Under the pieces are notes generated by a model, which saw only the letters and a list, made by a program, of their open reading frames with translations, was not told where the DNA came from and made no database searches. The translations under genes were made by a program, and so were the position numbers. A stretch of DNA of 64,000 nucleotides. Origin: Sphingopyxis italica (GTDB taxonomy: Bacteria; Pseudomonadota; Alphaproteobacteria; Sphingomonadales; Sphingomonadaceae). Position 1 is the first letter of the stretch. Each line of letters starts with the position of its first letter. The stretch is from positions 1-64,000 of the forward strand of contig NZ_JAATIT010000005.1 of NCBI RefSeq assembly GCF_011926545.1, written 5' to 3'. This document shows positions 1 through 64,000 of this stretch, in pieces.

Positions 1-74
1 AGTCATCACTTATGGCCAAGCTTGCGCACTAAGGCGCAAAAGGCACAATCAGCTTTGGAAGCGCGGAGCTAAAC

Positions 75-104
75 GTCCGCTTCCCACCCCAAAGCCGACT
101 TCGG
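75..104 (+). repeat. Dispersed 30-bp repeat, copy 1
   Basis: This 30-bp stretch matches 26874-26903 at 28 of 30 positions in the same orientation (core ccgacttcgg). Both copies are intergenic. It looks like a fragment of a sphingomonad intergenic repeat family. No function is proposed. Confidence 0.5.
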
Positions 105-143
105 CCAGCGATCTTCGCTCCCGAACGGCTCGCCTCACGCAGC

Positions 144-168
144 GGAACATATGCGGACGCGCGTCGTT
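144..168 (+). promoter_or_regulatory. EcfG-type general stress promoter
   Basis: The sequence reads GGAAC, 16 bases, then CGTT. This is the published consensus for the EcfG extracytoplasmic sigma factor that runs the general stress response of alphaproteobacteria. It ends about 52 bp before the CsbD start codon, a normal distance for a short leader. CsbD proteins are classic general-stress products, so site and gene support each other. I found no other match in front of the genes I checked in this window. Confidence 0.65.
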
Positions 169-220
169 GGTTGGGCAAGAGGCGCGTCCCTACGCCTCTG
201 TAAAAGCAAGGAGATACCCC

Positions 221-403
221 ATGGGTGAATTCACCGAAAAGGCGAAAGGCCTCGCCAACGAAGCCGCCGGCAACGCGAAGCAGGCGACCGGCAAGGCGAC
301 CGATAACGAGCGCCTTCGCGCCGAAGGCGAGGCGCAGGAGCGCAAGGGCGAGGCCCAGAATCTGAAGGGCAAGGTCCAGGGCGCGCTCGGCGACAAGATC
401 TGA
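221..403 (+). CDS. CsbD family stress-response protein
   Basis: This is a 60-residue, very hydrophilic protein made of Lys/Glu/Ala/Gly-rich segments (EKAKGLANEAAGNAKQATGK), as in the CsbD family of small general-stress proteins whose molecular role is unknown. The ATG at 221 has a clear aaggag ribosome binding site at 208-213. An upstream in-frame start at 167 would add 18 residues outside the family pattern and was rejected. Expression is probably under EcfG control (site at 144-168). A strong terminator follows at 429-465. Confidence 0.9.
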   Translation: MGEFTEKAKGLANEAAGNAKQATGKATDNERLRAEGEAQERKGEAQNLKGKVQGALGDKI

Positions 404-428
404 CCGCTTGCTCGTCACGCAAGCCACG

Positions 429-465
429 AAAAAGGCCCCGGGAACCCTCTCCCCGGGGCCTTTTT
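429..465. terminator. Bidirectional intrinsic terminator
   Basis: A 14-bp perfect stem (429-442 with 452-465) carries an A run on the left and a T run on the right, so it can end transcripts from both sides. It sits between the convergent CsbD gene and the lipoprotein gene. Confidence 0.85.
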
Positions 466-484
466 CATGTTTGCAAGATGAGGC

Positions 485-1234
485 TTATTTGCCGCCCGAG
501 GCGACGAGATCGACGTCGGTCATGCCGCCGTCGCGGCGCATCATCAGAACATAGGCGAGATCGCCCTTGGTTCCGCCGAGCATATGTTCATTGCCGTTGA
601 CGCGGTGGTCGCTGGTATAGCCCGCGCGGATCGCCATCGTGTGATAATAGTCGAGCACCGCCTGCATCGAGGCGGCGGTCTGGAAATTGACGACGCGGAT
701 GTTGCATTTGCCGCCGGCGATGCCCGCGGCCTCGCGCAGTGTCGCGCGCGGGTAGACCTTGAACGCAGCGGGCAGGCGGTTCGCCCAGGCGTTGCTGTAG
801 GTCAGCTTGGCGTCGCAGGCGCCCTTTTGCTGATCGCGCGCGAGGGCGCCGATGGTGACCGGGCGGGCCTCTGCCTCGCAGCCGTTGCAGCCGGCCTCCA
901 TGGGAAGCGCCTTGGGCGCGGTGAGCAGTTTGCCGGCCTTCAGCGCCGCGGCGGCTTCGGCGGCGGTTGCGGCCTTGCCGCTCCTGACACCGGGGACGCC
1001 GCCGTCGATCGGCCGGTTGCCCGGGCCGACGGCGTTGCGGTTCGATTGGCCCGTGAGCGCCGGATCGACCATGATCTTGTCTTCGAGCGAACCCTTGATC
1101 GCCGGGTCGGCGTTGGTCAGCCCGTCGTCGAGCGGGGCGAGATCGGCCTCGGCATCGGGGTTGTCGCGGCAGCCGCCGAGCGGCGCCGCCGCGATCAGCA
1201 AACCGGCAACGAGCCATTTTCCGCGCAATATCAT
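485..1234 (-). CDS. Predicted lipoprotein of unknown function
   Basis: The 249-residue protein starts with a short basic n-region, a hydrophobic stretch and the lipobox LGGC, which puts the lipidated cysteine at residue 22. The ATG at 1234 is chosen because it gives this signal and has aagggag upstream; an earlier ATG at 1291 would bury the signal. A low-complexity Ala-rich linker (about residues 80-100) is followed by a Cys-containing globular part (GCNGCEAEA, then two further Cys). I do not recognise the family. It is presumably membrane-anchored in the periplasm or outer membrane. Confidence 0.75.
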   Translation of the reverse strand: MILRGKWLVAGLLIAAAPLGGCRDNPDAEADLAPLDDGLTNADPAIKGSLEDKIMVDPALTGQSNRNAVGPGNRPIDGGVPGVRSGKAATAAEAAAALKAGKLLTAPKALPMEAGCNGCEAEARPVTIGALARDQQKGACDAKLTYSNAWANRLPAAFKVYPRATLREAAGIAGGKCNIRVVNFQTAASMQAVLDYYHTMAIRAGYTSDHRVNGNEHMLGGTKGDLAYVLMMRRDGGMTDVDLVASGGK

Positions 1235-1365
1235 CGCTAACACTCCCTTAATCTTTTCCCGGAATGCCCGATCCTGGTTAAAAAGGGACAAAGAAAATGC
1301 GTTAATATCGGGGGTTTGTTAGCAGAAAACTGTCTCGGGGCGAGACGCTTTTGGATGTTGCGCGC

Positions 1366-1917
1366 TCAAGGACGGAGTTCGTGGCGCTTGCTCCGCCACG
1401 CGTCGGCGCTCTGCGTCCAGGCGTCCACGGGGGCGTCCTCGAACGGGGCGGGGAGTCGGGTCGGGCCACTGTTCGTCGCGCCGAGGCGTTTGGCGAGCGC
1501 CTGCGAGCGCGTGTTGGCGGGGTCGATGCTGTGCATCAGTTCGGGCCATTTCAGGAATTCGACCGCGAAGTCGCAGGCGGCGACGCTACCTTCGAACGCA
1601 TAGCCCTTGCCGGCGAACCGCGCGCTGACGCCATAGCCGATTTCGGGCGCCGGCCAGCCGTCGGGCTCCCACGGGCCGAGGCGGCCGACCCATAGGCCGG
1701 TGTCGCGCTCGACCACGGAGAACATCGAAAAGCCGCGGATATGCCACGCGCCCGCGAGCGTGCACCATTGGCGCCACGCCGCCGAGCGCGGGCACGCGCC
1801 GCCGATGAAGCGCATCGTTTCCTCTTCGGCGCACATTTCGGCGAAGGCGTCGAAATCCTCGGCCGCGGGCGGGCGGAGGATCAGGCGCTCGGTGACGAGC
1901 AAGGGTCCGTTGAGCAT
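1366..1917 (-). CDS. GNAT family N-acetyltransferase (RimJ/RimL-like)
   Basis: The 183-residue protein opens with TERLILRPPAAEDFDAF, the typical first strand and helix of RimJ/RimL-type GNAT enzymes. It keeps the acetyl-CoA region (GYGVSARFAGKGYAFEG) and the late HSIDPANTRSQALAKRLGA segment. These enzymes move an acetyl group from acetyl-CoA to an amine; the substrate cannot be told from sequence. The start at 1917 has agagagga upstream and is preferred over 1986, which adds an unrelated Arg-rich stretch. Confidence 0.85.
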   Translation of the reverse strand: MLNGPLLVTERLILRPPAAEDFDAFAEMCAEEETMRFIGGACPRSAAWRQWCTLAGAWHIRGFSMFSVVERDTGLWVGRLGPWEPDGWPAPEIGYGVSARFAGKGYAFEGSVAACDFAVEFLKWPELMHSIDPANTRSQALAKRLGATNSGPTRLPAPFEDAPVDAWTQSADAWRSKRHELRP

Positions 1918-1992
1918 GGCGATCCTCTCTCTGCCGCGAGCGTAGGCGACGCTTCTGCGGCAAGAGGCGGCGCGCGGCAAGCGCATACGCTT

Positions 1993-2021
1993 GAGGACAC
2001 CGGCGGTAAGCCGGTGTCCTC
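1993..2021 (-). terminator. Hairpin downstream of the glycine-zipper gene
   Basis: A perfect 12-bp stem (1993-2004 with 2010-2021) with a 5-base loop lies about 60 bp past the end of the leftward gene at 2082. No clear U tract follows, so it may be a terminator or only a processing hairpin. Confidence 0.4.
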
Positions 2022-2081
2022 GCCATCAGCGTGCGCGGGCTGGAGGGGTCTCGAACCCGCGCGCGAGACGGTTTCCGTTAT

Positions 2082-2480
2082 TTAGCGGCAGCGATATTTG
2101 TCGCGGTCGATCTCGCGGCCGAGCAGCGCGCCGCCCGCGGCGCCGAGCACGGTGCCGAGCAGCTTGTCGCCGCTGCCGGCGATTTCATGGCCGGCGAGAC
2201 CGCCCACCGCACCGCCGATCAGGAGGCCGGTCGTGCCATTGTCCTTCTTGCAGCGATAACGGCCGTTGTTATCGCGCCAGATGCGGGTGTCGCGATCGAT
2301 GCGCTCGTCCCGCGCATAATGGCGGCGATCCTTGCGCTTGCGATAGAAGTCCGACGCCTGCTCGAACTCGTGATAGCCCGGCGCCTTGGCGGGGGTCGTC
2401 ACGCCGGCGTGGAGCGGCGTGGTGCCAAGGACACTGGCGGCGACGAACGCGCCCATCAGGCCTTTTGTGAAGATACGCAT
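2082..2480 (-). CDS. Exported glycine-zipper 2TM domain protein
   Basis: The 132-residue protein has an N-terminal signal peptide (GAFVAASVLGTTPLHAG), a charged Arg/Asp-rich middle, and a C-terminal glycine zipper (GLLIGGAVGGLAGHEIAG, then GAAGGALLGREIDRD). This matches the glycine-zipper 2TM domain of small outer-membrane-associated proteins related to SlyB/Rick-17kDa. The ATG at 2480 follows aggaaagga. A longer frame to 2879 runs across the divergent small membrane gene and is not credible. The role is probably envelope structure or stress, by family resemblance only. Confidence 0.8.
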   Translation of the reverse strand: MRIFTKGLMGAFVAASVLGTTPLHAGVTTPAKAPGYHEFEQASDFYRKRKDRRHYARDERIDRDTRIWRDNNGRYRCKKDNGTTGLLIGGAVGGLAGHEIAGSGDKLLGTVLGAAGGALLGREIDRDKYRCR

Positions 2481-2655
2481 AATATAGTCCTTTCCTGGTT
2501 CCGCAATTCCGTCCCTTGGCGAGATCGGGTGCTTCGGGAAGAAAACGACCCGGCTCCCGATCGCGTTGCATGAACCCAAGGCAACAAGACGAAGCGAGCG
2601 CGACCATCGACGAACCGAAAGGCTCTTGCCGCATCGCGGGCGGCGTGCGAGAACC

Positions 2656-2883
2656 ATGTCCATGCTCAATATCGGATCGCTCATCATCGGCGCCATCGCC
2701 TTGGTTCTGGCTGTTTTTGCGTTCATTCCGCTGCTCGGATGGGCGAATTGGGTGATCATCCCGTTCGCCGTCATCGGGCTCGCACTCGGCGCGATGTCGG
2801 ACAAGACGAGCGGGCGGAACCTCAATATCGTCGTCATCGTCATCGGCGTCATCCGCCTGATGCTCGGCGGCGGCATCATCTGA
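2656..2883 (+). CDS. Small two- or three-helix membrane protein
   Basis: The 75-residue protein is almost entirely hydrophobic. It has two strong membrane segments (about residues 5-27 and 31-47) and a third near the C-terminus (VVIVIGVIRLMLGG), separated by a short basic loop (SDKTSGR). Similar short proteins are widespread in sphingomonads and have no assigned function. The ribosome binding site is weak, and the ATG at 2656 or 2662 could be used. It is divergent from the glycine-zipper gene. Confidence 0.65.
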   Translation: MSMLNIGSLIIGAIALVLAVFAFIPLLGWANWVIIPFAVIGLALGAMSDKTSGRNLNIVVIVIGVIRLMLGGGII

Positions 2884-2919
2884 TCCTTTAGACACCAAAT
2901 CCTTTAGAGGCCAAAAGCC

Positions 2920-3837
2920 ATGGCACAGACACCGGCCCCCGCGGGGAGCAATGAGGGCGGGCTGCCCTATGCGGTGGCCGCCTATGGCATCTGGGGCTTC
3001 GTTCCGCTCTTCTTCAAGCTGATCAGCAGCGTCCCGCCGGTCGAGGTGCTCGCGCAGCGGATCATCTGGTCGCTGCCGCTCTGTTTCGTGATCATGCTCT
3101 TTCGGCGGCAGATCGGCGAATATCTGGTCGCGCTCAAGGATTGGCGGACGCTGCGGCTGCTGCTTGCGAGTTCGCTGCTGATCGCGGTCAACTGGCTCGT
3201 CTATATCTATTCGATCTTCACCGACCATGTGCTGGCGGCGAGCCTCGGCTATTATCTCAATCCGCTCGTCAATGTGATGCTCGGCATGATCTTCCTCGGC
3301 GAACGGCTGTCGCGGCTGCAGCTGGTGGCGGTGGCGATCGCGGGGGTTGGCGTCGCGATCCTGCTCGCGGGGGCGCTCGACACGCTGTGGATCAGCCTGA
3401 CGCTCGCCTTTTCGTTCGGCACCTATGGCCTCATCCGCAAGGTGGTGCCGGTGGGGTCGCTCCCCGGGCTTTCGGTCGAGACGACGGTGCTGCTTTTGCC
3501 GTCGCTTGGCATCGCGGCCTGGTATCTGTGGGCGGGCGACGGGCGCGGTTTTGGGTCGGACAGCTCGATTAGCCTGCTGTTGATGGCGGGCGGCGTCATC
3601 ACCGCGGTGCCCTTGCTGCTCTTTGCCACCGCAGCGCGGCGGATGAGCTATGCCGCGCTCGGCTTCGTCCAGTTCCTCGCGCCGACGCTCCAGTTCCTGC
3701 TCAGCCTGTTCGTTTTTCACGAGCCGCTGAAGCCCGCGCAACTCGCCTGTTTCGTGCTGATCTGGATCAGTATCGCGGTGTTCAGTTTCGACATGCTGCG
3801 CAAGATGCGCGCCGAGCGGATGATCGAGGTGGCATAA
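2920..3837 (+). CDS. rarD: RarD-type EamA family transporter
   Basis: The 305-residue inner-membrane protein has about ten hydrophobic segments arranged as two EamA repeats. It carries the RarD hallmarks YGIWGFVPLFFK near the N-terminus, AQRIIWSLP, and the late LQFLLSLFVFHEPL. RarD proteins belong to the drug/metabolite transporter superfamily. The name comes from a chloramphenicol-sensitivity phenotype, and the physiological substrate is unknown. It stands alone, convergent with pyrC. Confidence 0.93.
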   Translation: MAQTPAPAGSNEGGLPYAVAAYGIWGFVPLFFKLISSVPPVEVLAQRIIWSLPLCFVIMLFRRQIGEYLVALKDWRTLRLLLASSLLIAVNWLVYIYSIFTDHVLAASLGYYLNPLVNVMLGMIFLGERLSRLQLVAVAIAGVGVAILLAGALDTLWISLTLAFSFGTYGLIRKVVPVGSLPGLSVETTVLLLPSLGIAAWYLWAGDGRGFGSDSSISLLLMAGGVITAVPLLLFATAARRMSYAALGFVQFLAPTLQFLLSLFVFHEPLKPAQLACFVLIWISIAVFSFDMLRKMRAERMIEVA

Positions 3838-3845
3838 TCACCGTC

Positions 3846-3865
3846 GCCCCCGCGAAGGCGGGGGC
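3846..3865. repeat. REP-like GC palindrome
   Basis: An 8-bp stem (gcccccgc / gcgggggc) encloses gaag between the convergent rarD and pyrC stop codons. The same 20-mer recurs at 23180-23199, where it is one arm of a larger palindrome. Confidence 0.6.
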
Positions 3866-3871
3866 AACGGA

Positions 3872-4894
3872 TCAGGCCAGCCGCCAGCCCAGCGTTTCGC
3901 CCGCGTGGAAGGGGACGACTTCGCCGATGCGGTCGGGGACGAGTGTCTCGCCGCGCTCGAGCGTGACCGTGCCGGTATTGAGCGGCAGGCCGTAGAAGCG
4001 CGGGCCGTGCTCGCTCGCAAAGCCTTCGAAATGGGCCAGCGCGCCGTCCTCGTCGAAGGCCTGGATATAGCTTTCGAGCGCGTAGGGGGCGTTGAAGATG
4101 CCCGCGCAGCCGCACGAGGCTTCCTTCGTGTGAACCGCATGCGGCGCGCTGTCGGTGCCGAGGAAGAATTTGGGCGAGCCCGAGGTCGCGGCGGCGCGCA
4201 CCGCGAGCCGGTGATGCTCGCGCTTCGCAACGGGCAGGCAATAGGCGTGCGGGCGGATGCCGCCGACGAGCATCGCGTTGCGGTTGATGTGGAGATGCTG
4301 CGGCGTGACCGTCGCGGCGACATTGGCGGGGGCGCCCGCGACGAACTGCGCGGCTTCGGCGGTGGTGATATGCTCGACGACGATCTTGAGCGCGGGAAGG
4401 GCGCGAACGAGCGGTTCGAGCGTGCGTTCGATGAACACCGCCTCGCGGTCGAAGATGTCGACGTTATGGTCGGTGACTTCGCCGTGGATCAGGAGCGGCA
4501 TGCCGATGTCCTGCATCCGTTCGAGCACGCCCATGATGTTCGCGACGTCGGTGACGCCGTGCGCGCTGCCGGTGGTCGCGTGCGCGGGATAGAGTTTGGC
4601 GGCGGTAAAGACGCCCTCTTCATGGCCGCGCGCGATTTCGTGCGCGTCGCTGTGGTCGGTGAGATAGGCGACGATCAGCGGGGTGAAGTCGAGCTCCGCC
4701 GGCACCGCGGCGACGATGCGGTCGCGGTACGCCCGGCCTTCGTCGGCGGTGGTCACCGGCGGCGAGAGGTTCGGCATGACGATCGCGCGCGCGAACTGGC
4801 GCGCGGTATATTGCGCGACATGTTCGAGCATCGCGCCGTCGCGCAGATGGACGTGCCAGTCGTCGGGGCGGCGGATCGTCAGGCGGTCGGTCAT
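3872..4894 (-). CDS. pyrC: Dihydroorotase (homodimeric type)
   Basis: The enzyme closes carbamoyl-aspartate to dihydroorotate in pyrimidine synthesis. The 340-residue length and sequence fit the short PyrC type. Metal ligands are visible: HVH at residues 14-16, the Lys that is carbamylated ([10 protein letters not shown]100), LIHGEV, VVEHITT and the late GTDSAPH Asp. It is monocistronic and divergent from ygfZ; pyrE lies far away at 30880. Confidence 0.97.
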
Positions 4895-4952
4895 CGAAAA
4901 GACTCGTCGATAGTGGGCTTGGCTTTGGCTGGGGCGTCCCTAGATTATCGCC

Positions 4953-5678
4953 ATGGCCAATACCACCCTTCACGATCGCGCGCTCATCCGTCTCTCCGGG
5001 GAGGACGTCCGCGGCTTTCTGCAAGGTCTCGTCACCAACGACACCTCGGGCAATCTGCCGGTGTGGGCGGCGCTGCTGACCGCGCAGGGCAAGGCGTCGT
5101 TCGATTTCCTGATCTGGGCCGACGAAGAGGACATCTTGATCGACTGCGAGCGCGATGCGGCCGAGGCGCTGGTCAAGCGCCTGACCCTCTATCGTCTGCG
5201 CCGACCGATCATAATCGCGATCGAGCCCGGTCTCGCGGTGCATTGGGCGCCGGCGGGCGACCTGGGCGCGCCCGATCCGCGGCTGGCGGCGCTCGGCCAG
5301 CGGTGGCTCGGACCGGCTGGTGAAGGCGGGGGCGCCGACACCGCGTGGCGCGCGCACCGGCTGGCGCTCGGCGTGACCGAGGGGCGCGGCGAACTGGGCG
5401 ACGGCACGACCTTGTGGCTCGAATGCAATGCCGCCGAACTGAACGGCGTCAGCTTTACCAAGGGCTGTTACGTCGGGCAGGAAAATACCGCGCGGATGAA
5501 CTGGCGGCAGAAGGTCAACCGGCGGATCGTCGTGGTGCCGATCGCCGAGGCTGATGAAAAGCGGCAGTTGGTCGCCTATTCCGAACTCGGCTGGTCGGTC
5601 GAGCATCGGCGAACCGAGAGTATCGACGCCGCCGAGGCGCCGGGATGGATGCGCGAGGGGCTCGCCGCGGGCGCATGA
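4953..5678 (+). CDS. ygfZ: YgfZ/GcvT-domain folate-binding protein
   Basis: The 241-residue protein carries the YgfZ signature KGCYVGQE at its centre-right, where a conserved Cys supports folate-dependent maintenance of some Fe-S enzymes. The N-terminal part (FLQGLVTND, ALLTAQGK) is the GcvT-like folate-binding fold. It acts in the cytoplasm. The next small exported protein begins within a few tens of bases, so they may be cotranscribed. Confidence 0.93.
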   Translation: MANTTLHDRALIRLSGEDVRGFLQGLVTNDTSGNLPVWAALLTAQGKASFDFLIWADEEDILIDCERDAAEALVKRLTLYRLRRPIIIAIEPGLAVHWAPAGDLGAPDPRLAALGQRWLGPAGEGGGADTAWRAHRLALGVTEGRGELGDGTTLWLECNAAELNGVSFTKGCYVGQENTARMNWRQKVNRRIVVVPIAEADEKRQLVAYSELGWSVEHRRTESIDAAEAPGWMREGLAAGA

Positions 5679-5710
5679 CAGACGCAGGCTTTGCTGCTAG
5701 ATTGACGGCC

Positions 5711-6292
5711 ATGCGCGCCATGCTGATTTCGTCGGCGCTTGCCGCCGCCTTTGCCCTGTCCGCCGCCGCCGGTGCGGCGCCGACCTCTTTATTGCCCGTC
5801 GCGCCCGAAGCGCCCGCACCCGCCGCCGCGCTGGCGCCGCTGGCGGAGGATTCGGTCTGGACGCCGCGTTTCGAGGCTGCGGCGGGCGAACTTGCCGCTG
5901 CGCTGCGCTCGGGCGACGAGACGCGGTGGGGGCCGCTGCTCGGCGGGAAATGGCTGAGCGCCGCCGATCGCGAGCGGATAAGGAGCCTGCTCGGCGATCG
6001 CGACAGCCCGTTTCGCCATGCGCTGTTTGCGAAGAACCTCCAGCATCGCGTCATCCTTGGTTGGGACGCGGCCGCATCGATGAGCGCCGACGAGCGCGCG
6101 GCGATCGAGGCGGGGCAGGAGGCCGAGGCGCTGGTTTGTTGGTCGGCGGGCGGGACAGGCGCGTGGCCCGCGACGGCGCGCGAGGCCGACAATCGCCCGG
6201 GGCGGCCCTATGCCTGTGCGCGGATTTCCTACAGCGTCCGCGGCGACGCGCCGACATGGCGTGCGTTTATCGAGCGGGGCGAGCCCGCTTAA
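5711..6292 (+). CDS. Hypothetical exported protein
   Basis: The 193-residue protein has a clear signal peptide (hydrophobic LISSALAAAFALSAAAGA followed by AAPTS) and a Pro/Ala-rich linker. The globular part has one pair of Cys (about residues 142 and 166) that may form a disulfide. I do not recognise the fold. An in-frame ATG at 5675 overlaps the ygfZ stop as ATGA and would add 12 residues; 5711 gives the more standard signal peptide, and neither has a strong ribosome binding site. It sits between ygfZ and the retropepsin gene. Confidence 0.65.
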   Translation: MRAMLISSALAAAFALSAAAGAAPTSLLPVAPEAPAPAAALAPLAEDSVWTPRFEAAAGELAAALRSGDETRWGPLLGGKWLSAADRERIRSLLGDRDSPFRHALFAKNLQHRVILGWDAAASMSADERAAIEAGQEAEALVCWSAGGTGAWPATAREADNRPGRPYACARISYSVRGDAPTWRAFIERGEPA

Positions 6293-6326
6293 CCAATCTC
6301 CAACCCGAATCTGCGACAAGCCGCCC

Positions 6327-6887
6327 ATGATCGGGCGGTTTCTTGGCTTGGCGGTCGCCATCACGGCGGTGTCGGTGGGCGTGGCGAGTATCGCCAGCCG
6401 TTCGGCGCGCGATGGAGATGGCGCGCCGGTGGCGGAAGCGCAGGACAATAGCAATTGGACGACGCAGCGAGAAAAGCGCGGCTGGTCTTCGGGGCCTTCG
6501 GCGCCGGGCGCGCAGACATCGGGCGGCGAAGTGCGCCTCGGGCGGTCGGGCGACTCGCATTTCTATGCCGATACCGAGGTCGACGGAACCAATATCCGGA
6601 TGATGGTCGACAGCGGCGCGTCGATCGTGGCGCTGACGCGGCGCGATGCCGAAGCGATCGGGATCGATGTCGACAGCCTGCCGATCGGCGGCATGGCGCG
6701 CACCGCGGGCGGCGACGTGCCGATGCGAACCGTCATGCTCGATAGCGTCGTGGTCGAAGGGATCGAGGTCCGGCAGGTTCCGGCGGCGGTGGTCGATGCC
6801 GACATGGGGGTGTCGCTGCTGGGGCAGAGCTTTCTGGCGAAGCTCGATGCGGTGAACGTCGAAGGCGACACGATGACGCTGCGCTGA
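6327..6887 (+). CDS. Retropepsin-like aspartic protease (TIGR02281 type)
   Basis: The 186-residue protein has an N-terminal membrane anchor (residues 5-20), a polar linker and one aspartic-protease domain. The active-site motif is VDSGAS, and the second half holds GVSLLGQSFLAKLD, the equivalent of the conserved LLGMSFL segment. Clan AA single-domain proteases of this kind dimerize like retroviral protease. It is probably anchored in the inner membrane facing the periplasm; its substrates are unknown. Confidence 0.88.
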   Translation: MIGRFLGLAVAITAVSVGVASIASRSARDGDGAPVAEAQDNSNWTTQREKRGWSSGPSAPGAQTSGGEVRLGRSGDSHFYADTEVDGTNIRMMVDSGASIVALTRRDAEAIGIDVDSLPIGGMARTAGGDVPMRTVMLDSVVVEGIEVRQVPAAVVDADMGVSLLGQSFLAKLDAVNVEGDTMTLR

Positions 6888-6933
6888 GGCGGTTTAAGGG
6901 GTGGAAGGGGACCGCCATCTATTCCCGCTCGTG

Positions 6934-6998
6934 TCGAGCGAAGTCGAGACGCCCATCGACGTAGCGCCTAGCCCGAGGGGCATCTCGACTTCGCTCGA
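6934..6998. repeat. Long inverted repeat, REP-like
   Basis: The arms tcgagcgaagtcgaga (6934-6949) and its complement (6983-6998) are separated by about 33 bases. With partly paired flanks the hairpin spans roughly 6927-7008. It lies in the 205-bp gap before the MBL gene. Palindromes with this core are common between sphingomonad genes. Confidence 0.7.
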
Positions 6999-7092
6999 TG
7001 CGAACGGGGATTGTGGCTCCTTGGTCCACTTCCGGTCGCTGCTGCCGCTCCCACTCTTGTCATTTCCGCCGTATTTCTCCACATCGGCCGGC

Positions 7093-7758
7093 ATGAACGC
7101 TCCCAATCCTCCGATGCGCGCGGCGATCGTGCCGGTTACCGCTTTTCAGCAGAATTGCACCTTGCTGTGGTGCACCGCGACCAACAAGGCGGCCTTCGTC
7201 GATCCGGGCGGCGACCTTCCCAAGCTCAAGGAAGCGGTCCAACAGACCGGGGTGGAGGTCGAGAAGATCCTCGTCACCCATGGCCATATGGACCATTGCG
7301 GGCAGGCGGGGATGCTCGCGAAGGAATTGGGCGTGCCGATCGAGGGGCCGCACGAGGACGACCGGTTCTGGATCGAACAATTCGCGGAGGATGGCGCGCG
7401 TTTCGGCATGGTCGGCGAGGTGTTCGAGCCCGACCGCTGGCTGGTCGATGGCGATACGGTCACCGTCGGCAATCTTAAGATCGATGTCATCCACTGTCCG
7501 GGGCACACGCCGGGGCATGTCGTGTTTCATCATGCCCCGTCGAAGCTGGCGATCGTCGGCGATGTGATCTTTCAGGGATCGATCGGGCGCACCGACTTTC
7601 CGCGCGGCAATCACCAGCAATTGCTCGATTCGATCACGGGGAAGCTGTGGCCGCTCGGCGGCGACACGACCTTTCTGCCCGGACACGGCGCGCACAGCAA
7701 TTTCGCGCACGAACGGCGGACGAACCCGTTCGTGAGCGATATGGCTTTGGGCGGCTGA
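7093..7758 (+). CDS. MBL-fold metal-dependent hydrolase (glyoxalase II-like)
   Basis: The 221-residue protein shows the metallo-beta-lactamase signature THGHMDHCGQ, then CPGHTPGHVVF, GDVIFQGSIGRTDFP and a final FLPGHG, giving a complete two-metal site. The pattern fits YcbL-like type II hydroxyacylglutathione hydrolases, which cleave thioesters such as S-lactoylglutathione. The start at 7093 avoids reading through the upstream palindrome; an earlier start at 6901 would translate it. Confidence 0.9.
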   Translation: MNAPNPPMRAAIVPVTAFQQNCTLLWCTATNKAAFVDPGGDLPKLKEAVQQTGVEVEKILVTHGHMDHCGQAGMLAKELGVPIEGPHEDDRFWIEQFAEDGARFGMVGEVFEPDRWLVDGDTVTVGNLKIDVIHCPGHTPGHVVFHHAPSKLAIVGDVIFQGSIGRTDFPRGNHQQLLDSITGKLWPLGGDTTFLPGHGAHSNFAHERRTNPFVSDMALGG

Positions 7759-7761
7759 GTC

Positions 7762-7862
7762 CCCCTCCCGCTTGCGGGAGGGGTTAGGGCAGGGCTTGTC
7801 GCTTTTCCCCCAGGTTGGACCGGAACAGGCCCTCCCCCGACCCCTCCCGCAAGCGGGAGGGG
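7762..7862. repeat. Paired palindromes between convergent genes
   Basis: Two near-identical palindromes (7762-7783 and 7841-7862, differing at the centre) face each other. The whole 100-bp block is a larger imperfect inverted repeat with a G/C-rich core. It lies exactly between the convergent MBL and MAPEG genes and may also act as a transcription block. Confidence 0.7.
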
Positions 7863-7867
7863 AGAAA

Positions 7868-8305
7868 TTACTTCGGCGCCGCTGCCACCGTTTCGACCTC
7901 GGTCGCGGTGATGTTCACCGGCGTGAGATAGACGATCGCGAGCGCGGTGAGCGCGAGGCCGAGCTGGGTGAGCATGGTGACGATCGTGCCGACCATGCGG
8001 CCCCACATCATCCCGTCCATGCCGAGCGCGTGCAGGATGCGGCCGACGAGGTAGAGCGCGCCGACGCCCCACAGCCAAATCGACGAGCCGAAGCCAAGTT
8101 CGACGAGCGCGAGCAGGATCAGCACGAAGGCGGTGTTTTCGACGAAATTGCTGTGCGCGCGCATCCGGCGGGTGAGCAGATCGTTGCCGCCGTCGCCGAT
8201 GAAGAGCTTTTCCTTCGTGCGCACGCGGCCGACGCGAAGCGCGAGCCACAGGTTGAGCAGCGCCGCGCCGGCGGCGATCGTCAGGCTGATCGGCAAGATT
8301 ATCAT
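7868..8305 (-). CDS. MAPEG family membrane protein
   Basis: The 145-residue integral membrane protein has four hydrophobic helices and the MAPEG pattern RMRAHSNFVENTAFVLILL, with the conserved Asn/Glu that follow the first loop (glutathione-binding region in characterised members). MAPEG proteins include membrane glutathione transferases; the substrate here is unknown. The ATG at 8305 has ggggga upstream and gives a normal first helix. Confidence 0.9.
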   Translation of the reverse strand: MIILPISLTIAAGAALLNLWLALRVGRVRTKEKLFIGDGGNDLLTRRMRAHSNFVENTAFVLILLALVELGFGSSIWLWGVGALYLVGRILHALGMDGMMWGRMVGTIVTMLTQLGLALTALAIVYLTPVNITATEVETVAAAPK

Positions 8306-8633
8306 ATGGTTTCCCCCCATGCGCCGGTTGGTCCGGCGGTGGGAGAGATGTGGCATTGCCCCGGGAGCAGGGCAAGCCCGCGCCGAAGAATGAAGTCGCC
8401 GCCGTCACCGCGCGCAATGGGCTTGCCTTTGCGGGCAAAAACGCTATAGCCGCGCCCGATCCGGCACCCGACACCATCTGGCGTTGAGGCACCTTCCGGC
8501 GGAAGATTTTTCCTGCGTCATCTGGGCGGGAATGGGCTTCGGCGCGGCGGGCGGGCCAGTCATTTCCGGCAACGGGCGTGACAAATCCGGGTAGCCGATT
8601 CGTGACACACTATTTGAGAATGCAGGAAAAATC
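8306..8633. other. 328-bp intergenic region upstream of rpmF
   Basis: This gap separates the divergent MAPEG and rpmF genes. It must carry the promoter of the rpmF-plsX-fabH operon, but I could not pick a convincing -35/-10 pair. A short leftward frame here has no coding character. Confidence 0.4.
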
Positions 8634-8813
8634 ATGGCCGTTCCCAAGCGAAAAACCTCGCCCTCGAAGCGCGGCATGCGTCGCAGCCACGACAGCCTGA
8701 AGGTTGAAGCCTTTCAGGAATGCCCGAACTGCGGCGAGCTGAAGCGCCCGCACAACCTTTGCAACGCCTGCGGCCATTATAACGGCCGCGAAGTGGTGTC
8801 GGTCGGCGCGTAA
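8634..8813 (+). CDS. rpmF: 50S ribosomal protein L32
   Basis: The 59-residue protein begins [20 protein letters not shown], the L32 signature. It keeps a four-cysteine zinc ribbon (CPNCG at 30-34, CNACG at 43-47), so this is the zinc-binding form. aggaaa precedes the ATG. rpmF directly upstream of plsX and fabH is the common bacterial arrangement linking ribosome and fatty-acid genes. Confidence 0.97.
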
Positions 8814-8835
8814 TAAACAGGCCGGAGGGCATTAG

Positions 8836-9870
8836 ATGGCACTGACACCGCGAATCGCAATCGATGCGATGGGCGGTGACGTCGGCGTGCGCATGATGCT
8901 CGCCGGCGCCGCGATGGCGCGCCACAAGCACGACGGCCTCCGCTTCATCCTCGTCGGCGACGAGGAGCGGATCAAGGCGGCGCTCGAAAACCACCCGAAC
9001 CTGCGCGCGGCGTCGGATATCATCCACACCGACGGCGTGGTGACGGGCGAGGACAGGCCGAGCCAGGCGCTGCGCAAGGCGAAGAGCACTTCGATGGGGC
9101 TTGCGATCGACGCGGTGAAGCGCGGCGATGCCGGCGGCGCCGTGTCGGCGGGCAACACCGGCGCCTTGATGGCGATGGCGAAGCTCGCGCTGCGCACGAT
9201 GCCGGGGATCGACCGGCCGGCGCTCGCGGCGCTGCTGCCGACGCTCGGCGACAACGACGTCGTCATGCTCGACCTCGGCGCCAACACCGATTGCGACGCC
9301 AACAATCTGATCCAGTTCGCGGTGATGGGCGCCGCCTATGCGCGCACCGCGATGGGGCTCGAGCGCCCGCGCGTCGCGCTGCTCAACATCGGCACCGAGG
9401 AGCTGAAGGGCACCGGCGAGATCCGCGATGCGGCCGCGCGGCTGCGCGAGGCGCACGGGCTGCCGATGGAGTTCGCGGGCTTCATCGAGGGCGACAAATT
9501 GTCGCGCGGCGATGTCGATGTGATCGTCCACGACGGTTTTTCGGGCAATATCGCGCTCAAGACGATCGAGGGGACGGCGCGTTTCGTGACCGATCTGCTC
9601 CGCCGCGCCTTCACCAGTTCGACGCGCTCGAAGATCGGCTTTCTGATCTCGCGCCCCGCGACCGAGCTGCTGCGCCACCATCTCGACCCCAATAATCACA
9701 ATGGCGCGGTGTTCCTCGGCCTCAACGGCGTGGTGCTCAAGAGCCATGGCAGCGCCGATGCCAAGGGAGTCGCGAACTGCGTCCACCTGTGCGCCGAGCT
9801 GATCGAAAAGGATATTACGCGTCAGGTGACCGAGGATCTCGCGAATTTCCGCAGCGGCGGCGCGGCATGA
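8836..9870 (+). CDS. plsX: Phosphate acyltransferase PlsX
   Basis: PlsX makes acyl-phosphate from acyl-ACP for phosphatidic acid synthesis at the membrane. The 344-residue protein starts with the hallmark [12 protein letters not shown] and has the usual [10 protein letters not shown] and [12 protein letters not shown] segments. The stop codon overlaps the fabH start by 4 bp, so the two genes are translationally coupled. Confidence 0.97.
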
Positions 9871-10832
9871 CGCGGCGCGCGATCCTGACCGGCACCGGAT
9901 CGGCCTTGCCGCGCACGCGCGTGTCGAACGCGGAACTGGCGCGGCGCGTCGACACGAGCGACGAGTGGATCGTCGAGCGCACCGGCATCCGTTTCCGCCA
10001 CATCGCCGAACCCGATGAGACGACCGCGACGCTTGGCGCCGATGCGGCGAAGCAGGCGCTGGCGGCGGCGGGGCTCGAACCCGCTGACATCGGGCTGATC
10101 ATCGTCGCGACCGCGACCCCCGATAATACGTTCCCGGCGAGCGCGACCAAGGTGCAGGCGCTGCTCGGCGTGCCCGATTGCATCGCCTTCGACGTCGCCG
10201 CGGTCTGCTCGGGCTTCCTTTATGCGGTGTCGGTCGCCGATTCGATGCTGCGCACCGGCGCGGCAAAGCACGCGCTGGTGATCGGCAGCGAGACGTTCAG
10301 CCGCATCCTCGACTGGGAGGACCGCACGACCTGCGTGTTGTTCGGCGACGGTGCGGGTGCGATCGTCCTGTCGGCCGAAGAGGTCGCCGACGACCGCGGC
10401 ATCCTCGCGACGCGGCTGCATGCCGAGGGAAAATACGCAGATATGCTCTATGTCGACGGCGGGCCGTCGACCACGGGCACCGTGGGCCATGTCCGGATGC
10501 AGGGGCGCGAAGTGTTCCGCCATGCGGTCACCAACCTGGCATCGGTGCTGGGCGAAGTGATGGGCGACGTCGGCCTGTCGGCGGCGGACATCGACTGGGT
10601 CGTGCCGCATCAGGCGAACAAGCGGATCATCGATGCGACCGCGAAAAAGCTGGGTTTGCCGGCCGAACGCGTCGTGCTGACGGTCGACCAGCATGCGAAC
10701 ACCTCGGCGGCGTCGGTGCCGCTCGCGCTCGACCTCGCGGTGCGCGACGGGCGCATCAAGCGCGGCGATCTGGTGGTGCTCGAGGCGATGGGCGGCGGCT
10801 TCACCTGGGGCGCGGCGGTGCTGCGCGTCTGA
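9867..10832 (+). CDS. fabH: 3-oxoacyl-ACP synthase III
   Basis: FabH condenses acetyl-CoA with malonyl-ACP to begin fatty-acid synthesis. The 321-residue protein has the catalytic Cys in [10 protein letters not shown] (C114), the His in VPHQANKRI and the Asn in QHANTSAAS, so the Cys-His-Asn triad is complete. The start is the ATG of the ATGA overlap with plsX. Confidence 0.97.
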
Positions 10833-10983
10833 CGCTTCGCTCCGGCGCGTCAACTTCTCGCTCCATCCGTTTCAGTTTGGCGGATTAATTCCGATTTGTT
10901 ACATAAGCGCGTGGGACTCGTGACGGTGGGGGCTGTCAGGGAACCAGTCGCGCATTTTCGCTTCAGAGGGGGAAGGGATCAAC

Positions 10984-11277
10984 ATGACCGCAGGGACGCT
11001 TACGCGAGCCGATATCGCCAGCCGCATCAACCAGCAGATCGGGCTGTCGCGCAATGAATCGGCGGCGATCGTCGAATCGATTCTCGACCATATGTCCGAC
11101 GCGCTCGCGGTCGGGCAGAATGTGAAGATTTCGGGCTTCGGCACCTTTGTGCTGCGCGACAAGGCGCAGCGGATCGGCCGCAATCCCAAGACGGGGATCG
11201 AAGTTCCGATCCTGCCGCGGCGCGTGATGACGTTTCGCGCCAGCCAGACGATGCGAGCGCGCGTTGCCGGCAAATAG
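10984..11277 (+). CDS. ihfA: Integration host factor alpha subunit
   Basis: This 97-residue DNA-bending protein has the HU/IHF fold: an acidic-basic N-terminal helix pair, then [23 protein letters not shown] with the conserved Asn-Pro that intercalates into DNA. The alpha-subunit form is indicated by [10 protein letters not shown] and the neighbourhood (fabH, ihfA, merR is standard in sphingomonads). It partners IHF-beta, which is not encoded in this window. Confidence 0.93.
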
Positions 11278-11306
11278 GTTCCGCCCTATCGATGTCGGGG
11301 TCTGAC

Positions 11307-11693
11307 ATGGCCGACGATGACGGCAAGGCGGCGGGCGCCATGCTGGCGATCGGCGAACTCGCGGTGCGCATCGGCGTGCCGACGCATGTGCTGCGATATT
11401 GGGAAACGCGTTTCCCGCAACTGAAGCCGCTCCAGCGGTCGGGCCGTCGCCGCTATTACCGCGCCGAGGATGTCGCGCTCGCCGAGCGTATCCATCATTT
11501 GCTGCATGTGCAGGGCTTTACGGTCGATGGCGCGCGCAAGGCGCTGTCTTCCGAGCCGGGCGCCGCGCCCGCCGCCCCGCGCCCGCCGTTGCCGCGCGAG
11601 ACGCTTGAGGCGGGGGCACCGGTACGGGCGGGGGGCATTCCGGTCGAAGCACTCGTGGCGCTGCGCCAGAGGCTGGCTGCGGCGCTGGGTTGA
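11307..11693 (+). CDS. MerR family transcriptional regulator
   Basis: The protein has a winged-helix MerR domain: IGELAVRIGVPTHVLRYWETRFPQ, then RRYYRAEDVALAERIHHLL. The Pro/Ala-rich tail has no metal-binding Cys. This is the short MerR protein usually found next to ihfA; its target is unknown. An ATG at 11292 is an alternative start. The two genes are probably cotranscribed (29-bp gap). Confidence 0.88.
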   Translation: MADDDGKAAGAMLAIGELAVRIGVPTHVLRYWETRFPQLKPLQRSGRRRYYRAEDVALAERIHHLLHVQGFTVDGARKALSSEPGAAPAAPRPPLPRETLEAGAPVRAGGIPVEALVALRQRLAAALG

Positions 11694-11756
11694 AGTAAGG
11701 GCGGTTGCGGCCGGCGAGGCGGCTTTTGGGATGGTGAGCTGTCATTCCCAACATTC

Positions 11757-11833
11757 GTCATTCCCGCGAAAGCGGGAACCCGGGGTGGGATCAACTGGCG
11801 CACGCTCTGGGTTCCCGCTTTCGCGGGAATGAC
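11757..11833. repeat. Perfect 25-bp inverted repeat (REP element)
   Basis: Arms at 11757-11781 and 11809-11833 are exact complements (core ttcccgcgaaagcgggaa), with a 27-base loop. A partial extra copy of the first bases (gtcattccc) occurs at 11741. It lies between convergent merR and sixA. The class is common in bacterial intergenic DNA. Confidence 0.85.
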
Positions 11834-11893
11834 GGGCTAATGAGAAATATGAGGGCCGCAATCGGTCGTTTTCAGCCGGGCCGAAGGATGCGC

Positions 11894-12445
11894 TCAGTCG
11901 TCGTCCATGGCGGGGGCGAGCGCGGGGTCGAGGTCGCGGGGGCGGATGAAGTCCGCGAAACGCGCCACGTCGATGTCGAGACCGTGCCAGTCGGCGATGT
12001 CGAGATCGAGGCGCGCGAGCGCCGACGTCGGCAGCTTTTCCTCGACCCTGGCGCGGAGGTCGTCGCCCGGCGTTTCGGGGACGAGCATCAGGATCAGGTC
12101 TTCTAGGCCGGGATTATGGCCTGAGATCAGGAGGTGCCCGGCGTCGCGGCCGGTATCGCGGATCACGTCGATCAGCGTCGCGGCGGAGGCGAGATAGATG
12201 CGGCGGTCCCAATGGGGTTCGAGCGCGTCGAGGCCGGCGGCGGGCTGGAAGATGTCGAGCGTTTCGGTCACACGCACTGCGGGCGAGGCGATGATGCGGT
12301 CGACGGGGAGTTTCTGCCGTTTCAGCCACTGTCCGATCAATTCGGCGCCGCGCGCGCCACGTTTGTTGATCGGACGGTCGAAGTCGCGCTCGACGGCCAC
12401 GTCCCAACCCGATTTGGCGTGGCGCAGGATGGTCAAACTCTTCAA
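11894..12445 (-). CDS. SixA-type histidine phosphatase
   Basis: The 183-residue protein starts with LTILRHAKSGW, the RHG signature of histidine phosphatases. It keeps RIIASPAVRVTET and the second His in ISGHNPGLEDL. SixA-like enzymes dephosphorylate phosphohistidine on signalling proteins; the partner here is unknown. It lies 57 bp downstream of the helicase gene on the same strand and may be cotranscribed. Confidence 0.88.
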   Translation of the reverse strand: MKSLTILRHAKSGWDVAVERDFDRPINKRGARGAELIGQWLKRQKLPVDRIIASPAVRVTETLDIFQPAAGLDALEPHWDRRIYLASAATLIDVIRDTGRDAGHLLISGHNPGLEDLILMLVPETPGDDLRARVEEKLPTSALARLDLDIADWHGLDIDVARFADFIRPRDLDPALAPAMDDD

Positions 12446-12502
12446 AATATCTCCCCGCGCCGTTGCGCTATCCCTCGATTTCGCGGGCCTTGTGCCGCAA
12501 AC

Positions 12503-15238
12503 TTATGACGGTGAAAAGGCCGGGAAGGCGCTTTTTCTGCGTTCGACGTTCGCCGCGGCGACATGGTTGACCGCTTCGTCGAGCGGCAGGCGGCGAATGG
12601 GGGTGCCTTCGGGAAAGGCGCTGAGCAGCCGCGAGGGGAAGCTGGGCGAGAGCATGACGAATTGGCCAAAATCGTCGGCGCGGCGGATCAGGCGTCCGAA
12701 CGCCTGCCCGATGCGGCCGCGAATGACCATATCGTCATAGGCGCTGCCGCCCTGTGCCGCCCGGCGCGCCGCGTGGAGGATCGTCGGGCGCGGCCACGGC
12801 ACACCCTCCATCACCACCAGCCGAAGCGAATCGCCCGGGACATCGACGCCGTCGCGCAGCGCATCGGTGCCGAGCAGCGACGCGTGCGGGTCGGCGCGGA
12901 AGATGTCGACGAGCGTGCCGGTGTCGAGCGGGTCGACGTGCTGCGCGAACAGCGGCAGCCCGGCGCGCGCGAGCCGGTCGGCGATGCGCGAATGGACGAT
13001 GCGCAGCCGCCGGATCGCGCTGAACAGCCCGAGCGCGCCGCCGCCCGCCGCCTCGATCAGCCGGCTATAGGCGCCGGCGAGCGCGGGCAGGTCGCCGCGC
13101 GCGATGTCGGTGACGATCAGCACTTCGGACTGGCGCGCATAGTCGAACGGGCTCGGCACCGCGAAATGGCCGACGCCGCCCTCCATATGGCGGGCGCCGG
13201 TGCGGATGTCGGCGTCGGTCCAGCCACCCCGGCCGTGCCCGCCGCCGCGCAAGGTCGCCGAGGTGACGAGCACGCCCTGCGCAGGGCGATAGACGACCTC
13301 GGCGATCGGCCGCGCGGGGTCGAGCCAGTGGCGGTGAAGACCGCAGTCAAACTCGCGCCCGTCGTAACGGTCGACCGCGAGCCAGTCGACGAAATCGGGA
13401 TCGGCGGGGCCGCCGACGCGGCCGAGCAGCGACAGCCAGCTGCCGAGCGTGTCGATCCGCGTCCCGAGGCTGTGCCGCGCGCCATCGACGCGGGCGCGCG
13501 CCTGCCCGTCGAGCCAGTCGGGCGGGTCCTCGATCAACGCTTCAAGCCGTTTGCCGAGCGCCATCAGGGGACGGAGCAGCGCCTCGATCGCATCGCTCGC
13601 GCTGGCAGCGGCGGTGACGAGCTGGGGGTCGGGGTCGGCGAGTTCGGTTTCGAGGCCATAGCCGGTGTCGGCGGTGCGGCTGTCGATGCCGCGTGCATAA
13701 ACCATGGCGCGGACAGCGACGAGCAGCCGTTCGATCGCGCCCCACGGCTCGTTTTCGGACAGGCGGCCGAGCCAGCCGTCGCCGGGGAGTTCGGCGGCGG
13801 CTTGGATCGCCGCCTGGATCGCCTTGTCGCCCGCCTCGTCATAGCTTGCCACATCGGCGAGGCGTGCGGCGAGCCCGCGCCGCCGCCCGCGCGACTTGCC
13901 TTCGGGGCCGAGCACCCAGCGGCGGATTTCGACCGCTTCCTGTCCGGTGAGCGCGGCGGCGAACATGCTGTCGGCGGCGTCCCACAGATGATGGCCCTCG
14001 TCGAAGATCAGCCGCGTCGCGGGAGCCCCGCCGTCACGCGGGCGCGCCGCCTGCACCATCGTCAGCGCATGATTGGCGATGACGATGTCGGCCTGCGTCG
14101 CGGCGCGCGCCGAATGTTCGATGAAGCATTTGCGGAAATGCGGGCAGCCGGCATAGATGCACTCGCCGCGCCGGTCGGTGAGCGCGGTGGTGCCGTTGCG
14201 GCGGAACAGCGCGGGGAGCCAGCCGGGCAGGTCGCCGCCGACCATGTCGCCGTCGCGGCTGTAGGCGGCCCAGCGCGCGACGAGCTGCGCGAGGATCGCG
14301 GCGCGGCCCGAAAAACCGCCCTGCAGCGCGTCCTCGAGATTGAGCAGGCAGAGATAATTTTCGCGGCCCTTGCGCACGACGACCTTTTCGCGGTGCGTCG
14401 CGGCGTCGGGGTAGAGCCGCTCGGTCTCGCGCGACAATTGGCGTTGCAGCGCCTTGGTGAAGGTCGAGATGCAGACGCTGCCCGCCGACTGGTCGATCCA
14501 TTGTTTGGCGGGGGCGAGATAGCCCAATGTCTTGCCGATGCCGGTGCCGGCCTCGGCGACGAGCATCCGCGGCGCGTCCTTGCGCTCGCGCGGGGCGAAG
14601 ATCGCGGCGGTGGCGCGGGCGTAATCCTGTTGCCCTGGACGGCGTTCGGCGCCGTCGCCGGTCAGGCGGTCGAGCCGCGCCGCAACGTCGGCTTCGTCGA
14701 TCGTCACCTGGCGCGGCGCGCCGCGCGGCGAGCTTTCCTCCCATTCGGGGAGGCGGGCGAAGAGCCACCGATCGTTGGCGTCGGGGCGGGAGAGGCGCGG
14801 CTGGACGAGCGGCGCCCACGACCAGCGTTGGCGCGCCAGTGCTTCGGCACCGTGCCATGCGCCCTCGCGCTCGGGCCAGCCGGGGTCGCCGAGGCTGGCG
14901 AGCATCGCCGCGGCCGCTTGGGGCAGGAAGGCGGCGATGTCTTCTTCGGCTTTGGGCGGGGTCAGCCCGACGGCGGCGGCGATTCCCGCCGGGGTCGGCA
15001 CCGCGAAGCGCGCGGGATAGAGGAAGGCGAAAAGCTCGAGCAGGTCGAGCCCCGAGAGTTCGGGATAGCCGAGCCGGTCGCCGGTCAGCGTCGCATTGAG
15101 GAGGAGGTGCGGGGTCGCCGCGACCGCCGCGATCGCCTCGCCGCGTCCGACACGCTGGACGCGGCCGTGCGTGTCGGCGAGCCAGATGCCGATATGGCTC
15201 GCGTGGATCGCGGGCAGGGTAAGCGGGTCGGGCGCCAT
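12503..15238 (-). CDS. DinG/YoaA-like ATP-dependent DNA helicase
   Basis: This 911-residue superfamily 2 XPD-type helicase has Walker A AEAGTGIGKT at 229-238 and the DEAH-like box DEGHHLWD. Four Cys fit the Fe-S cluster of this family: one in GRENYLC and three in CIYAGCPHFRKC. The C-terminal motif VI region reads GRIGQAFGRLIRR. The first ~180 residues resemble the degenerate exonuclease-like region of some DinG proteins but show no clear catalytic residues. The likely role is 5'-3' unwinding in repair or at R-loops. Confidence 0.9.
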   Translation of the reverse strand: MAPDPLTLPAIHASHIGIWLADTHGRVQRVGRGEAIAAVAATPHLLLNATLTGDRLGYPELSGLDLLELFAFLYPARFAVPTPAGIAAAVGLTPPKAEEDIAAFLPQAAAAMLASLGDPGWPEREGAWHGAEALARQRWSWAPLVQPRLSRPDANDRWLFARLPEWEESSPRGAPRQVTIDEADVAARLDRLTGDGAERRPGQQDYARATAAIFAPRERKDAPRMLVAEAGTGIGKTLGYLAPAKQWIDQSAGSVCISTFTKALQRQLSRETERLYPDAATHREKVVVRKGRENYLCLLNLEDALQGGFSGRAAILAQLVARWAAYSRDGDMVGGDLPGWLPALFRRNGTTALTDRRGECIYAGCPHFRKCFIEHSARAATQADIVIANHALTMVQAARPRDGGAPATRLIFDEGHHLWDAADSMFAAALTGQEAVEIRRWVLGPEGKSRGRRRGLAARLADVASYDEAGDKAIQAAIQAAAELPGDGWLGRLSENEPWGAIERLLVAVRAMVYARGIDSRTADTGYGLETELADPDPQLVTAAASASDAIEALLRPLMALGKRLEALIEDPPDWLDGQARARVDGARHSLGTRIDTLGSWLSLLGRVGGPADPDFVDWLAVDRYDGREFDCGLHRHWLDPARPIAEVVYRPAQGVLVTSATLRGGGHGRGGWTDADIRTGARHMEGGVGHFAVPSPFDYARQSEVLIVTDIARGDLPALAGAYSRLIEAAGGGALGLFSAIRRLRIVHSRIADRLARAGLPLFAQHVDPLDTGTLVDIFRADPHASLLGTDALRDGVDVPGDSLRLVVMEGVPWPRPTILHAARRAAQGGSAYDDMVIRGRIGQAFGRLIRRADDFGQFVMLSPSFPSRLLSAFPEGTPIRRLPLDEAVNHVAAANVERRKSAFPAFSPS

Positions 15239-15280
15239 CGCCCTACGCTAGGGACAAAAGAGGAACGCGGCAAGGTTGCC

Positions 15281-15420
15281 CGATCCTCCCTGTCGCGAAG
15301 CGATGGGGAGGGGGACCGTCCGCGCAGCGGATGGTGGAGGGGCGGCAACGGTGGCGCCAAGGCCCCTCCGTCAGCCCTACGGGCTGCCACCTCCCCATCG
15401 CTTCGCGACAGGGAGGATCG
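15281..15420. repeat. ~140-bp palindromic dispersed element, copy 1
   Basis: The outer arms 15281-15311 and 15390-15420 are perfect 31-bp complements, and smaller internal palindromes surround positions 15318-15333 and 15371-15388. A second, diverged copy occupies 29983-30116. It encodes no protein. Ends and size suggest a non-autonomous mobile element or a large REP-like unit. It lies between the helicase and PilZ genes. Confidence 0.8.
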
Positions 15421-15424
15421 AAAG

Positions 15425-15793
15425 TCAGCTCAATCCGCGGCGTCCGAATACCGGCGGGCGGCTGCTGTGGAAGATTTGCGCGGGCTCGATCATCGCCGCG
15501 TTCCGCGCGCTCTGGAGCGCGTTGTAGAGCGCGCCTTGCGCCAGCTCATAGGGGAAGCGCACGCCCATGCGGTCGTGCTCCGCCCACATGACCACCGCGT
15601 AGGTGACCTGACCGCCATAATGGATTTCGCAGCGCGAACGCGCCGGCATGCTCGCCCCGTCGACGCGCGCGCCGCCTTCGGACAGATCGGTGATCCGGCC
15701 GTCGACGAAATTGAGAATGCCGTTGACGGTGACGTCGATCGACACCGGGGTGCGCTTGTGGCCGCGGGCCGCGGGAAGGCGAAAATTGTCCAT
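15425..15793 (-). CDS. PilZ domain protein
   Basis: The 122-residue protein is one PilZ domain, with basic residues near the N-terminus (RLPAARGHKRTPV) and ITDLSEGGARVDG, which matches the D/NxSxxG motif that binds cyclic di-GMP. It is probably a cytoplasmic c-di-GMP receptor. The repeat element begins 4 bp past its stop codon. Confidence 0.85.
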   Translation of the reverse strand: MDNFRLPAARGHKRTPVSIDVTVNGILNFVDGRITDLSEGGARVDGASMPARSRCEIHYGGQVTYAVVMWAEHDRMGVRFPYELAQGALYNALQSARNAAMIEPAQIFHSSRPPVFGRRGLS

Positions 15794-15899
15794 GGCCGGG
15801 ACGTTATGCTGTCATGGTAAATTTTCCGGTAATGATGTTGGTTCGCGGCGGGACAATTTTGCCTTTCGATTTGGCCCCGCTTGCCGCTATGGGCGCGGG

Positions 15900-17516
15900 A
15901 TGACCGACTTGCACCTTCATCCTTCGCTGCGCGAACCCGCGCAAACGTCCAAGGCCTGGCCGTTCGAGGAAGCGCGCAAGCTGGTCAAACGCTATCCCGA
16001 TGGAAAGCCCGGCGGCGAGGCGGTGATTTTCGAGACGGGCTATGGCCCGTCGGGGCTGCCGCATATCGGCACGTTCAACGAAGTGCTGCGCACGACGATG
16101 GTGCGGCGCGCCTATGAGGCGCTGACCGCCAAAGAATCCGGGGTGGCCGCGCCGACGCGGCTGGTCGCGTTCAGCGACGACATGGACGGTCTGCGCAAGG
16201 TTCCCGACAATGTGCCGAACGGCGACATGCTGCGCGAATATCTGGGCAAGCCGCTGACCGCAATCCCCGATCCGTTCGGCAAGTTCGAAAGTTTCGCGCA
16301 TCATAACAATGCGATGCTGCGCGAGTTTCTCGACCGGTTCGGCTTCGAATATGAATTTGTGAGCTCGACCGAACAATATAAGGCGGGTGCGTTCGACGAT
16401 GCGCTGAAGAATGTCCTGCGCCACAATCAGGATATCCTCGACATCATGCTGCCGACGCTGCGCGCCGAGCGGGCGGCGACCTATTCGCCGATCTTGCCGG
16501 TCAGTCCCAGGTCGGGGATCGTGCTGCAGGTGCCGGTGACGGTGGTCGATGCCGACGCGGGGCTCGTGTCGTTCGAGGACGAAGGCGAGACGATCACGCA
16601 TTCGGTTTTGGGCGGCGGCGCGAAGTTGCAGTGGAAGGTCGACTGGGCGATGCGCTGGGTCGCGCTGGGCGTCGATTACGAGATGTACGGCAAGGACCTG
16701 ACCGACAGCGGCGTCCAGTCGGGCAAGATCGCCAAGGCATTGGGCGGGCGCAAGCCCGAGGGGCTGATCTACGAGATGTTCCTCGACGAGAAGGGCGAGA
16801 AGATTTCGAAGTCGAAGGGTAATGGCCTGTCGATCGAGGAATGGCTGAGCTATGGCAGCGAGGAAAGCTTGGCTTTCTTCGCGTTCCGCGAGCCCAAGGC
16901 GGCGAAGCAGCTGCATATCGGCGTGGTGCCGAAGGCGGTCGACGAATATCTGCAGATGCGTGGCAATTATCCCGGACAGGACGGCGACAAGAAGCTCGGC
17001 AATCCGGTGCATCATGTCCATGTCGCGCGCGGGGAGGATGTTCCTGCGACCGAGTTGCCCGTGACCTTCGGGCTGCTACTCAACCTCGTCGGAGTGATGG
17101 GTGCCGATGCGTCGAAGGAGCAGATCTGGCGCTACCTCGGCCAATATGTCGCGGGCGCCAATGCCGAGAGTTATCCCGAACTCGACCGGCTGATCGACAA
17201 TGCGATGGCGTATAACCGCGATTTCGTCGCGCCGACCTTGCAGCGCCGCAAGCCGATGGGCGGCGAGGGGGCGGCATTGGAGGAACTCGACGGCAGGCTG
17301 GCTGCGCTGCCCGCCGATGCGTCGGCCGACGACATCCAGAATATCGTTTACGAGATCGGCAAGAACGAGGCCTTTGGCTTTGAAAACCTGCGCGATTGGT
17401 TCAAAGCTCTCTACGAGACCCTGCTCGGATCGAGCGCGGGGCCGCGGATGGGGAGCTTCATCGCGCTGTTCGGGATAGACAACACGCGGCGGCTGATCGC
17501 CGAGGCTTTGGCATGA
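15900..17516 (+). CDS. lysK: Lysyl-tRNA synthetase, class I
   Basis: The 538-residue enzyme charges tRNA-Lys. It is the class I (archaeal-type) form usual in alphaproteobacteria, with the HIGH-like motif SGLPHIGTFNE (residues 51-61) and the KMSKS motif as KISKSKGNG near residue 302. The start at 15900 is chosen over the longer frame from 15648, which overlaps the PilZ gene. Its stop overlaps the next gene by ATGA. Confidence 0.96.
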   Translation: MTDLHLHPSLREPAQTSKAWPFEEARKLVKRYPDGKPGGEAVIFETGYGPSGLPHIGTFNEVLRTTMVRRAYEALTAKESGVAAPTRLVAFSDDMDGLRKVPDNVPNGDMLREYLGKPLTAIPDPFGKFESFAHHNNAMLREFLDRFGFEYEFVSSTEQYKAGAFDDALKNVLRHNQDILDIMLPTLRAERAATYSPILPVSPRSGIVLQVPVTVVDADAGLVSFEDEGETITHSVLGGGAKLQWKVDWAMRWVALGVDYEMYGKDLTDSGVQSGKIAKALGGRKPEGLIYEMFLDEKGEKISKSKGNGLSIEEWLSYGSEESLAFFAFREPKAAKQLHIGVVPKAVDEYLQMRGNYPGQDGDKKLGNPVHHVHVARGEDVPATELPVTFGLLLNLVGVMGADASKEQIWRYLGQYVAGANAESYPELDRLIDNAMAYNRDFVAPTLQRRKPMGGEGAALEELDGRLAALPADASADDIQNIVYEIGKNEAFGFENLRDWFKALYETLLGSSAGPRMGSFIALFGIDNTRRLIAEALA

Positions 17517-18004
17517 GCGATGTCATCGACATTTTCACGACCGGCGGGACGATCGACAAGGTCTATTTCGACGCCTTGAGCGAGTTCCAGATCGGGCCCG
17601 CGGCGATCCCCGACATGCTGCGCGAGAATAATGTCCATGTCGCGCACCGCGTGACGCAGCTGATGCGCAAGGACAGCCTCGAATTGGGCGATGCCGACCG
17701 TGAGGCGATCCGCGCCGCGGTCGCCGCGAGCGACGCGTCGCGCATCCTCGTCACGCATGGCACCGATACGATGGTCGTCACCGGGCGCGTGCTCGCGGGG
17801 ATTGCGGGCAAGACGATCGTGATGACGGGTGCGATGCAGCCCGCGTCGGTGCGCGCCAGCGACGCCGAATTCAACGTCGGATTTGCGTTGGCGGCGGTGC
17901 AGACGTTGCCGCCCGGGGTCTATGTCGCGATGAACGGGATGATCTTCGATCCGGCGAAGACGGTGAAGGATCGCGCGGGAGCGCGGTTCGTGCAGGAAGG
18001 CTGA
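17513..18004 (+). CDS. Single-domain asparaginase-like protein
   Basis: The 163-residue protein corresponds only to the N-terminal domain of L-asparaginases (usual length about 330). It keeps FTTGGTIDK with the nucleophile Thr, THGTDTMVVTG with the second Thr-Asp pair, and a late Lys in AKTVKDRAG, so the catalytic set looks complete while the C-terminal domain is absent. ATGA overlap with lysK implies coupled translation. It may be a real short hydrolase or a protein with changed function. No frameshift remnant of a second domain follows. Confidence 0.8.
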   Translation: MSDVIDIFTTGGTIDKVYFDALSEFQIGPAAIPDMLRENNVHVAHRVTQLMRKDSLELGDADREAIRAAVAASDASRILVTHGTDTMVVTGRVLAGIAGKTIVMTGAMQPASVRASDAEFNVGFALAAVQTLPPGVYVAMNGMIFDPAKTVKDRAGARFVQEG

Positions 18005-19036
18005 TCAGCCGGCAGCGGTGACCTGCCGCAACACCGCCGTGTAATTCGGCGCGATCGTCATCATATCATGCTTGCCGGAGCGGCCGAGCGCGGCGTGGAC
18101 CTGGGGCAGGCGGTAGCAGGGCACGCCCATGAACAGGTGATGCTCGGCGTGATAATTCACCCAATATGGAGCGACCGTCGCGCGCGCGAGCCAGCCCGCG
18201 TGGGTGGTGCGCGCGTGGGTGAACGGGTCCTCGCTGCCCGTCGTCGTGCAGGCATGTTCGGCGATGTTGCGGACGCGCAGGTAAAGCTGGAAGGTCGTCG
18301 CGAGCCCGGCGAGCCAGAGCAGCCAGGGCGTCCAGCCATAGAGCGCGAGCGACAGGGCGAGCAGCCCCGCCTGGACGGTGAGGAAGCGGCCGACCGCGCG
18401 CGCCACCGCCATCGCGCCCGCGACGTCGATCGTCGGCGACGTCATGCCGTCGTCCGACTGTTTGTTGAACGGCGTGCCGGCCTTGGTGCTCGCGGCGCCC
18501 TTCTGCGCCGCCTCGCCGCGCAGCATCGCCTTGAGACCCGCGAAGGCGAACCCGAACTGCGCCATGCGCTGCTTGAAGAAGGTCTGCCCGGTCAGGTCGC
18601 GCAGCATCTTGCGGCGCAGGCTGGCGCGCGTCGTGGGGAAGGGTTTCGACAGCGACAGGTCGGGGTCCTCGGGCTGCTGGGTGAATTTATGATGCTGGAG
18701 GTGATAGGTGCGATAGGCGATGAGGTCCGACCCGACCGCGGCGCCGGTCAGCCACTGGCCGAGGAAATTGTTGAGTTTCCGGTTCGGGTGTAGCGCGCCG
18801 TGCGCCGCGTCGTGCATCAGGATCGCGAGGCCGAGCTGGCGGCCGCCGACGAAGATCACCGCGATCAGCCATAGCGCGGGGTTTTGCGACCAAGCGGCGA
18901 GGCCGACGAGCGCGATGCTGACGATCCATGCGTGCGCCACCAGCCAGATGCCGCGCCACGATGAGGCGCGCGTGATAGCCGACCATTGGGCGCGGTCGAA
19001 AAAACGGTCGGGCGGGAACAAGCGAACAGCAGCCAT
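18005..19036 (-). CDS. Membrane fatty acid desaturase
   Basis: The 343-residue membrane protein has the three histidine boxes of the di-iron desaturase/hydroxylase family: HDAAHG, HLQHH and HAEHH. Hydrophobic segments lie before, between and after the boxes. It probably acts on membrane acyl chains or a related lipid. The stop codon abuts the end of the asparaginase-like gene. The start at 19036 removes a non-conserved 190-residue upstream extension. Confidence 0.9.
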   Translation of the reverse strand: MAAVRLFPPDRFFDRAQWSAITRASSWRGIWLVAHAWIVSIALVGLAAWSQNPALWLIAVIFVGGRQLGLAILMHDAAHGALHPNRKLNNFLGQWLTGAAVGSDLIAYRTYHLQHHKFTQQPEDPDLSLSKPFPTTRASLRRKMLRDLTGQTFFKQRMAQFGFAFAGLKAMLRGEAAQKGAASTKAGTPFNKQSDDGMTSPTIDVAGAMAVARAVGRFLTVQAGLLALSLALYGWTPWLLWLAGLATTFQLYLRVRNIAEHACTTTGSEDPFTHARTTHAGWLARATVAPYWVNYHAEHHLFMGVPCYRLPQVHAALGRSGKHDMMTIAPNYTAVLRQVTAAG

Positions 19037-19183
19037 GGCCGACTCATAACAAGTTGCGAACCGAAACGTAACCCCTTCCGTTTTGGCACAATAACGGCGG
19101 AAATCGGGGCGCTGCGGTAAGGATTTGGTAACCCCCTTCGACCACTGAAACCGCCATAACGGAAAGCGGGGAATATCGGGAAA

Positions 19184-21823
19184 TTGGGGGTAAGGCGCAC
19201 CATCATCCGGCCGGGAGCGGGCGATCAGGCGGCGGGCGAGTCGCCGTTCGATTCGCCCGAATTCGTCACCGACGTCATGCGCGTCGCGAAGCTGTGGCAT
19301 TATGTGCTGATCGGCCGCGTCCTCGCCTTCCTGACCTTTGCCTTCCTGCCGGGCGTCGCCGGCTTCCTCGATCATCGCTCGCACTGGCTGGTGATGGCGG
19401 CCGGGCTTCCGTGCGACGTGGTGCTGACCGTGATCGGGCAGGCGATGCGCCGGCCGCGACCGATCGCCCACCAGCGGGTGCGGACGATGGCGATGCTGTG
19501 CATGGCGCTGATCGCGCTCGGCACATTGCTCAACGCGGCGGCGATGTTCGCGGCGATCGCGGTTCCCGACGAGGGCAGCTATTTCGACGCTTTCACCGCG
19601 ATCCATGTCGGCTCGCTGCTGGTCGCGGCGTCGGCGGCGGCGATCGTGCGGCCGGCCTTCTTCACCTTTGCCGGAGCGACCGTGCTCGGGGGCGCGATCG
19701 GGGTCGCGTCATGGCCGTTCGGCGTTGCGGGTTTCATCTTCCTCGGCCTGCTGATCGCGATGATGCGCGAGGATGTCCGCCATCAACGGCGCGCGACGCG
19801 CGCGGCGCGCCTCGCGATCGGCGATCAGCAGCGCGCGCTCAACCTGATGCGCGATTTCGAACGCGCGGGGCGCGGCTGGTTCTGGGAAACCGATCGCGAC
19901 GGGCGGCTCGTCTATATCTCGCCGACCGTCGCGGCGCGCCTCGACCGGCCGCTCGCCCACCTGCTCGGCCATCCCTTTACCGACATCATCCGCAAGCGCG
20001 TCGGCAAGGACGAGAGCGAGGAGCGCACGCTGGGGTTCAGCCTGTCGTCGCGCACGCCGTTCAAGGAGCTGACGGTGCAGGCGGCGGTGCCCGGCGAGGA
20101 ACGCTGGTGGTCGATTTCGGGCCAGCCGATCAGCAACGAGTTCGGCAATTTCCAGGGCTTTCGCGGCAGCGGCACCGACCTGACCGACCAGAAAAGGTCG
20201 GAGCGGGAGATCAACCAGCTCGCGCGCTATGACACGCTGACCGGCCTGGCCAACCGGCGCCACATCACCGACCTGCTCGAGCGCGCGCTGAAGAGCCATA
20301 GCGGCCAGCCGCAGCCCTGCGCGCTGCTGCTGATGGATCTCGACCGGTTCAAGGCGGTGAACGACACGCTGGGGCATCCCGTCGGCGACCAGCTGTTGCA
20401 GCAGGTCGCGGGGCGGCTGACGCAGATCGTCGGCGACAAGGGGCAGGTCGGGCGCCTTGGCGGCGACGAGTTCCAGATCGTCGTGCCGCAGATGAGCCAG
20501 CCCGAAAAGCTCGCGGGCATCGCCAATGCGATCCTCCTGAGCCTCGCGAAACCGTTCGGAATCGAGGGCGAGCAGGTGCGCGTCGGATCGTCGATCGGCA
20601 TTGCGGTATCGGAAGGACCGGGAGTGAGCGCGTCGGCGCTCGTCCGCAACGCCGACCTTGCTCTTTATGCGGCGAAGGATGCGGGGCGCGGCGTCTATCG
20701 CTTCTATGCCGATGCGATGCACAACCAGGCGAGCGAGCGCAAGGCGATCGAGGACGCGCTGCGCGACGCGCTGGCGAAGGACGAGTTGCAATTGCTCTAT
20801 CAGCCGATCGTCGACGTCGCGAGCGAGCGGATTTCGGGGTTCGAGGCGCTGATCCGCTGGCATCATGCGACCGCGGGCACGATCAGCCCGTCGAAATTCA
20901 TCCCCATCGCCGAGGAATCGAACCTGATCGTGCCGATCGGCGAATGGATCATCCGCTCGGCCTGCGCCGCGATTGCGGAGCTCGGCCCGGGCTACCGCGT
21001 CGCGGTCAACGTCTCGCCGCGCCAGTTCGCCAACGAAAAGCTGCCCGCGACGATCGTAAACGCGGTGTCGGCGGCGGGGGTCCGGCCCGAGCAACTCGAG
21101 CTCGAGATCACCGAGGGGGTATTCCTCGACGAAAGCGCCGAGAATCTGGCGATGTTCCAGAAGCTGAAACGCACCGGCGTGCGCCTCGCGCTCGACGATT
21201 TCGGCACCGGTTATTCGGCACTCGGCTATCTGAAGAAGGCGCCGTTCGACAAGATCAAGATCGACCAGAGCTTCGTTCTCGGCGCGGCCGACAAGAACAG
21301 CATGAACGCGGCGATCATCTCGTCGATCGTCGGGCTCGCGACCGCGCTCGACATGGAGACGACCGCCGAGGGGGTCGAGACGCACGACGATCTCGCGCTG
21401 GTCCGCGGGCTAGGGTGCAGCCATGTCCAGGGCTATATCTATGGCCGTCCGATGGACCTTGCCGAAGTGGTCGCGCTGCTCCGCGAGGGGGGCGGGCGCG
21501 TCGAGGCGAAGGGTTTCAAAAGCACGCGCGAGCCGCGGCTGACGGTCTTTCGCACCATCCAGATCGACAGCGGCGGATATCGCTATGAAGCGATCGTCCG
21601 CAATATGTCGCCGCGCGGCGCGCTGATCGAAGGACTGTGGAACGTCCCGGCGGGAACGCGCCTGACGCTCGATTTCGGCGCCGGCCAGTCGGTCGACGCC
21701 GAGGCGCGCTGGACGGCGGACAACCGCGTCGGCGTCCAGTTCGCCGAGGCGGTCGAGATCGACGCGCTGATCGGGCTGAAGTCGGCCGCGCCGGCGCGGG
21801 GACGGGTGCGCCGCGCCGCGTGA
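19184..21823 (+). CDS. Membrane PAS-GGDEF-EAL-PilZ cyclic-di-GMP protein
   Basis: This is a bifunctional c-di-GMP protein. Residues ~35-200 form about six membrane helices. A PAS domain (~225-340, GWFWETDRDGRLVYIS) follows. A GGDEF cyclase domain has intact RLGGDEF (GGDEF at 426-430), and an EAL phosphodiesterase domain has EAL at 554-556, DDFGTGYSAL and TTAEGVET. A C-terminal PilZ-like segment (RNMSPRGALIEG) ends the protein. Both catalytic motifs look intact. The TTG start at 19184 is uncertain; ATG 19277 is the alternative and leaves all domains intact. Confidence 0.9.
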   Translation: MGVRRTIIRPGAGDQAAGESPFDSPEFVTDVMRVAKLWHYVLIGRVLAFLTFAFLPGVAGFLDHRSHWLVMAAGLPCDVVLTVIGQAMRRPRPIAHQRVRTMAMLCMALIALGTLLNAAAMFAAIAVPDEGSYFDAFTAIHVGSLLVAASAAAIVRPAFFTFAGATVLGGAIGVASWPFGVAGFIFLGLLIAMMREDVRHQRRATRAARLAIGDQQRALNLMRDFERAGRGWFWETDRDGRLVYISPTVAARLDRPLAHLLGHPFTDIIRKRVGKDESEERTLGFSLSSRTPFKELTVQAAVPGEERWWSISGQPISNEFGNFQGFRGSGTDLTDQKRSEREINQLARYDTLTGLANRRHITDLLERALKSHSGQPQPCALLLMDLDRFKAVNDTLGHPVGDQLLQQVAGRLTQIVGDKGQVGRLGGDEFQIVVPQMSQPEKLAGIANAILLSLAKPFGIEGEQVRVGSSIGIAVSEGPGVSASALVRNADLALYAAKDAGRGVYRFYADAMHNQASERKAIEDALRDALAKDELQLLYQPIVDVASERISGFEALIRWHHATAGTISPSKFIPIAEESNLIVPIGEWIIRSACAAIAELGPGYRVAVNVSPRQFANEKLPATIVNAVSAAGVRPEQLELEITEGVFLDESAENLAMFQKLKRTGVRLALDDFGTGYSALGYLKKAPFDKIKIDQSFVLGAADKNSMNAAIISSIVGLATALDMETTAEGVETHDDLALVRGLGCSHVQGYIYGRPMDLAEVVALLREGGGRVEAKGFKSTREPRLTVFRTIQIDSGGYRYEAIVRNMSPRGALIEGLWNVPAGTRLTLDFGAGQSVDAEARWTADNRVGVQFAEAVEIDALIGLKSAAPARGRVRRAA

Positions 21824-21833
21824 CCTTGCCGGG

Positions 21834-23105
21834 TCAGTCGGCGATGCGGCCGCGCGCCATCACCCAGTCGATCTTTTCGAGCGCGGTGACGTCGGCGAGC
21901 GGATCGCCGCTCACCGCGATCATGTCGGCGGACATGCCGGGCGCGATCCGGCCGATCTCGTTTTCCATCGACAGCAGCTTCGCGGCGACCGTCGTGGCGC
22001 TGGCGAGGGCCTCGCGCGGGGTCAGGCCATATTTGACGAGCAGCGCGAACTCGCCGCCGTTGCGGCCATGTTCGAACACGCCCGCGTCGGTGCCGAAGGC
22101 GATCGGAACGCCGAGCGCCTTGGCGCGCGTCACCGCCTTGCCGACGTCGCCGAGCGTCATGCGCACCTTGTCCTCGACCGTCGGGGTATAGATGCCCTTG
22201 CCGAGCCGCTCGCGGATCCCCTCGAACGCCATGAGGGTGGGGACGAGATAGGTGCCCTTGGCCTTCATCACCTTCAGCGTCGCGTCGTCGGCGAAGGTGC
22301 CATGCTCGATGCTGTCGATGCCCGCCGCGGCCGACGCGGTGATGCCGCCCGCGCCGTGGGCATGCGCCATCACCTTGAGTCCGAGCGAATGGGCGGTGTC
22401 GGCGATGCTTTGCAGTTCGGCGCTGGTGAAGTGACCTTCGAGCCCGCGCGCCTGCTGCGACAAGACGCCGCCGGTCGCGGTGATCTTGATCACGTCGGCG
22501 CCGGCGCGTGAGGCCTTGCGCACTTTCTCGGCGCATTCGAGCGCGCCGGTGCAGGTATAGCCCGTGTCGAGGACGTCGTGGACATCTTCGCGGAAGCCGG
22601 TGACGTCGCCGTGGCCGCCGATGATCGACAGCGCCGGGCCGGCGGCGACGATGCGCGGCCCCTCGATAAAGCCGTTCGCGGTGCCGCGGCGCAGCGCATA
22701 GGCGGTATATTGCGCCGACCCCGCCTCGCGCACCGTGGTGAAGCCCGCGCGGAGCGTGATCGCGGCGTTCTTGGCGCCGACGACGACGCCCCATTCGTCG
22801 GGATCGACCGCCGCGGCGCGGTAATCGTCGCCCGGATCGCCGGTCAAATGGACGTGGAGATCGACGAGGCCGGGGAGCAAAATCTTGTCGCCGAGGTCGA
22901 CGACTTCGGCGCCCGCGGGCGCTTCGGCGCGGCCGGTGGCGATCGAGGTGATGCGATCGTCGGTGACGATGACGGTCGAGGGGCCTTGCGCCGGCTTGCT
23001 CGCGTCGGTGATGACGCGGGCGGCATAGATGACCGTGGTTTTCGCGTGCGCGGTGGTTCCGAGCAGTGCGAGCGTCGCTGCCGCGACCAATCCCAATTTA
23101 CGCAT
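21834..23105 (-). CDS. Exported metal-dependent amidohydrolase (imidazolonepropionase/prolidase-like)
   Basis: The 423-residue protein has a signal peptide ending near TTAHAKT. Two-metal amidohydrolase motifs follow: LVDLHVHLTG, a bridging Lys in VIKITATGG, HAHGAGG, IEHGTF and AFGTDAGVFEHG. This set matches the Xaa-Pro/Xaa-Arg dipeptidase branch (PF01979), which hydrolyses N-blocked or dipeptide substrates. It is likely periplasmic. The start at 23105 is chosen for the signal peptide. Confidence 0.9.
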   Translation of the reverse strand: MRKLGLVAAATLALLGTTAHAKTTVIYAARVITDASKPAQGPSTVIVTDDRITSIATGRAEAPAGAEVVDLGDKILLPGLVDLHVHLTGDPGDDYRAAAVDPDEWGVVVGAKNAAITLRAGFTTVREAGSAQYTAYALRRGTANGFIEGPRIVAAGPALSIIGGHGDVTGFREDVHDVLDTGYTCTGALECAEKVRKASRAGADVIKITATGGVLSQQARGLEGHFTSAELQSIADTAHSLGLKVMAHAHGAGGITASAAAGIDSIEHGTFADDATLKVMKAKGTYLVPTLMAFEGIRERLGKGIYTPTVEDKVRMTLGDVGKAVTRAKALGVPIAFGTDAGVFEHGRNGGEFALLVKYGLTPREALASATTVAAKLLSMENEIGRIAPGMSADMIAVSGDPLADVTALEKIDWVMARGRIAD

Positions 23106-23175
23106 GAAGCCTCCCCTGTTTGATCGCGCCATCGTGGCGGAGCGGGTGGGGGAGGGCAAGGGGGAATGGACCAAT

Positions 23176-23253
23176 CGTCGCCCCCGCGAAGGCGGGGGCG
23201 GCCGTCGGCCTCGCGCATCCTCTCCAGGCCCCCGCCTTCGCGGGGGGGCGACG
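23176..23253. repeat. Inverted repeat, REP-like
   Basis: Arms at 23176-23199 and 23228-23253 (core gcccccgcgaaggcggggg and its complement) enclose about 28 bases. One arm contains the same 20-mer as 3846-3865. It lies upstream of the amidohydrolase gene. Confidence 0.75.
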
Positions 23254-23280
23254 GTTATTTTTGGCGACCGTCAATCGCGC

Positions 23281-23310
23281 AAAAAAAAGGGGGCCGGTCA
23301 AGCCGGCCCC
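23281..23310 (-). terminator. Intrinsic terminator of the RcnB-domain gene
   Basis: Read leftward, an 8-bp G/C stem (23303-23310 with 23290-23297) is followed by eight U. It lies 31 bp past the end of the leftward gene at 23342. Confidence 0.85.
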
Positions 23311-23341
23311 TCAGTTTGTCATCTGATAACCGAAAGGAATA

Positions 23342-24325
23342 TTACCAGAAGAAATCGTGGATCACGTCGATGACCTCGCCCGAGTAAGTATCGACCAGAA
23401 GCGCGTCGTCATAATAGCGGACCCAGCGCGTACCGCCGTAGGCGGGCGGCAGGCGGTAATAGCTGGGGTCGTTGATCCAGTAACGCTGGCTGTAAAAGAG
23501 CGAGCCGAGTGTAAATCCGATGCTGAACCGCGAATAGCCGCGACCGCGATAGGGGTTGTAATAGCGCGGCATGCGGTAATAGCTGCGGTTCCGGTCGCGA
23601 TAGCTGCGCCAGTCATAGCGGCGGTCGTTGCGCCAGTCGCGGTTCCAGCTGTGCCTGCGGTTGTCGTACCGCCGATCGACGCGGTTATTGTTGTTGCGAT
23701 CGTAACGCCGGTCGATCCGGCCGTCGCGATTGCGATCGTAACGCCCGTCGCGCCGGTCGACGCGGTTGTTGTTGTTCCGGTCCCAGCGGCGATCGAGATC
23801 GCCGTTGCGGTTGCGATCGTAGCGGCGATCGACGCGGCCATTATTGTTGCGATCGTAGCGGCGGTCGACCTGGCCGTTGCGGTTGCGATCCCACTGGCGA
23901 TCGGTGCGACCGTCGCGGTTGCGGTCATAGGTGCCGCCGCGCTGGCGCTGGACCTGCTGCGCCTGACGCTGCCGCTGTTCGCGGCGCTGTTGCCACTGCT
24001 GGCGTTGCTGGTCGGTCCCGCGCTGCTGGCGCTCGGCCCGGCGTTGCTGGTCGTTGCCACGCTGCTGGCGGGTCTCGCTGCGCTGCTGACGCATTTCGCT
24101 GCGCTGTTGGCGCTGGACCTGCCGTTGCTCGCTGCGCTGGCGCTGCGGACGGGCTTCGCCGCCGCGATTGCCGCCGCGCCGTACTTCGGGGCCGCGCGGG
24201 CCCCGGTCTCCACGGTCGCCGCGCTGCGCGATCTGCACCCTCTCGCCGGCCGCCTGCGCGGCCGCCGGGGCAATGGGGGTCAGGATCGTCGCCGCGATCA
24301 GCAACCCTCCGAACATCTTTTTCAT
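23342..24325 (-). CDS. Exported RcnB-domain protein with tandem DxNxNGxxD repeats
   Basis: The 327-residue protein has a signal peptide (residues 1-24), then a Gln/Arg-rich low-complexity part (~60-130). Seven degenerate 12-residue units follow at 134-221 (e.g. DRNRNGQVDRRY). The C-terminal domain (~281-327, RYWINDPSYYRLPP ... GEVIDVIHDFFW) matches RcnB, a periplasmic nickel/cobalt homeostasis protein. The repeat units resemble calcium-binding loops of the EF-hand/dockerin/thrombospondin-3 kind, but with many Arg. The start is the ATG at 24325. The domain assignment is solid; the function is not known. Confidence 0.85.
   Translation of the reverse strand: MKKMFGGLLIAATILTPIAPAAAQAAGERVQIAQRGDRGDRGPRGPEVRRGGNRGGEARPQRQRSEQRQVQRQQRSEMRQQRSETRQQRGNDQQRRAERQQRGTDQQRQQWQQRREQRQRQAQQVQRQRGGTYDRNRDGRTDRQWDRNRNGQVDRRYDRNNNGRVDRRYDRNRNGDLDRRWDRNNNNRVDRRDGRYDRNRDGRIDRRYDRNNNNRVDRRYDNRRHSWNRDWRNDRRYDWRSYRDRNRSYYRMPRYYNPYRGRGYSRFSIGFTLGSLFYSQRYWINDPSYYRLPPAYGGTRWVRYYDDALLVDTYSGEVIDVIHDFFW
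23663..23926 (-). repeat. Tandem ~36-bp coding repeats
   Basis: The DNA encoding residues 134-221 of the RcnB-domain protein consists of about seven imperfect 36-bp units (one unit is stretched by three codons). The unit length keeps frame, so copy number can change without breaking the gene. Confidence 0.8.
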
Positions 24326-24436
24326 CTCGCCATTCTCCAACTCATGTCCCGTGTGCTGGAGACACCAGCCGGGATGATGAAGCGATTCTTACCATTGGCA
24401 AGATGATCGATAGCTGACCGAATCGTTGCCTGCGGT

Positions 24437-24982
24437 TCAGCTACCGCGCGGCGGACGCAGCGCGGGGACGGCGCGCGCGGCGTCTTCGGGCCGGATTCCG
24501 GGGGGCGGCGCGGCGGCGATGCGCTCCTCGCCGCGGATCACGCGGCCGGCGAGGCGGATCGCGGTGCGGATGCGCGGATAGGTGCCGCAGCGGCAGATGC
24601 CCGTCATCGCGGCGTCGACCTCGGCATCGCTCGGGTTGCTGTTTGCGCGCAGCAGCGCGGCGGCCGACATGATCATCCCCGACTGGCAGAAACCGCACTG
24701 CGGCACCTGCTCGGCGACCCACGCCTGCTGCACCGGATGGCTGCGGTCGCGCGACAGGCCCTCGATCGTGGTGACGAAGCGGCCTTCGCATTCGGCAATG
24801 GTGACGAGGCAGCTGCGAATCGCCTCGCCGTCGATGTCGACGGTGCAGGCGCCGCAATCGCCGGTGCCGCAGCCATATTTGGTCCCCGTCAGGTTCGACG
24901 CGTCGCGCAGCGCCCAGAGCAGGGGCGTTTCGGGGTCCATGCGATATTCGACCGGGCGGTCGTTGACCGAGAATCGCGTCAT
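24437..24982 (-). CDS. (2Fe-2S) subunit of a molybdenum hydroxylase (IorA-like)
   Basis: The 181-residue protein has the plant-type 2Fe-2S domain ([17 protein letters not shown] with a fourth Cys in RSCLV) and the second all-helical 2Fe-2S domain (QCGFCQSGM and [11 protein letters not shown]). This pair passes electrons from the molybdenum cofactor subunit in enzymes such as isoquinoline 1-oxidoreductase. No molybdopterin subunit gene is adjacent. The C-terminal ~25 residues are a Pro/Ala-rich extension. Confidence 0.92.
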
Positions 24983-25009
24983 GCCGCCCCTGTTAGCGCA
25001 GCGAGCGGA

Positions 25010-25774
25010 TTAGTCACGCCAACTCGTGTCGAGCTTGTCGACCTTGCGCACCATCGCGTCGAATTCGGCCTTGCCCGCCTGGCCGGGGATCGAGGCCATG
25101 AACAGGTCGCGCTGATGGACCGCGATGACCTCCTGGGGAACGGTGATCGGCTTGCCCATGCTCATCGTCGCGAGCTGGATCTCGCACGCGCGCTGGAGCG
25201 CCCAATATTTGATGAAGGCTTCGCTCAGCGTCTTGCCCATCACGACGGGGCCGTGGTTCTTGAGCATCAGGATGCGCTTGTCGCCGAGGTTCTCGACGAG
25301 CCGTTCGCCCTCTTCCTCGCGCACCGTCACACCCTCGAAATCATGATAGGCGAGCTGGCCGGCGAAGTTGCAGGCGTAGAAGTTCACCGGCTGGAGCCCG
25401 CCCTCGAGCGCGCAGACCGCGACCGTCGCGGTGGTGTGGGTGTGGATGATCGCGTGCGCGTCGGGCAGGACGCGGTGGAACAGGCTGTGCTGGACGAAGC
25501 CCGCCTTGTTGACGTGCCAGGGATTGTCCTCGTCGACCTTGTTGCCGTCGATGTCGATCTTGATCAGGTTCGACGCGGTGACTTCGCTGAAATGCAGGCC
25601 ATAGGGGTTGATAAGGAAGGCGCCTTCCTCGTCGGGCACCTTCACCGTGATATGGTTGAAGATCATCTCGTCCCAGCCCATCATCGCGAAGATGCGGTAG
25701 CAGGCGGCAAGCTCCTGCCGCGCCGTCCATTCGGCTTCGCTATATTTGCTGTTGCGCTTGAGCTGGGTCGCCAT
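25010..25774 (-). CDS. Class II aldolase/adducin family protein
   Basis: The 254-residue protein has the zinc site of class II aldolases ([12 protein letters not shown], plus a later NHGPVVMG). Family members cleave sugar phosphates such as fuculose-1-phosphate, but many homologues of this subtype have unknown substrates. There is no sugar kinase or isomerase beside it, so the substrate cannot be inferred. It ends 27 bp before the start of the 2Fe-2S gene on the same strand and may be cotranscribed with it. Confidence 0.88.
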
Positions 25775-26050
25775 GGCCTGTCCCTCATTATGATGTTAGT
25801 TTCGTCCTGCTACCTATGCCATAAGGATGGGGCGCGGCACAATCCCGGGGAGGGCAGGGTGGTCCGACAGCGCGGCGGGTGCGGTTCGCCGCGCAGGGGC
25901 TTGCATTTTGGCGCGAATCTCTCTAGTTGGCGCTTCATCGGAACGTCGCGTGATCGCGGCGCTCTTTTTATTGCCCGAATATCGGCGGTTTACGGCAGAC
26001 CGGAGCATCCGGTGGCCAACCGTTTTGACGAACAGGAGACGACACGGCGT

Positions 26051-26257
26051 ATGCAGATCATCGTTCGCGACAATAATGTCGACCAGGCCCTTCGCGCGCT
26101 CAAGAAGAAGCTGCAGCGTGAGGGCGTGTATCGCGAAATGAAGCTGCGCCGTCATTACGAGAAGCCCAGCGAAAAGCGTGCCCGCGAGCACGCCGCCGCC
26201 GTCCGCCGCGCCCGCAAGATGGAGCGCAAGCGGATGGAGCGCGACGGTATCAAGTAA
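26051..26257 (+). CDS. rpsU: 30S ribosomal protein S21
   Basis: This 68-residue very basic protein ([20 protein letters not shown] at the start, Arg-rich tail) is S21, which sits by the 3' end of 16S rRNA and helps initiation. aggag precedes the ATG. The gene is monocistronic and closed by the terminator at 26288-26320. The 276-bp region before it has a possible ttgcat -35 at 25901 but no certain -10. Confidence 0.96.
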
Positions 26258-26287
26258 GACCGTCTCCCGTTCGGGATCCTGATCGAG

Positions 26288-26320
26288 AAAAGGGCGCCGC
26301 GGCAACGCGGCGCCCTTTTT
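26288..26320 (+). terminator. Intrinsic terminator of rpsU
   Basis: A 14-bp stem (26288-26301 with 26306-26319) with gcaa loop is followed by T. It is strong and about 30 bp after the rpsU stop. Confidence 0.9.
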
Positions 26321-26379
26321 CGTTGGTGCGGAGCGTGGCGGGTTTCGACCGATTGCTGACTTAGGCGAAGTTGTGCATA

Positions 26380-26405
26380 TTGCCTGTCAACCGACAGGCA
26401 AGGAG
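26380..26405 (+). promoter_or_regulatory. Hairpin adjoining the ribosome binding site
   Basis: A perfect 9-bp stem (ttgcctgtc at 26380-26388, gacaggcaa at 26393-26401) with an AACC loop ends directly at the ggag Shine-Dalgarno (26402-26405) of the gene at 26411. Folding could limit ribosome access. Confidence 0.45.
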
Positions 26406-26410
26406 CGCTA

Positions 26411-26872
26411 ATGGGCGGTTTAATTCGAAAATTTGGCACGAGGCCGTTCTGGAGGCAGGTCACCCAAAGCCTCTTGCTGATGGCGACGGGCGCTTGGCTA
26501 CTTATTTCGTATATCGACGTGCGCATGCCCTCGACAGACATACCCGGAGATCTACATAATCACGTCCGGCTTGGATGGTGGATCCTGTTCATGGCGTGGT
26601 GCGCCACCGCACCTAGCAACAAGAAATCCTATAGAGATTTAAGTCCTGCACGTAGTGGCACCACCGTGGTCGCAGTTTGCGGTGTCACGGCAGCGATTTT
26701 TCTTTCGTGGAATGCGGATTGGCCGGAGGGCTTTATTGTTCCGGGACTGATCTTGCTTGGCACCGCTGGTGTCGCAACATTCGTCTACCGGTTCGCGTCC
26801 AGCCACGCTTCGGAGATCGGCGAAGCACGCTTCAACACCATGACGACTTCGCAGCGTCAGGCCCCCCGATAG
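26411..26872 (+). CDS. Hypothetical four-helix membrane protein
   Basis: The 153-residue protein has about four hydrophobic segments (near residues 18-36, 53-66, 84-100 and 107-124) and a basic N-terminus. aaggagcgcta precedes the ATG, a good ribosome binding site. The coding DNA looks lower in GC and less codon-biased than its neighbours, which suggests recent acquisition or weak expression. I do not recognise the family. Confidence 0.65.
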   Translation: MGGLIRKFGTRPFWRQVTQSLLLMATGAWLLISYIDVRMPSTDIPGDLHNHVRLGWWILFMAWCATAPSNKKSYRDLSPARSGTTVVAVCGVTAAIFLSWNADWPEGFIVPGLILLGTAGVATFVYRFASSHASEIGEARFNTMTTSQRQAPR

Positions 26873-26873
26873 A

Positions 26874-26903
26874 GTCCGCTTTCCACCCCAATGCCGACTT
26901 CGG
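26874..26903 (+). repeat. Dispersed 30-bp repeat, copy 2
   Basis: This is the partner of 75-104 (28 of 30 bases the same). It begins 1 bp after the stop codon of the membrane-protein gene. Confidence 0.5.
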
Positions 26904-27011
26904 CGGATACGCGCCGGCGCGCATATTGCCTCTGGACCGCCCGGCGCCGCACCGCCTATAGGCCTCGCCAGCATTTTCGCCCCGGTCGGGGCAGCGGAAG
27001 GATCAGCAGAC

Positions 27012-27542
27012 ATGAGCGTAACGACGGTTCCATTGCGCCCGGTGAGCAAGGGCGGGTTGTGGCTGCTGGGGCTGGGCGTGCTCGCGCTCATCGGCGTGGC
27101 GGCGGCCTTCGCCTGGCACATGACCCCGCGCATCGGGTTCGAGGTGGTCAAGGAAGGCACGGGGCCGAGCCCGACCAAGGCCGATGTCGTGCTGGTCAAA
27201 TATGAAGGCAAGCTCGACGACGGCACGGTCTTCGACGCGAACGAACAGGCGCCGATGCAGGTCGCGCAGGTCGTTCCGGGCTTTTCCGAAGCACTGACCC
27301 GCATGAAGAAGGGCGGCGAATACAAGATCAGCATTCCGCCGCAGCTCGGCTATGGCGACCGCGCCGCTGGGCCGATTCCGGCGAACAGCACGCTGCACTT
27401 CACCGTCACCCTGCTCGACTTCCGCTCGGAAGCCGAGGTTCGCGCGATGCAGCAGCAGATGCAGCAAATGCAGCAGCAACAGATGATGCCGGGTGGTCCG
27501 GGCGGCCCCGGTGGTCCGCCCCCGGGTGCTCCGCAGCCGTAA
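27012..27542 (+). CDS. FKBP-type peptidyl-prolyl isomerase
   Basis: The 176-residue protein has one N-terminal membrane anchor (~14-35) and a single FKBP domain (VVLVKYEGKLDDGTVFDA, QVVPGFSEALTRMKKGGEYK, PPQLGYGDR, ANSTLHFTVTLLD). A Gln/Met run and a Pro/Gly tail follow. It speeds proline isomerization in folding proteins and probably faces the periplasm from the inner membrane. It is convergent with the AI-2E family gene. Confidence 0.93.
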   Translation: MSVTTVPLRPVSKGGLWLLGLGVLALIGVAAAFAWHMTPRIGFEVVKEGTGPSPTKADVVLVKYEGKLDDGTVFDANEQAPMQVAQVVPGFSEALTRMKKGGEYKISIPPQLGYGDRAAGPIPANSTLHFTVTLLDFRSEAEVRAMQQQMQQMQQQQMMPGGPGGPGGPPPGAPQP

Positions 27543-27579
27543 AGGCCGGCGGCCAGCGAAGAGTGAAGCGGCGGTGGGG

Positions 27580-28701
27580 CTAGGTGCCCGCCGCCGTTTT
27601 CGTATCCGCCGCGCCCGCATTGCGTTCGGCCTCGCGCTCCAGCGCGACCTTGATCATCGCGACGATCGGGTCGGCGAGGAACAGGCCCATCAGGCCGAGC
27701 AGCGCGCCGAAAAGGATCTGCGCGCCCAGCACGAGCGCGGGGGCGAGGTCGACGGTCTTTTTCGCGACCATCGGGACGATCAGATAGCCGTCGACCGTCT
27801 GCACGACGAAATAGATCAGGATCGCGTAGAGACCGGTATCCATTCCCGCCGAAAAGCCGACGAGGATGAGCAGAACGCCCGAGACGATCGCGCCGATATT
27901 GGGGATGAAGGCGAGGAGGCCGGTGAGGAGTCCCATCAGCGCCGCCATCGGGATGCCGACCGCAAGGCAGGCGAGCCAGGTGCCGATCCCTTCGACGAGC
28001 ATGCCGAGCAGGCGCCCGGCCATCAGGCGGCGGAGCGTGAAGCCCATGCGCGCGGTGGTGATATAGAAATTCTCGCGCGACTTCATCGGCAGCATCCACG
28101 CGACGCCGCGCTCGTAGAGTCGCGGCTCGATCGCGATGAAGATGCCGAGCACGATGATCATCACGAGACTGGTCAGGCCGCCGAGCACGGTGCCCACCGC
28201 GGCGGTGACGCGGCCGACGGTGCCGGCGATATTGTCGGTGATCGTCTTGGTGTCGAGCTGGAAACTGCCCATGCCATGATCGCTCGCCCAGGCGGCGATG
28301 CGTTCGATCTGCGCCATGACGACGGTTTGCAGCGTCGCGGCCTGATCGGCGATTTGCGAGCCCGCGAACATGACGGTCCAGCCAAGGAAGGCGAGGAGCG
28401 ACAGGCAGACGATGAGGAGGCGCCAGCCGCGCGCGATCGGCAGGATGCGGCCGAGGAGGCGCGCGCCGCCGTCGAGCATCGATGCCATGACGATGCCGCC
28501 GAAGATCAGCAGGATCGGCTGGATCAGGATGATGCAAAGACCGATCAGCAGCGCGAGCCCGAGCCACACGCCGGCCTTGAGCAGTTCGGTGCGGACAAGC
28601 TGGCTGCGAATCTCGGTGGGGCCGGGGGCTTCGGTATGCGCGTCGGTCCCGGCGGCGGCAGCGGCGGCGCGTGGTCCCGTCGTCTTTCTCGTCGCCGCCA
28701 T
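27580..28701 (-). CDS. AI-2E family transporter
   Basis: The 373-residue membrane protein has about eight hydrophobic segments and the PF01594 pattern (AFIPNIGAIVSGVLLILVGF, VDGYLIVPMVAKKTVDLAPA). Members include the TqsA autoinducer-2 exporter and Na+/H+ antiporter-like proteins; the substrate is not determined here. It lies 17 bp after lepB on the same strand. Confidence 0.9.
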   Translation of the reverse strand: MAATRKTTGPRAAAAAAGTDAHTEAPGPTEIRSQLVRTELLKAGVWLGLALLIGLCIILIQPILLIFGGIVMASMLDGGARLLGRILPIARGWRLLIVCLSLLAFLGWTVMFAGSQIADQAATLQTVVMAQIERIAAWASDHGMGSFQLDTKTITDNIAGTVGRVTAAVGTVLGGLTSLVMIIVLGIFIAIEPRLYERGVAWMLPMKSRENFYITTARMGFTLRRLMAGRLLGMLVEGIGTWLACLAVGIPMAALMGLLTGLLAFIPNIGAIVSGVLLILVGFSAGMDTGLYAILIYFVVQTVDGYLIVPMVAKKTVDLAPALVLGAQILFGALLGLMGLFLADPIVAMIKVALEREAERNAGAADTKTAAGT

Positions 28702-28718
28702 GTCCGCTCCCTGTTGTC

Positions 28719-29567
28719 CTATTTGCCCTGACGTTCGGGCCGCAGATCGGTTCCCGCGCGGTCCGATCGGAGCGCGCCGAACCAACTCAAGGGATTATAC
28801 CATTCGGCGGTCCCATCGGTCGAAAAACTGATGATCTCGGCCCGCCCGGCGATCGCGTCGAAGGGGACGGGGCCGCCGAGCCCCTTCTGGCTGACGTCGA
28901 CGCGGCTGTCGGCGCTGCCGTCGCGGTTGTCGCCCATCAGGAACAGATGATTGGCGGGCACGGTGACGGGGCCGTAATCGTCGGTCGGATAGCCGGGACC
29001 CATGTCGATCGTGTCGAAGGTCGCGCCGCCGGGCAGCGTTTCGCGCACGATCGGCAGTTCGAGGACCTGTTTGCCGCTCGCATCGCGGTTGACGAAGCGG
29101 AACAGGCTGCTGTCGGGGCCGGGGAGGTTGGGATCGACGGGGATCGACAGCATCGGCTGGACCTCGCGCTTCACCGGCTTGCCGTTGATGCTGAGTTCAC
29201 CGTTGCGCAGCGCGATCGTATCGCCGGGCAGGCCGATGACGCGCTTGATGTAATCGATCCGCGTCACCGGATGCTCAAGCACCACGATGTCGCCGCGTTC
29301 GGGCAGCTTGGCGAACAGACGGCCTTCAACCTTGGGCGCAAGGTGAAAGCTGACCGACGAATAGGACCAGCCGTAGGGATATTTGCTGACGATGAGTCGG
29401 TCGCCGTTGCGCAGCACCGGCATCATCGAGTCGGACGGGATATAGAAGGGCTTGGCGACGCAGCTGTGGATGCCGAGCACGAGCAGCAAAATCACCACGA
29501 CATCGCGGATCAGCTTGCCCCAGCCGCCGTCGTCTTTCGTCCCGTTTCTCGCACCGCGCTTCGCCAT
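28719..29567 (-). CDS. lepB: Signal peptidase I
   Basis: This inner-membrane serine/lysine protease removes Sec and Tat signal peptides. The 282-residue protein has one N-terminal anchor (~20-36), the catalytic Ser47 in IPSDSMMP, the base Lys108 in DYIKRVIGLPGD, and the GDNR box. It lies in the pyrE-pdxJ-acpS-lepB run; acpS ends 7 bp upstream. Confidence 0.96.
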   Translation of the reverse strand: MAKRGARNGTKDDGGWGKLIRDVVVILLLVLGIHSCVAKPFYIPSDSMMPVLRNGDRLIVSKYPYGWSYSSVSFHLAPKVEGRLFAKLPERGDIVVLEHPVTRIDYIKRVIGLPGDTIALRNGELSINGKPVKREVQPMLSIPVDPNLPGPDSSLFRFVNRDASGKQVLELPIVRETLPGGATFDTIDMGPGYPTDDYGPVTVPANHLFLMGDNRDGSADSRVDVSQKGLGGPVPFDAIAGRAEIISFSTDGTAEWYNPLSWFGALRSDRAGTDLRPERQGK

Positions 29568-29574
29568 GAAAATG

Positions 29575-29976
29575 TCAGTCCTTGATTGCTTCGATGATGA
29601 CGAAGGCCTGCGCCCAGGGATGGTCGTCGGTCAGCGTCAGGTGGATATGCGCGGTGTGGCCCGAGGGGGTTATCTGCGCGAGCCGTTCGGCCGCGCCGCC
29701 GGTCAGTGCGAGCGTCGGGGCGCCCGAGGGGGCGTTGACGACGCCGATGTCCTTCATGAACACGCCGCGCTTGAAGCCGGTGCCGACGGCCTTGGAGAAG
29801 GCTTCCTTGGCGGCGAAGCGCTTCGCGTAGGTGCCGGCGCGGGTGAAGGGACGGCGCGCGGCCTTGGCGCGCTCGACGTCGGTGAAGACGCGCTTTTCGA
29901 AACGCTCGCCGAAGCGGTCGAGCGAATTCTGGATGCGCTCGATATTGCAGAGGTCGGAGCCGAGACCGATGATCAA
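29575..29976 (-). CDS. acpS: Holo-[acyl-carrier-protein] synthase
   Basis: AcpS attaches 4'-phosphopantetheine to acyl carrier protein. The 133-residue protein has the N-terminal [14 protein letters not shown] with the metal Asp and the [16 protein letters not shown] motif with the conserved Glu/Lys. A 135-bp palindromic element separates it from pdxJ upstream. Confidence 0.96.
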
Positions 29977-29982
29977 CTGAAA

Positions 29983-30116
29983 TCCTCCCTGTCGCGCAGC
30001 GATGGGGAGGGGGACCGTTCGCGAAGCGAATGGTGGAGGGGCGGCGACGTTGCGCCATTAGCCCCTCCGTCAGCGCTTCGCGCTGCCACCTCCCCATGCC
30101 TTCGGCACAGGGAGGA
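29983..30116. repeat. ~135-bp palindromic dispersed element, copy 2
   Basis: The outer arms 29983-30010 and 30088-30116 pair imperfectly. The interior matches 15281-15420 base for base over long runs (e.g. ggtggaggggcggc). It sits inside the leftward pyrE-pdxJ-acpS-lepB run and takes up nearly all of the pdxJ-acpS gap. Confidence 0.8.
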
Positions 30117-30133
30117 GAGAATCGCGCCTCGCT

Positions 30134-30883
30134 TCATATCGCGCCTCGCGCCTCGTCCATCAGCGCGCGCATCCGGCGCACCGCATCCTCGAGCCCGGTG
30201 AAGATCGCCTCGCCGATCAGATAATGGCCGATGTTGAGCTCGGCGAGCTGCGGGATCGCGGCGACCGGGACGACATTCTCGTAAGTCAGCCCGTGGCCGG
30301 CGTGGGGTTCGATGCCGTTCTTCCACGCGAGCGCGGCGGCGTCGGCGAGGCGGCGGAGTTCGGCGGCGCGTTCCTCGCCCTCGACATGCGCGTAGCGGCC
30401 GGTGTGGAATTCGACGACCGGGGCGCGGAGGCGCATCGCGGCCTCGATCTGGCGCGGATCGGGTTCGATGAACAGGCTGACGCGGATGCCCGCGTCGTTG
30501 AGCCGCGTGACGATGGGGGCGAGATGATTGTGCTGGCCCGCGGCGTCGAGCCCGCCCTCGGTCGTGCGCTCCTCGCGCTTTTCGGGGACGATGCACGCCG
30601 CGTGCGGCATGTGGCGCAGCGCGATCTCGAGCATCTCGTCGGTCGCCGCCATTTCGAGGTTGAGCGGCAGGTCGGTCGCGGCCTGGATGCGGGCGAGGTC
30701 GTCGTCGCGGATATGGCGCCGGTCTTCGCGCAGATGCGCGGTGATGCCGTCGCCGCCGACCGCCGCGACGATCTCCGCCGCGCGCACCGGGTCGGGATGC
30801 TCGCCCCCGCGCGCGTTGCGGATCGTCGCGACATGGTCGATGTTGACGCCGAGCCGCAGGCGCGAAGGGGCGCCGCCGCTCAA
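30134..30883 (-). CDS. pdxJ: Pyridoxine 5'-phosphate synthase
   Basis: PdxJ condenses aminoacetone 3-phosphate with deoxyxylulose 5-phosphate to pyridoxine phosphate. The 249-residue protein has [30 protein letters not shown], the strand with CIVPEKREE and FIEPDP, all family motifs. The start overlaps the pyrE stop by 4 bp. Confidence 0.96.
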
Positions 30884-31470
30884 GCCGCCTGGCTCCGGCT
30901 GCCGGGCTTGATCGCTTCGGTTCCTGCCAGCGTTTCGGGCAGTTCATCCTCGGCATAGGTCGGAAAATTGATCGCGACGAGCGGATAGAAAGGCACGCCG
31001 AGGTCGATGTTGCTGCCCGCCGAGCGATCGACCAGCGCGGCTTCGGCGACGACTTCGCCGCCCGCGGCGCGCACCGCTTCCATCGCTTCGCGCGAGGAAA
31101 GGCCGGTGGTGACGACGTCCTCGACCATCAGCACCTTGGCGCCGGGATCGATCGCGAAGCCGCGGCGCAGTTCGAAGGTGCCGGTCGGGCGTTCGACGAA
31201 GATCGCGGGCTTGCCGAGCGCGCGGCCCATTTCGTGGCCGATAATCACGCCGCCCATCGCGGGCGAGACGACGATGTCGATCGTCTGGCGCAGCTCGCGC
31301 GGCAGCTTCGCGGCGAGCGCGGTGGCAAGCCGCCCGGCGCGCTCGGTATCCATCAGCACGCGCGCGCACTGCAGATAATATTCGCTGTGGCGGCCCGAGG
31401 AGAGAAGGAAATGGCCCTGGAGCAAGGCGTCGGCGGCACGGAATTCGGCCAGAATTTCATCGTCGGTCAT
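30880..31470 (-). CDS. pyrE: Orotate phosphoribosyltransferase
   Basis: PyrE joins orotate to PRPP to give OMP in pyrimidine synthesis. The 196-residue protein shows the PRPP-binding motif [18 protein letters not shown] and the [14 protein letters not shown] start of the family. It is first of the leftward run and divergent from the cytochrome oxidase operon. Confidence 0.95.
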
Positions 31471-31565
31471 GGAGGAATTATTCTTTTATCCTGTGCGCCG
31501 CCCATGGCGGGCGAGCGGGTTTGCGCGGCGAAGATTAACCAGCCGCAAAATAGTGTTAGAGATGC

Positions 31566-31594
31566 TTGAGGCAAGCGGCAAGCGGGTCTATAGC
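31566..31594 (+). promoter_or_regulatory. Candidate sigma-70 promoter of the cytochrome oxidase operon
   Basis: ttgagg (-35) and tatagc (-10) are spaced by 17 bp, about 110 bp before the ctaC start. Spacing is right; the match is moderate. Confidence 0.35.
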
Positions 31595-31703
31595 GCCCGC
31601 GAGATTCAGCCTGTCCGATGGCTGCGTGGACGCATGTCCGGCAGTGGGGAAAGGCCGGCTGGGGCATCAATAAGAACAACAGGCAACGGGCGGCACTATC
31701 CTT

Positions 31704-32777
31704 ATGAAGAGCTTGAAAACCCTTGTAATTGCGGCGGCTTTGTCGCTCGGCGCGGTGGGCGCCGGCCATGCCCAAGCGCCGGCAACGCCGGCCGAAGCGC
31801 CCGTGGCAACGGCCCCGGCGAATCCGGCTCCGGCCGCCGCCGATGCAGCGACGACCGCTGCGGCCCCGGCCGGCGACGCCACTTATGTCCCGATGAAGCC
31901 GACCCCCGGCGTCGGCCAACCGGTCGATGCGGGTATCGATTTCCAGCCGCAGGTCAGCCCGGTCGGCGAACAGGCTTACTGGTTCAACCATGTCATCCTG
32001 CTGCCCGTCATCACGATCATCACGCTGCTCGTCCTCGGCCTGCTGCTCTGGGTCGTGTTCCGCTATCGCGCCAAGGCGAACCCGGTGCCGTCGAAGACGA
32101 CGCACAACACCTTCATCGAAATCATCTGGACCGCGATCCCGGTGCTGATCCTCGCGGTGATCGCGGTGCCGTCGATCCGGCTTCTGGCCCAGCAATATGA
32201 GCCGCCGTCGAAGGAGGCGCTGACGATCAAGGTCACGGGTTACCAGTGGTATTGGGGCTATGCCTATCCCGACCAGGGCATCGGCGAATATGTCTCGAAG
32301 ATCCTGCCCAAGGACAAGGCCGAAGCGGCGGGCGAGCCCTATCACCTCGCCGTCGACAACCGCATGGTCGTTCCCGTCGGGCGTCAGGTGAAGCTGATCA
32401 TCACCGGCGCCGACGTCATCCATAGCTTCGCGGTTCCGGCCTTCTGGACCAAGATGGATGCGGTCCCCGGCCGCGCCAACGAAACGACCTTCACCGCGAA
32501 CAAGGTCGGCGTCTATTACGGCCAATGTTCGGAACTGTGCGGCGTCGATCACGGCTATATGCCGATCGCCGTCGAAGTGCTTCCGGTCGACAAGTGGGAA
32601 GCGTGGGTCCGCTCGAAGGGCGGCAACCCGGCAGGCGTCGAGGCCGCGCCCGCTGCCGCCGCGCCGGCCCCCGCTGCCGACGCTCCGGCTGCGGCGCCCG
32701 CCGCCGCGCCGGCCGCCACCACGACCGAAGCTGCGCCCGCAGCGGCCCCGGCCGCCGCGCCGGCTACCAAGAATTAA
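31704..32777 (+). CDS. ctaC: Cytochrome c oxidase subunit II
   Basis: Subunit II receives electrons from cytochrome c through CuA. The 357-residue protein has a signal peptide (to ~23), a Pro/Ala-rich spacer, two membrane helices (~95-120, ~140-160), the aromatic GYQWYWGYAYP loop and the CuA site YGQCSELCGVDHGYM. A long Ala/Pro tail (last ~50 residues) is unusual. No haem c motif is present, so this is the aa3 type. It is first in the operon. Confidence 0.96.
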   Translation: MKSLKTLVIAAALSLGAVGAGHAQAPATPAEAPVATAPANPAPAAADAATTAAAPAGDATYVPMKPTPGVGQPVDAGIDFQPQVSPVGEQAYWFNHVILLPVITIITLLVLGLLLWVVFRYRAKANPVPSKTTHNTFIEIIWTAIPVLILAVIAVPSIRLLAQQYEPPSKEALTIKVTGYQWYWGYAYPDQGIGEYVSKILPKDKAEAAGEPYHLAVDNRMVVPVGRQVKLIITGADVIHSFAVPAFWTKMDAVPGRANETTFTANKVGVYYGQCSELCGVDHGYMPIAVEVLPVDKWEAWVRSKGGNPAGVEAAPAAAAPAPAADAPAAAPAAAPAATTTEAAPAAAPAAAPATKN

Positions 32778-32792
32778 CAAGGGGTCCGACAG

Positions 32793-34460
32793 ATGACCGA
32801 TATCGCAGCGACTGCACCCGCGCACGGCCACGACCATGCGCACGACCATGATCACGACACGCCGGGCTTTTTCGTCCGCTGGTTCATGTCGACGAACCAC
32901 AAGGACATCGGCACCCTCTACCTGATCTTCGCGATCGTCGCCGGCATCGTCGGCGGCGTGATTTCGGGCATGATGCGCTGGGAGCTGGCGGAGCCCGGCA
33001 TCCAGCATCTGGTCGGCTGGGCGCAATTCTTCGACGGCGCCGCCGGCGAGGTGCAGGCCAAGCATTTCTGGAACGTGATGATCACCGCGCACGGCCTGAT
33101 CATGGTGTTCTTCATGGTCATGCCGGCGATGATCGGCGGTTTCGGCAACTGGTTCGTGCCGCTGATGATCGGCGCGCCCGACATGGCGTTCCCGCGCATG
33201 AACAACGTCTCCTTCTGGTTGACGTTCGTCGCCTTTTTCATGCTCGTCGGGTCGATGTTCGTCCCGGGCGGCAGCGGCCTTGGCGCCGGCACCGGCTGGA
33301 CGGTCTATGCGCCGCTGTCGACCAGCGGCTCGCCCGGACCCGCGGTCGACATGGCGATCTTCTCGCTCCACCTTGCGGGTGCGGCGTCGATCCTCGGTGC
33401 GATCAACTTCATCACCACCATCTTCAACATGCGCGCGCCGGGCATGACGCTGCACAAGATGCCGCTGTTCGTGTGGTCGGTGCTCGTCACCGCCTTCCTG
33501 CTGCTGCTCGCGCTGCCGGTGCTCGCCGCGGCGATCACGATGCTGCTGACCGACCGCAACTTCGGCACCACCTTCTATGATGCGGCCGGCGGCGGCGACC
33601 CCGTCCTCTACCAGCATCTCTTCTGGTTCTTCGGCCACCCCGAAGTGTACATCATGATCCTGCCGGGATTCGGCATCGTCAGCCAGATCATCTCGACCTT
33701 CAGCCGCAAGCCGGTGTTCGGCTATCTCGGCATGGCCTATGCCATGGTCGCGATCGGCGTCGTCGGCTTCATCGTGTGGGCGCACCACATGTTCACGGTC
33801 GGCATGAGCGTGAACCTGAAGATGTATTTCACCGCGGCGACGATGGTGATCGCGGTCCCGACGGGCATCAAGATCTTCAGCTGGATCGCGACGATGTGGG
33901 GCGGTTCGATGAGCTTCAAGACCCCGATGGTCTGGTCGCTTGGCTTCATCTTCATGTTCACCGTGGGCGGCGTGACCGGCGTCGTGCTCGCCAATGGCGG
34001 CGTCGATACGAACCTGCACGACACCTATTATGTCGTCGCGCACTTCCACTATGTGCTGTCGCTGGGCGCGGTCTTCTCGCTCTTCGCCGGCTTCTATTAC
34101 TGGTTCCCGAAGATGTCGGGCCGGATGTACAGCGAGTTCCTGGGCCAGCTGCACTTCTGGATCTTCTTCATCGGCGTGAACGTCCTGTTCTTCCCCCAGC
34201 ATTTCCTGGGCCAGCAGGGCATGCCGCGCCGTTATCCCGACTATGCGGAAGCCTATGCCTTCTGGCACCTGATCTCGTCCTACGGTTATGTGATCATGGG
34301 CGTGGGCGTGCTGATCTTCTTCGCGAACATCCTTTACTCGTTGGTCGCGGGCAAGCGCGCCGCCGACAATCCGTGGGGCGAAGGCGCGACGACGCTCGAA
34401 TGGACGCTGTCGAGCCCGCCGCCGTTCCACCAGTTCAACGAACTGCCGCGTATCGCCTGA
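32793..34460 (+). CDS. ctaD: Cytochrome c oxidase subunit I
   Basis: This is the catalytic subunit that reduces oxygen at haem a3-CuB and pumps protons. The 555-residue protein has twelve expected membrane helices, the [17 protein letters not shown] segment with a CuB His and cross-link Tyr, HHMFTVG, and [13 protein letters not shown] with the haem ligands. The first ~20 residues are His/Asp-rich ([12 protein letters not shown]) and could bind metal. Confidence 0.97.
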
Positions 34461-34466
34461 TTGCGT

Positions 34467-34497
34467 GCGTCCCCCGCTGATTTCCGGCAGGGGACGC
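34467..34497 (+). terminator. Hairpin between ctaD and ctaB
   Basis: A 10-bp stem with one mismatch (8 bp at 34467-34474 with 34490-34497 plus an inner pair) lacks a following T run. It may trim or attenuate the message after the oxidase subunits. Confidence 0.35.
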
Positions 34498-34519
34498 CGC
34501 CTTCGGGTTTGGAGTTAGC

Positions 34520-35431
34520 ATGGCGCAGAGCCTGACCCATGGCGAAACGGCGCTTCCCGCCGACTGGCGCGATCTGTTCGCGCTGACCAAGCCGCGCGTC
34601 ATGTCGCTGGTGGTGTTCACCGCGCTGTGCGGGCTGCTCGCGGCGCCGGGCGAGGTGCATCCGGTGCTCGCCTTCTCGTCGATCCTCGCGATCGCGCTGG
34701 GGGCAGGGGCATCGGGCGCGCTCAACCAATGGTATGAGGCGGGGCTCGACGCCAAGATGAAGCGCACCGCGGGGCGGCCGCTGCCCGCCGGGCGCCTCGA
34801 TCCGCAGACGGCGTTGCAGTTCGGCGTCGGGCTCGCGGCCTTTTCGCTGTTCCTGATGCTCTTCGCGTCGAACTGGCAGGCGACCCTGCTGCTCGCCGCC
34901 TCGATCCTCTTCTATGTTTTCGTCTACACGATGTGGCTGAAGCCGCGGACGCCGCAGAATATCGTCATCGGCGGCGCGGCGGGCGCCTTTCCGCCGCTGA
35001 TCGGCTGGGTCGCGGCGACGGGATCGGTCGCGCCGCTGCCGGTGCTGCTGTTTCTGCTCATCTTCCTGTGGACGCCGCCGCATTTCTGGGCGCTCGCGCT
35101 GTTCGTGCGTTCGGACTATGCCGCCGCGGGCATTCCGATGATGCCGGTGGTCGCGGGCGAGACCTCGACACGGCGTCAAATCCTTTTCTATGCGCTGATC
35201 ATGGCCGCGGCCGCGATCGCGCCGTGGCCGCTGGGCTATACCGGCGCGCTCTATGGCTGGACCGCGGTTGTCCTGTCGGCCGTGTTCGTGCTTCTCTCGA
35301 TCCAGGTCGGCACGCGCACGACGGGCGAGGGCGATACGATGCAGCCCGAGAAGCGCCTCTTCGCTTATTCGATCGCCTATCTCTTCATTCTTTTCGGCGC
35401 CGTCGTCGCCGATCACTGGTGGCCGCTATGA
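34520..35431 (+). CDS. ctaB: Protohaem IX farnesyltransferase (haem O synthase)
   Basis: CtaB adds farnesyl to haem b on the way to haem a for the oxidase. The 303-residue membrane protein has about nine helices and the UbiA-family Asp-rich loops: [20 protein letters not shown] and the second loop [12 protein letters not shown]. Its stop overlaps the next small gene by ATGA. Confidence 0.95.
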
Positions 35432-35577
35432 CCGAAAAACCCGACCTTGAGCCCTTCGACGAGGCCGAATATCGCCGCCGCCAGCGCAGCCGCGCGAACA
35501 TGATGGCGTGGATGCTCGGCGCGCTCGCGATCCTCTTTTTCTTCATCACCATCGCCAAGATGCAGATTTTCGCATGA
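35428..35577 (+). CDS. 49-residue cytochrome oxidase operon membrane protein (CoxF-like)
   Basis: The short protein has a charged N-terminal half ([18 protein letters not shown]) and one membrane helix ([19 protein letters not shown]). It overlaps ctaB and ctaG by ATGA at both ends, so it is translated in tight coupling. Similar tiny ORFs lie between ctaB and ctaG in other alphaproteobacteria (called CoxF) and are thought to act in oxidase assembly; that role is inferred. Confidence 0.8.
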
Positions 35578-36143
35578 TGGGCCGGCTGTCTCCGAACGCG
35601 AAGACCGCCAGCCTCGCCTCGTTGATGGCGCTCGCGATGACCGGGCTCGGCTTTGCCGCGGTGCCGCTCTACGATCTTTTCTGCCGCGTCACGGGTTTCG
35701 GCGGCACGACGCAGCGGTACGATCCCGTCGCCGCCGCGGCCGAGCCGCAAATCCTTTCGGACACGATCTCGGTGCGCTTCGACGCCAATGTCTCGCCGAA
35801 CCTGCCGTGGAAATTCTATCCCGAGCATCCGCGCGACACGGTCAGCGTCGGCGCGCGCGACATGGCGATCTTCATCGCCGAGAATAATTCGTCGCAGCCG
35901 GTGGTGGGGACGGCGAGCTTCAACGTCACGCCGACCCAGGCGGGCCAATATTTCACCAAGATCCAGTGCTTCTGCTTTACCCAGCAACGGCTGGAGCCGG
36001 GGCAGCAAATGCGCATGCCGGTGCTGTTCTTCGTCGACCCCAAGATCAAGGACGATCCCGACGCGCGCGACGTGCAGGAAATCACCCTCAGCTACACCTT
36101 CCATCCCTCCGATCCAGTAGACGAGGGTAAAAAGGCGAGCTAA
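35574..36143 (+). CDS. ctaG: Cytochrome c oxidase assembly protein CtaG/Cox11
   Basis: CtaG delivers copper to CuB in subunit I. The 189-residue protein has one N-terminal anchor (~15-33), then a periplasmic beta domain with VPLYDLFCRVTGFGGT and the copper site KIQCFCFTQQRLEPG (CFCF). The start ATG overlaps the preceding stop. Confidence 0.96.
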   Translation: MMGRLSPNAKTASLASLMALAMTGLGFAAVPLYDLFCRVTGFGGTTQRYDPVAAAAEPQILSDTISVRFDANVSPNLPWKFYPEHPRDTVSVGARDMAIFIAENNSSQPVVGTASFNVTPTQAGQYFTKIQCFCFTQQRLEPGQQMRMPVLFFVDPKIKDDPDARDVQEITLSYTFHPSDPVDEGKKAS

Positions 36144-36223
36144 GGCCGCATCCAAGAGTCAATCAAGACCGGCGGGCGATGGGGAATCGCGACGCTGGGG
36201 CTGCTAAAAACGGGAAACACGCC

Positions 36224-37099
36224 ATGTCCGGTGCGAAACATCATGACTACCACCTCGTAAACCCCAGCGTCTGGCCGCTGATCGGCTCGGTCGCTGCGCT
36301 CGTGATGTTCTTCGGGCTCGTCATGGCGATGCACACCGACCATTTCGGCGGCATCGGCAAATGGGTTCTCGGGCTCGGTTTCATGGGCGTGATTGCGACC
36401 TTCTTCAGCTGGTGGTCGGACGTCATCAACGAAGCGCATGCCGGCGACCATACCCCGGTCGTCCAGCTGCACCTGCGTTACGGCATGATCCTGTTCATCG
36501 CGTCCGAAGTGATGTTCTTCGTCGGCTGGTTCTGGGCGTGGTTCGACTTCTCGCTCTTCCCGGTGCCGATCGAATATGCCGAAGGCGCGGTCACCTCGCT
36601 GTTCGGACAGGACGGCGCCGACGCGATCACCATGTGGCCGCCGAAGGGCATCGAAGTCATCGACGCCTTCTCGCTGCCTTTGCTCAACACGCTGATCCTG
36701 CTTTGCTCGGGCACGACGATCACCTGGGCGCACCATTCGCTGATCCACGGCGACCGCGAAGGCCTGAAAAAAGGCTTGTGGCTGACGATCATCCTCGGCG
36801 CGGTCTTCTCGACGATCCAGGCCTATGAATATATGCACGCGCCGTTCGGTTTCGGGCAGAGCAACTACAGCTCGGCCTTCTATATGGCGACGGGCTTCCA
36901 CGGCTTTCACGTTCTGGTCGGCACGATCTTCCTGATCGTCTGCCTCGTGCGCACCTATAAGGGTCATTTCACCCCGCAGCAGCATTTCGGTTTCGAAGCC
37001 GCCGCCTGGTATTGGCACTTCGTCGACGTCGTGTGGCTGTTCCTCTTCATCATCGTCTATGTCTGGGGCGGCTGGGGCGCGCCGGTCGCCGCGCATTAA
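36224..37099 (+). CDS. ctaE: Cytochrome c oxidase subunit III
   Basis: Subunit III stabilizes the oxidase. The 291-residue protein has seven helices with the family patterns LRYGMILFIASEVMFFVGWF, TTITWAHHSLIHGDR and AAWYWHFVDVVWLFLF. The ATG at 36224 starts directly at the conserved HHDYHLVNPSVWP; an ATG at 36179 would add 15 residues. Confidence 0.97.
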   Translation: MSGAKHHDYHLVNPSVWPLIGSVAALVMFFGLVMAMHTDHFGGIGKWVLGLGFMGVIATFFSWWSDVINEAHAGDHTPVVQLHLRYGMILFIASEVMFFVGWFWAWFDFSLFPVPIEYAEGAVTSLFGQDGADAITMWPPKGIEVIDAFSLPLLNTLILLCSGTTITWAHHSLIHGDREGLKKGLWLTIILGAVFSTIQAYEYMHAPFGFGQSNYSSAFYMATGFHGFHVLVGTIFLIVCLVRTYKGHFTPQQHFGFEAAAWYWHFVDVVWLFLFIIVYVWGGWGAPVAAH

Positions 37100-37100
37100 A

Positions 37101-37496
37101 TTGCTGGACAGCGATCAAATCAAAAAGGGGCAGCCGCCGGTCTGGCGCGCTGCCCTTTTTGGCCTTTGCCCCGAATGCGGCGCGCCGACCCTGTTCGACG
37201 GACCGGTGAAGTTCCGGGCGAAGTGCGACAGCTGCGGGCTCGACTATGGCCGCTATAATGTCGGCGACGGCCCCGCGGCGTTCCTGACGCTGATCATCGG
37301 GGCGCTGCTGATCGCGGTCGCATTGACGCTCGATGCCGTGGTCAGGCCGCCCTTTTGGGTACATGTCGTCCTGTGGGTGCCGCTGACCGCCGCCGCGGTC
37401 GTCTATGGCCTTCGCGTCGGCAAGGGCGCGCTGATGGCGAGCGAGCATCAGCGTCAGGCCGCCGAAGGGCGCAAGGTGGACAAAGAAGATGACTGA
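37101..37496 (+). CDS. DUF983 zinc-ribbon membrane protein
   Basis: The protein (~131 residues) has an N-terminal CxxC pair (LCPECG and KCDSCG, 20 residues apart), likely a zinc ribbon, followed by two membrane helices (~55-75, ~80-100). DUF983 genes recur in oxidase operons between ctaE and SURF1; an assembly role is inferred. The start is uncertain: TTG 37101 follows the ctaE stop by 1 base, and ATG 37059 inside ctaE is the alternative. The end overlaps SURF1 by 8 bp. Confidence 0.8.
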   Translation: MLDSDQIKKGQPPVWRAALFGLCPECGAPTLFDGPVKFRAKCDSCGLDYGRYNVGDGPAAFLTLIIGALLIAVALTLDAVVRPPFWVHVVLWVPLTAAAVVYGLRVGKGALMASEHQRQAAEGRKVDKEDD

Positions 37497-38133
37497 ACCC
37501 GCCGAACAGCCCGTGCGCCGCTGGCCGCTGATCCCGACCTTGCTCGTGCTCGCGGCTGTGGCGGTGATGATCGCGCTCGGTGTATGGCAGCTCCAGCGCA
37601 AGAGCGAGAAGGAAGCGCTGATCGCGCTTTACCAGCGCAACATGGCGATGTCGTCGCTGGTGACCTATCCTGAACTGCCGCCGGTTCCCGATGCGATGCT
37701 CTATCGCAAGAGCAGCGTCGTCTGCCTCGAGCCCGTGCGGTGGGATCCGCGTAGCGGCACCGACCGCAAGGGCCGGTCGGGCATCCGCATGATCGCCGAT
37801 TGTCGGACGGGCGCCGAGGGGCCGGGCGTGCTCGTCGATGTCGGGATCGGCGACGATTTCAAAACGCCGCAATGGAGCGGCGGCACCGTGCTGGGGACGA
37901 TCGTTCCCGGCCCGGAGCAGCCGACGGTGATGGCGCGCGCGATGGGCAAGGCGGTGCCCGCGCGCGCGATGCTCGTCGCTGATCGCCCCGTCGCGGGCCT
38001 GCGCGCCAGCGGGGTGCCATCGGCCGACGATACGCCGAACAATCATTTCGCCTATGCGGTGCAATGGTTCCTGTTCGCCGCCGCGGCGCTGGTCATCTAT
38101 ATATTGGCGGTCCGTCGCCGCTTGCGGCCTTGA
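37489..38133 (+). CDS. SURF1 family cytochrome oxidase assembly protein
   Basis: SURF1 helps insert haem a into subunit I. The 214-residue protein has the expected helix at each end (~15-32 and ~190-207), the family start IALGVWQLQRKSEKEALI and the late NNHFAYAVQWFLFA. It is last of the oxidase genes proper; thrC follows 27 bp later. Confidence 0.92.
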   Translation: MTEPAEQPVRRWPLIPTLLVLAAVAVMIALGVWQLQRKSEKEALIALYQRNMAMSSLVTYPELPPVPDAMLYRKSSVVCLEPVRWDPRSGTDRKGRSGIRMIADCRTGAEGPGVLVDVGIGDDFKTPQWSGGTVLGTIVPGPEQPTVMARAMGKAVPARAMLVADRPVAGLRASGVPSADDTPNNHFAYAVQWFLFAAAALVIYILAVRRRLRP

Positions 38134-38160
38134 GCCACCATCGCTAGGCGCATCTGCGTC

Positions 38161-39558
38161 ATGGACTATATCAGCACCCGCGGCTCCGCGCCGACCCTCG
38201 ACTTTCGTGCCGCGACGCTTGCCGGCCTTGCCAGCGACGGCGGGCTTTATGTGCCGGCGAAATGGCCGCGGCTGAGCCTCGATGAAATCCGCGCGCTCGC
38301 CGGGCTCGATTATGTCGAGACCGCGGTGCGGGTGATGGCGCCGTTCGTCGAAGGTGCGCTGAGCGAGGACGAACTGCGCGGGCTGTGCAAGGCCGCCTAT
38401 GGGCGCTTCAATCACGATGCGGTGACGCCGCTGGTGCAGCTCGACCATCGCCATTGGCTGCTCGAGCTGTTCCATGGGCCGACGCTGGCGTTCAAGGATG
38501 TCGCGTTGCAACTGCTGGGGCAGTTGTTCGAAAAATTCCTCGCGGGCGGCGAGACCGATATCACGATCGTCGGCGCGACCTCGGGCGATACCGGGTCGGC
38601 GGCGATCGAGGCGGTCGCGGGACGCGAGCATATCCGCATCTTCATGCTCCATCCCGAGGGGCGCGTCAGCGATGTTCAGCGGCGCCAGATGACCACCGTC
38701 CTCGCGCCGAACGTCCATAATATCGCGATCGACGGCAGCTTCGACGATGCGCAGGCGATGGTGAAGCGGCTGTTCGGCGACGAAGAGGCGCGCGGGCAGG
38801 TCACGCTGTCGGCGGTGAACAGCATCAACTGGGCGCGGTTGATGGCGCAGATCGTCTATTATTTCTATGCCGCGGTGCGGCTCGGCGGCCCCGACCGTCC
38901 AGTGGCGTTCAGCGTTCCGACGGGCAATTTCGGCGACGTGTTCGCGGGCTATGTCGCGGCGCGGATGGGGCTGCCGGTGGCAAGGCTCGTCGTCGCGACG
39001 AACGTCAACGACATCCTCCACCGCGCACTGACCAGCGGCGATTACAGCGCGGGCACGGTCACGGCGACCGCGACGCCGAGCATGGACATTCAGGTGAGCA
39101 GCAATTTCGAACGGCTGCTGTTCGACCTCGCGGGGCGCGACGGCGGCGCGATTACCGGCATGATGGGCGAGTTCGACCGGAACCGCGCGATGACGATTCC
39201 CGCCGACATGCTGGGCGGCGCGCGCGACCTGTTTTCGAGCGCGAGCATCGACGGCGATGCGATGGCGCTCGCGCTGCGCTGGGCGCAGGAGCGCGGCGGG
39301 CAGGTGATCGACCCGCACAGCGCGGTCGGCCTCGCCGCGGCGCGCGCGCTCGACATCGATGCCGACGTTCCCGTCGTCACACTTGCGACGGCGCATCCGG
39401 CGAAATTCCGCGAGGCGGTCGAGCGCGCGACCGGCGTGCGCCCGCCGCTGCCCGCGCGCCTCGGCAATCTGTTCGAGCGCGAGGAACGCTATACGAAGCT
39501 TCCCGGCGACTATGACGCGGTGAAGGCGTTCATCCTCGCGGAAGCCGCGCGTGGCTGA
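38161..39558 (+). CDS. thrC: Threonine synthase
   Basis: ThrC makes threonine from O-phosphohomoserine with pyridoxal phosphate. The 465-residue protein has the N-terminal Thr_synth_N region (YISTRGSAPTLDF), the PLP Lys in GPTLAFKDVALQ, VGATSGDTGSAAIEA and VPTGNFGDVFAGY. The length fits the long (yeast/E. coli) type. The end overlaps the methyltransferase start by 8 bp. Confidence 0.96.
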   Translation: MDYISTRGSAPTLDFRAATLAGLASDGGLYVPAKWPRLSLDEIRALAGLDYVETAVRVMAPFVEGALSEDELRGLCKAAYGRFNHDAVTPLVQLDHRHWLLELFHGPTLAFKDVALQLLGQLFEKFLAGGETDITIVGATSGDTGSAAIEAVAGREHIRIFMLHPEGRVSDVQRRQMTTVLAPNVHNIAIDGSFDDAQAMVKRLFGDEEARGQVTLSAVNSINWARLMAQIVYYFYAAVRLGGPDRPVAFSVPTGNFGDVFAGYVAARMGLPVARLVVATNVNDILHRALTSGDYSAGTVTATATPSMDIQVSSNFERLLFDLAGRDGGAITGMMGEFDRNRAMTIPADMLGGARDLFSSASIDGDAMALALRWAQERGGQVIDPHSAVGLAAARALDIDADVPVVTLATAHPAKFREAVERATGVRPPLPARLGNLFEREERYTKLPGDYDAVKAFILAEAARG

Positions 39559-40441
39559 GCTGCTGCCTCTCGTTACGCTCGTCGGCGAGGCGTGGGACGA
39601 TTATGGGCTGGTCGACAGCGGGAACGGACGCAAGCTCGAACGTTACGGCCGCTATCGCTTCATCCGTCCCGAACCGCAGGCGATGTGGGCGCCCGCGCTG
39701 CCCGCCAGCGAATGGGAAGCCGCCGACGGCGAGTTCATTCCGGCGTCGGACGACGACGGCGGAGGGCGCTGGTATTATAACAAGCCCGTGCCCGCCGAAG
39801 GCTGGCCGCTCGCGTGGCGCGAGACGCGCTTCACCGCCCAATGCACGCCGTTTCGCCATCTCGGCTTCTTTCCCGACATGGCGCCGGTGTGGGACTGGCT
39901 GCGCGGCCAGGTCGCCGACAAGGCCGATCCCGCTTTCCTCAACCTCTTCGGTTATACCGGCGTCGGCAGCCAGGCGCTCGCCGCCGCGGGGGCGTCGGTG
40001 ACGCATGTCGATGCGTCGAAGAAGTCGGTGGGGCAGGCGCGCGAAAATGCCGCGCTCGCCGGCATGGCCGACAAGCCGGTGCGCTGGATCCTCGACGATG
40101 CGGGCAAATTCACCGCGCGGGAAGTGCGGCGCGAGCGGCGCTACGATGCGATCCTGCTCGATCCGCCGAAGTTCGGGCGCGGTCCGGGCGGCGAGCGGTG
40201 GCAGATCGTGGAGGGGCTCGCGCCGCTGCTGGCCGACTGCCGCCAATTGCTTGATGCCGACAGCCGCGCGCTGTTCCTCACCGTCTATGCGGTGCGCATG
40301 TCGGCGCTGGCGATCGGCGAGCTGCTCGCGCAGCTTTTCGCCGACCTGCCGGGCCAGGTCGAGTGCGGCGAACTCGCGGTACGCGAGGAGGCGCGGGGGT
40401 TGTTGCTGCCGACGGCGATTTTCGCGCGCTGGAGCCGCTGA
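39551..40441 (+). CDS. Class I SAM-dependent methyltransferase (RlmI-like)
   Basis: The 296-residue protein has a Rossmann core with FLNLFGYTGVGSQALAAAGA (SAM loop), the acidic HVDAS and the catalytic-region motif AILLDPPKFGRG, as in RlmI/RlmK rRNA cytosine methyltransferases. It lacks an N-terminal PUA domain. The GTG start at 39551 is 8 bp inside thrC. The substrate is probably RNA but not proven. Confidence 0.85.
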   Translation: MAELLPLVTLVGEAWDDYGLVDSGNGRKLERYGRYRFIRPEPQAMWAPALPASEWEAADGEFIPASDDDGGGRWYYNKPVPAEGWPLAWRETRFTAQCTPFRHLGFFPDMAPVWDWLRGQVADKADPAFLNLFGYTGVGSQALAAAGASVTHVDASKKSVGQARENAALAGMADKPVRWILDDAGKFTAREVRRERRYDAILLDPPKFGRGPGGERWQIVEGLAPLLADCRQLLDADSRALFLTVYAVRMSALAIGELLAQLFADLPGQVECGELAVREEARGLLLPTAIFARWSR

Positions 40442-40524
40442 GCTTTTCGGCGGCGCGCCGTTGCTGCATACGTTTGCTGCACAAATTTGCCCCGCATTGT
40501 GGCCCAAAAGCCACGCTCGATGCG

Positions 40525-40563
40525 TTGACAATGAGAACGTTCCCATTTAGATAACGTTCACAT
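40525..40563 (+). promoter_or_regulatory. Promoter with two overlapping LacI-type operators
   Basis: ttgaca (40525-40530) and tagata (40548-40553) are 17 bp apart. One AACGTT-centred palindrome (40532-40545, tgagaacgttccca) lies in the spacer. A second (40550-40563, gataacgttcacat) covers the -10. The second is identical to 51727-51740 before the GH3 gene. This layout fits repression by the LacI protein at 49423. Confidence 0.7.
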
Positions 40564-40612
40564 AACGGGAATGCCGCCACCAAAAGAGAGCGGTTAAGTG
40601 GGAGGAATGGGG

Positions 40613-43591
40613 ATGCGGGCGTCTCAAAAGCAGTGGCTTGGCAAATTTCTGGCGGGAACTTCGGCGCTGTCGATGATGGGCATGGCGCAGGTCGCGTTCG
40701 CGCAGGACGCGCCGGCCGGCAGCGAAGTGAACGGCGACGAGATCATCGTCACCGGTATCCGCGCCTCGCTCGCCGCGTCGGCCGACATCAAGCGTGAAGC
40801 GCAGGGCGTCGTGGACGCAATTTCCGCCGAAGACATCGGCAAATTCCCTGACACCAACCTCGCCGAATCGCTCCAGCGCATCACCGGCGTGTCGATCGAT
40901 CGGTCGCGCGGCGAGGGGTCGCTGGTCACGGTTCGCGGCTTTGGCCCCGAATTCAACCTGGTGACGGTCAATGGCCGCCAGATGCCGACCTCGTTCCTTG
41001 GCGATGGTGCCAGCGCGCCGGCGTCGCGTTCGTTCGATTTCGCCAACCTCGCGTCCGAGGGCGTGGCCGGGGTCGAGGTGTACAAGAGCGGCCGGGCGGC
41101 GATCGCGTCGGGCGGTATCGGCTCGTCGATCAATATTCGCACGCCGCGTCCGTTCGATCGCCCCGGTCTTCGGGGTAGCATCTCTGCCAAGGCCGTGCTC
41201 GACTCGTCGCGAAATCAGGGCAATCCGATCACCCCCGAAGTATCGGGCATCATCAGCAACACTTTTGCCGACGATACCGTCGGTATCCTGCTCGTCGGAT
41301 CGTATCAGCGGCGCAAGGCGAGCGAGAACAGCTTCAACTCCGACTGGCGCGATGGCTATACCGGCGCCGAAAACAACTGGGGATCGCTGGCGCAGCCGGG
41401 CGACCCGCGCTTCGACAACATCACCAACCGTCCCGGCGCGACCGACGTTTATGAAGTGCCGCAGAACGGTTCCTACAATCTCAACGACATCGACCGCGAG
41501 CGGATCAACGGCCAGGCGGTCTTGCAGATTCGCCCGGCGGACTCGCTGACCGCGACGCTGGAATATACGTTCTCGCAGAACACCGTCGAAGTACGCAACA
41601 GCAACGTGGGCATATGGTTCAACCATAATGACACGAGCAGCGCGTGGACCGACGGACCGATTGCGGGGCCGATATTCTATTCGGAGGCATTCGGCGCCGG
41701 CGAACGCAAGGACTTGGCCTATAGCGGGTCGCTTACCGCTAACCGCAGCGTCAATCATTCGATCGCGGGCAATCTGAAATGGGAAGCGCCCGGCGGCGTG
41801 ACCATGGAACTCGACTATCACCACTCCAGCGCCACATCGAAACCGGCCAACAAATATGGCACCAGCGTGTCGGTCGGCAATTCGGTATTCGGGGTGGCGA
41901 ACCAGCGGATCAATTTCGAAAGCGATCTGCCGGTCATCTCCTATGAGATGTTCCCGGGGATCGACCCGCTCGACGCATCGCTGATCACGCCCACGGGCAA
42001 TGCGTTCCGCAACGCGTATTTCCGCAATGAAATCGATCAGATTCAGCTTCGCGGCAGTTACGACCATGACGGATCGTTCCTCGACAGCATTGATTTCGGC
42101 GTATCCTATATCGACAGCAATGTGCGTTCCGCTTACGGATTTATTCAGAACGAAACCTGGAGCGGCGCGGGACCGGCGTCGGACATTCCCGACGACATCT
42201 TCGAGCAGGTCAGCTTGCCCGACAAGTTCAAGGGCATCGGGGGTTCGAACGATCCGGCGATGATCCAGAGCTTTTACGCGTTCGATTTCGAACGGATGGT
42301 CGATCTGATCGACGGGCTTTACGGCACTTGTAACCGCGCGGGTTCGGCGGATAGCTGCCTTGCCGACTATACGGTCGATCGCCGCCTCAATGAAAAGACG
42401 CTCGCGCCCTATCTTCAGGTGGCGAACAAATTCGACCTGTTTGGCAACCCGGCGCACCTGGTCGCGGGTGTCCGCTATGAGCATACGTCGGTCGACGCGT
42501 CGGCGATCGTTCCCATCCCGAACGGCACGGCGTGGAGCGCCGCGAACGAATTCTATGTGCTCTTTTCGCCGGATAATGACTTTACGCGGTTCAAGGGCGA
42601 CTATGACAATTGGCTGCCCGCGATCGACTTCGACCTCGAGCCGATCGAGAATGTGAAGCTGCGGGCGTCGTACAGTCACACGATCACCCGCGCCGACTAT
42701 GCCAGCCTGCAGGGCGGACGGACGATCGACCAGGGTTTCCGTATCGGCGGGGGCACCGGCAGCCAGGGCAATCCGGGCCTGCTTCCTTATAAATCGAAGA
42801 ATATCGACCTGTCGGCCGAATGGTATTATGCGCCCGCCAGCTATGTTTCGGCAGGCTATTTCCGCAAGAAGGTGTCGAACTTCATCGGGTCACAGCGGGT
42901 CGATTCGACCGCTTTCGGCCTGACGCATCCCGCCTTCGGTCCGCGGTATCGGGCGGCCATCGCGGCGCTGGGGGCCAATGCGGGGGCAAATGACATCCGC
43001 CAGTATATCTTTGACACCTTCCCGGAGACGACCCGGCCGACGGGCGTCGATCCCGCTGGCTACACAACGGGCGACATCCTGGGCGTGGTGGGCGACGACC
43101 TCGTCAATTTCGAGATTGCGACGCCGGTCAACAGCGACCAGAAGGCAACGATCGACGGCTGGGAATTCGCGCTTCAGCACAGCTTCTGGGAAACCGGTTT
43201 TGGGGTGATCCTGAACTATACGATCGTCGATGGCAGCGCGACGTTCGACAACAGCTTGCCGGCGAGCGTGGCGCAGTTTGCGCTGCCGGGGCTCAGCGAC
43301 AGTGCCAATGCGGTCGCTTATTACGACAAGGGCGGGCTGCAGGCTCGCGTCGCATGGAACTGGCGCGACGAGTTTCTGAACACGACCGGCCCGAACCCGG
43401 CCTATACCGAAGCCTATTGGCAGATCGACGCCAGCGCGAGCTATGAGTTCGTGCCCGGACTGACAGGATTTGTGGAGGCGATCAACTTGACCGGCGAAAG
43501 CCGCCGCGTCCATCGGCGGTCGGATAACAATGTGACGTACGCCTCGCCCGGTTTTGCCCGATATGCCGCAGGGGTCCGGTACAACTTTTAA
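40613..43591 (+). CDS. TonB-dependent receptor (Caulobacter/Xanthomonas type)
   Basis: The 992-residue outer-membrane barrel has a signal peptide ending near QVAFA, a TonB-box-like EIIVTGIRAS, a plug domain (AISAEDIGKFPDTNLAESLQ, TVRGFGPEFNLVTVNGRQ) and a C-terminal strand ending in RYNF. This subtype (TIGR01782) usually imports oligosaccharides. ATG 40613 has ggaggaatgggg upstream; earlier GTG/ATG codons are less well placed. The locus context suggests beta-glucan uptake. Confidence 0.93.
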   Translation: MRASQKQWLGKFLAGTSALSMMGMAQVAFAQDAPAGSEVNGDEIIVTGIRASLAASADIKREAQGVVDAISAEDIGKFPDTNLAESLQRITGVSIDRSRGEGSLVTVRGFGPEFNLVTVNGRQMPTSFLGDGASAPASRSFDFANLASEGVAGVEVYKSGRAAIASGGIGSSINIRTPRPFDRPGLRGSISAKAVLDSSRNQGNPITPEVSGIISNTFADDTVGILLVGSYQRRKASENSFNSDWRDGYTGAENNWGSLAQPGDPRFDNITNRPGATDVYEVPQNGSYNLNDIDRERINGQAVLQIRPADSLTATLEYTFSQNTVEVRNSNVGIWFNHNDTSSAWTDGPIAGPIFYSEAFGAGERKDLAYSGSLTANRSVNHSIAGNLKWEAPGGVTMELDYHHSSATSKPANKYGTSVSVGNSVFGVANQRINFESDLPVISYEMFPGIDPLDASLITPTGNAFRNAYFRNEIDQIQLRGSYDHDGSFLDSIDFGVSYIDSNVRSAYGFIQNETWSGAGPASDIPDDIFEQVSLPDKFKGIGGSNDPAMIQSFYAFDFERMVDLIDGLYGTCNRAGSADSCLADYTVDRRLNEKTLAPYLQVANKFDLFGNPAHLVAGVRYEHTSVDASAIVPIPNGTAWSAANEFYVLFSPDNDFTRFKGDYDNWLPAIDFDLEPIENVKLRASYSHTITRADYASLQGGRTIDQGFRIGGGTGSQGNPGLLPYKSKNIDLSAEWYYAPASYVSAGYFRKKVSNFIGSQRVDSTAFGLTHPAFGPRYRAAIAALGANAGANDIRQYIFDTFPETTRPTGVDPAGYTTGDILGVVGDDLVNFEIATPVNSDQKATIDGWEFALQHSFWETGFGVILNYTIVDGSATFDNSLPASVAQFALPGLSDSANAVAYYDKGGLQARVAWNWRDEFLNTTGPNPAYTEAYWQIDASASYEFVPGLTGFVEAINLTGESRRVHRRSDNNVTYASPGFARYAAGVRYNF

Positions 43592-43624
43592 GCGGTGCGC
43601 GGGTCCGCCGCTTTCATAACAAGG

Positions 43625-43654
43625 GAGCCGCGCCCGGACGGGCGTGGCTCTTTT
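43625..43654 (+). terminator. Intrinsic terminator after the TonB receptor
   Basis: An 11-bp stem (43625-43635 with 43640-43650, one G-U pair) with a ggac loop is followed by TTTT. It separates the receptor transcript from the halogenase operon, or allows partial read-through. Confidence 0.8.
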
Positions 43655-43688
43655 GCGTGACGCGGGCGATATGCTAGGTCGGACGGCA

Positions 43689-45224
43689 ATGAATGAAGCG
43701 ATCGAGAGGGTTGTCATCGTGGGCGGCGGGACCGCCGGCTGGTTGACGGCGGCGCGGCTTGCCAGTTCGCCGCGAGCGATGGCGGGCCGGCTTTCGGTCA
43801 CGCTGATCGAGGCGCCCGATATTCCGACGATCGGCGTCGGCGAGGGCAGCTGGCCGACGATGCGCGCGACGCTGGCGGCGATCGGGATTGGCGAGAGCGA
43901 ATTTCTCGCCGCGTGCGACGCTTCGTTCAAGCAGGGGTCGCGGTTCGACGGCTGGGTCACCGGCGCGGCGGACGATCGCTACCTGCATCCCTTCACCGCG
44001 CCGCCCGCCGCGCCGACGGCCGAATTGCTCGCGGCATGGCGCTCGGGCGCTCCCGACCTGTCGTTCGCCGCGGCGATGACGCCGCAGGCGCATGTCTGCG
44101 ACCTGGACCTTGCGCCCCGTCAGCGGACGATGCCCGATTATCAGGGCGCGGCGAACTATGCCTATCATCTCGATGCCGGGAAGTTCGCGGCGCTGCTCGC
44201 GCGCCATGCGGTCCAGAAGCTGGGCGTGCGGCATATTCCGGATCATGTCACGGCGGTCGGTCCTGACGGCGCCGGCGGGATTGCGTCGGTCGCGACGCGC
44301 CAGAACGGCGCGATCGAGGGCGACCTGTTCATCGACTGCACCGGCCATGCGTCGCTGCTGATCGGCGGGCATCTGGGCGTCGAGTGGGTCGATCGCGGCG
44401 ACACGCTGTTCAACGACCGCGCGCTCGCGGCGCAGGTGCCGGTGGTGCCGGGCGGCCCGATCGCGTCGCAGACTATATCGACCGCGCACGAAGCGGGCTG
44501 GATCTGGGACATCGGCCTGCCCGATCGCCGCGGCATCGGCTGCGTCTATGCGAGCCGCTTCATGGAGGATGAGACGGCGGAGGCGGTGCTGCGCGCCTAT
44601 ATCGCGCGCGTGCTGCCGGGTGCACCCGAGGTGCCGGCGCGGCGGCTGAGCTTCCCGACCGGGCACCGCGCCCGCTTCTGGGAAGGCAATTGCATCGCGA
44701 TCGGCCTGTCGGCGGGCTTCATCGAGCCGCTCGAAGCTTCGGCGATCGTGATGATCGAATTGTCGGTCGATGCGCTGATCGACAATTTCCCCGCGAGCCG
44801 CGCGGCCTTGCCGATCCATGCGGCGCGGTTCAACGAATTGTTCGGCTATCGCTGGGACCGCATCGTCGAGTTTCTGAAGCTGCATTATGTGCTCAGCCGG
44901 CGCGCCGAGCCCTATTGGCTGGCGCAGCGCGAGGCGGCGCATGTCCCGCCAAGGCTGGCCGAGATGCTGGCGCTGTGGCGCGACCAGCCGCCGTCCGCTT
45001 GGGACTTCCCGCGCGTCGACGAGATTTTCTCCGCCGAGAGCCATCAATATATCCTCTATGGCATGGGCTTTCCGGTCCCCGCCGATCTGCCGCCCTGCGA
45101 ACGTGCGGCGGGCCTGCTCGCCGACAACCACCGGCGCGCCCGGTCGCTCGCCGCGGCGCTGCCCGCCAATCGCGATTATCTGGATGCGCAGCGACCCGGC
45201 GCCCCTGCCACCGCTGCGTTTTAA
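43689..45224 (+). CDS. Tryptophan halogenase family protein, divergent
   Basis: The 511-residue protein has a flavin-binding GGGTAGW (13-19), the halogenase-type Lys in ASFKQGSRF (K81), FIDCTGH and [15 protein letters not shown] with a conserved Glu. The usual WxWxIP motif appears as GWIWDIGLP, with the Pro displaced. Classical members chlorinate or brominate indoles using FADH2, halide and oxygen. The start at 43689 opens the FAD fold directly. It is first of a seven-gene overlapping operon. Halogenation is not proven; another flavin chemistry is possible. Confidence 0.85.
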
Positions 45225-45236
45225 GAAAGCTATTTG

Positions 45237-45956
45237 ATGACCCGCCACGCCGTCCTCGACAACAAGGCCCACAACGACCTGCGCATCCGCACCGACGCGG
45301 CGGCGGAACTCGGCGACGACATCATGGCGACGCTGACCGTGCCGAGCGAATTCCGGCGCGTGCAGGCGCATTTCCCGATCCTGTTCCGCCGCGAAACGGG
45401 GCGCGACGATTTTACCGCGCTGGCGATGTTCGGGTTTCAGAACGGCGAGAATCTGTTCCTTGAAGGCACGCGCTGGGACGCCGGCTATCGCCCGCTGTCG
45501 CTTGCGATCGGGCCGTTCCTGATCGGGCGTCCGGCGGGCGGCGAGGGGCCGGGGCAGGTCCATATCGACATGGAGCACCCGCGCATCGCCGGGGGCGGCG
45601 AGGGGGTCCGGCTGTTCGACGAGAATGGCATGGCGACACCCTATCTGGACGAGATTGCCGAGCGGCTCGGCGACCTCGACGAAGGCTATCGCGAGAGCCG
45701 CGCCTTCTATGACGCGCTGCTCGCCTATGACCTGCTCGAACCCTTCAGCCTCGAAGTCACGCTCGACGATGGCTCGGTCAACTCGCTCGTCGGCTTTCAC
45801 ATCATCGACGAGGCGAAGCTGCGCGCGCTGGATGCCGAGGCGCTCGGTGCGCTGCACGCGGCGGGGCATGTGATGCCGATGTTCATGGCGCTGGCGTCGC
45901 TGTCGCAGCTCTCGGCGCTCGTCGCGCGCAAGAATCGCAGGCTCGGCGGTGGCTGA
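45237..45956 (+). CDS. SapC family protein
   Basis: The 239-residue protein matches SapC (PF07277): FRRVQAHFPILFRRETGRDDFTALAMFGF near the N-terminus and the late NSLVGFHIIDEAKLRAL. SapC was named from a Campylobacter S-layer locus. In alphaproteobacteria it typically neighbours tryptophan-halogenase and TonB receptor genes, with unknown function. No signal peptide is visible. It starts 12 bp after the halogenase stop. Confidence 0.88.
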   Translation: MTRHAVLDNKAHNDLRIRTDAAAELGDDIMATLTVPSEFRRVQAHFPILFRRETGRDDFTALAMFGFQNGENLFLEGTRWDAGYRPLSLAIGPFLIGRPAGGEGPGQVHIDMEHPRIAGGGEGVRLFDENGMATPYLDEIAERLGDLDEGYRESRAFYDALLAYDLLEPFSLEVTLDDGSVNSLVGFHIIDEAKLRALDAEALGALHAAGHVMPMFMALASLSQLSALVARKNRRLGGG

Positions 45957-46980
45957 ACAAGGCGGCGCCTTTACCGACCGCCTGGCGCGGGTGCCCGAGC
46001 GCGAATGGGATAAGCGGGCGGGGCCGGACGCGTTGCTGGAAGGCGCGCGCGAGCCCTTTGTCCTGCGTGGGCTTGTCGCCGACTGGCCGCTGGTCGAAGC
46101 GGGCAAACGCTCGGCGCGCGACGCGCGGCGCTATTTGCTCGATCATGCGCGCGACCGTCCGTTCAAAGTGTCGATCGGCGCGCCGGGCCATGACGGGCGA
46201 TTGTTCTACGATGCCGAGATGGAGATGAATTTCCGGGTCGGCACGGGCAAGCTCGCCGACATCTTCGGCGGTATCGACAAGGCCGAGGGACAGGGCGAGG
46301 CGCGCACCGTCTATCTCGCCTCGATCGACATTCCGTCGCATTTCGACGGGCTCGACGACGCGAATCCGATCGAGCTGGGCGACCGCGATCCGCTGAAGAG
46401 CATCTGGATGGGCACGCGCACCAGGATCGCCGCGCATAACGACTTTCCCGACAATCTCGCCTGTTGCGCGGTCGGCCGTCGGCGCTTCACGCTGTTTCCG
46501 CCGCACCAGTTCCGCAACCTCTATCTGGGGCCGATCGACCACACGCCGGCGGGCCGCGCGGTGAGCATGGTCGATTTCGATGCACCCGACCTCGCCGCGC
46601 ATCCGCGCTTCATCGACGCGATGGCGGAGGCACAGACGGTGGAGCTTGAGCCCGGCGACGCGATCTTCATCCCGTCGATGTGGTGGCACCATGTCGAAGG
46701 GCTCGCCGACTTCAACATATTGGTCAATTACTGGTGGCGCCGCACGCCCGCCTGGCTGGGCCAGCCGCAGGTCGCGCTTAACCACGCGATCCTCGCGATC
46801 CGCGACCTGCCGCCCGAGGACAAGGCGATCTGGCGCGAGCAGTTCGACCATTATGTGTTCGAGAATGACGAGCAGGTCACCGACCATATCCCCGAAAAGG
46901 CGCGCAGCATATTGGCGCGGCTCACCCCCGAAAGCGCCGGACGCCTGCGCGCTTTTCTTTTGAGGACACTCAGCCGATGA
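45949..46980 (+). CDS. Cupin-like JmjC-domain protein
   Basis: The 343-residue protein resembles the cupin_8/JmjC fold: PFVLRGLVADWPLVE at the start, the metal pair in AAHNDFPDN (H and D), FTLFPPHQFRNLY, and the distal His in IPSMWWHHVEGL. Such proteins are Fe(II)/2-oxoglutarate dioxygenases, often hydroxylases; the substrate is unknown. The GTG start is 8 bp inside SapC and its end overlaps the next halogenase by 4 bp. Confidence 0.87.
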   Translation: MAEQGGAFTDRLARVPEREWDKRAGPDALLEGAREPFVLRGLVADWPLVEAGKRSARDARRYLLDHARDRPFKVSIGAPGHDGRLFYDAEMEMNFRVGTGKLADIFGGIDKAEGQGEARTVYLASIDIPSHFDGLDDANPIELGDRDPLKSIWMGTRTRIAAHNDFPDNLACCAVGRRRFTLFPPHQFRNLYLGPIDHTPAGRAVSMVDFDAPDLAAHPRFIDAMAEAQTVELEPGDAIFIPSMWWHHVEGLADFNILVNYWWRRTPAWLGQPQVALNHAILAIRDLPPEDKAIWREQFDHYVFENDEQVTDHIPEKARSILARLTPESAGRLRAFLLRTLSR

Positions 46981-48479
46981 ACGAGAATAAACGGGTCCAG
47001 CGCATCGTCATCGCGGGCGGCGGCACTGCGGGCTGGATGGCGGCGGCCGCGATCGCGCGCACGCTGGGGCCGGCGGTCGACCTGACGCTCGTGGAGTCCG
47101 AAGCGATCGGGACGATCGGCGTCGGCGAATCGACGATCCCGCCGCTGGTCAATTTCAACCGCATCCTGCGCATCAACGAAGCCGATTTCATGCGCGCGAC
47201 GCAGGCGACCTTCAAGCTCGGCATCTTGTTCGACGACTGGAAGGATCTGGGGACGCAATATTTCCACAGTTTCGGCCTGACCGGGAAGGATCATTGGTCG
47301 GCGGGTTTCCAGCATTTCTGGCTCTATGGCCGGACCAAGGGGCACGAACAGCCCTATGACGATTATTGCATGGAGTTGAAGGCGGCGCTGGAGGGCAAGT
47401 TCGCGCATTTGCCCGACGACAGGATGAATTATGCCTATCAGCTCGATTCGGGCCTCTATGCGCGCTTCTTGCGCGGAATGGCCGAGGTCGACGGGACGAA
47501 GCGGATCGAGGGCAGGATCGCGCGCGTCGAACTCGATGGGGAGAGCGGCGATATCGCGGCGCTCGTCCTCGACGGCGACCGGCGGATCGAGGGCGATCTG
47601 TTCATCGATTGCACGGGGTTCCGCGCGCTGTTGATGGAGGGCGCGCTCCACGCCGGGTTCGACGACTGGACCCACTGGCTGCCGTGCGACAGCGCGATCG
47701 CGCTGCAGACGCCGAACGTCCATCCGCCGGTGCCCTATACGCGCGTCATGGCGCACGACGCGGGCTGGCAATGGCGCATTCCGTTGCAGCACCGCACCGG
47801 CAACGGCATCGTCTATTGCAGCCGCTATCTGGACAAGGACGCGGCGCTCGACCGGTTGCTCGGCAATATCGAAGGCGAACCGCTGACCGAGCCCAATGTC
47901 CTGCGCTTCACCGCGGGCACGCGGCGGCACCAATGGTATCGCAATTGCGTCGCCGTCGGTCTGTCGGCGGGTTTCATGGAGCCGCTGGAATCGACCGCGA
48001 TCCACCTGATCCAGAGGTCGGTGCTGCGTTTCATCCGCATGTTGCCGGCGGGAAGGGTGAGTGAACGCGATATCGCCGAGTATAACGAGCAGCAGATGCA
48101 GGACATGGTCCAGATCCGCGATTTCCTCGTCCTCCACTATAAGGTCACCAACCGCCGCGACAGCCCGTTCTGGCGTCATTGCGCGGCGATGCCGATCCCC
48201 GATACGCTGGCGCAGAAGATCGAGCTGTTCCGCGAAACGGGGCGCGTGTTCCGCAAGAATGAGGAATTGTTCGCGGAGAATAGCTGGGTGCAGGTGATGA
48301 TGGGGCAGGGAATCGAGCCGCAAAGCTGGCACCCGATCGCCGAAAAATTGCGCGACGACGAGCTTGCGCGGCTGCTCGAAACGATCCGCGGCGAGGTGCG
48401 CCAGACGGTCGACAGCCTGCCCGCGCATCAGGACTATGTCGCCCGTTATTGCGGCGCGGCGGTCCCGCAAGCGGCCTGA
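46977..48479 (+). CDS. Tryptophan halogenase family protein, canonical motifs
   Basis: The 500-residue protein has AGGGTAGWM, the Lys in ATFKLGILF, GWQWRIPLQ (canonical WxWxIP) and GLSAGFMEPLESTAI with the active-site Glu. All residues known to matter in PrnA/RebH-type halogenases are present. It is about as long as its divergent partner at 43689. A Brevundimonas enzyme of this type (BrvH) has been reported to brominate indole. The natural substrate in glycan loci is unknown. Confidence 0.9.
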   Translation: MNENKRVQRIVIAGGGTAGWMAAAAIARTLGPAVDLTLVESEAIGTIGVGESTIPPLVNFNRILRINEADFMRATQATFKLGILFDDWKDLGTQYFHSFGLTGKDHWSAGFQHFWLYGRTKGHEQPYDDYCMELKAALEGKFAHLPDDRMNYAYQLDSGLYARFLRGMAEVDGTKRIEGRIARVELDGESGDIAALVLDGDRRIEGDLFIDCTGFRALLMEGALHAGFDDWTHWLPCDSAIALQTPNVHPPVPYTRVMAHDAGWQWRIPLQHRTGNGIVYCSRYLDKDAALDRLLGNIEGEPLTEPNVLRFTAGTRRHQWYRNCVAVGLSAGFMEPLESTAIHLIQRSVLRFIRMLPAGRVSERDIAEYNEQQMQDMVQIRDFLVLHYKVTNRRDSPFWRHCAAMPIPDTLAQKIELFRETGRVFRKNEELFAENSWVQVMMGQGIEPQSWHPIAEKLRDDELARLLETIRGEVRQTVDSLPAHQDYVARYCGAAVPQAA

Positions 48480-49423
48480 TGCGCGGCGTCGCCTTTCTGG
48501 CACTGACCATGGCGTTCGCCGGCGTCGCCGATGCGCGCGAGCCCGCGAAGGGCGGCTGGCGGCTCGTCTGGTCGGACGAGTTCGATGGAAGCGTGATCGA
48601 TCGCGGCAAATGGGATTTCGACGTCGATTGCTGGGGCGGCGGAAATAGCGAGCGCCAATGCTATACCGATCGGCCCGCCAATGCGGCGATCGAGGACGGC
48701 AAGCTGATCATCACCGCGCGCAAGGAGGCGATGACCGGACCCGCCTTTCCGCTGTCGCAGCGCGGCGATCCTGAAAAGGCGAAGGCGGAGGCGACGAAGC
48801 CGTTCACCTCGGCGCGGCTTGTCACGCGCGGCAAGTCGGCGTGGACCTATGGCCGGATCGAGGTGCGCGCGAAGCTGCCGCAAGGGCAGGGGATTTGGCC
48901 CGCGATCTGGATGCTGCCCGAGACTAATCATTACGGCGGCTGGGCGGCGTCGGGCGAGATCGACATATTGGAGGCGGTGAACCTCGGCGTGCGGTGCGAC
49001 GAGTGCGCGGGCGGGATCGAGAACCGCATTCTCGGCACGCTGCATTTCGGCGGGCAATGGCCGGACAATGTATATAAGGGCGACGAGACCGCGCTGCCGG
49101 CGCCGCTCGACGGTTTCCATATCTTCGGCATCGTCTGGGAAAAGGGCAAGATCGTCTGGACGGTCGACGGCAAACCCTATGCGACGCGCGTCGCGAGCGA
49201 GTGGACGACGAGCGGGTCGAGCGATCCCGCGGCGCCGTTCGATCGGCCCTTTCACCTGATCCTGAACCTCGCGGTCGGCGGCGGGCTCGCCGAGGGGCGC
49301 GGGCTGAAGGGTGTCGATGAAAAGGGTTATCCGAAATTTATGGAAATAGATTGGGTTCGCGTCTGGCAATGCGGCGGCGATGGCGTTAGCGATTGCGGCA
49401 CCACGGGGGATCAAGACAAATAA
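48479..49423 (+). CDS. GH16 beta-glucanase (laminarinase-like)
   Basis: The 314-residue protein has a signal peptide (VAFLALTMAFAGVADA), then a GH16 jelly-roll with WSDEFDGSVID, the nucleophile motif GEIDILEAV (E-I-D-x-x-E), and WDFDVDCWGG, GIWPAIWMLPETN. GH16 enzymes cleave beta-1,3/1,4-glucans or related galactans by a retaining mechanism. With GH3 nearby, laminarin-type beta-glucan is the likeliest substrate. The start overlaps the halogenase stop by 1 base. Confidence 0.92.
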   Translation: MRGVAFLALTMAFAGVADAREPAKGGWRLVWSDEFDGSVIDRGKWDFDVDCWGGGNSERQCYTDRPANAAIEDGKLIITARKEAMTGPAFPLSQRGDPEKAKAEATKPFTSARLVTRGKSAWTYGRIEVRAKLPQGQGIWPAIWMLPETNHYGGWAASGEIDILEAVNLGVRCDECAGGIENRILGTLHFGGQWPDNVYKGDETALPAPLDGFHIFGIVWEKGKIVWTVDGKPYATRVASEWTTSGSSDPAAPFDRPFHLILNLAVGGGLAEGRGLKGVDEKGYPKFMEIDWVRVWQCGGDGVSDCGTTGDQDK

Positions 49424-50484
49424 TGGGGCGTCGGCGGCAGTCGGTCACGATCAAGCATGTTGCAGCCGACGCGGGCGTGTCGCTGCAGACGGTGAGCCGC
49501 GTCATCAACGACGAGCCCAACGTCCGGCCCGAAATGAAGGAGCGCGTCCAGGCGTCGATCGACAAGCTGGGCTATGTGCCGTCGATCGCGGCGCAGCGGA
49601 TGAGCGGATCGCGATCCTATCTGATCCTCGCGATCAACGACCGCGAGCGCACGATCGCCGACTGGCAGGGGCGGCAGGGGGTCGACTGGGTCGACCAGAT
49701 GCTGCTCGGCGGGATGCTGAAATGCGCCGAATATGGCTATCGCATGATCTTCGAACTGGTCGACACGCATAACGACCATGTCGAGCGCGAATTGCGCGCG
49801 GCGATCGCGGCGCTCCAGCCCGACGGGGTGATCCTGACCCCGCCGCATTCGGACAACCCCCTGATCGTCGGGCTGCTCGACCAGCAGAAAATCCCGTTCG
49901 CGCGCATCGGGTCGCGCGGCGGCGCGGCGGGAATCGCGCTGACGATGGACGACGAGGGATCGGCGCGGCGCGCGACGCGGCACCTGATCGACCTGGGCCA
50001 CAAGCGCATCGGCTTTATCGCGGGATCGCCCGAATATAGCCTCAGCCGCTGGCGCATCGACGGGTGGAAGGGCGAGATGGGGGGCGAGAGGCTGGCCACG
50101 GACGGGCTGCTCGTCGAGGGCGATTTCACCTTTGCGTCGGGCGCCGCCGCCGCGCGGCAGTTGCTGGATCGTGCGAACCCGCCGACCGCGATCATCGCGA
50201 GCAGCGACCAGATGGCGCTCGCGACGCTGGAGGTCGCCCGCGACAGGGGCCTGGGCGTGCCCGATCAACTCTCGATCGTCAGCTTCGACAACACGCCCGT
50301 CGTGCGCTTCACCCAGCCGGCGCTGACCGCGGTCGACCAGTCGGTCGCCGAGACCGCGTCGCGCGCGGTCGAACTGATCATCGCGGCGCAGCGCGGCGCC
50401 CCGCGCCCGACCGAGCCGACGCGCGTGCGGGGCGGATTGGTTCTGCGCGGCTCGACCGCCGCGCCGGCGGTCGCCCATGGCTGA
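49423..50484 (+). CDS. LacI family transcriptional regulator
   Basis: The 353-residue repressor has an N-terminal helix-turn-helix (TIKHVAADAGVSLQTVSRVI) with hinge helix (PSIAAQRMSGSRS), followed by a periplasmic-binding-protein-like sugar sensor (SIVSFDNTPVVRFTQPALTAV). Family members bind AACGTT-centred palindromes, matching sites at 40532-40563 and 51727-51740. It is encoded inside the operon it probably controls. The inducer is likely a glucose-containing sugar. Confidence 0.94.
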   Translation: MGRRRQSVTIKHVAADAGVSLQTVSRVINDEPNVRPEMKERVQASIDKLGYVPSIAAQRMSGSRSYLILAINDRERTIADWQGRQGVDWVDQMLLGGMLKCAEYGYRMIFELVDTHNDHVERELRAAIAALQPDGVILTPPHSDNPLIVGLLDQQKIPFARIGSRGGAAGIALTMDDEGSARRATRHLIDLGHKRIGFIAGSPEYSLSRWRIDGWKGEMGGERLATDGLLVEGDFTFASGAAAARQLLDRANPPTAIIASSDQMALATLEVARDRGLGVPDQLSIVSFDNTPVVRFTQPALTAVDQSVAETASRAVELIIAAQRGAPRPTEPTRVRGGLVLRGSTAAPAVAHG

Positions 50485-51670
50485 CGGGGCCGCAGCGCGG
50501 CGCCAGTCTCTCCCGTTCCTGGTCCTCTATGCGCTCGCCTGGGCAGGCGGGGCGATCGCCTATGTCCCGTTTCTGACGATCTGGCTGCCGTCACGGATGA
50601 CCGAGCTCGCCGGATCGGCCGATATCCAGACCCTGGGCTATGTCACCTTCTTTGGCGCGATCGCGGCGAGCGCCGGGGGCATCGTCTTCGGCTGGCTCAG
50701 CGACCGCACGCATAGCCGGCGTGCATGGGTGCTCGCGGGGCTGGTCCTCAGCATCGCCTTGCTGATCCTCGTTCCGCTGGCGGAGGATGTCTGGACGCTC
50801 GTCGGCATCATCATCGCGTGGCAACTCGCGCTCAACATGATGCTCGGGCCGCTCGCCGCCTGGGCGGGCGACTGCGTCCCCGACGATCAAAAGGGGCTGC
50901 TCGGCGGGCTGCTCGCTTTCTCGCCCGCGCTCGGCGCCTGGTCGGGCGCGCTCGTGACCTGGCCGGGACTGGTCGCGGGCGAGAGCCGCCTGATCGTCAT
51001 CGCGCTGCTCGTCGCGGGGGCCGTGCTTCCGGTCCTGCTGTTCGGCCGCCCGCGCGCTTTTCCGGAGCTGACCGCGCCCCCCGCACGCGCCGTCGATGCG
51101 CCGCCGCAGCGCCCGAGCGGGCCCGCGGTACGGATGTGGCTCGCACGCCTGCTCGTCCAGATCGCGGAGGCGGCGCTGTTCGCCTATCTCTATTTCTGGT
51201 TCCGGTCGATCGATCCCGATATGCAGGACAATGAAAAGGCGCGCATTTTCGGGATCGCGCTGACGCTCGCGGTGCCGATCGCGCTGGCGAGCGGCCGCTG
51301 GGCCGACCGTAACGATCGGCCCTTCCTGCCGCTCGTCGTCAGCGCGGCGGTTTCGGCGGCGGGGATGGCCGGCATGGCGCTGGCGACCGAGCTCGATCTG
51401 GCGAAGGCGAGCTACCTCGTCTTCGGCGTCGCGACGACGGTCTTCCTGTCGCTCCATTCCAGTCAGACGCTGCGCATATTGCCGCGTTCGGACCGGCGCG
51501 GTCGCGATCTCGGCATCTTCAACCTCACCAATACGGTGCCGTCGCTGATCATGCCCTGGCTGACCATTTCGCTCGTCCCCGGCTTTGGGTTCGACGCGCT
51601 TTTCCTGTTGCTTGCCGGGCTGACCATGATCGCGATGCTGCTGCTCGCGACGATGCCGCGCCCGCGCTGA
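50477..51670 (+). CDS. MFS sugar transporter (GPH/SLC45-like)
   Basis: The 397-residue membrane protein has about twelve helices. FGWLSDRTHSRRAWVLAG after the second helix matches the GxLSDRTxSR loop of the GPH/SLC45 sugar carriers. It probably imports a di- or oligosaccharide product of the locus. It starts 8 bp inside the lacI gene. Confidence 0.85.
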   Translation: MADGAAARRQSLPFLVLYALAWAGGAIAYVPFLTIWLPSRMTELAGSADIQTLGYVTFFGAIAASAGGIVFGWLSDRTHSRRAWVLAGLVLSIALLILVPLAEDVWTLVGIIIAWQLALNMMLGPLAAWAGDCVPDDQKGLLGGLLAFSPALGAWSGALVTWPGLVAGESRLIVIALLVAGAVLPVLLFGRPRAFPELTAPPARAVDAPPQRPSGPAVRMWLARLLVQIAEAALFAYLYFWFRSIDPDMQDNEKARIFGIALTLAVPIALASGRWADRNDRPFLPLVVSAAVSAAGMAGMALATELDLAKASYLVFGVATTVFLSLHSSQTLRILPRSDRRGRDLGIFNLTNTVPSLIMPWLTISLVPGFGFDALFLLLAGLTMIAMLLLATMPRPR

Positions 51671-51726
51671 TCCCGCCCTGAACAGATTGCTTGATTTCAT
51701 TTGGCCGCTATGCGACACGAAATCTT

Positions 51727-51740
51727 GATAACGTTCACAT
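51727..51740 (+). promoter_or_regulatory. LacI-type operator before the GH3 gene
   Basis: gataacgttcacat is identical to 40550-40563 and lies 20 bp before the GH3 start. A possible promoter ttgctt (51687) / tatgcg (51709) with 16-bp spacing precedes it. Confidence 0.65.
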
Positions 51741-51760
51741 TATGAGGGATGGGAGAGACG

Positions 51761-54241
51761 ATGCGCCGACAGGCAATGGTGATCGCGACCGCGCTGCTGA
51801 TCGCGGGAACCGCAATGGCAGCGACGCAGGACGCAGGCGAGGCCGCGGCCGTTCATCCCGACCTCTGGCCCGCGGCGAAGAGCCCCGCCGCCATCACCGA
51901 CGCCGCGACCGAGGCGCGCATCGACGCGCTGATGAAGAAGATGACGGTCGAGCAGAAGGTCGGCCAGCTGATCCAGGGCGATATCAGCACGATCACGCCC
52001 AAGGACCTCGAAACCTATCCGCTCGGCTCGATCCTCGCCGGCGGCAACAGCGGGCCCAACGGCAATGAACGGTCGAGCGCGGCCGACTGGGCGAAGCTCG
52101 TCGGCGAGTTTCGCGCCGTCTCGATGAAACCGCAGGCGAATGGCGTCGCGATCCCGATCATTTTCGGGGTCGATGCGGTTCACGGGCACAACAATATCCC
52201 CGGCGCGACGCTGTTCCCGCACAATATCGGGCTGGGCGCGGCGCGCGATCCCGAGCTGATCCAGCGCATTGGCGCGGTCACCGGCGCCGAAATCGCGGGC
52301 AGCGGCATCGAATGGACCTTTGCGCCGACGCTCGCGGTGCCGCAGGATCTGCGCTGGGGGCGGAGCTATGAGGGATATGCCGCCGATCCCAAGCTCGTCG
52401 CCGATTATGCGACGGCGATGGTGCTCGGGCTGCAGGGGCCGCTCGTCGCGGGCAAGACCGTCGATGCGCAGCACGTTGCCGCGACCGCCAAGCATTTCCT
52501 CGCCGATGGCGGGACGTTCGAGGGCAAGGATCAGGGCGATGCCAAGATCGACGAGAAGGAGCTGATCGCGAAGCACGCCATGGGCTATCCCGCCGCGATC
52601 GACGCCGGCGCGCTGACGGTGATGGCGAGCTTTTCGAGCTGGCAGGGGGTCAAGCATCACGGCAACAAGGGGCTGCTCACCGACGCGCTCAAGACGAAGA
52701 TGGGGTTCGAGGGCTTCGTCGTCGGCGACTGGAATGGCCATGGGCAGGTCGCGGGGTGCAGCGTCACCGACTGCGCGCAGTCGATCAACGCGGGGCTCGA
52801 CATGTTCATGGCGCCCGACAGCTGGAAGGGCCTCTATGAAACGACGCTGAAGCAGGCGAAGGACGGGACGATCCCGGTCGCGCGCCTCGACGATGCGGTG
52901 CGGCGCATCCTGCGGGTGAAATACAAGCTCGGCCTGTTTCCCGAGGGCCATGTCGACCGCAGCGTCGTGAAGGCGGTCGGAACGCCCGAGCATCTGGCGG
53001 TGGCGCGCGAAGCGGTGGCCAAGTCGCTGGTGCTGCTCAAGAACAACGGCAGCGTCCTGCCGGTCAAGCCCGGCGCGCGGGTGCTCGTCACCGGGCCGGG
53101 TGCCGACAATATGGCGATGCAATCGGGCGGCTGGACGATCAGTTGGCAGGGCACCGACGTCGTGCGCTCCGACTTCCCGAACGGGCAGACGATCTGGGAA
53201 GCACTCGACAAGTCGGTGCGTGACGCGGGCGGCGTTGCGACGCTCTCCGAGGGCGGCGTCTTCAAGGAAAAGCCCGACGTCGCGATCGTCGTGTTCGGCG
53301 AGGCGCCCTATGCCGAGTTCCAGGGCGACGTCGCGACGCTCGATTATCAGCCGACCGAAGCGAGTGATCTGGCGACGCTCAAGAAGCTGAAGGCGGCGGG
53401 GATTCCCGTCGTCGCGCTCTTCCTGTCGGGGCGACCGATGTTCACCAATCCCGAGATCAATGCCGCCGACGCCTTCGTCGCGGGCTGGCTGCCGGGCTCG
53501 CAGGGCGCCGGCGTCGCCGACGTGCTGATCGCGGGCAAGGATGGCAAGACGGTGCGCGGCTTTACGGGCACGCTGCCTTTCGCCTGGCCCGCCGATGCGC
53601 GCTCGCCGGTCGAAAAGCCGCAGTTCGCGGTCGGCTACGGGCTGAAATATGGTGCGACGACGACGGTGCCGCAGCTTTCGGAAGAGCTGGGCGTCGATAT
53701 TTCGGCGGCGCTGAACGTCGAGAATTTCTTCGCGGGCGGCCGCGCGCGGTCGCCGTGGGTGCTCTCGATCACCGACGCGGGCGGCAAGCGCCCGGTCGAA
53801 TCGGCACCGATCGAGAGCCCCGGCGGCATGATCGCGGCGCGCTCGGTCGACGTGCGCGCGCAGGAGGATGGCAAGTCCTTCGTCTGGACCGGTCCCGCGA
53901 CGCTCGAACTGACGGGCCCCTATGCCGACCTGTCGCGCCAGCTGAACAACAGCTTCGCGCTGCGTGTCGACTGGCGGATCGATGCGGCCGGCACTGCGCC
54001 GGTCAGCCTCGCGCTCGGCGGCAGGGCGTTCGACGTTTCGGCGGCGGTCAAGGCGGCGGCGCAGGGGCAGGTTTCGACGATCAAGGTGCCGCTACGCTGC
54101 TTCGCCGATGCGGGGGCCAATCTGCGCCAAATCGACAATGCGGTGACGGTCAAGGCCGACAAGGGCTTCGCCGCGACCCTGTTGAATACGAATGTCGAGG
54201 CCGTCGGCGAGAATCTGCCTTGCCCGCCCGCCGCAAAATGA
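51761..54241 (+). CDS. GH3 beta-glucosidase (ExoP-like)
   Basis: The 826-residue protein has a signal peptide (VIATALLIAGTAMA), the two GH3 domains with KVGQLIQGDIS, VDAVHGHNN, ATAKHFLADGG and the nucleophile Asp in GFVVGDWNGH. A C-terminal beta domain (last ~170 residues) resembles the extra domain of ExoP-type glucan hydrolases and may bind polysaccharide. It releases glucose from beta-glucan oligomers in the periplasm. ATG 51761 follows gggagag. Confidence 0.94.
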   Translation: MRRQAMVIATALLIAGTAMAATQDAGEAAAVHPDLWPAAKSPAAITDAATEARIDALMKKMTVEQKVGQLIQGDISTITPKDLETYPLGSILAGGNSGPNGNERSSAADWAKLVGEFRAVSMKPQANGVAIPIIFGVDAVHGHNNIPGATLFPHNIGLGAARDPELIQRIGAVTGAEIAGSGIEWTFAPTLAVPQDLRWGRSYEGYAADPKLVADYATAMVLGLQGPLVAGKTVDAQHVAATAKHFLADGGTFEGKDQGDAKIDEKELIAKHAMGYPAAIDAGALTVMASFSSWQGVKHHGNKGLLTDALKTKMGFEGFVVGDWNGHGQVAGCSVTDCAQSINAGLDMFMAPDSWKGLYETTLKQAKDGTIPVARLDDAVRRILRVKYKLGLFPEGHVDRSVVKAVGTPEHLAVAREAVAKSLVLLKNNGSVLPVKPGARVLVTGPGADNMAMQSGGWTISWQGTDVVRSDFPNGQTIWEALDKSVRDAGGVATLSEGGVFKEKPDVAIVVFGEAPYAEFQGDVATLDYQPTEASDLATLKKLKAAGIPVVALFLSGRPMFTNPEINAADAFVAGWLPGSQGAGVADVLIAGKDGKTVRGFTGTLPFAWPADARSPVEKPQFAVGYGLKYGATTTVPQLSEELGVDISAALNVENFFAGGRARSPWVLSITDAGGKRPVESAPIESPGGMIAARSVDVRAQEDGKSFVWTGPATLELTGPYADLSRQLNNSFALRVDWRIDAAGTAPVSLALGGRAFDVSAAVKAAAQGQVSTIKVPLRCFADAGANLRQIDNAVTVKADKGFAATLLNTNVEAVGENLPCPPAAK

Positions 54242-54287
54242 CAAGACCGGGCGCGGGATAGCCAGAAAACAGGGTTGGGAGAGAGAC

Positions 54288-55595
54288 ATGGCATTGGCGC
54301 CGAGTGTTGCGACGAGTGTGGACCCGGGTGCGGCCGAACAGCCGGGCAAGGGAGGGGGCGGCACCAAGGTCGTGCTGATCCTCGCCTTTGCGGTGTTTTT
54401 CCTGCTCGGCGGGGTGACGAACATCAACGACCTGCTGGTCGGCAAATTCAAGCCGATGTTCCATTTGACGCATGCCGAGGCGAACCTCGTGCAGATGGCG
54501 TTTTTCATCGCCTATGGCGCCTTTTCGATCCCCGCCGGCATCATCATGTCGAAGCTCGGTTATATCCGCACCTTCGTGCTCGGCTTCATCATCGTGGCGG
54601 CCGCCGCATTCCTGTTCATCCCGGCGTCGGCGGCGGCGTCCTACCCCGGATTCCTCGCGGCGCTCTTTTGCATCGGCGCGGGGATCACGGTTTTGCAGGT
54701 GGCGATGAATCCGGTGATCACGACGCTGGGTCCGGTCGAAACCTCGCACAGCCGGCTGACCTTTGCGCAGGCGTTCAATTCGATCGGCGTGTTCCTGATG
54801 GTCTATGGCGGCGCGGCCTTCCTGCTCGGCGATGAGCAGCCGATCGATGCCGAGACCTCCACCGAGGCGCAAATTCAGGCCTATCGCGTCGCCGAGGGGG
54901 CGTCGATCGGCACCGCCTATATGTGGCTCGGGGTGCTGATGCTGGTGATCGCGGCGGTGTTCTGGATGTACCGGTCGGCGATCGACCACGCCAAGACCGA
55001 CGCCGTGAAGCTCGAGGGCACCTGGGGTTTGTTGACCCACAACCGCCGCGTCCAGTTCGGCGCGCTGTGCATCTTCGTCTATGTCGGCGCCGAAGTGGCG
55101 ATCGGTTCGAACCTGATGGCCTATCTCGCCGAGCCCAGCGTGATGGGACTGGGGCTCCAGGCGGCGGGCAAGCTGGTCGCGATGTACTGGTTGGGCGCGC
55201 TGGTCGGCCGGTTGCTCGGCGGCTTCATCCTGCGGCTGGCCAAGCCGGGTCGCGTGCTCACGACCTTTGCGGCGGGCGCGATTTCGCTGATCATCCTGTC
55301 GGCGGTGACGGCGGGTGCGCTGTCGGGTTGGGCGCTGATTCTGGTCGGCTTCTGCAATTCGCTGATGTTTCCGACGATCTTCAGCCTCGCGACCGAAGGG
55401 CTCGGCGAACGGACGCCGCAGGGATCGGGCATCATGTGCACCGCGATCATCGGCGGAGCGATCGTCCCGTTTCTGTTCGGAACGGTGGCCGACCTCAGCG
55501 GCGACATCCGTCTCGCGCTGGCGGTCCCGCTGATCTGCTATGCGATCATCGCGAGCTTCGGCCTGTGGACGGCGGCGCGTCCGGCGACGGCGTAA
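54288..55595 (+). CDS. FHS-type sugar MFS porter (glucose/galactose-like)
   Basis: The 435-residue membrane protein has the FucP/GGP pattern: GGVTNINDLLVGKFKPMFHLTHAEANLVQMAFFIAYGAFSIPAG is split over the first two helices, and NPVITTLGPVE follows later. It likely imports glucose or a related hexose by H+ or Na+ symport, fitting the glucose released by GH3. gggagagagac precedes the ATG. It starts 46 bp after GH3. Confidence 0.9.
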   Translation: MALAPSVATSVDPGAAEQPGKGGGGTKVVLILAFAVFFLLGGVTNINDLLVGKFKPMFHLTHAEANLVQMAFFIAYGAFSIPAGIIMSKLGYIRTFVLGFIIVAAAAFLFIPASAAASYPGFLAALFCIGAGITVLQVAMNPVITTLGPVETSHSRLTFAQAFNSIGVFLMVYGGAAFLLGDEQPIDAETSTEAQIQAYRVAEGASIGTAYMWLGVLMLVIAAVFWMYRSAIDHAKTDAVKLEGTWGLLTHNRRVQFGALCIFVYVGAEVAIGSNLMAYLAEPSVMGLGLQAAGKLVAMYWLGALVGRLLGGFILRLAKPGRVLTTFAAGAISLIILSAVTAGALSGWALILVGFCNSLMFPTIFSLATEGLGERTPQGSGIMCTAIIGGAIVPFLFGTVADLSGDIRLALAVPLICYAIIASFGLWTAARPATA

Positions 55596-55602
55596 TGGCT
55601 AA

Positions 55603-55643
55603 AGCCGCGGACGATCGGCGCTGGTGCACGATCGTCCGCGGCT
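55603..55643. terminator. Hairpin between convergent genes
   Basis: A perfect 15-bp stem (55603-55617 with 55629-55643) with an 11-base loop follows the sugar porter stop by 8 bp and precedes the end of the leftward GGDEF gene at 55671. There is no U tract, so the terminator role is likely but not certain. Confidence 0.5.
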
Positions 55644-55670
55644 CCCCGCCCCCTCGCGGGAATGGGTGTC

Positions 55671-56807
55671 TTAGGCCGGGTCGGCGATGCGGATGCAGTT
55701 CCGGCCCGCGGCCTTGGCCTTGTAGAGCGCCTCGTCTGCCGCCTTGAGCGCGGCGCGCGGGTCGCCATAACCAAAGACGTCGGCGACCCCGCCCGAGAAG
55801 GTGATCTGGCCGAAGGGCTCGTCGGTCTTGCGGTTGATCAGCCGCCGGTCGGCGAGCGCCTCGCGCGCATCGTCGAGCTTCGCGGCGGCTTCGGTCGGGG
55901 TCAGACCGCGGAACAGCATGACGAATTCCTCGCCGCCGTGGCGCGCGACATGGCAATGGTCGTTCGAAATCCGCGCCAGCGTGTCGGCGATCGCCTTGAT
56001 CACACGGTCGCCCGCCTCGTGCCCGTGGAGGTCGTTGACCTTCTTGAACTCGTCGATGTCGCAGAAGGCGACGCTGAGCGGTTCGAGAGCGGCGCGCGCT
56101 TCCTTGTGATGCCGGTCGAGCAGAAGCTCGAAGGCGCGGCGATTGGGCAGGCCGGTCAGATAGTCGAGTTCGGCGTCGCGCTTGGCGCGTTCGAGGCTCC
56201 GGCGCAGTGCTTTCGCCTCGTCCTCGCTCTTGCGCATGTCGTCTTCGGCCTGGCGTGTGCGGTCGAGCATCACTTTGGCGAGGTCGGCGAGGCTGGAAAC
56301 GATGCGGCCGGTCTTCTCGAGCTGTTCGAGATCGGTGACATGCTGTTCGAGCTCGATCCCATAGTCGCTCGTGACCGTCCGGGCCTCTTTGGTATTCGCC
56401 TGAAACGCTTCGATATTGGTTTCGAGCCGCGTCATCAGCCGGTCGAGTTCGACGCGGTCGGGCTGACTCGCTTCCTGGTCGTCGAGTTCGTTGAGCCATT
56501 TCTGGCTGATGCCTTCGGCGGTCTGCGCCTGCGCGAGGATCTGGCGCGCGAGCCGCGGATTGCGTCCCGAAAAGGCGCCGTGCGCGAGCAGGAGGTTCGT
56601 CGGCGACACGTCGAGATCATTGTCGACGAGGAAAGAGGTGATCGAGGCGGCGAGCTCGTAGCGCGCCTCGCGCGCCAGAAGGCGCGGGCCGCCGGGGCCG
56701 GGCGGCGCGGGACCTTCGTCGGGGGCTCTGCCGCGTGCGCGGCGACGCCCCAGCCAACCCAGGAGCCGCCCTACCGGCTCGTTCGATGCTGTCGCTTTGG
56801 TGGTCAT
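55671..56807 (-). CDS. Cytoplasmic GGDEF diguanylate cyclase
   Basis: The 378-residue protein has an alpha-helical, partly coiled-coil N-terminal sensor (~70-210) and a GGDEF domain with CDIDEFKKVNDLHGHEAGD and RHGGEEFVML (active GGEEF variant). No membrane helices are visible. It makes c-di-GMP; the signal is unknown. It is independent of the sugar locus by strand. Confidence 0.92.
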   Translation of the reverse strand: MTTKATASNEPVGRLLGWLGRRRARGRAPDEGPAPPGPGGPRLLAREARYELAASITSFLVDNDLDVSPTNLLLAHGAFSGRNPRLARQILAQAQTAEGISQKWLNELDDQEASQPDRVELDRLMTRLETNIEAFQANTKEARTVTSDYGIELEQHVTDLEQLEKTGRIVSSLADLAKVMLDRTRQAEDDMRKSEDEAKALRRSLERAKRDAELDYLTGLPNRRAFELLLDRHHKEARAALEPLSVAFCDIDEFKKVNDLHGHEAGDRVIKAIADTLARISNDHCHVARHGGEEFVMLFRGLTPTEAAAKLDDAREALADRRLINRKTDEPFGQITFSGGVADVFGYGDPRAALKAADEALYKAKAAGRNCIRIADPA

Positions 56808-56942
56808 GCGACATTTAACGAGCGCGCGCGGCCGGATTTAAGCATGGTTTGCACCGTTTCGGCGGGAATTGGCGGCGGCAAATCTTGCGGGAAGCGATAG
56901 ACCCCCTAATCCATTCATCAAATCATGGAGTTAGCTTCCCGC

Positions 56943-59114
56943 CTATGCGACGCAGCGCATGGCGAAGGCCCAGAAGAGCGCCTTTTCCCTATATTCGCTC
57001 GCGAGGTCGGCACTGCCCTGATGGCCGCTGTCCATGTCGGTCATCAGCATCGCGGGATTGCCGCTCGTCGATCGCCGCCGCACTTCGGCAACGAGCTTCG
57101 CCGGCTCCCAATAGGCGACGCGGTCGTCCTTCAGCCCCGCGGTGCAGAGCAGCGGCGGATAGGGGGCCGCGCGGACATTCTCATAGGGCGAGATCGAGGC
57201 GATATAGTCATAGGCCTTCGGATCGGCGAGCGGATCGCCCCAATCGGGGCGGAACAGCGGGACGAGCGGGTGCGCAGCGTCGCTCATCGTGTTGAGCATG
57301 TCGACGAACGGCACTTTCGCGATGACGCCGCCCCACAGTGTGGGCGCGATATTCATGCTCGCGCCCACCAGCAGGCCGCCCGCGGAGAGGCCATAGGCGA
57401 CGATTTTGCCTTTCGCCGTATAGCCTTCGCTCGCGAGATATTCGGCGCAGGCGATGAAATCGGTGAAGCTGTTGCGCTTGGTGAATTTGCGGCCGCCGAG
57501 GAACCATTGGCGCCCCTTCTCGGACCCGCCGCGGACATGCGCGATCGCATAGCGCCAGCCGCGATCGACGAGCGCGAGCGCGGGGATCGAGAACTCGGGA
57601 TCGCTCGAGACGCCGTAGGAGCCATAGCCATATTGGAGGAGCGGCGCCTTGCCGTCCTGGAGCGCGCCGCGGCGCGAGAGCAGGGTGATCGGCACCATTT
57701 CGCCATCGGGCGCGGGGGCGAACAGGCGTTCGACCTGATAGTCGTCGGGGTCGAAGTTTTCGACCTTCTGTTGCCGGACGACCGTCTGTTCGCCGCTCGC
57801 GAGGTCGACGCGGATCCAGCGGCGCGGCGATTTGGGCGACTGGTGCGCGATCATCACCGATGCGGCGTCATAGCTTTGTTCGAGCGGGAGTTCGATCGCA
57901 TAGGCGGGATCGTCGAACGCGATCGCCTGTTCCGATCCGTCGGCGCGGAGGATGACGAGGCGGTGCAGGCCCTCGGCGCGTTCGAGCCGCACGAGCGCGC
58001 GCTTGAACGGCAGGATCGACAGGATCGGCGTGCCGGCGCGGTGCGGGACGAGCGCCCCGAGCGTGCGGAAGTCCTTTGGGTCGAGGCGCAACAACTGCAT
58101 GTCGAAGGCGTCGCCGAGGTCGGTCAGCGCGACGAGGCTGCCGTCCCATTCGTCGATCTCGTAGCGCACGCCGGCCTTGCGCGGCCAGACGGGGGCGGGA
58201 GCGGCGGCTTCGTCGCGCGCGGGCACGAGGCGAACCTCGGCGGTCTCGGGACCGGCGAGCGTCAGCGCGACGAAGCCGTCCGCCGCGGTTCGCTTGACCG
58301 ACATGAAGATCGCCGGGTCCTTCTCCTCATAGACGAGGTCGGTGACCTTGCCGTCGAGTGAAGTGCGATAGAGCCGCGTCGGGCGATTGCGCGCGTCGCG
58401 CCAGATCCAGAACAGCCAGCGCGACGAGGGCGAGAAGACCAGCCCGCCATAACCATAGGCGTCCTTGTCGACGATCGTGCGGATCGCGCCGCTGGCGTTG
58501 TCGCGGATGCAGATGCGGTGGCGGTCGTTGCCGATCACATCCTCGGCCCAGGCGAACCAGCGGTGATCGGGGCTCGGCTGGTGGCCGGTGCTGCGGAAAT
58601 AGGGCTGGCCTTCGGCGCGCACGCTTTCGTCGACGAGCAGTTCGGCTTTTCCGCCGCCCTGCTGGCGGGTGTAGCGCGCGTGCGTGGCGCCGGCTGGGAT
58701 CGCCGACGAATAGGTCCAGCCGTCCTTTTCGAGCGCGGGCGCCGCGGCGGCATCCGAACCGCGCGCCAGCATCGCGCGCACCAGCTCAGCCTGCTCGTCC
58801 GCGGTCGGCTCCAGCATCGCATCGGCATAGGCGTTTTCGTCGGCGAGCATTTTCGCGACGGCGGGGGGCAGATTGGTGCGGTTGCGTTCGCCGCTTTCCG
58901 GGATGAATTTCATCCAGCTATAGGCGTCGTCGCGCGTGCGGCCGAGTTGTTCGATGACGTTCGAAATGCGCGGCGATTGCGGCGGCGGGACTGCGGGCCA
59001 GTGTCCGGCGGCGACCCGCTCAAGCGCCCATGCGGCGCGGTTGCCGAGCAGGAGTGCCGCCATCGCGGCGCTGCCCATAAAGGCTCTTCGGCCCCTGTTT
59101 TCGATGACTTTCAT
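56943..59114 (-). CDS. Oligopeptidase B-like S9 peptidase with Tat signal
   Basis: The 723-residue protein is an S9A serine peptidase. The catalytic Ser is in GLSAGGLLVG, the Asp in CTAGLKDDRV and the His in DSGHQGS, following a beta-propeller half. Oligopeptidase B cuts short peptides after Arg/Lys. Unlike the usual cytoplasmic enzyme, this one starts NRGRRAFMGSAAMAALLLG, a twin-arginine signal, so it is probably exported folded. Substrate specificity is inferred from family. Confidence 0.9.
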   Translation of the reverse strand: MKVIENRGRRAFMGSAAMAALLLGNRAAWALERVAAGHWPAVPPPQSPRISNVIEQLGRTRDDAYSWMKFIPESGERNRTNLPPAVAKMLADENAYADAMLEPTADEQAELVRAMLARGSDAAAAPALEKDGWTYSSAIPAGATHARYTRQQGGGKAELLVDESVRAEGQPYFRSTGHQPSPDHRWFAWAEDVIGNDRHRICIRDNASGAIRTIVDKDAYGYGGLVFSPSSRWLFWIWRDARNRPTRLYRTSLDGKVTDLVYEEKDPAIFMSVKRTAADGFVALTLAGPETAEVRLVPARDEAAAPAPVWPRKAGVRYEIDEWDGSLVALTDLGDAFDMQLLRLDPKDFRTLGALVPHRAGTPILSILPFKRALVRLERAEGLHRLVILRADGSEQAIAFDDPAYAIELPLEQSYDAASVMIAHQSPKSPRRWIRVDLASGEQTVVRQQKVENFDPDDYQVERLFAPAPDGEMVPITLLSRRGALQDGKAPLLQYGYGSYGVSSDPEFSIPALALVDRGWRYAIAHVRGGSEKGRQWFLGGRKFTKRNSFTDFIACAEYLASEGYTAKGKIVAYGLSAGGLLVGASMNIAPTLWGGVIAKVPFVDMLNTMSDAAHPLVPLFRPDWGDPLADPKAYDYIASISPYENVRAAPYPPLLCTAGLKDDRVAYWEPAKLVAEVRRRSTSGNPAMLMTDMDSGHQGSADLASEYREKALFWAFAMRCVA

Positions 59115-59371
59115 GCCGACCCTCTCCGACCGATGACGATGCCGCGTTCAGTCTATGGCAGAGCAAATGGCTTACTGCGCCGATCAGGCCGCCCAATCCA
59201 TCGATCGGGCAATTTGACCGCAAGTCCCCACGAAACCACGCTTTCCTGCGCGCCGGCGCTGGCCCGATCCGGCTCGATAATGGCCCGACCATCGCCGTCA
59301 CGCCAATTTCGCATGTTAGCTTGAGGATCGGAATTTCCTACCAATAGGCAATATCAAAAAGGGAGGCAGAA

Positions 59372-61564
59372 ATGGGCTTTGCATCGATCAGGCGGATCGC
59401 CGCGTGCGGCATCTCGGTCCTGGCGCTGGGCTATGCGACGGGGGCGGCGGCACAGGAGGTCGACGATACCGAGATCGTCGTTACCGCCGCCAAGCGCGAA
59501 CAGTCGGTGCGCGACGTCAGCGGATCGGTGAGCGCGGTCAGCGAAGCGACGCTCCAGAAACTCAACGCCCAGAGCCTCTCCGACTATATCACCCGCGTGC
59601 CCGGCGTCATATTCAACGACTATCAGCCCGGCGTGTCCGAAGTCGTGATCCGCGGGGTCGCGTCGTCGACCTATCACGAAGCCAATCAGGCGACGACGGG
59701 CTATTACCTCAACGAAGTGCCGCTGATCGAGCCCGGCTTCCCCCTCGTCATCCCTGACGTCGACAGCTTCGACGTGGCGCGTGTCGAGGTGCTGCGCGGA
59801 CCGCAGGGGACGCTGTTCGGGTCGTCCTCGCTCGGCGGCGCGATCAACTATGTGGTGAACGAGGCCGACCCCTCGCGGTTCGACGTCGGGTTCGAGGGGA
59901 ATCTGGCGACGACCAAGGGCGCGGGCGAAGCGAGCTATGCGGCCAAGGCGATGGTCAACCTGCCGATCGTCACCGACAAGCTGGCGGTCCGCCTCGTCGC
60001 GCTGCAGCGTTACGACGCGGGCTATCTCGACAACACGCTGCTCGGCGAAGACGGCAGCAACGACCTTCGGGTCAGGGGCCTGCGCGGCTCGATCGTCTTT
60101 ACCCCGACCGAGACGACGCGCATCTCGGCGCTGAGCATGTATCAGGAATATGATCTCGACGATCAGACCTATGTGATTTTCGGCCCGCCCAAGACGTTCG
60201 AGCGCGCGACCAACGTCGCGGAATATCAAGACACGAGCTTTATGATGCACAGCCTCAGGATCGAGCAGGATCTGGGCTTTGCGACGCTGACCGCGGTCGG
60301 CAGCTATACCGAGAAGAAGGCCGATCTGGCGTTCGACAATTCGATCTTCAACGGCAACGACCCGCGCACCGACACGCCCGAACTCGCGAGCAGCGACGGC
60401 AAGTCGAAGACCGAATATGGCGAACTGCGCCTCGCGTCGCCCGACGGCGGGCGGTTTCGCTGGCTGCTCGGCGCCAATTACACGCGGCTGCGCTCGAACA
60501 ACACCGACGGCACCTTTATCGAGGGCATCGCCGATTATATCGACGCGAACCCGGGTGAATTCGACGGCCAGCCGGGCAGCGAGCTTGCCCCCGGCGACCT
60601 CGCGACGCGGACGATCAGCAGCAACCGGGTCACCGAAAAGGCGATCTTCGGCGAAGCGTCGTTCGACATCGTCGATACGCTGACGCTGACCGTCGGCGGC
60701 CGCCTGTTCGAATATCGTTCGCGCCCGCGCCTGCAATATCTGCCGAACGCCAATCTGGTCGACCCGTTCGATTTCGCGCCGGCGGCGGACAAGGATTCGG
60801 ATTTCATTCCGAAGGCCTCGCTGACGTACAAACCGTCGGACGATTTCATGGTCTATGCGCTTTATTCGGAGGGCTTCCGCATTGGCGGCGTCAACGTCTA
60901 TTCGGCCGCGGTCCCCGGCCTGCCGCTGACCTTTGAAAGCGATACGACGAAAAACTTCGAGATCGGCACGCGCTTCGACCTGATCGACAAGACGCTGAGC
61001 GTCGATGTCACCGCCTATCATATCGACTGGGGCAATATTCAGGCGCGCCTGTTCACGCCGGTCGACTTCGACGCCTATACGATCAACGGCGGCGGCGCCG
61101 ATATCGACGGGGTCGAGATCAGCCTGAACCTGCGTCCGACGCGCAACCTCAGCTTCTCGTCGAACATCGCCTATAATGATGCGCGGCTGTCGACCCTGCT
61201 CCCCGACAGCTTCGCGCCGGGCGGCGGCTATGCGAAGGGAACGCGTCTGCCGGGCGCGTCCGAATGGACGCTGTCGAACTCGCTCGACCTCAGCTTCGCC
61301 GATGCGCCGCTCAAGCCGCGCTTCGGCATCGCGCATCGCTATCTGTCGAGCGCGCCCGTCGATTTCGCGGGGACGCTGGAGAAGGGCGATTTCCACCTCG
61401 TCGACCTCAATGCGTCGATCACGGTGAACGAGCGGATCGAACTGGGTGTGTTCGCGAAGAATCTGTTCAACCAATATGGCATTTTGAACGCGCCCTTCGC
61501 CTTCGCGGGATCGGTCGCGCGGCCGCGAACCGTGGGTGCGACGGTGCGGTTCAGCCTGGACTGA
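59372..61564 (+). CDS. TonB-dependent receptor
   Basis: The 730-residue outer-membrane protein has a signal peptide ending at TGAAAQ, the TonB box-like DTEIVVTAAKREQ, a plug (SDYITRVPGVIF, VEVLRGPQGTLFGSSSLGGA) and a barrel ending VRFSLD. It is shorter than the receptor at 40613 and of the general siderophore/vitamin-like subtype. No ligand is indicated by neighbours. gggaggcagaa precedes the ATG. Confidence 0.93.
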   Translation: MGFASIRRIAACGISVLALGYATGAAAQEVDDTEIVVTAAKREQSVRDVSGSVSAVSEATLQKLNAQSLSDYITRVPGVIFNDYQPGVSEVVIRGVASSTYHEANQATTGYYLNEVPLIEPGFPLVIPDVDSFDVARVEVLRGPQGTLFGSSSLGGAINYVVNEADPSRFDVGFEGNLATTKGAGEASYAAKAMVNLPIVTDKLAVRLVALQRYDAGYLDNTLLGEDGSNDLRVRGLRGSIVFTPTETTRISALSMYQEYDLDDQTYVIFGPPKTFERATNVAEYQDTSFMMHSLRIEQDLGFATLTAVGSYTEKKADLAFDNSIFNGNDPRTDTPELASSDGKSKTEYGELRLASPDGGRFRWLLGANYTRLRSNNTDGTFIEGIADYIDANPGEFDGQPGSELAPGDLATRTISSNRVTEKAIFGEASFDIVDTLTLTVGGRLFEYRSRPRLQYLPNANLVDPFDFAPAADKDSDFIPKASLTYKPSDDFMVYALYSEGFRIGGVNVYSAAVPGLPLTFESDTTKNFEIGTRFDLIDKTLSVDVTAYHIDWGNIQARLFTPVDFDAYTINGGGADIDGVEISLNLRPTRNLSFSSNIAYNDARLSTLLPDSFAPGGGYAKGTRLPGASEWTLSNSLDLSFADAPLKPRFGIAHRYLSSAPVDFAGTLEKGDFHLVDLNASITVNERIELGVFAKNLFNQYGILNAPFAFAGSVARPRTVGATVRFSLD

Positions 61565-61577
61565 CGATGAAACGGCT

Positions 61578-61609
61578 GCCCCGCCGGAAGGGCGGGGCGG
61601 TCATTTTTT
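61578..61609 (+). terminator. Intrinsic terminator after the TonB receptor
   Basis: An 8-bp G/C stem (gccccgcc / ggcggggc) with a ggaag loop is followed by ggtca and six T. It starts 14 bp past the stop codon. Confidence 0.75.
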
Positions 61610-61652
61610 GGGAGCGACCGGTTCCGGCCGCTTCCTACCCCAAATACGAGCT

Positions 61653-62666
61653 TTACGCCTGAAACCCCGAAAGGAAAGCGGCGACGTTTTTCCCGAGGTC
61701 GCCGACGGCGTAGCCGCCCTCCATCACGATCAGCGTCGGGACGCCGAGCGACGCGATGCGCCCAGCCAGCTCGACATAATCGGCGCGTTCGAGCGCGAAG
61801 CTCGAAATCGGGTCGCTGCTGTGCGTGTCGGCGCCGAACGAGAGGATCAGGAACTTCGCGCCCCAATCCGAGATCGCGGCCAGCGCGGTGTCGAGCGCGG
61901 GCGCATAGCTTTGCCCGTCGGTGCCGCGGGGCAGAGGGAGGTTGAGCGTCGTGCCTTCGCCCGCGCCTTCGCCACGCTCGTCGGCATGGCCCCAATAGAA
62001 AGGGTAGTCGGTGCGCGGGTCGGCGTGGATCGAGGCGAAGAAGACATCCCGATCCTCGTAGAAGATGTCCTGCGTCCCGTTGCCGTGGTGATAATCGATG
62101 TCGAGGATCGCGACCGGGCCGAGGCCGCGGCTGTGCGCCTCGCGCGCGGCGATCGCGGCGTTGTTGAGGTAGCAATAGCCGCCCATATAATCGCGCCCGG
62201 CATGATGGCCGGGCGGACGGCAGAGCGCGAAAGCGTGGCGCGCGTCGCTGCCGGTCAACTCATCGAGCGCCGAGAGCGCGCATTGCGCCGACCAATAGGC
62301 CGATTCCCACGTCCCCGCCGCGATCGGCGTCCCCGCGTCATAGCTGTAAGCGCCGAGATCGGCGTCGATGCGCCCGAAGCCAAGCGGCCGGCGGCGCCTG
62401 ATTGGAAAGGTGTAGCCGATCGCATCGCCGTTGCGGCCCGCGGCGATCCAGTCGCGATGCGCACGTTCGAGAAAGGCGATATAATAGGCATCGTGCACGG
62501 CGAGCAGCGGCGCCATGCCGAAGTCGCGGACGGGCTGCCAGTCGGTGAAAGCTTCGACGATCGAACGCGGGCGCTCGATATTTTCGGCATAGGGCACCCA
62601 GTCGCCATTGTGCAGTTCGCGCGATGGCGCGTGGGCGGTCTGGCGATCGTCGAAGAAAAGCTTCAC
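61653..62666 (-). CDS. Histone deacetylase-like amidohydrolase
   Basis: The ~337-residue protein has the arginase/deacetylase zinc fold: CRPPGHHAGRDYMGGYCYLN, ILDIDYHHGNGTQDIFY and a final MEGGY. Bacterial members are often acetylpolyamine amidohydrolases. The GTG at 62666 is preferred: it overlaps the preceding stop as GTGA and gives KLFFDDRQ directly after the start; ATG 62690 is the alternative. It is last of a leftward three-gene operon. Confidence 0.9.
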   Translation of the reverse strand: MKLFFDDRQTAHAPSRELHNGDWVPYAENIERPRSIVEAFTDWQPVRDFGMAPLLAVHDAYYIAFLERAHRDWIAAGRNGDAIGYTFPIRRRRPLGFGRIDADLGAYSYDAGTPIAAGTWESAYWSAQCALSALDELTGSDARHAFALCRPPGHHAGRDYMGGYCYLNNAAIAAREAHSRGLGPVAILDIDYHHGNGTQDIFYEDRDVFFASIHADPRTDYPFYWGHADERGEGAGEGTTLNLPLPRGTDGQSYAPALDTALAAISDWGAKFLILSFGADTHSSDPISSFALERADYVELAGRIASLGVPTLIVMEGGYAVGDLGKNVAAFLSGFQA

Positions 62667-63241
62667 CTCTTTGCCTGTCCTTCCATCCATGCCGCGAGCG
62701 TCCGGTCGCTGTGGCCCGCAACGATCTCGGCAAAGCCCGGCGCGCTTTCGTCCTGCCCGAGCTTGAAGCTGTGCTCGGCCGAGCGGACATGGGCTCGAAA
62801 CGCGATGATCTGATCGAGCATCTTTTCATAGCGCGGGCCGAGGCTGGCTGTCGACCAGGCGCCGCCTTCCATCTTGGCGACGAGCCGTTCGATGGCGTCG
62901 CGCGTTTCGTCGCCAACGAACTCGATCTCGACCGTGAAGCGCAGCACCGCATAATTCCACGTCGGCGCCCAGTCGGCTTTCGACAGCAAGCTCGTCGGGA
63001 CATAGGCTTCGGGGCCGGTGAAGAGGATCAGTCCGCGCGGATCGGCGCGGAAATCGCCCACCAGCGGATTGCGCAGCGCGCAATGGCCGAACAGCGAGGT
63101 CACCGCGCCGTCCGCGTCGGTTTCGGCAATCAGCGGGAGCGGGCTGGCGTGAAAATCGCGCGAGACGAGCCAGGCGAGCGGATAATCGGCGATGAGCCGA
63201 CGGACGTCGGCGGCTTCGCGCGGATTATAAGGGCTGGTCAT
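62663..63241 (-). CDS. FMN-binding PaiB-like protein
   Basis: The 192-residue protein matches PaiB (PF04299) with YNPREAADVRRLIADYPLAWLVS at the start, PTSLLSKADWAPTWNYAVLR and a C-terminal SAEHSFKLGQ. PaiB of Bacillus is a flavin-binding regulator linked to the polyamine acetyltransferase PaiA. The start overlaps the upstream hydrolase stop by ATGA. Confidence 0.88.
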   Translation of the reverse strand: MTSPYNPREAADVRRLIADYPLAWLVSRDFHASPLPLIAETDADGAVTSLFGHCALRNPLVGDFRADPRGLILFTGPEAYVPTSLLSKADWAPTWNYAVLRFTVEIEFVGDETRDAIERLVAKMEGGAWSTASLGPRYEKMLDQIIAFRAHVRSAEHSFKLGQDESAPGFAEIVAGHSDRTLAAWMEGQAKR

Positions 63242-64000
63242 GCCTTCAGAATATCACGGATCCACGCCGCCTGCTCGTCGATCGCGCGGCTGGCGAGCGG
63301 CGCGATCGATACGGCTTCGAGAAAGCTGTGCGTCGCGCCCGCATAGGTCACGGCGCGGGCCGGGACGCCGGCTTCCTCCAGCTTGCGCGCGAAGGCGTCG
63401 TTGCAATCGGCGAGGATGTCGCATTCGGCGATCGCGAGGAAGGCGGGGGGCAGGCCGGCGAGGTCGGCGCGCAGCGGCGCGACGAGCGGATTGGCGAGCT
63501 GTTCGGGCCCGTCGACATAGGCGGCCCAGAAAGCATCCATCTCATCCGATTCAAGCGAATAGTCGCCGGCGCCGAAACGCGAATAGCTCGGCGTGCGTTC
63601 GGGGGCGAAGGCGCCATAGTTGAGCAGCATCGCGGTGGGCAGCGGGTGCCCGCGCTGGCGCTGAAGCAGGCAGGTCGCGACCGAGAGATTAGCGCCCGCG
63701 GAATCGCCGCCGATCAGCACGCGCTTCGCATCGAGGTTCAACGCGCCGGCCTCGGCCGCGATCCAGTCGAGCGCGGCGGCGCATTGCTCGAGCGCGACGG
63801 GGAATTTGCTTTCGGGCGACAGGCTGTAATCGATGCCGAGCACCGCGACGCCGGCGCGTCCGGCATATTCGCGCATCAGCCGGTCGTGCGTGTCGATGCT
63901 GAACAGCGTCCAGCCGCCGCCGTGAATATAGAGCATCACCGGCAATTTCGCGTCCGCGACCGGACGGTGGAGGCGCAGGCGAACGCCGTCCATGTCCATT
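63238..64000 (-). CDS. Alpha/beta hydrolase, hormone-sensitive-lipase type (5' end cut by window)
   Basis: The visible ~253 residues have the HSL oxyanion motif YIHGGGWTLF, the nucleophile GDSAGANLS, the Asp in ECDILADCND and the His in YAGATHSFLE. The family is usually about 310 residues with an N-terminal cap, and the frame is open to the window edge, so the true start probably lies upstream outside the window. It is likely an esterase, first of this leftward operon as far as seen. Confidence 0.85.
   Translation of the reverse strand, partial: MDMDGVRLRLHRPVADAKLPVMLYIHGGGWTLFSIDTHDRLMREYAGRAGVAVLGIDYSLSPESKFPVALEQCAAALDWIAAEAGALNLDAKRVLIGGDSAGANLSVATCLLQRQRGHPLPTAMLLNYGAFAPERTPSYSRFGAGDYSLESDEMDAFWAAYVDGPEQLANPLVAPLRADLAGLPPAFLAIAECDILADCNDAFARKLEEAGVPARAVTYAGATHSFLEAVSIAPLASRAIDEQAAWIRDILKA

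Follow-up and report, generated by a model that had tools for sequence, protein, structure and literature searches.

Two flavin-dependent halogenases, Xcc4156 and BrvH, are the nearest characterised relatives of HalB, one of a pair of halogenases described here. Both have solved structures and activity in vitro, although the native substrate of neither is known. In excerpts of the two reports, Xcc4156 is described as having short loops that leave an open active site and as refusing free tryptophan, with peptide substrates suggested by its authors, and BrvH as having a similarly open site that lacks the residues binding free Trp. Free indole and derivatives of it serve as bromination substrates in vitro for BrvH and Xcc-type relatives, with low indole turnover in the case of BrvH. 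The same excerpts cite MibH, a flavin halogenase working on Trp inside a peptide, and in part of a further report a leader-guided RiPP brominase, again a flavin halogenase, acts on Trp within a peptide (PMC10286304). QhpG, a flavoprotein of quinohemoprotein amine dehydrogenase, has been shown to dihydroxylate Trp within a protein. The word "TonB" is absent from the main text of the Xcc4156 and BrvH papers, and neither "halogenase" nor "SapC" appears in the main text of the founding paper on TonB-dependent receptor (TBDR)-based carbohydrate utilization (CUT) loci (PMC1790865). Among the matches listed in the open-licence PMC literature, no paper reported a halogenase/SapC module together with TonB or polysaccharide utilization.

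The window, which is the whole 64,000-nucleotide stretch of Sphingopyxis italica DNA that was analysed, contains two such halogenases, HalA and HalB, in one unbroken forward-strand run with the order TBDR-HalA-SapC-cupin-HalB-GH16-lacI-carrier, as given by gene calls and Pfam. The run opens with a TIGR01782 (TonB-Xanth-Caul) receptor of 994 aa (40607..43591; 595.6 bits, cut-off 310), which ends 97 bp before HalA (43689..45224) and is part of the HalA-HalB unit. SapC (PF07277, E 1.3e-60) occupies 45237..45956 from its ATG, with an alternative TTG start at 45234, and is followed by a Cupin_8/JmjC FIH-like 2-oxoglutarate oxygenase (45949..46980; PF13621, E 2.7e-67) and by HalB (46977..48479). The preliminary description had these four genes in the order halogenase-SapC-cupin-halogenase, closely packed, and the gene calls and Pfam matches bear this out, with overlaps of 8 bp (SapC/cupin) and 4 bp (cupin/HalB) and a HalA-SapC gap of 9 or 12 bp, depending on whether SapC starts at TTG or ATG. 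A precursor peptide encoded in the operon was considered and rejected, there being no room for one between the receptor and HalB. Downstream, profile matches identify a GH16 hydrolase (48479..49423), a LacI-family regulator (49423..50484), an MFS carrier (50477..51670) and a GH3 enzyme (51776..54241), and the glucose/galactose-type MFS carrier GluP (54318..55595) scores above the TIGR01272 cut-off. The GH16 and GH3 enzymes point to a laminarin-type glucan as the probable cognate glycan. The ten proteins scanned were receptor, transport, hydrolase, regulator and module proteins, and the profile scan found no secondary-metabolite biosynthesis protein among them. The TBDR-HalA-SapC-cupin-HalB order was found again in Sphingopyxis, Croceicoccus, Erythrobacter and further genomes, and because of this recurrence the arrangement is not attributable to chance.

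Both halogenases lie well above the PF04820 cut-off of 21 bits (HalA, 383.7 bits, E 1.7e-114; HalB, 610.1 bits, E 3.5e-183) and retain the catalytic Lys (K79 of PrnA) and Glu (E346). HalB matches Xcc4156 (PDB 6y1w) with E 8.2e-201 and BrvH (PDB 6frl) with E 9.5e-137. The alignment with Xcc4156 spans residues 5-499 with one gap, of one residue, outside both substrate-loop regions, and HalB carries GxGxxG and, as WQWRIP, the WxWxIP motif, so that it appears to be an open-site halogenase of the Xcc4156/BrvH type with short substrate loops. HalA matches PDB 9ltb (E 8.4e-214) and PDB 2pyx (E 9.2e-142) and has WIWDIG in place of WxWxIP, with a different final residue. The initial view that known halogenases belong to secondary metabolism thus stands only with qualification, since the nearest characterised relatives of HalB have no known native substrate and peptides had already been suggested for them in the parts of those papers noted above.

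Linkage between halogenase and receptor is well supported by gene neighbourhoods. Across 12 genomes, 69 of 82 PF04820 genes have a TIGR01782 receptor at a distance of at most 9 kb, as against about 4.6 expected from random placement, and for 31 of the 82 the distance is at most 500 bp (about 1.1 expected). The remaining 13, which include a stand-alone HalA-like gene, are not near a TIGR01782 receptor, and two of these (L092 and L191) adjoin a receptor of another type, OMP_b-brl_4. The conserved link that the preliminary description supposed between glycan TBDR loci and the halogenase, SapC and cupin genes is supported.

The linked receptors form three main clades, termed window, mal and chi, each present both in and beyond the class to which the window belongs. 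On a tree of 62 linked and 35 unlinked receptors, filtered at 70% identity, the linked/unlinked label changes 5 times, compared with a minimum of 22 changes in 1000 shuffles. The tree of HalB proteins mirrors the receptor clades: among HalB with a clear label, the receptor-clade label changes 3 times against a shuffled minimum of 24, and the result is the same for 81 proteins (including nine of a degenerate clade, HalX) and for the 72 left when HalX is removed. Halogenases of the window's kind occur at beta-glucan, starch-type (GH13/GH97) and chitin-type (GH18/GH20) loci; GH20, GH18, GH97, GH13 and carriers were confirmed for L042, L043, L044 and L269, other glycosidase labels were assigned by eye, and L059 and L135, for which there were no gene calls, were left out of the locus reading. 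Two loci, L174 and L210, carry the window's GH16-LacI-MFS-GH3 set but a chi-clade receptor and a chi-clade HalB, with HalA, SapC and cupin all absent. The module follows the receptor lineage and not the glycan, because HalB stays with its receptor clade at these two loci while the glycan enzymes are the same. LacI and GH3 are also neighbours of L069, a receptor of the same genome as the window that is not linked to a halogenase. A glycan-associated aromatic, which had been proposed as a target together with the receptor and other surface proteins, is rejected as the main substrate in view of the several glycan types served and of this tracking of receptor clades, and the receptor itself gains support from the same co-inheritance.

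It could instead be argued that the enzymes act on a small aromatic compound, either indole-like or phenolic, imported or made during glycan use, and that proximity to the receptor reflects shared regulation and co-transfer. This would fit the operon-like run of halogenase and uptake genes. It would also fit the in vitro bromination of free indole and its derivatives by BrvH and Xcc-type relatives, in the excerpts cited; the activity of measured relatives on small indoles, weak for BrvH, is equally a counterpoint to a receptor substrate. However, the enzymes are common to loci for three types of glycan, the HalB clade goes with the receptor clade even where glycan enzymes have been swapped, the ten scanned operon proteins include none for secondary-metabolite biosynthesis, and BrvH turns indole over slowly and is missing the free-Trp-binding residues. 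A free metabolite is thus considered an unlikely substrate. The enzymes adjoin particular outer-membrane sugar receptors and have evolved with them, and this suggests that the receptor protein itself, not a sugar or a drug-like molecule, is the modified target.

Within the receptor, attention falls on tryptophan, a putative target residue suggested by a small number of natural cases. Clade-specific invariant residues, a measure adopted after the data had been seen, are Trp in 9 of 58 instances in the three halogenase clades, whereas three control clades have no Trp among 30 such residues (Fisher p 0.025). When single columns are compared between all linked and all unlinked receptors the enrichment is much weaker: loop Trp had appeared to be a simple marker of linkage in a smaller set (73% vs 12%), but this shrank to 69% vs 31% in the larger one and the marker was rejected. 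At least one W-G dipeptide is present in 58/63 linked and 40/74 unlinked receptors, a difference not relied on since the sequences are related and differ in composition. The AlphaFold2 model of the window receptor has a mean pLDDT of 86.5, and reading it by eye places five of the six window-clade Trp on the extracellular side. Trp337 (codon 41615..41617, + strand as for all six), at the extracellular end of a barrel strand, is present in 22/22 window-clade receptors and in 8/70 receptors outside the halogenase clades, is Tyr in the halogenase-free L217, and is the best single candidate target. Trp258 (41378..41380), on an extracellular-side loop, is a further candidate, present in 21/22 and absent in L217, with Trp also in 33/70 outside receptors. 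The other four are kept in L217: Trp518 (42158..42160), on an extracellular-side loop, and Trp919 (43361..43363), at an extracellular strand end, are each present in 22/22 window-clade, 20/20 chi-clade and 12/70 outside receptors; Trp643 (42533..42535), on an extracellular-side hairpin, is found in 21/22 window-clade and 0/70 outside receptors; and Trp739 (42821..42823), on the periplasmic side, in 21/22 and 36/70, respectively. Receptors L184 and L185 are accompanied by HalA and SapC in the absence of HalB. Both have Trp in the Trp258 and Trp337 columns and lack it in the Trp518 and Trp643 columns, and because of this pattern no single Trp rule fits both HalA and HalB. A Trp tracking HalA alone was not found within the window clade, where only scattered positions did so.

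Receptors of halogenase-free genomes offer a natural comparison. Two of 38 fall in halogenase clades, and in each of these two of the Trp conserved in its clade are missing; G175, to which no halogenase status is assigned, was left out of the counts. In G115 the TBDR-SapC-cupin-LacI arrangement is kept with no halogenase, and its receptor has lost two of the six clade-invariant Trp and kept four, with 6/125 invariants broken overall. In G001, called halogenase-free from its five best candidates scored and from the locus itself, the receptor-GH13-GH13-GH97 arrangement is kept, HalB is absent and both Trp of the mal clade are missing. Its GH13/GH97 enzymes are about 60-70% identical to the set in the window's genome, and its receptor is basal and diverged in the mal clade, with 16/107 conserved columns broken. 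The sister of this receptor, L168b, also lacks both mal-clade Trp despite an adjoining HalB. A test of Trp loss gives p of about 0.02-0.03 for each halogenase-free case, with columns chosen post hoc and sequences that are related.

Tryptophan is a common sugar-stacking residue, and loop Trp may therefore serve glycan binding alone, in which case the halogenases would act on something else that works with the receptor, such as TonB, a lipoprotein or some unlinked protein, and the Trp correlation would come from shared ancestry. The predicted extracellular position of five of the six window-clade Trp and the strong clade structure are consistent with this explanation. It is at odds with the starch-type G001, which without a halogenase keeps GH13/GH97 and yet lacks both Trp, and with the annotated loci, in which no further shared non-enzyme gene was seen among matches to the reference set used for naming. 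An alternative partner is accordingly judged improbable.

HalA and HalB might also hydroxylate receptor residues instead of halogenating them. Bromide is scarce in fresh water and soil, QhpG hydroxylates a protein Trp, and both HalA and HalB match its NCBIfam profile weakly (38 bits for HalA and 31.9 bits for HalB, under a cut-off of 240). Against this, the Lys and Glu that handle hypohalous acid are retained in 171/183 aligned halogenase proteins, the 12 exceptions being the single degenerate clade HalX (Lys lost in 12/12, Glu in 11/12), and the closest studied relatives brominate; hydroxylation is judged distinctly unlikely. In the cupins the HxD...H iron triad is retained in 59/59 aligned sequences and Arg179 in 58/59, and conservation of this triad and of the halogenase Lys/Glu argues that catalysis is kept under selection. 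That the genes are mere passengers of glycan loci, with no tie to receptor function, would accord with the one genome that keeps receptor, SapC and cupin without either halogenase, but is very improbable given catalytic residues retained in and beyond the class and an association that holds in three receptor clades and for another receptor type.

The AlphaFold2 model of SapC is confident, and no fold match was found for it in the PDB (best Foldseek E 0.67; every VIA-align Z below 2). SapC within the module accompanies 21/22 window-clade receptors, 2/2 win2 receptors and 0/38 others. A core SapC paralogue adjoins an FAD-linked oxidase, a neighbourhood that suggests no clear role. Many loci show that SapC, cupin and HalA can be parted from HalB, and a halogenase-free genome keeps SapC and cupin, so the joint multi-step oxidation envisaged in the preliminary description is not required.

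The reading preferred here, given a probability of roughly one half, is that the halogenases, SapC and cupin form a receptor-dedicated protein-modification module that would halogenate receptor Trp before export; the case for a modified receptor is comparative throughout. No export signal is visible on the module enzymes, and they would thus act in the cytoplasm, on newly made TBDR before or during export. It would be unusual for cytoplasmic enzymes to modify an outer-membrane protein ahead of its export. With FADH2, O2 and a halide that is probably bromide, HalB, joined by HalA in loci that have it, would halogenate Trp destined for barrel and loop positions on the extracellular side. The FIH-like cupin may hydroxylate a different receptor residue, and SapC may be a subunit that binds or holds the substrate and serves its own receptor clade. 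The modified residues could adjust how well the receptor captures glycan, or its stability or protection. More tentatively, dedicated halogenases might be widespread in Proteobacteria, matched clade by clade to their own TonB-dependent glycan receptors and halogenating receptor Trp before export, with the FIH-like hydroxylase, SapC and catalytically dead halogenases as variable accessories. Co-inheritance names a candidate substrate class, the neighbouring TBDR, and specific residues for a halogenase branch that lacks a known native substrate; if true, this would account for the failure to find native substrates of BrvH and Xcc4156, make halogenation one more protein modification of surface receptors in bacteria and bear on bacterial uptake of algal and plant glycans. 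SapC, a family without a PDB fold match, would gain a candidate partner.

In comparison with known systems, the locus has the composition of a CUT locus, in which a TBDR, a sugar regulator, an inner-membrane carrier and glycoside hydrolases stand together, and differs from the founding description, as far as the main text of PMC1790865 goes, in the presence of halogenases and SapC. The cupin resembles FIH and JMJD5/JMJD7 in its JmjC core (E about 1e-18 for FIH) and iron triad, but is bacterial. Like QhpG, which acts on peptidyl Trp, HalA and HalB may be directed at a protein, and they share a weak profile match with it; QhpG, however, hydroxylates, has another gene context and defines a profile whose cut-off lies far above their scores. 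MibH and the RiPP brominase act on small secreted peptides or engineered fusions and not on outer-membrane receptors. HalA is strongly matched in sequence by 2pyx and 9ltb, which are putative tryptophan halogenases. HalB shares with Xcc4156 and BrvH a near full-length match and the same motifs, and, unlike those enzymes as published, is placed here in a receptor-linked module.

In the window, one uninterrupted plus-strand run comprises a TonB-dependent receptor of the TIGR01782 family (40607-43591), the flavin-dependent halogenase HalA (PF04820; 43689-45224), SapC (45237-45956), a FIH-like cupin (45949-46980), a second halogenase, HalB (46977-48479), and then GH16, LacI, an MFS carrier, GH3 and a GluP-type carrier, which ends at 55595. 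Start sites were taken from a codon-usage gene caller built for this analysis, and its calls confirm the halogenase-SapC-cupin-halogenase order and the spacings given in the preliminary description. Outside the unit studied here, an ORF of 730 residues at 59372-61564, also on the plus strand, has by eye a TonB-receptor-like start.

The steady partner of the halogenases is the receptor, across three receptor clades and a further receptor family, with differing glycan enzymes. Eight of the nine PF04820 genes in the window's genome (G000) lie within four receptor loci, and a halogenase adjoins four of the 18 TIGR01782 receptors that exceed the cut-off there. Across 12 genomes, picked for having halogenases or several SapC genes rather than at random, and with six weak fragment rows omitted, 69 of 82 halogenase genes have a TIGR01782 receptor within 9 kb (about 4.6 expected), and 31 have one within 500 bp (about 1.1 expected); conversely, a halogenase is found within 9 kb of 41 of the 87 receptors. 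Two of the 13 remaining halogenase genes adjoin a receptor of another family, OMP_b-brl_4 (L092, L191). The ninth PF04820 gene of the window's genome, HalA-like (G000:C3:230393-231772, L045), stands alone near apparent suf iron-sulphur genes (by eye), with no receptor neighbour; it forms one clade with the likewise stand-alone HalA-like genes of L192 and L194.

A PF04820 match at E 1e-40 is present in 198 of 296 genomes of the order, for each of which the top five candidates were scored. At the level of the phylum, 15 of 200 genomes, within and beyond the window's class, contain a HalB relative (E 1e-60). The module adjoins a receptor in 22 of the 26 loci from the phylum search (L160-L185); the receptor is two or three genes off in L170 and L172, and none is seen at L176 and L183. 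Loci L184 and L185 carry receptor, HalA and SapC with a sodium:solute symporter (for L185, a gene of similar size judged by eye); a glycerol kinase-like gene in L185 and a GH42-like gene in L184, likewise recognised by eye, suggest that these are possibly galactosyl-glycerol loci.

Sorting receptors by direct module neighbour gave 91 with and 40 without, 11 ambiguous cases being omitted, and a 70% identity filter left 62 linked and 35 unlinked. The linked receptors fall into three main clades, each including genomes from outside the window's class, and two small groups: win, the window's type, with its sister pair win2; mal, from GH13/GH97 loci; chi, from GH18/GH20, GH97 and other loci; and c4. 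The sole unlinked receptor within a linked clade is that of L172, where HalB is the third gene downstream. The linked/unlinked label requires five changes on the receptor tree, whereas none of 1000 shuffles required fewer than 22. On the tree of those HalB whose clade label is clear, the receptor-clade label requires three changes, and the shuffles at least 24, both with the degenerate paralogues HalX (n=81) and without (n=72); the shuffles take no account of relatedness, and the point is congruence rather than an exact probability. Module composition differs by clade: win (n=22) has SapC, cupin and HalB in ten cases, these plus HalA in eight and other sets in four; mal (n=16) has HalB alone in 14; and chi (n=20) has one to four active HalB, with HalX in ten and the cupin in nine. 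Of these clades, only win and win2 carry SapC. Natural swaps occur in L174 and L210, where the window's GH16, LacI, MFS and GH3 set (LacI 67 and 69% identical to the window's) stands beside a chi-clade receptor; their modules are a single HalB, without HalA, SapC or cupin, that of L174 grouping among chi HalB and that of L210 being 78% identical to it.

Tryptophan is prominent among columns that show at least 95% invariance within a linked clade and occur in no more than 20% of the 70 receptors outside the clades: 2/17 in mal, 4/29 in win and 3/12 in chi, 9/58 in sum, with L159, L168b, L184/L185 and the c4 pair omitted. Three unlinked control clades gave 0/30 (Fisher p 0.025), although these are smaller (five to seven members) and their columns were required to be fully invariant and to occur in no more than 20% of all other receptors. 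The window receptor (AlphaFold2 model, pLDDT 86.5) has six clade-invariant tryptophans, 258, 337, 518, 643, 739 and 919, of which all but Trp739 are predicted, from strand order and secondary structure rather than coordinates, to lie on the extracellular side. In L184 and L185, which have HalA and SapC without HalB, the Trp258 and Trp337 columns are kept and those of Trp518 and Trp643 absent.

Twenty-five genomes lacked a real halogenase match, five with all candidates scored (three none, two a weak fragment only) and 20 with no match among the top five. Of their 38 placeable receptors (after dropping two fragments, leaving two rows that had no loci unplaced and excluding G175), one belongs to win, one to mal and the remaining 36 to none of the linked clades; a search with the window receptor matched in one of the 25. 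The win case (G115, L230) retains receptor, an intact SapC frame, cupin and LacI, with no HalA or HalB match. Six of 125 clade invariants are broken in its receptor, two of them tryptophans (Trp258 a gap, Trp337 a Tyr; chance of at least two of six, 0.027), and neither GH16 nor GH3 lies close by, so that its ligand, too, may be a different one. In the mal case (G001, L269) there are a receptor, GH13, GH13, GH97, LacI and a carrier but no HalB, and the receptor, with only three tryptophans in all, lacks both mal-clade ones (chance 0.021). However, this receptor is basal, with 16 of 107 conserved columns broken, and both tryptophans are likewise missing from L168b, its sister and a second receptor adjoining a HalB.

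The family of each enzyme is already known. The cupin matches FIH at E about 1e-18, and its HxD...H triad is intact in 59 of 59 aligned cupins. SapC, confidently modelled by AlphaFold2 (pLDDT 94.8), matches nothing in the PDB, whether by sequence or by fold (Foldseek best E 0.67; VIA-align none), and is a candidate new fold. Within the family, 196 of 199 genomes carry a SapC; a second, core-type copy in the window's genome (G000:C2:248680-249336, L041) is about 26% identical to the window's, and core-type SapC adjoins an FAD-linked oxidase (PF01565/PF02913) in eight of 11 annotated core-type loci. DUF6445 (PF20043), a family of unknown function, occurs inside or near some modules (L162:8844-9527, L183:11601-12305, L191:637-1311). 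Among 183 aligned halogenase-family proteins, the catalytic Lys and Glu are intact in 126 HalB and 45 HalA; the other 12, HalX, form one clade that has lost the Lys in 12 and the Glu in 11. HalX (L042:8913-10376, L044:8342-9817, and in L089, L091, L097, L104, L157, L175, L177, L206, L208 and L212) adjoin an active HalB, mostly at chi-type receptor loci, and resemble a dead partner subunit. No description of a receptor-linked module was found among the matches listed from open-licence PMC literature, although subscription papers or supplements could hold one; term searches of main texts found no "TonB" in the BrvH, Xcc4156 and FDH-survey papers and no "halogenase" or "SapC" in the CUT-locus paper.

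It is proposed that receptor tryptophan would be modified in the cytoplasm, before export; none of the four module proteins has a visible signal peptide at its start (read by eye), so all are taken as cytoplasmic. The modification would most likely be halogenation, given that Lys and Glu are retained everywhere except in the one dead clade. As G115 has kept the cupin and SapC in the absence of halogenases, these two may perform a separate step on the receptor. The evidence is comparative, and substrate, residue and product are inferred from it. The proposal draws on the receptor being the steady partner, on the over-representation of tryptophan among clade-distinguishing receptor residues, on the action of this enzyme family on indole rings and on the open sites of the nearest solved structures. 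Among solved structures, HalA is closest to 9ltb and 2pyx, and HalB to Xcc4156 (6y1w, E 8.2e-201; one gap, one residue long, in the alignment), followed by 9luq and BrvH (6frl). Xcc4156 and BrvH are described as having an open active site, refusing free tryptophan and having unknown native substrates, and larger substrates or peptides are proposed for both. The proposal also has a precedent in QhpG, a related flavoprotein which is reported to modify a tryptophan inside a protein.
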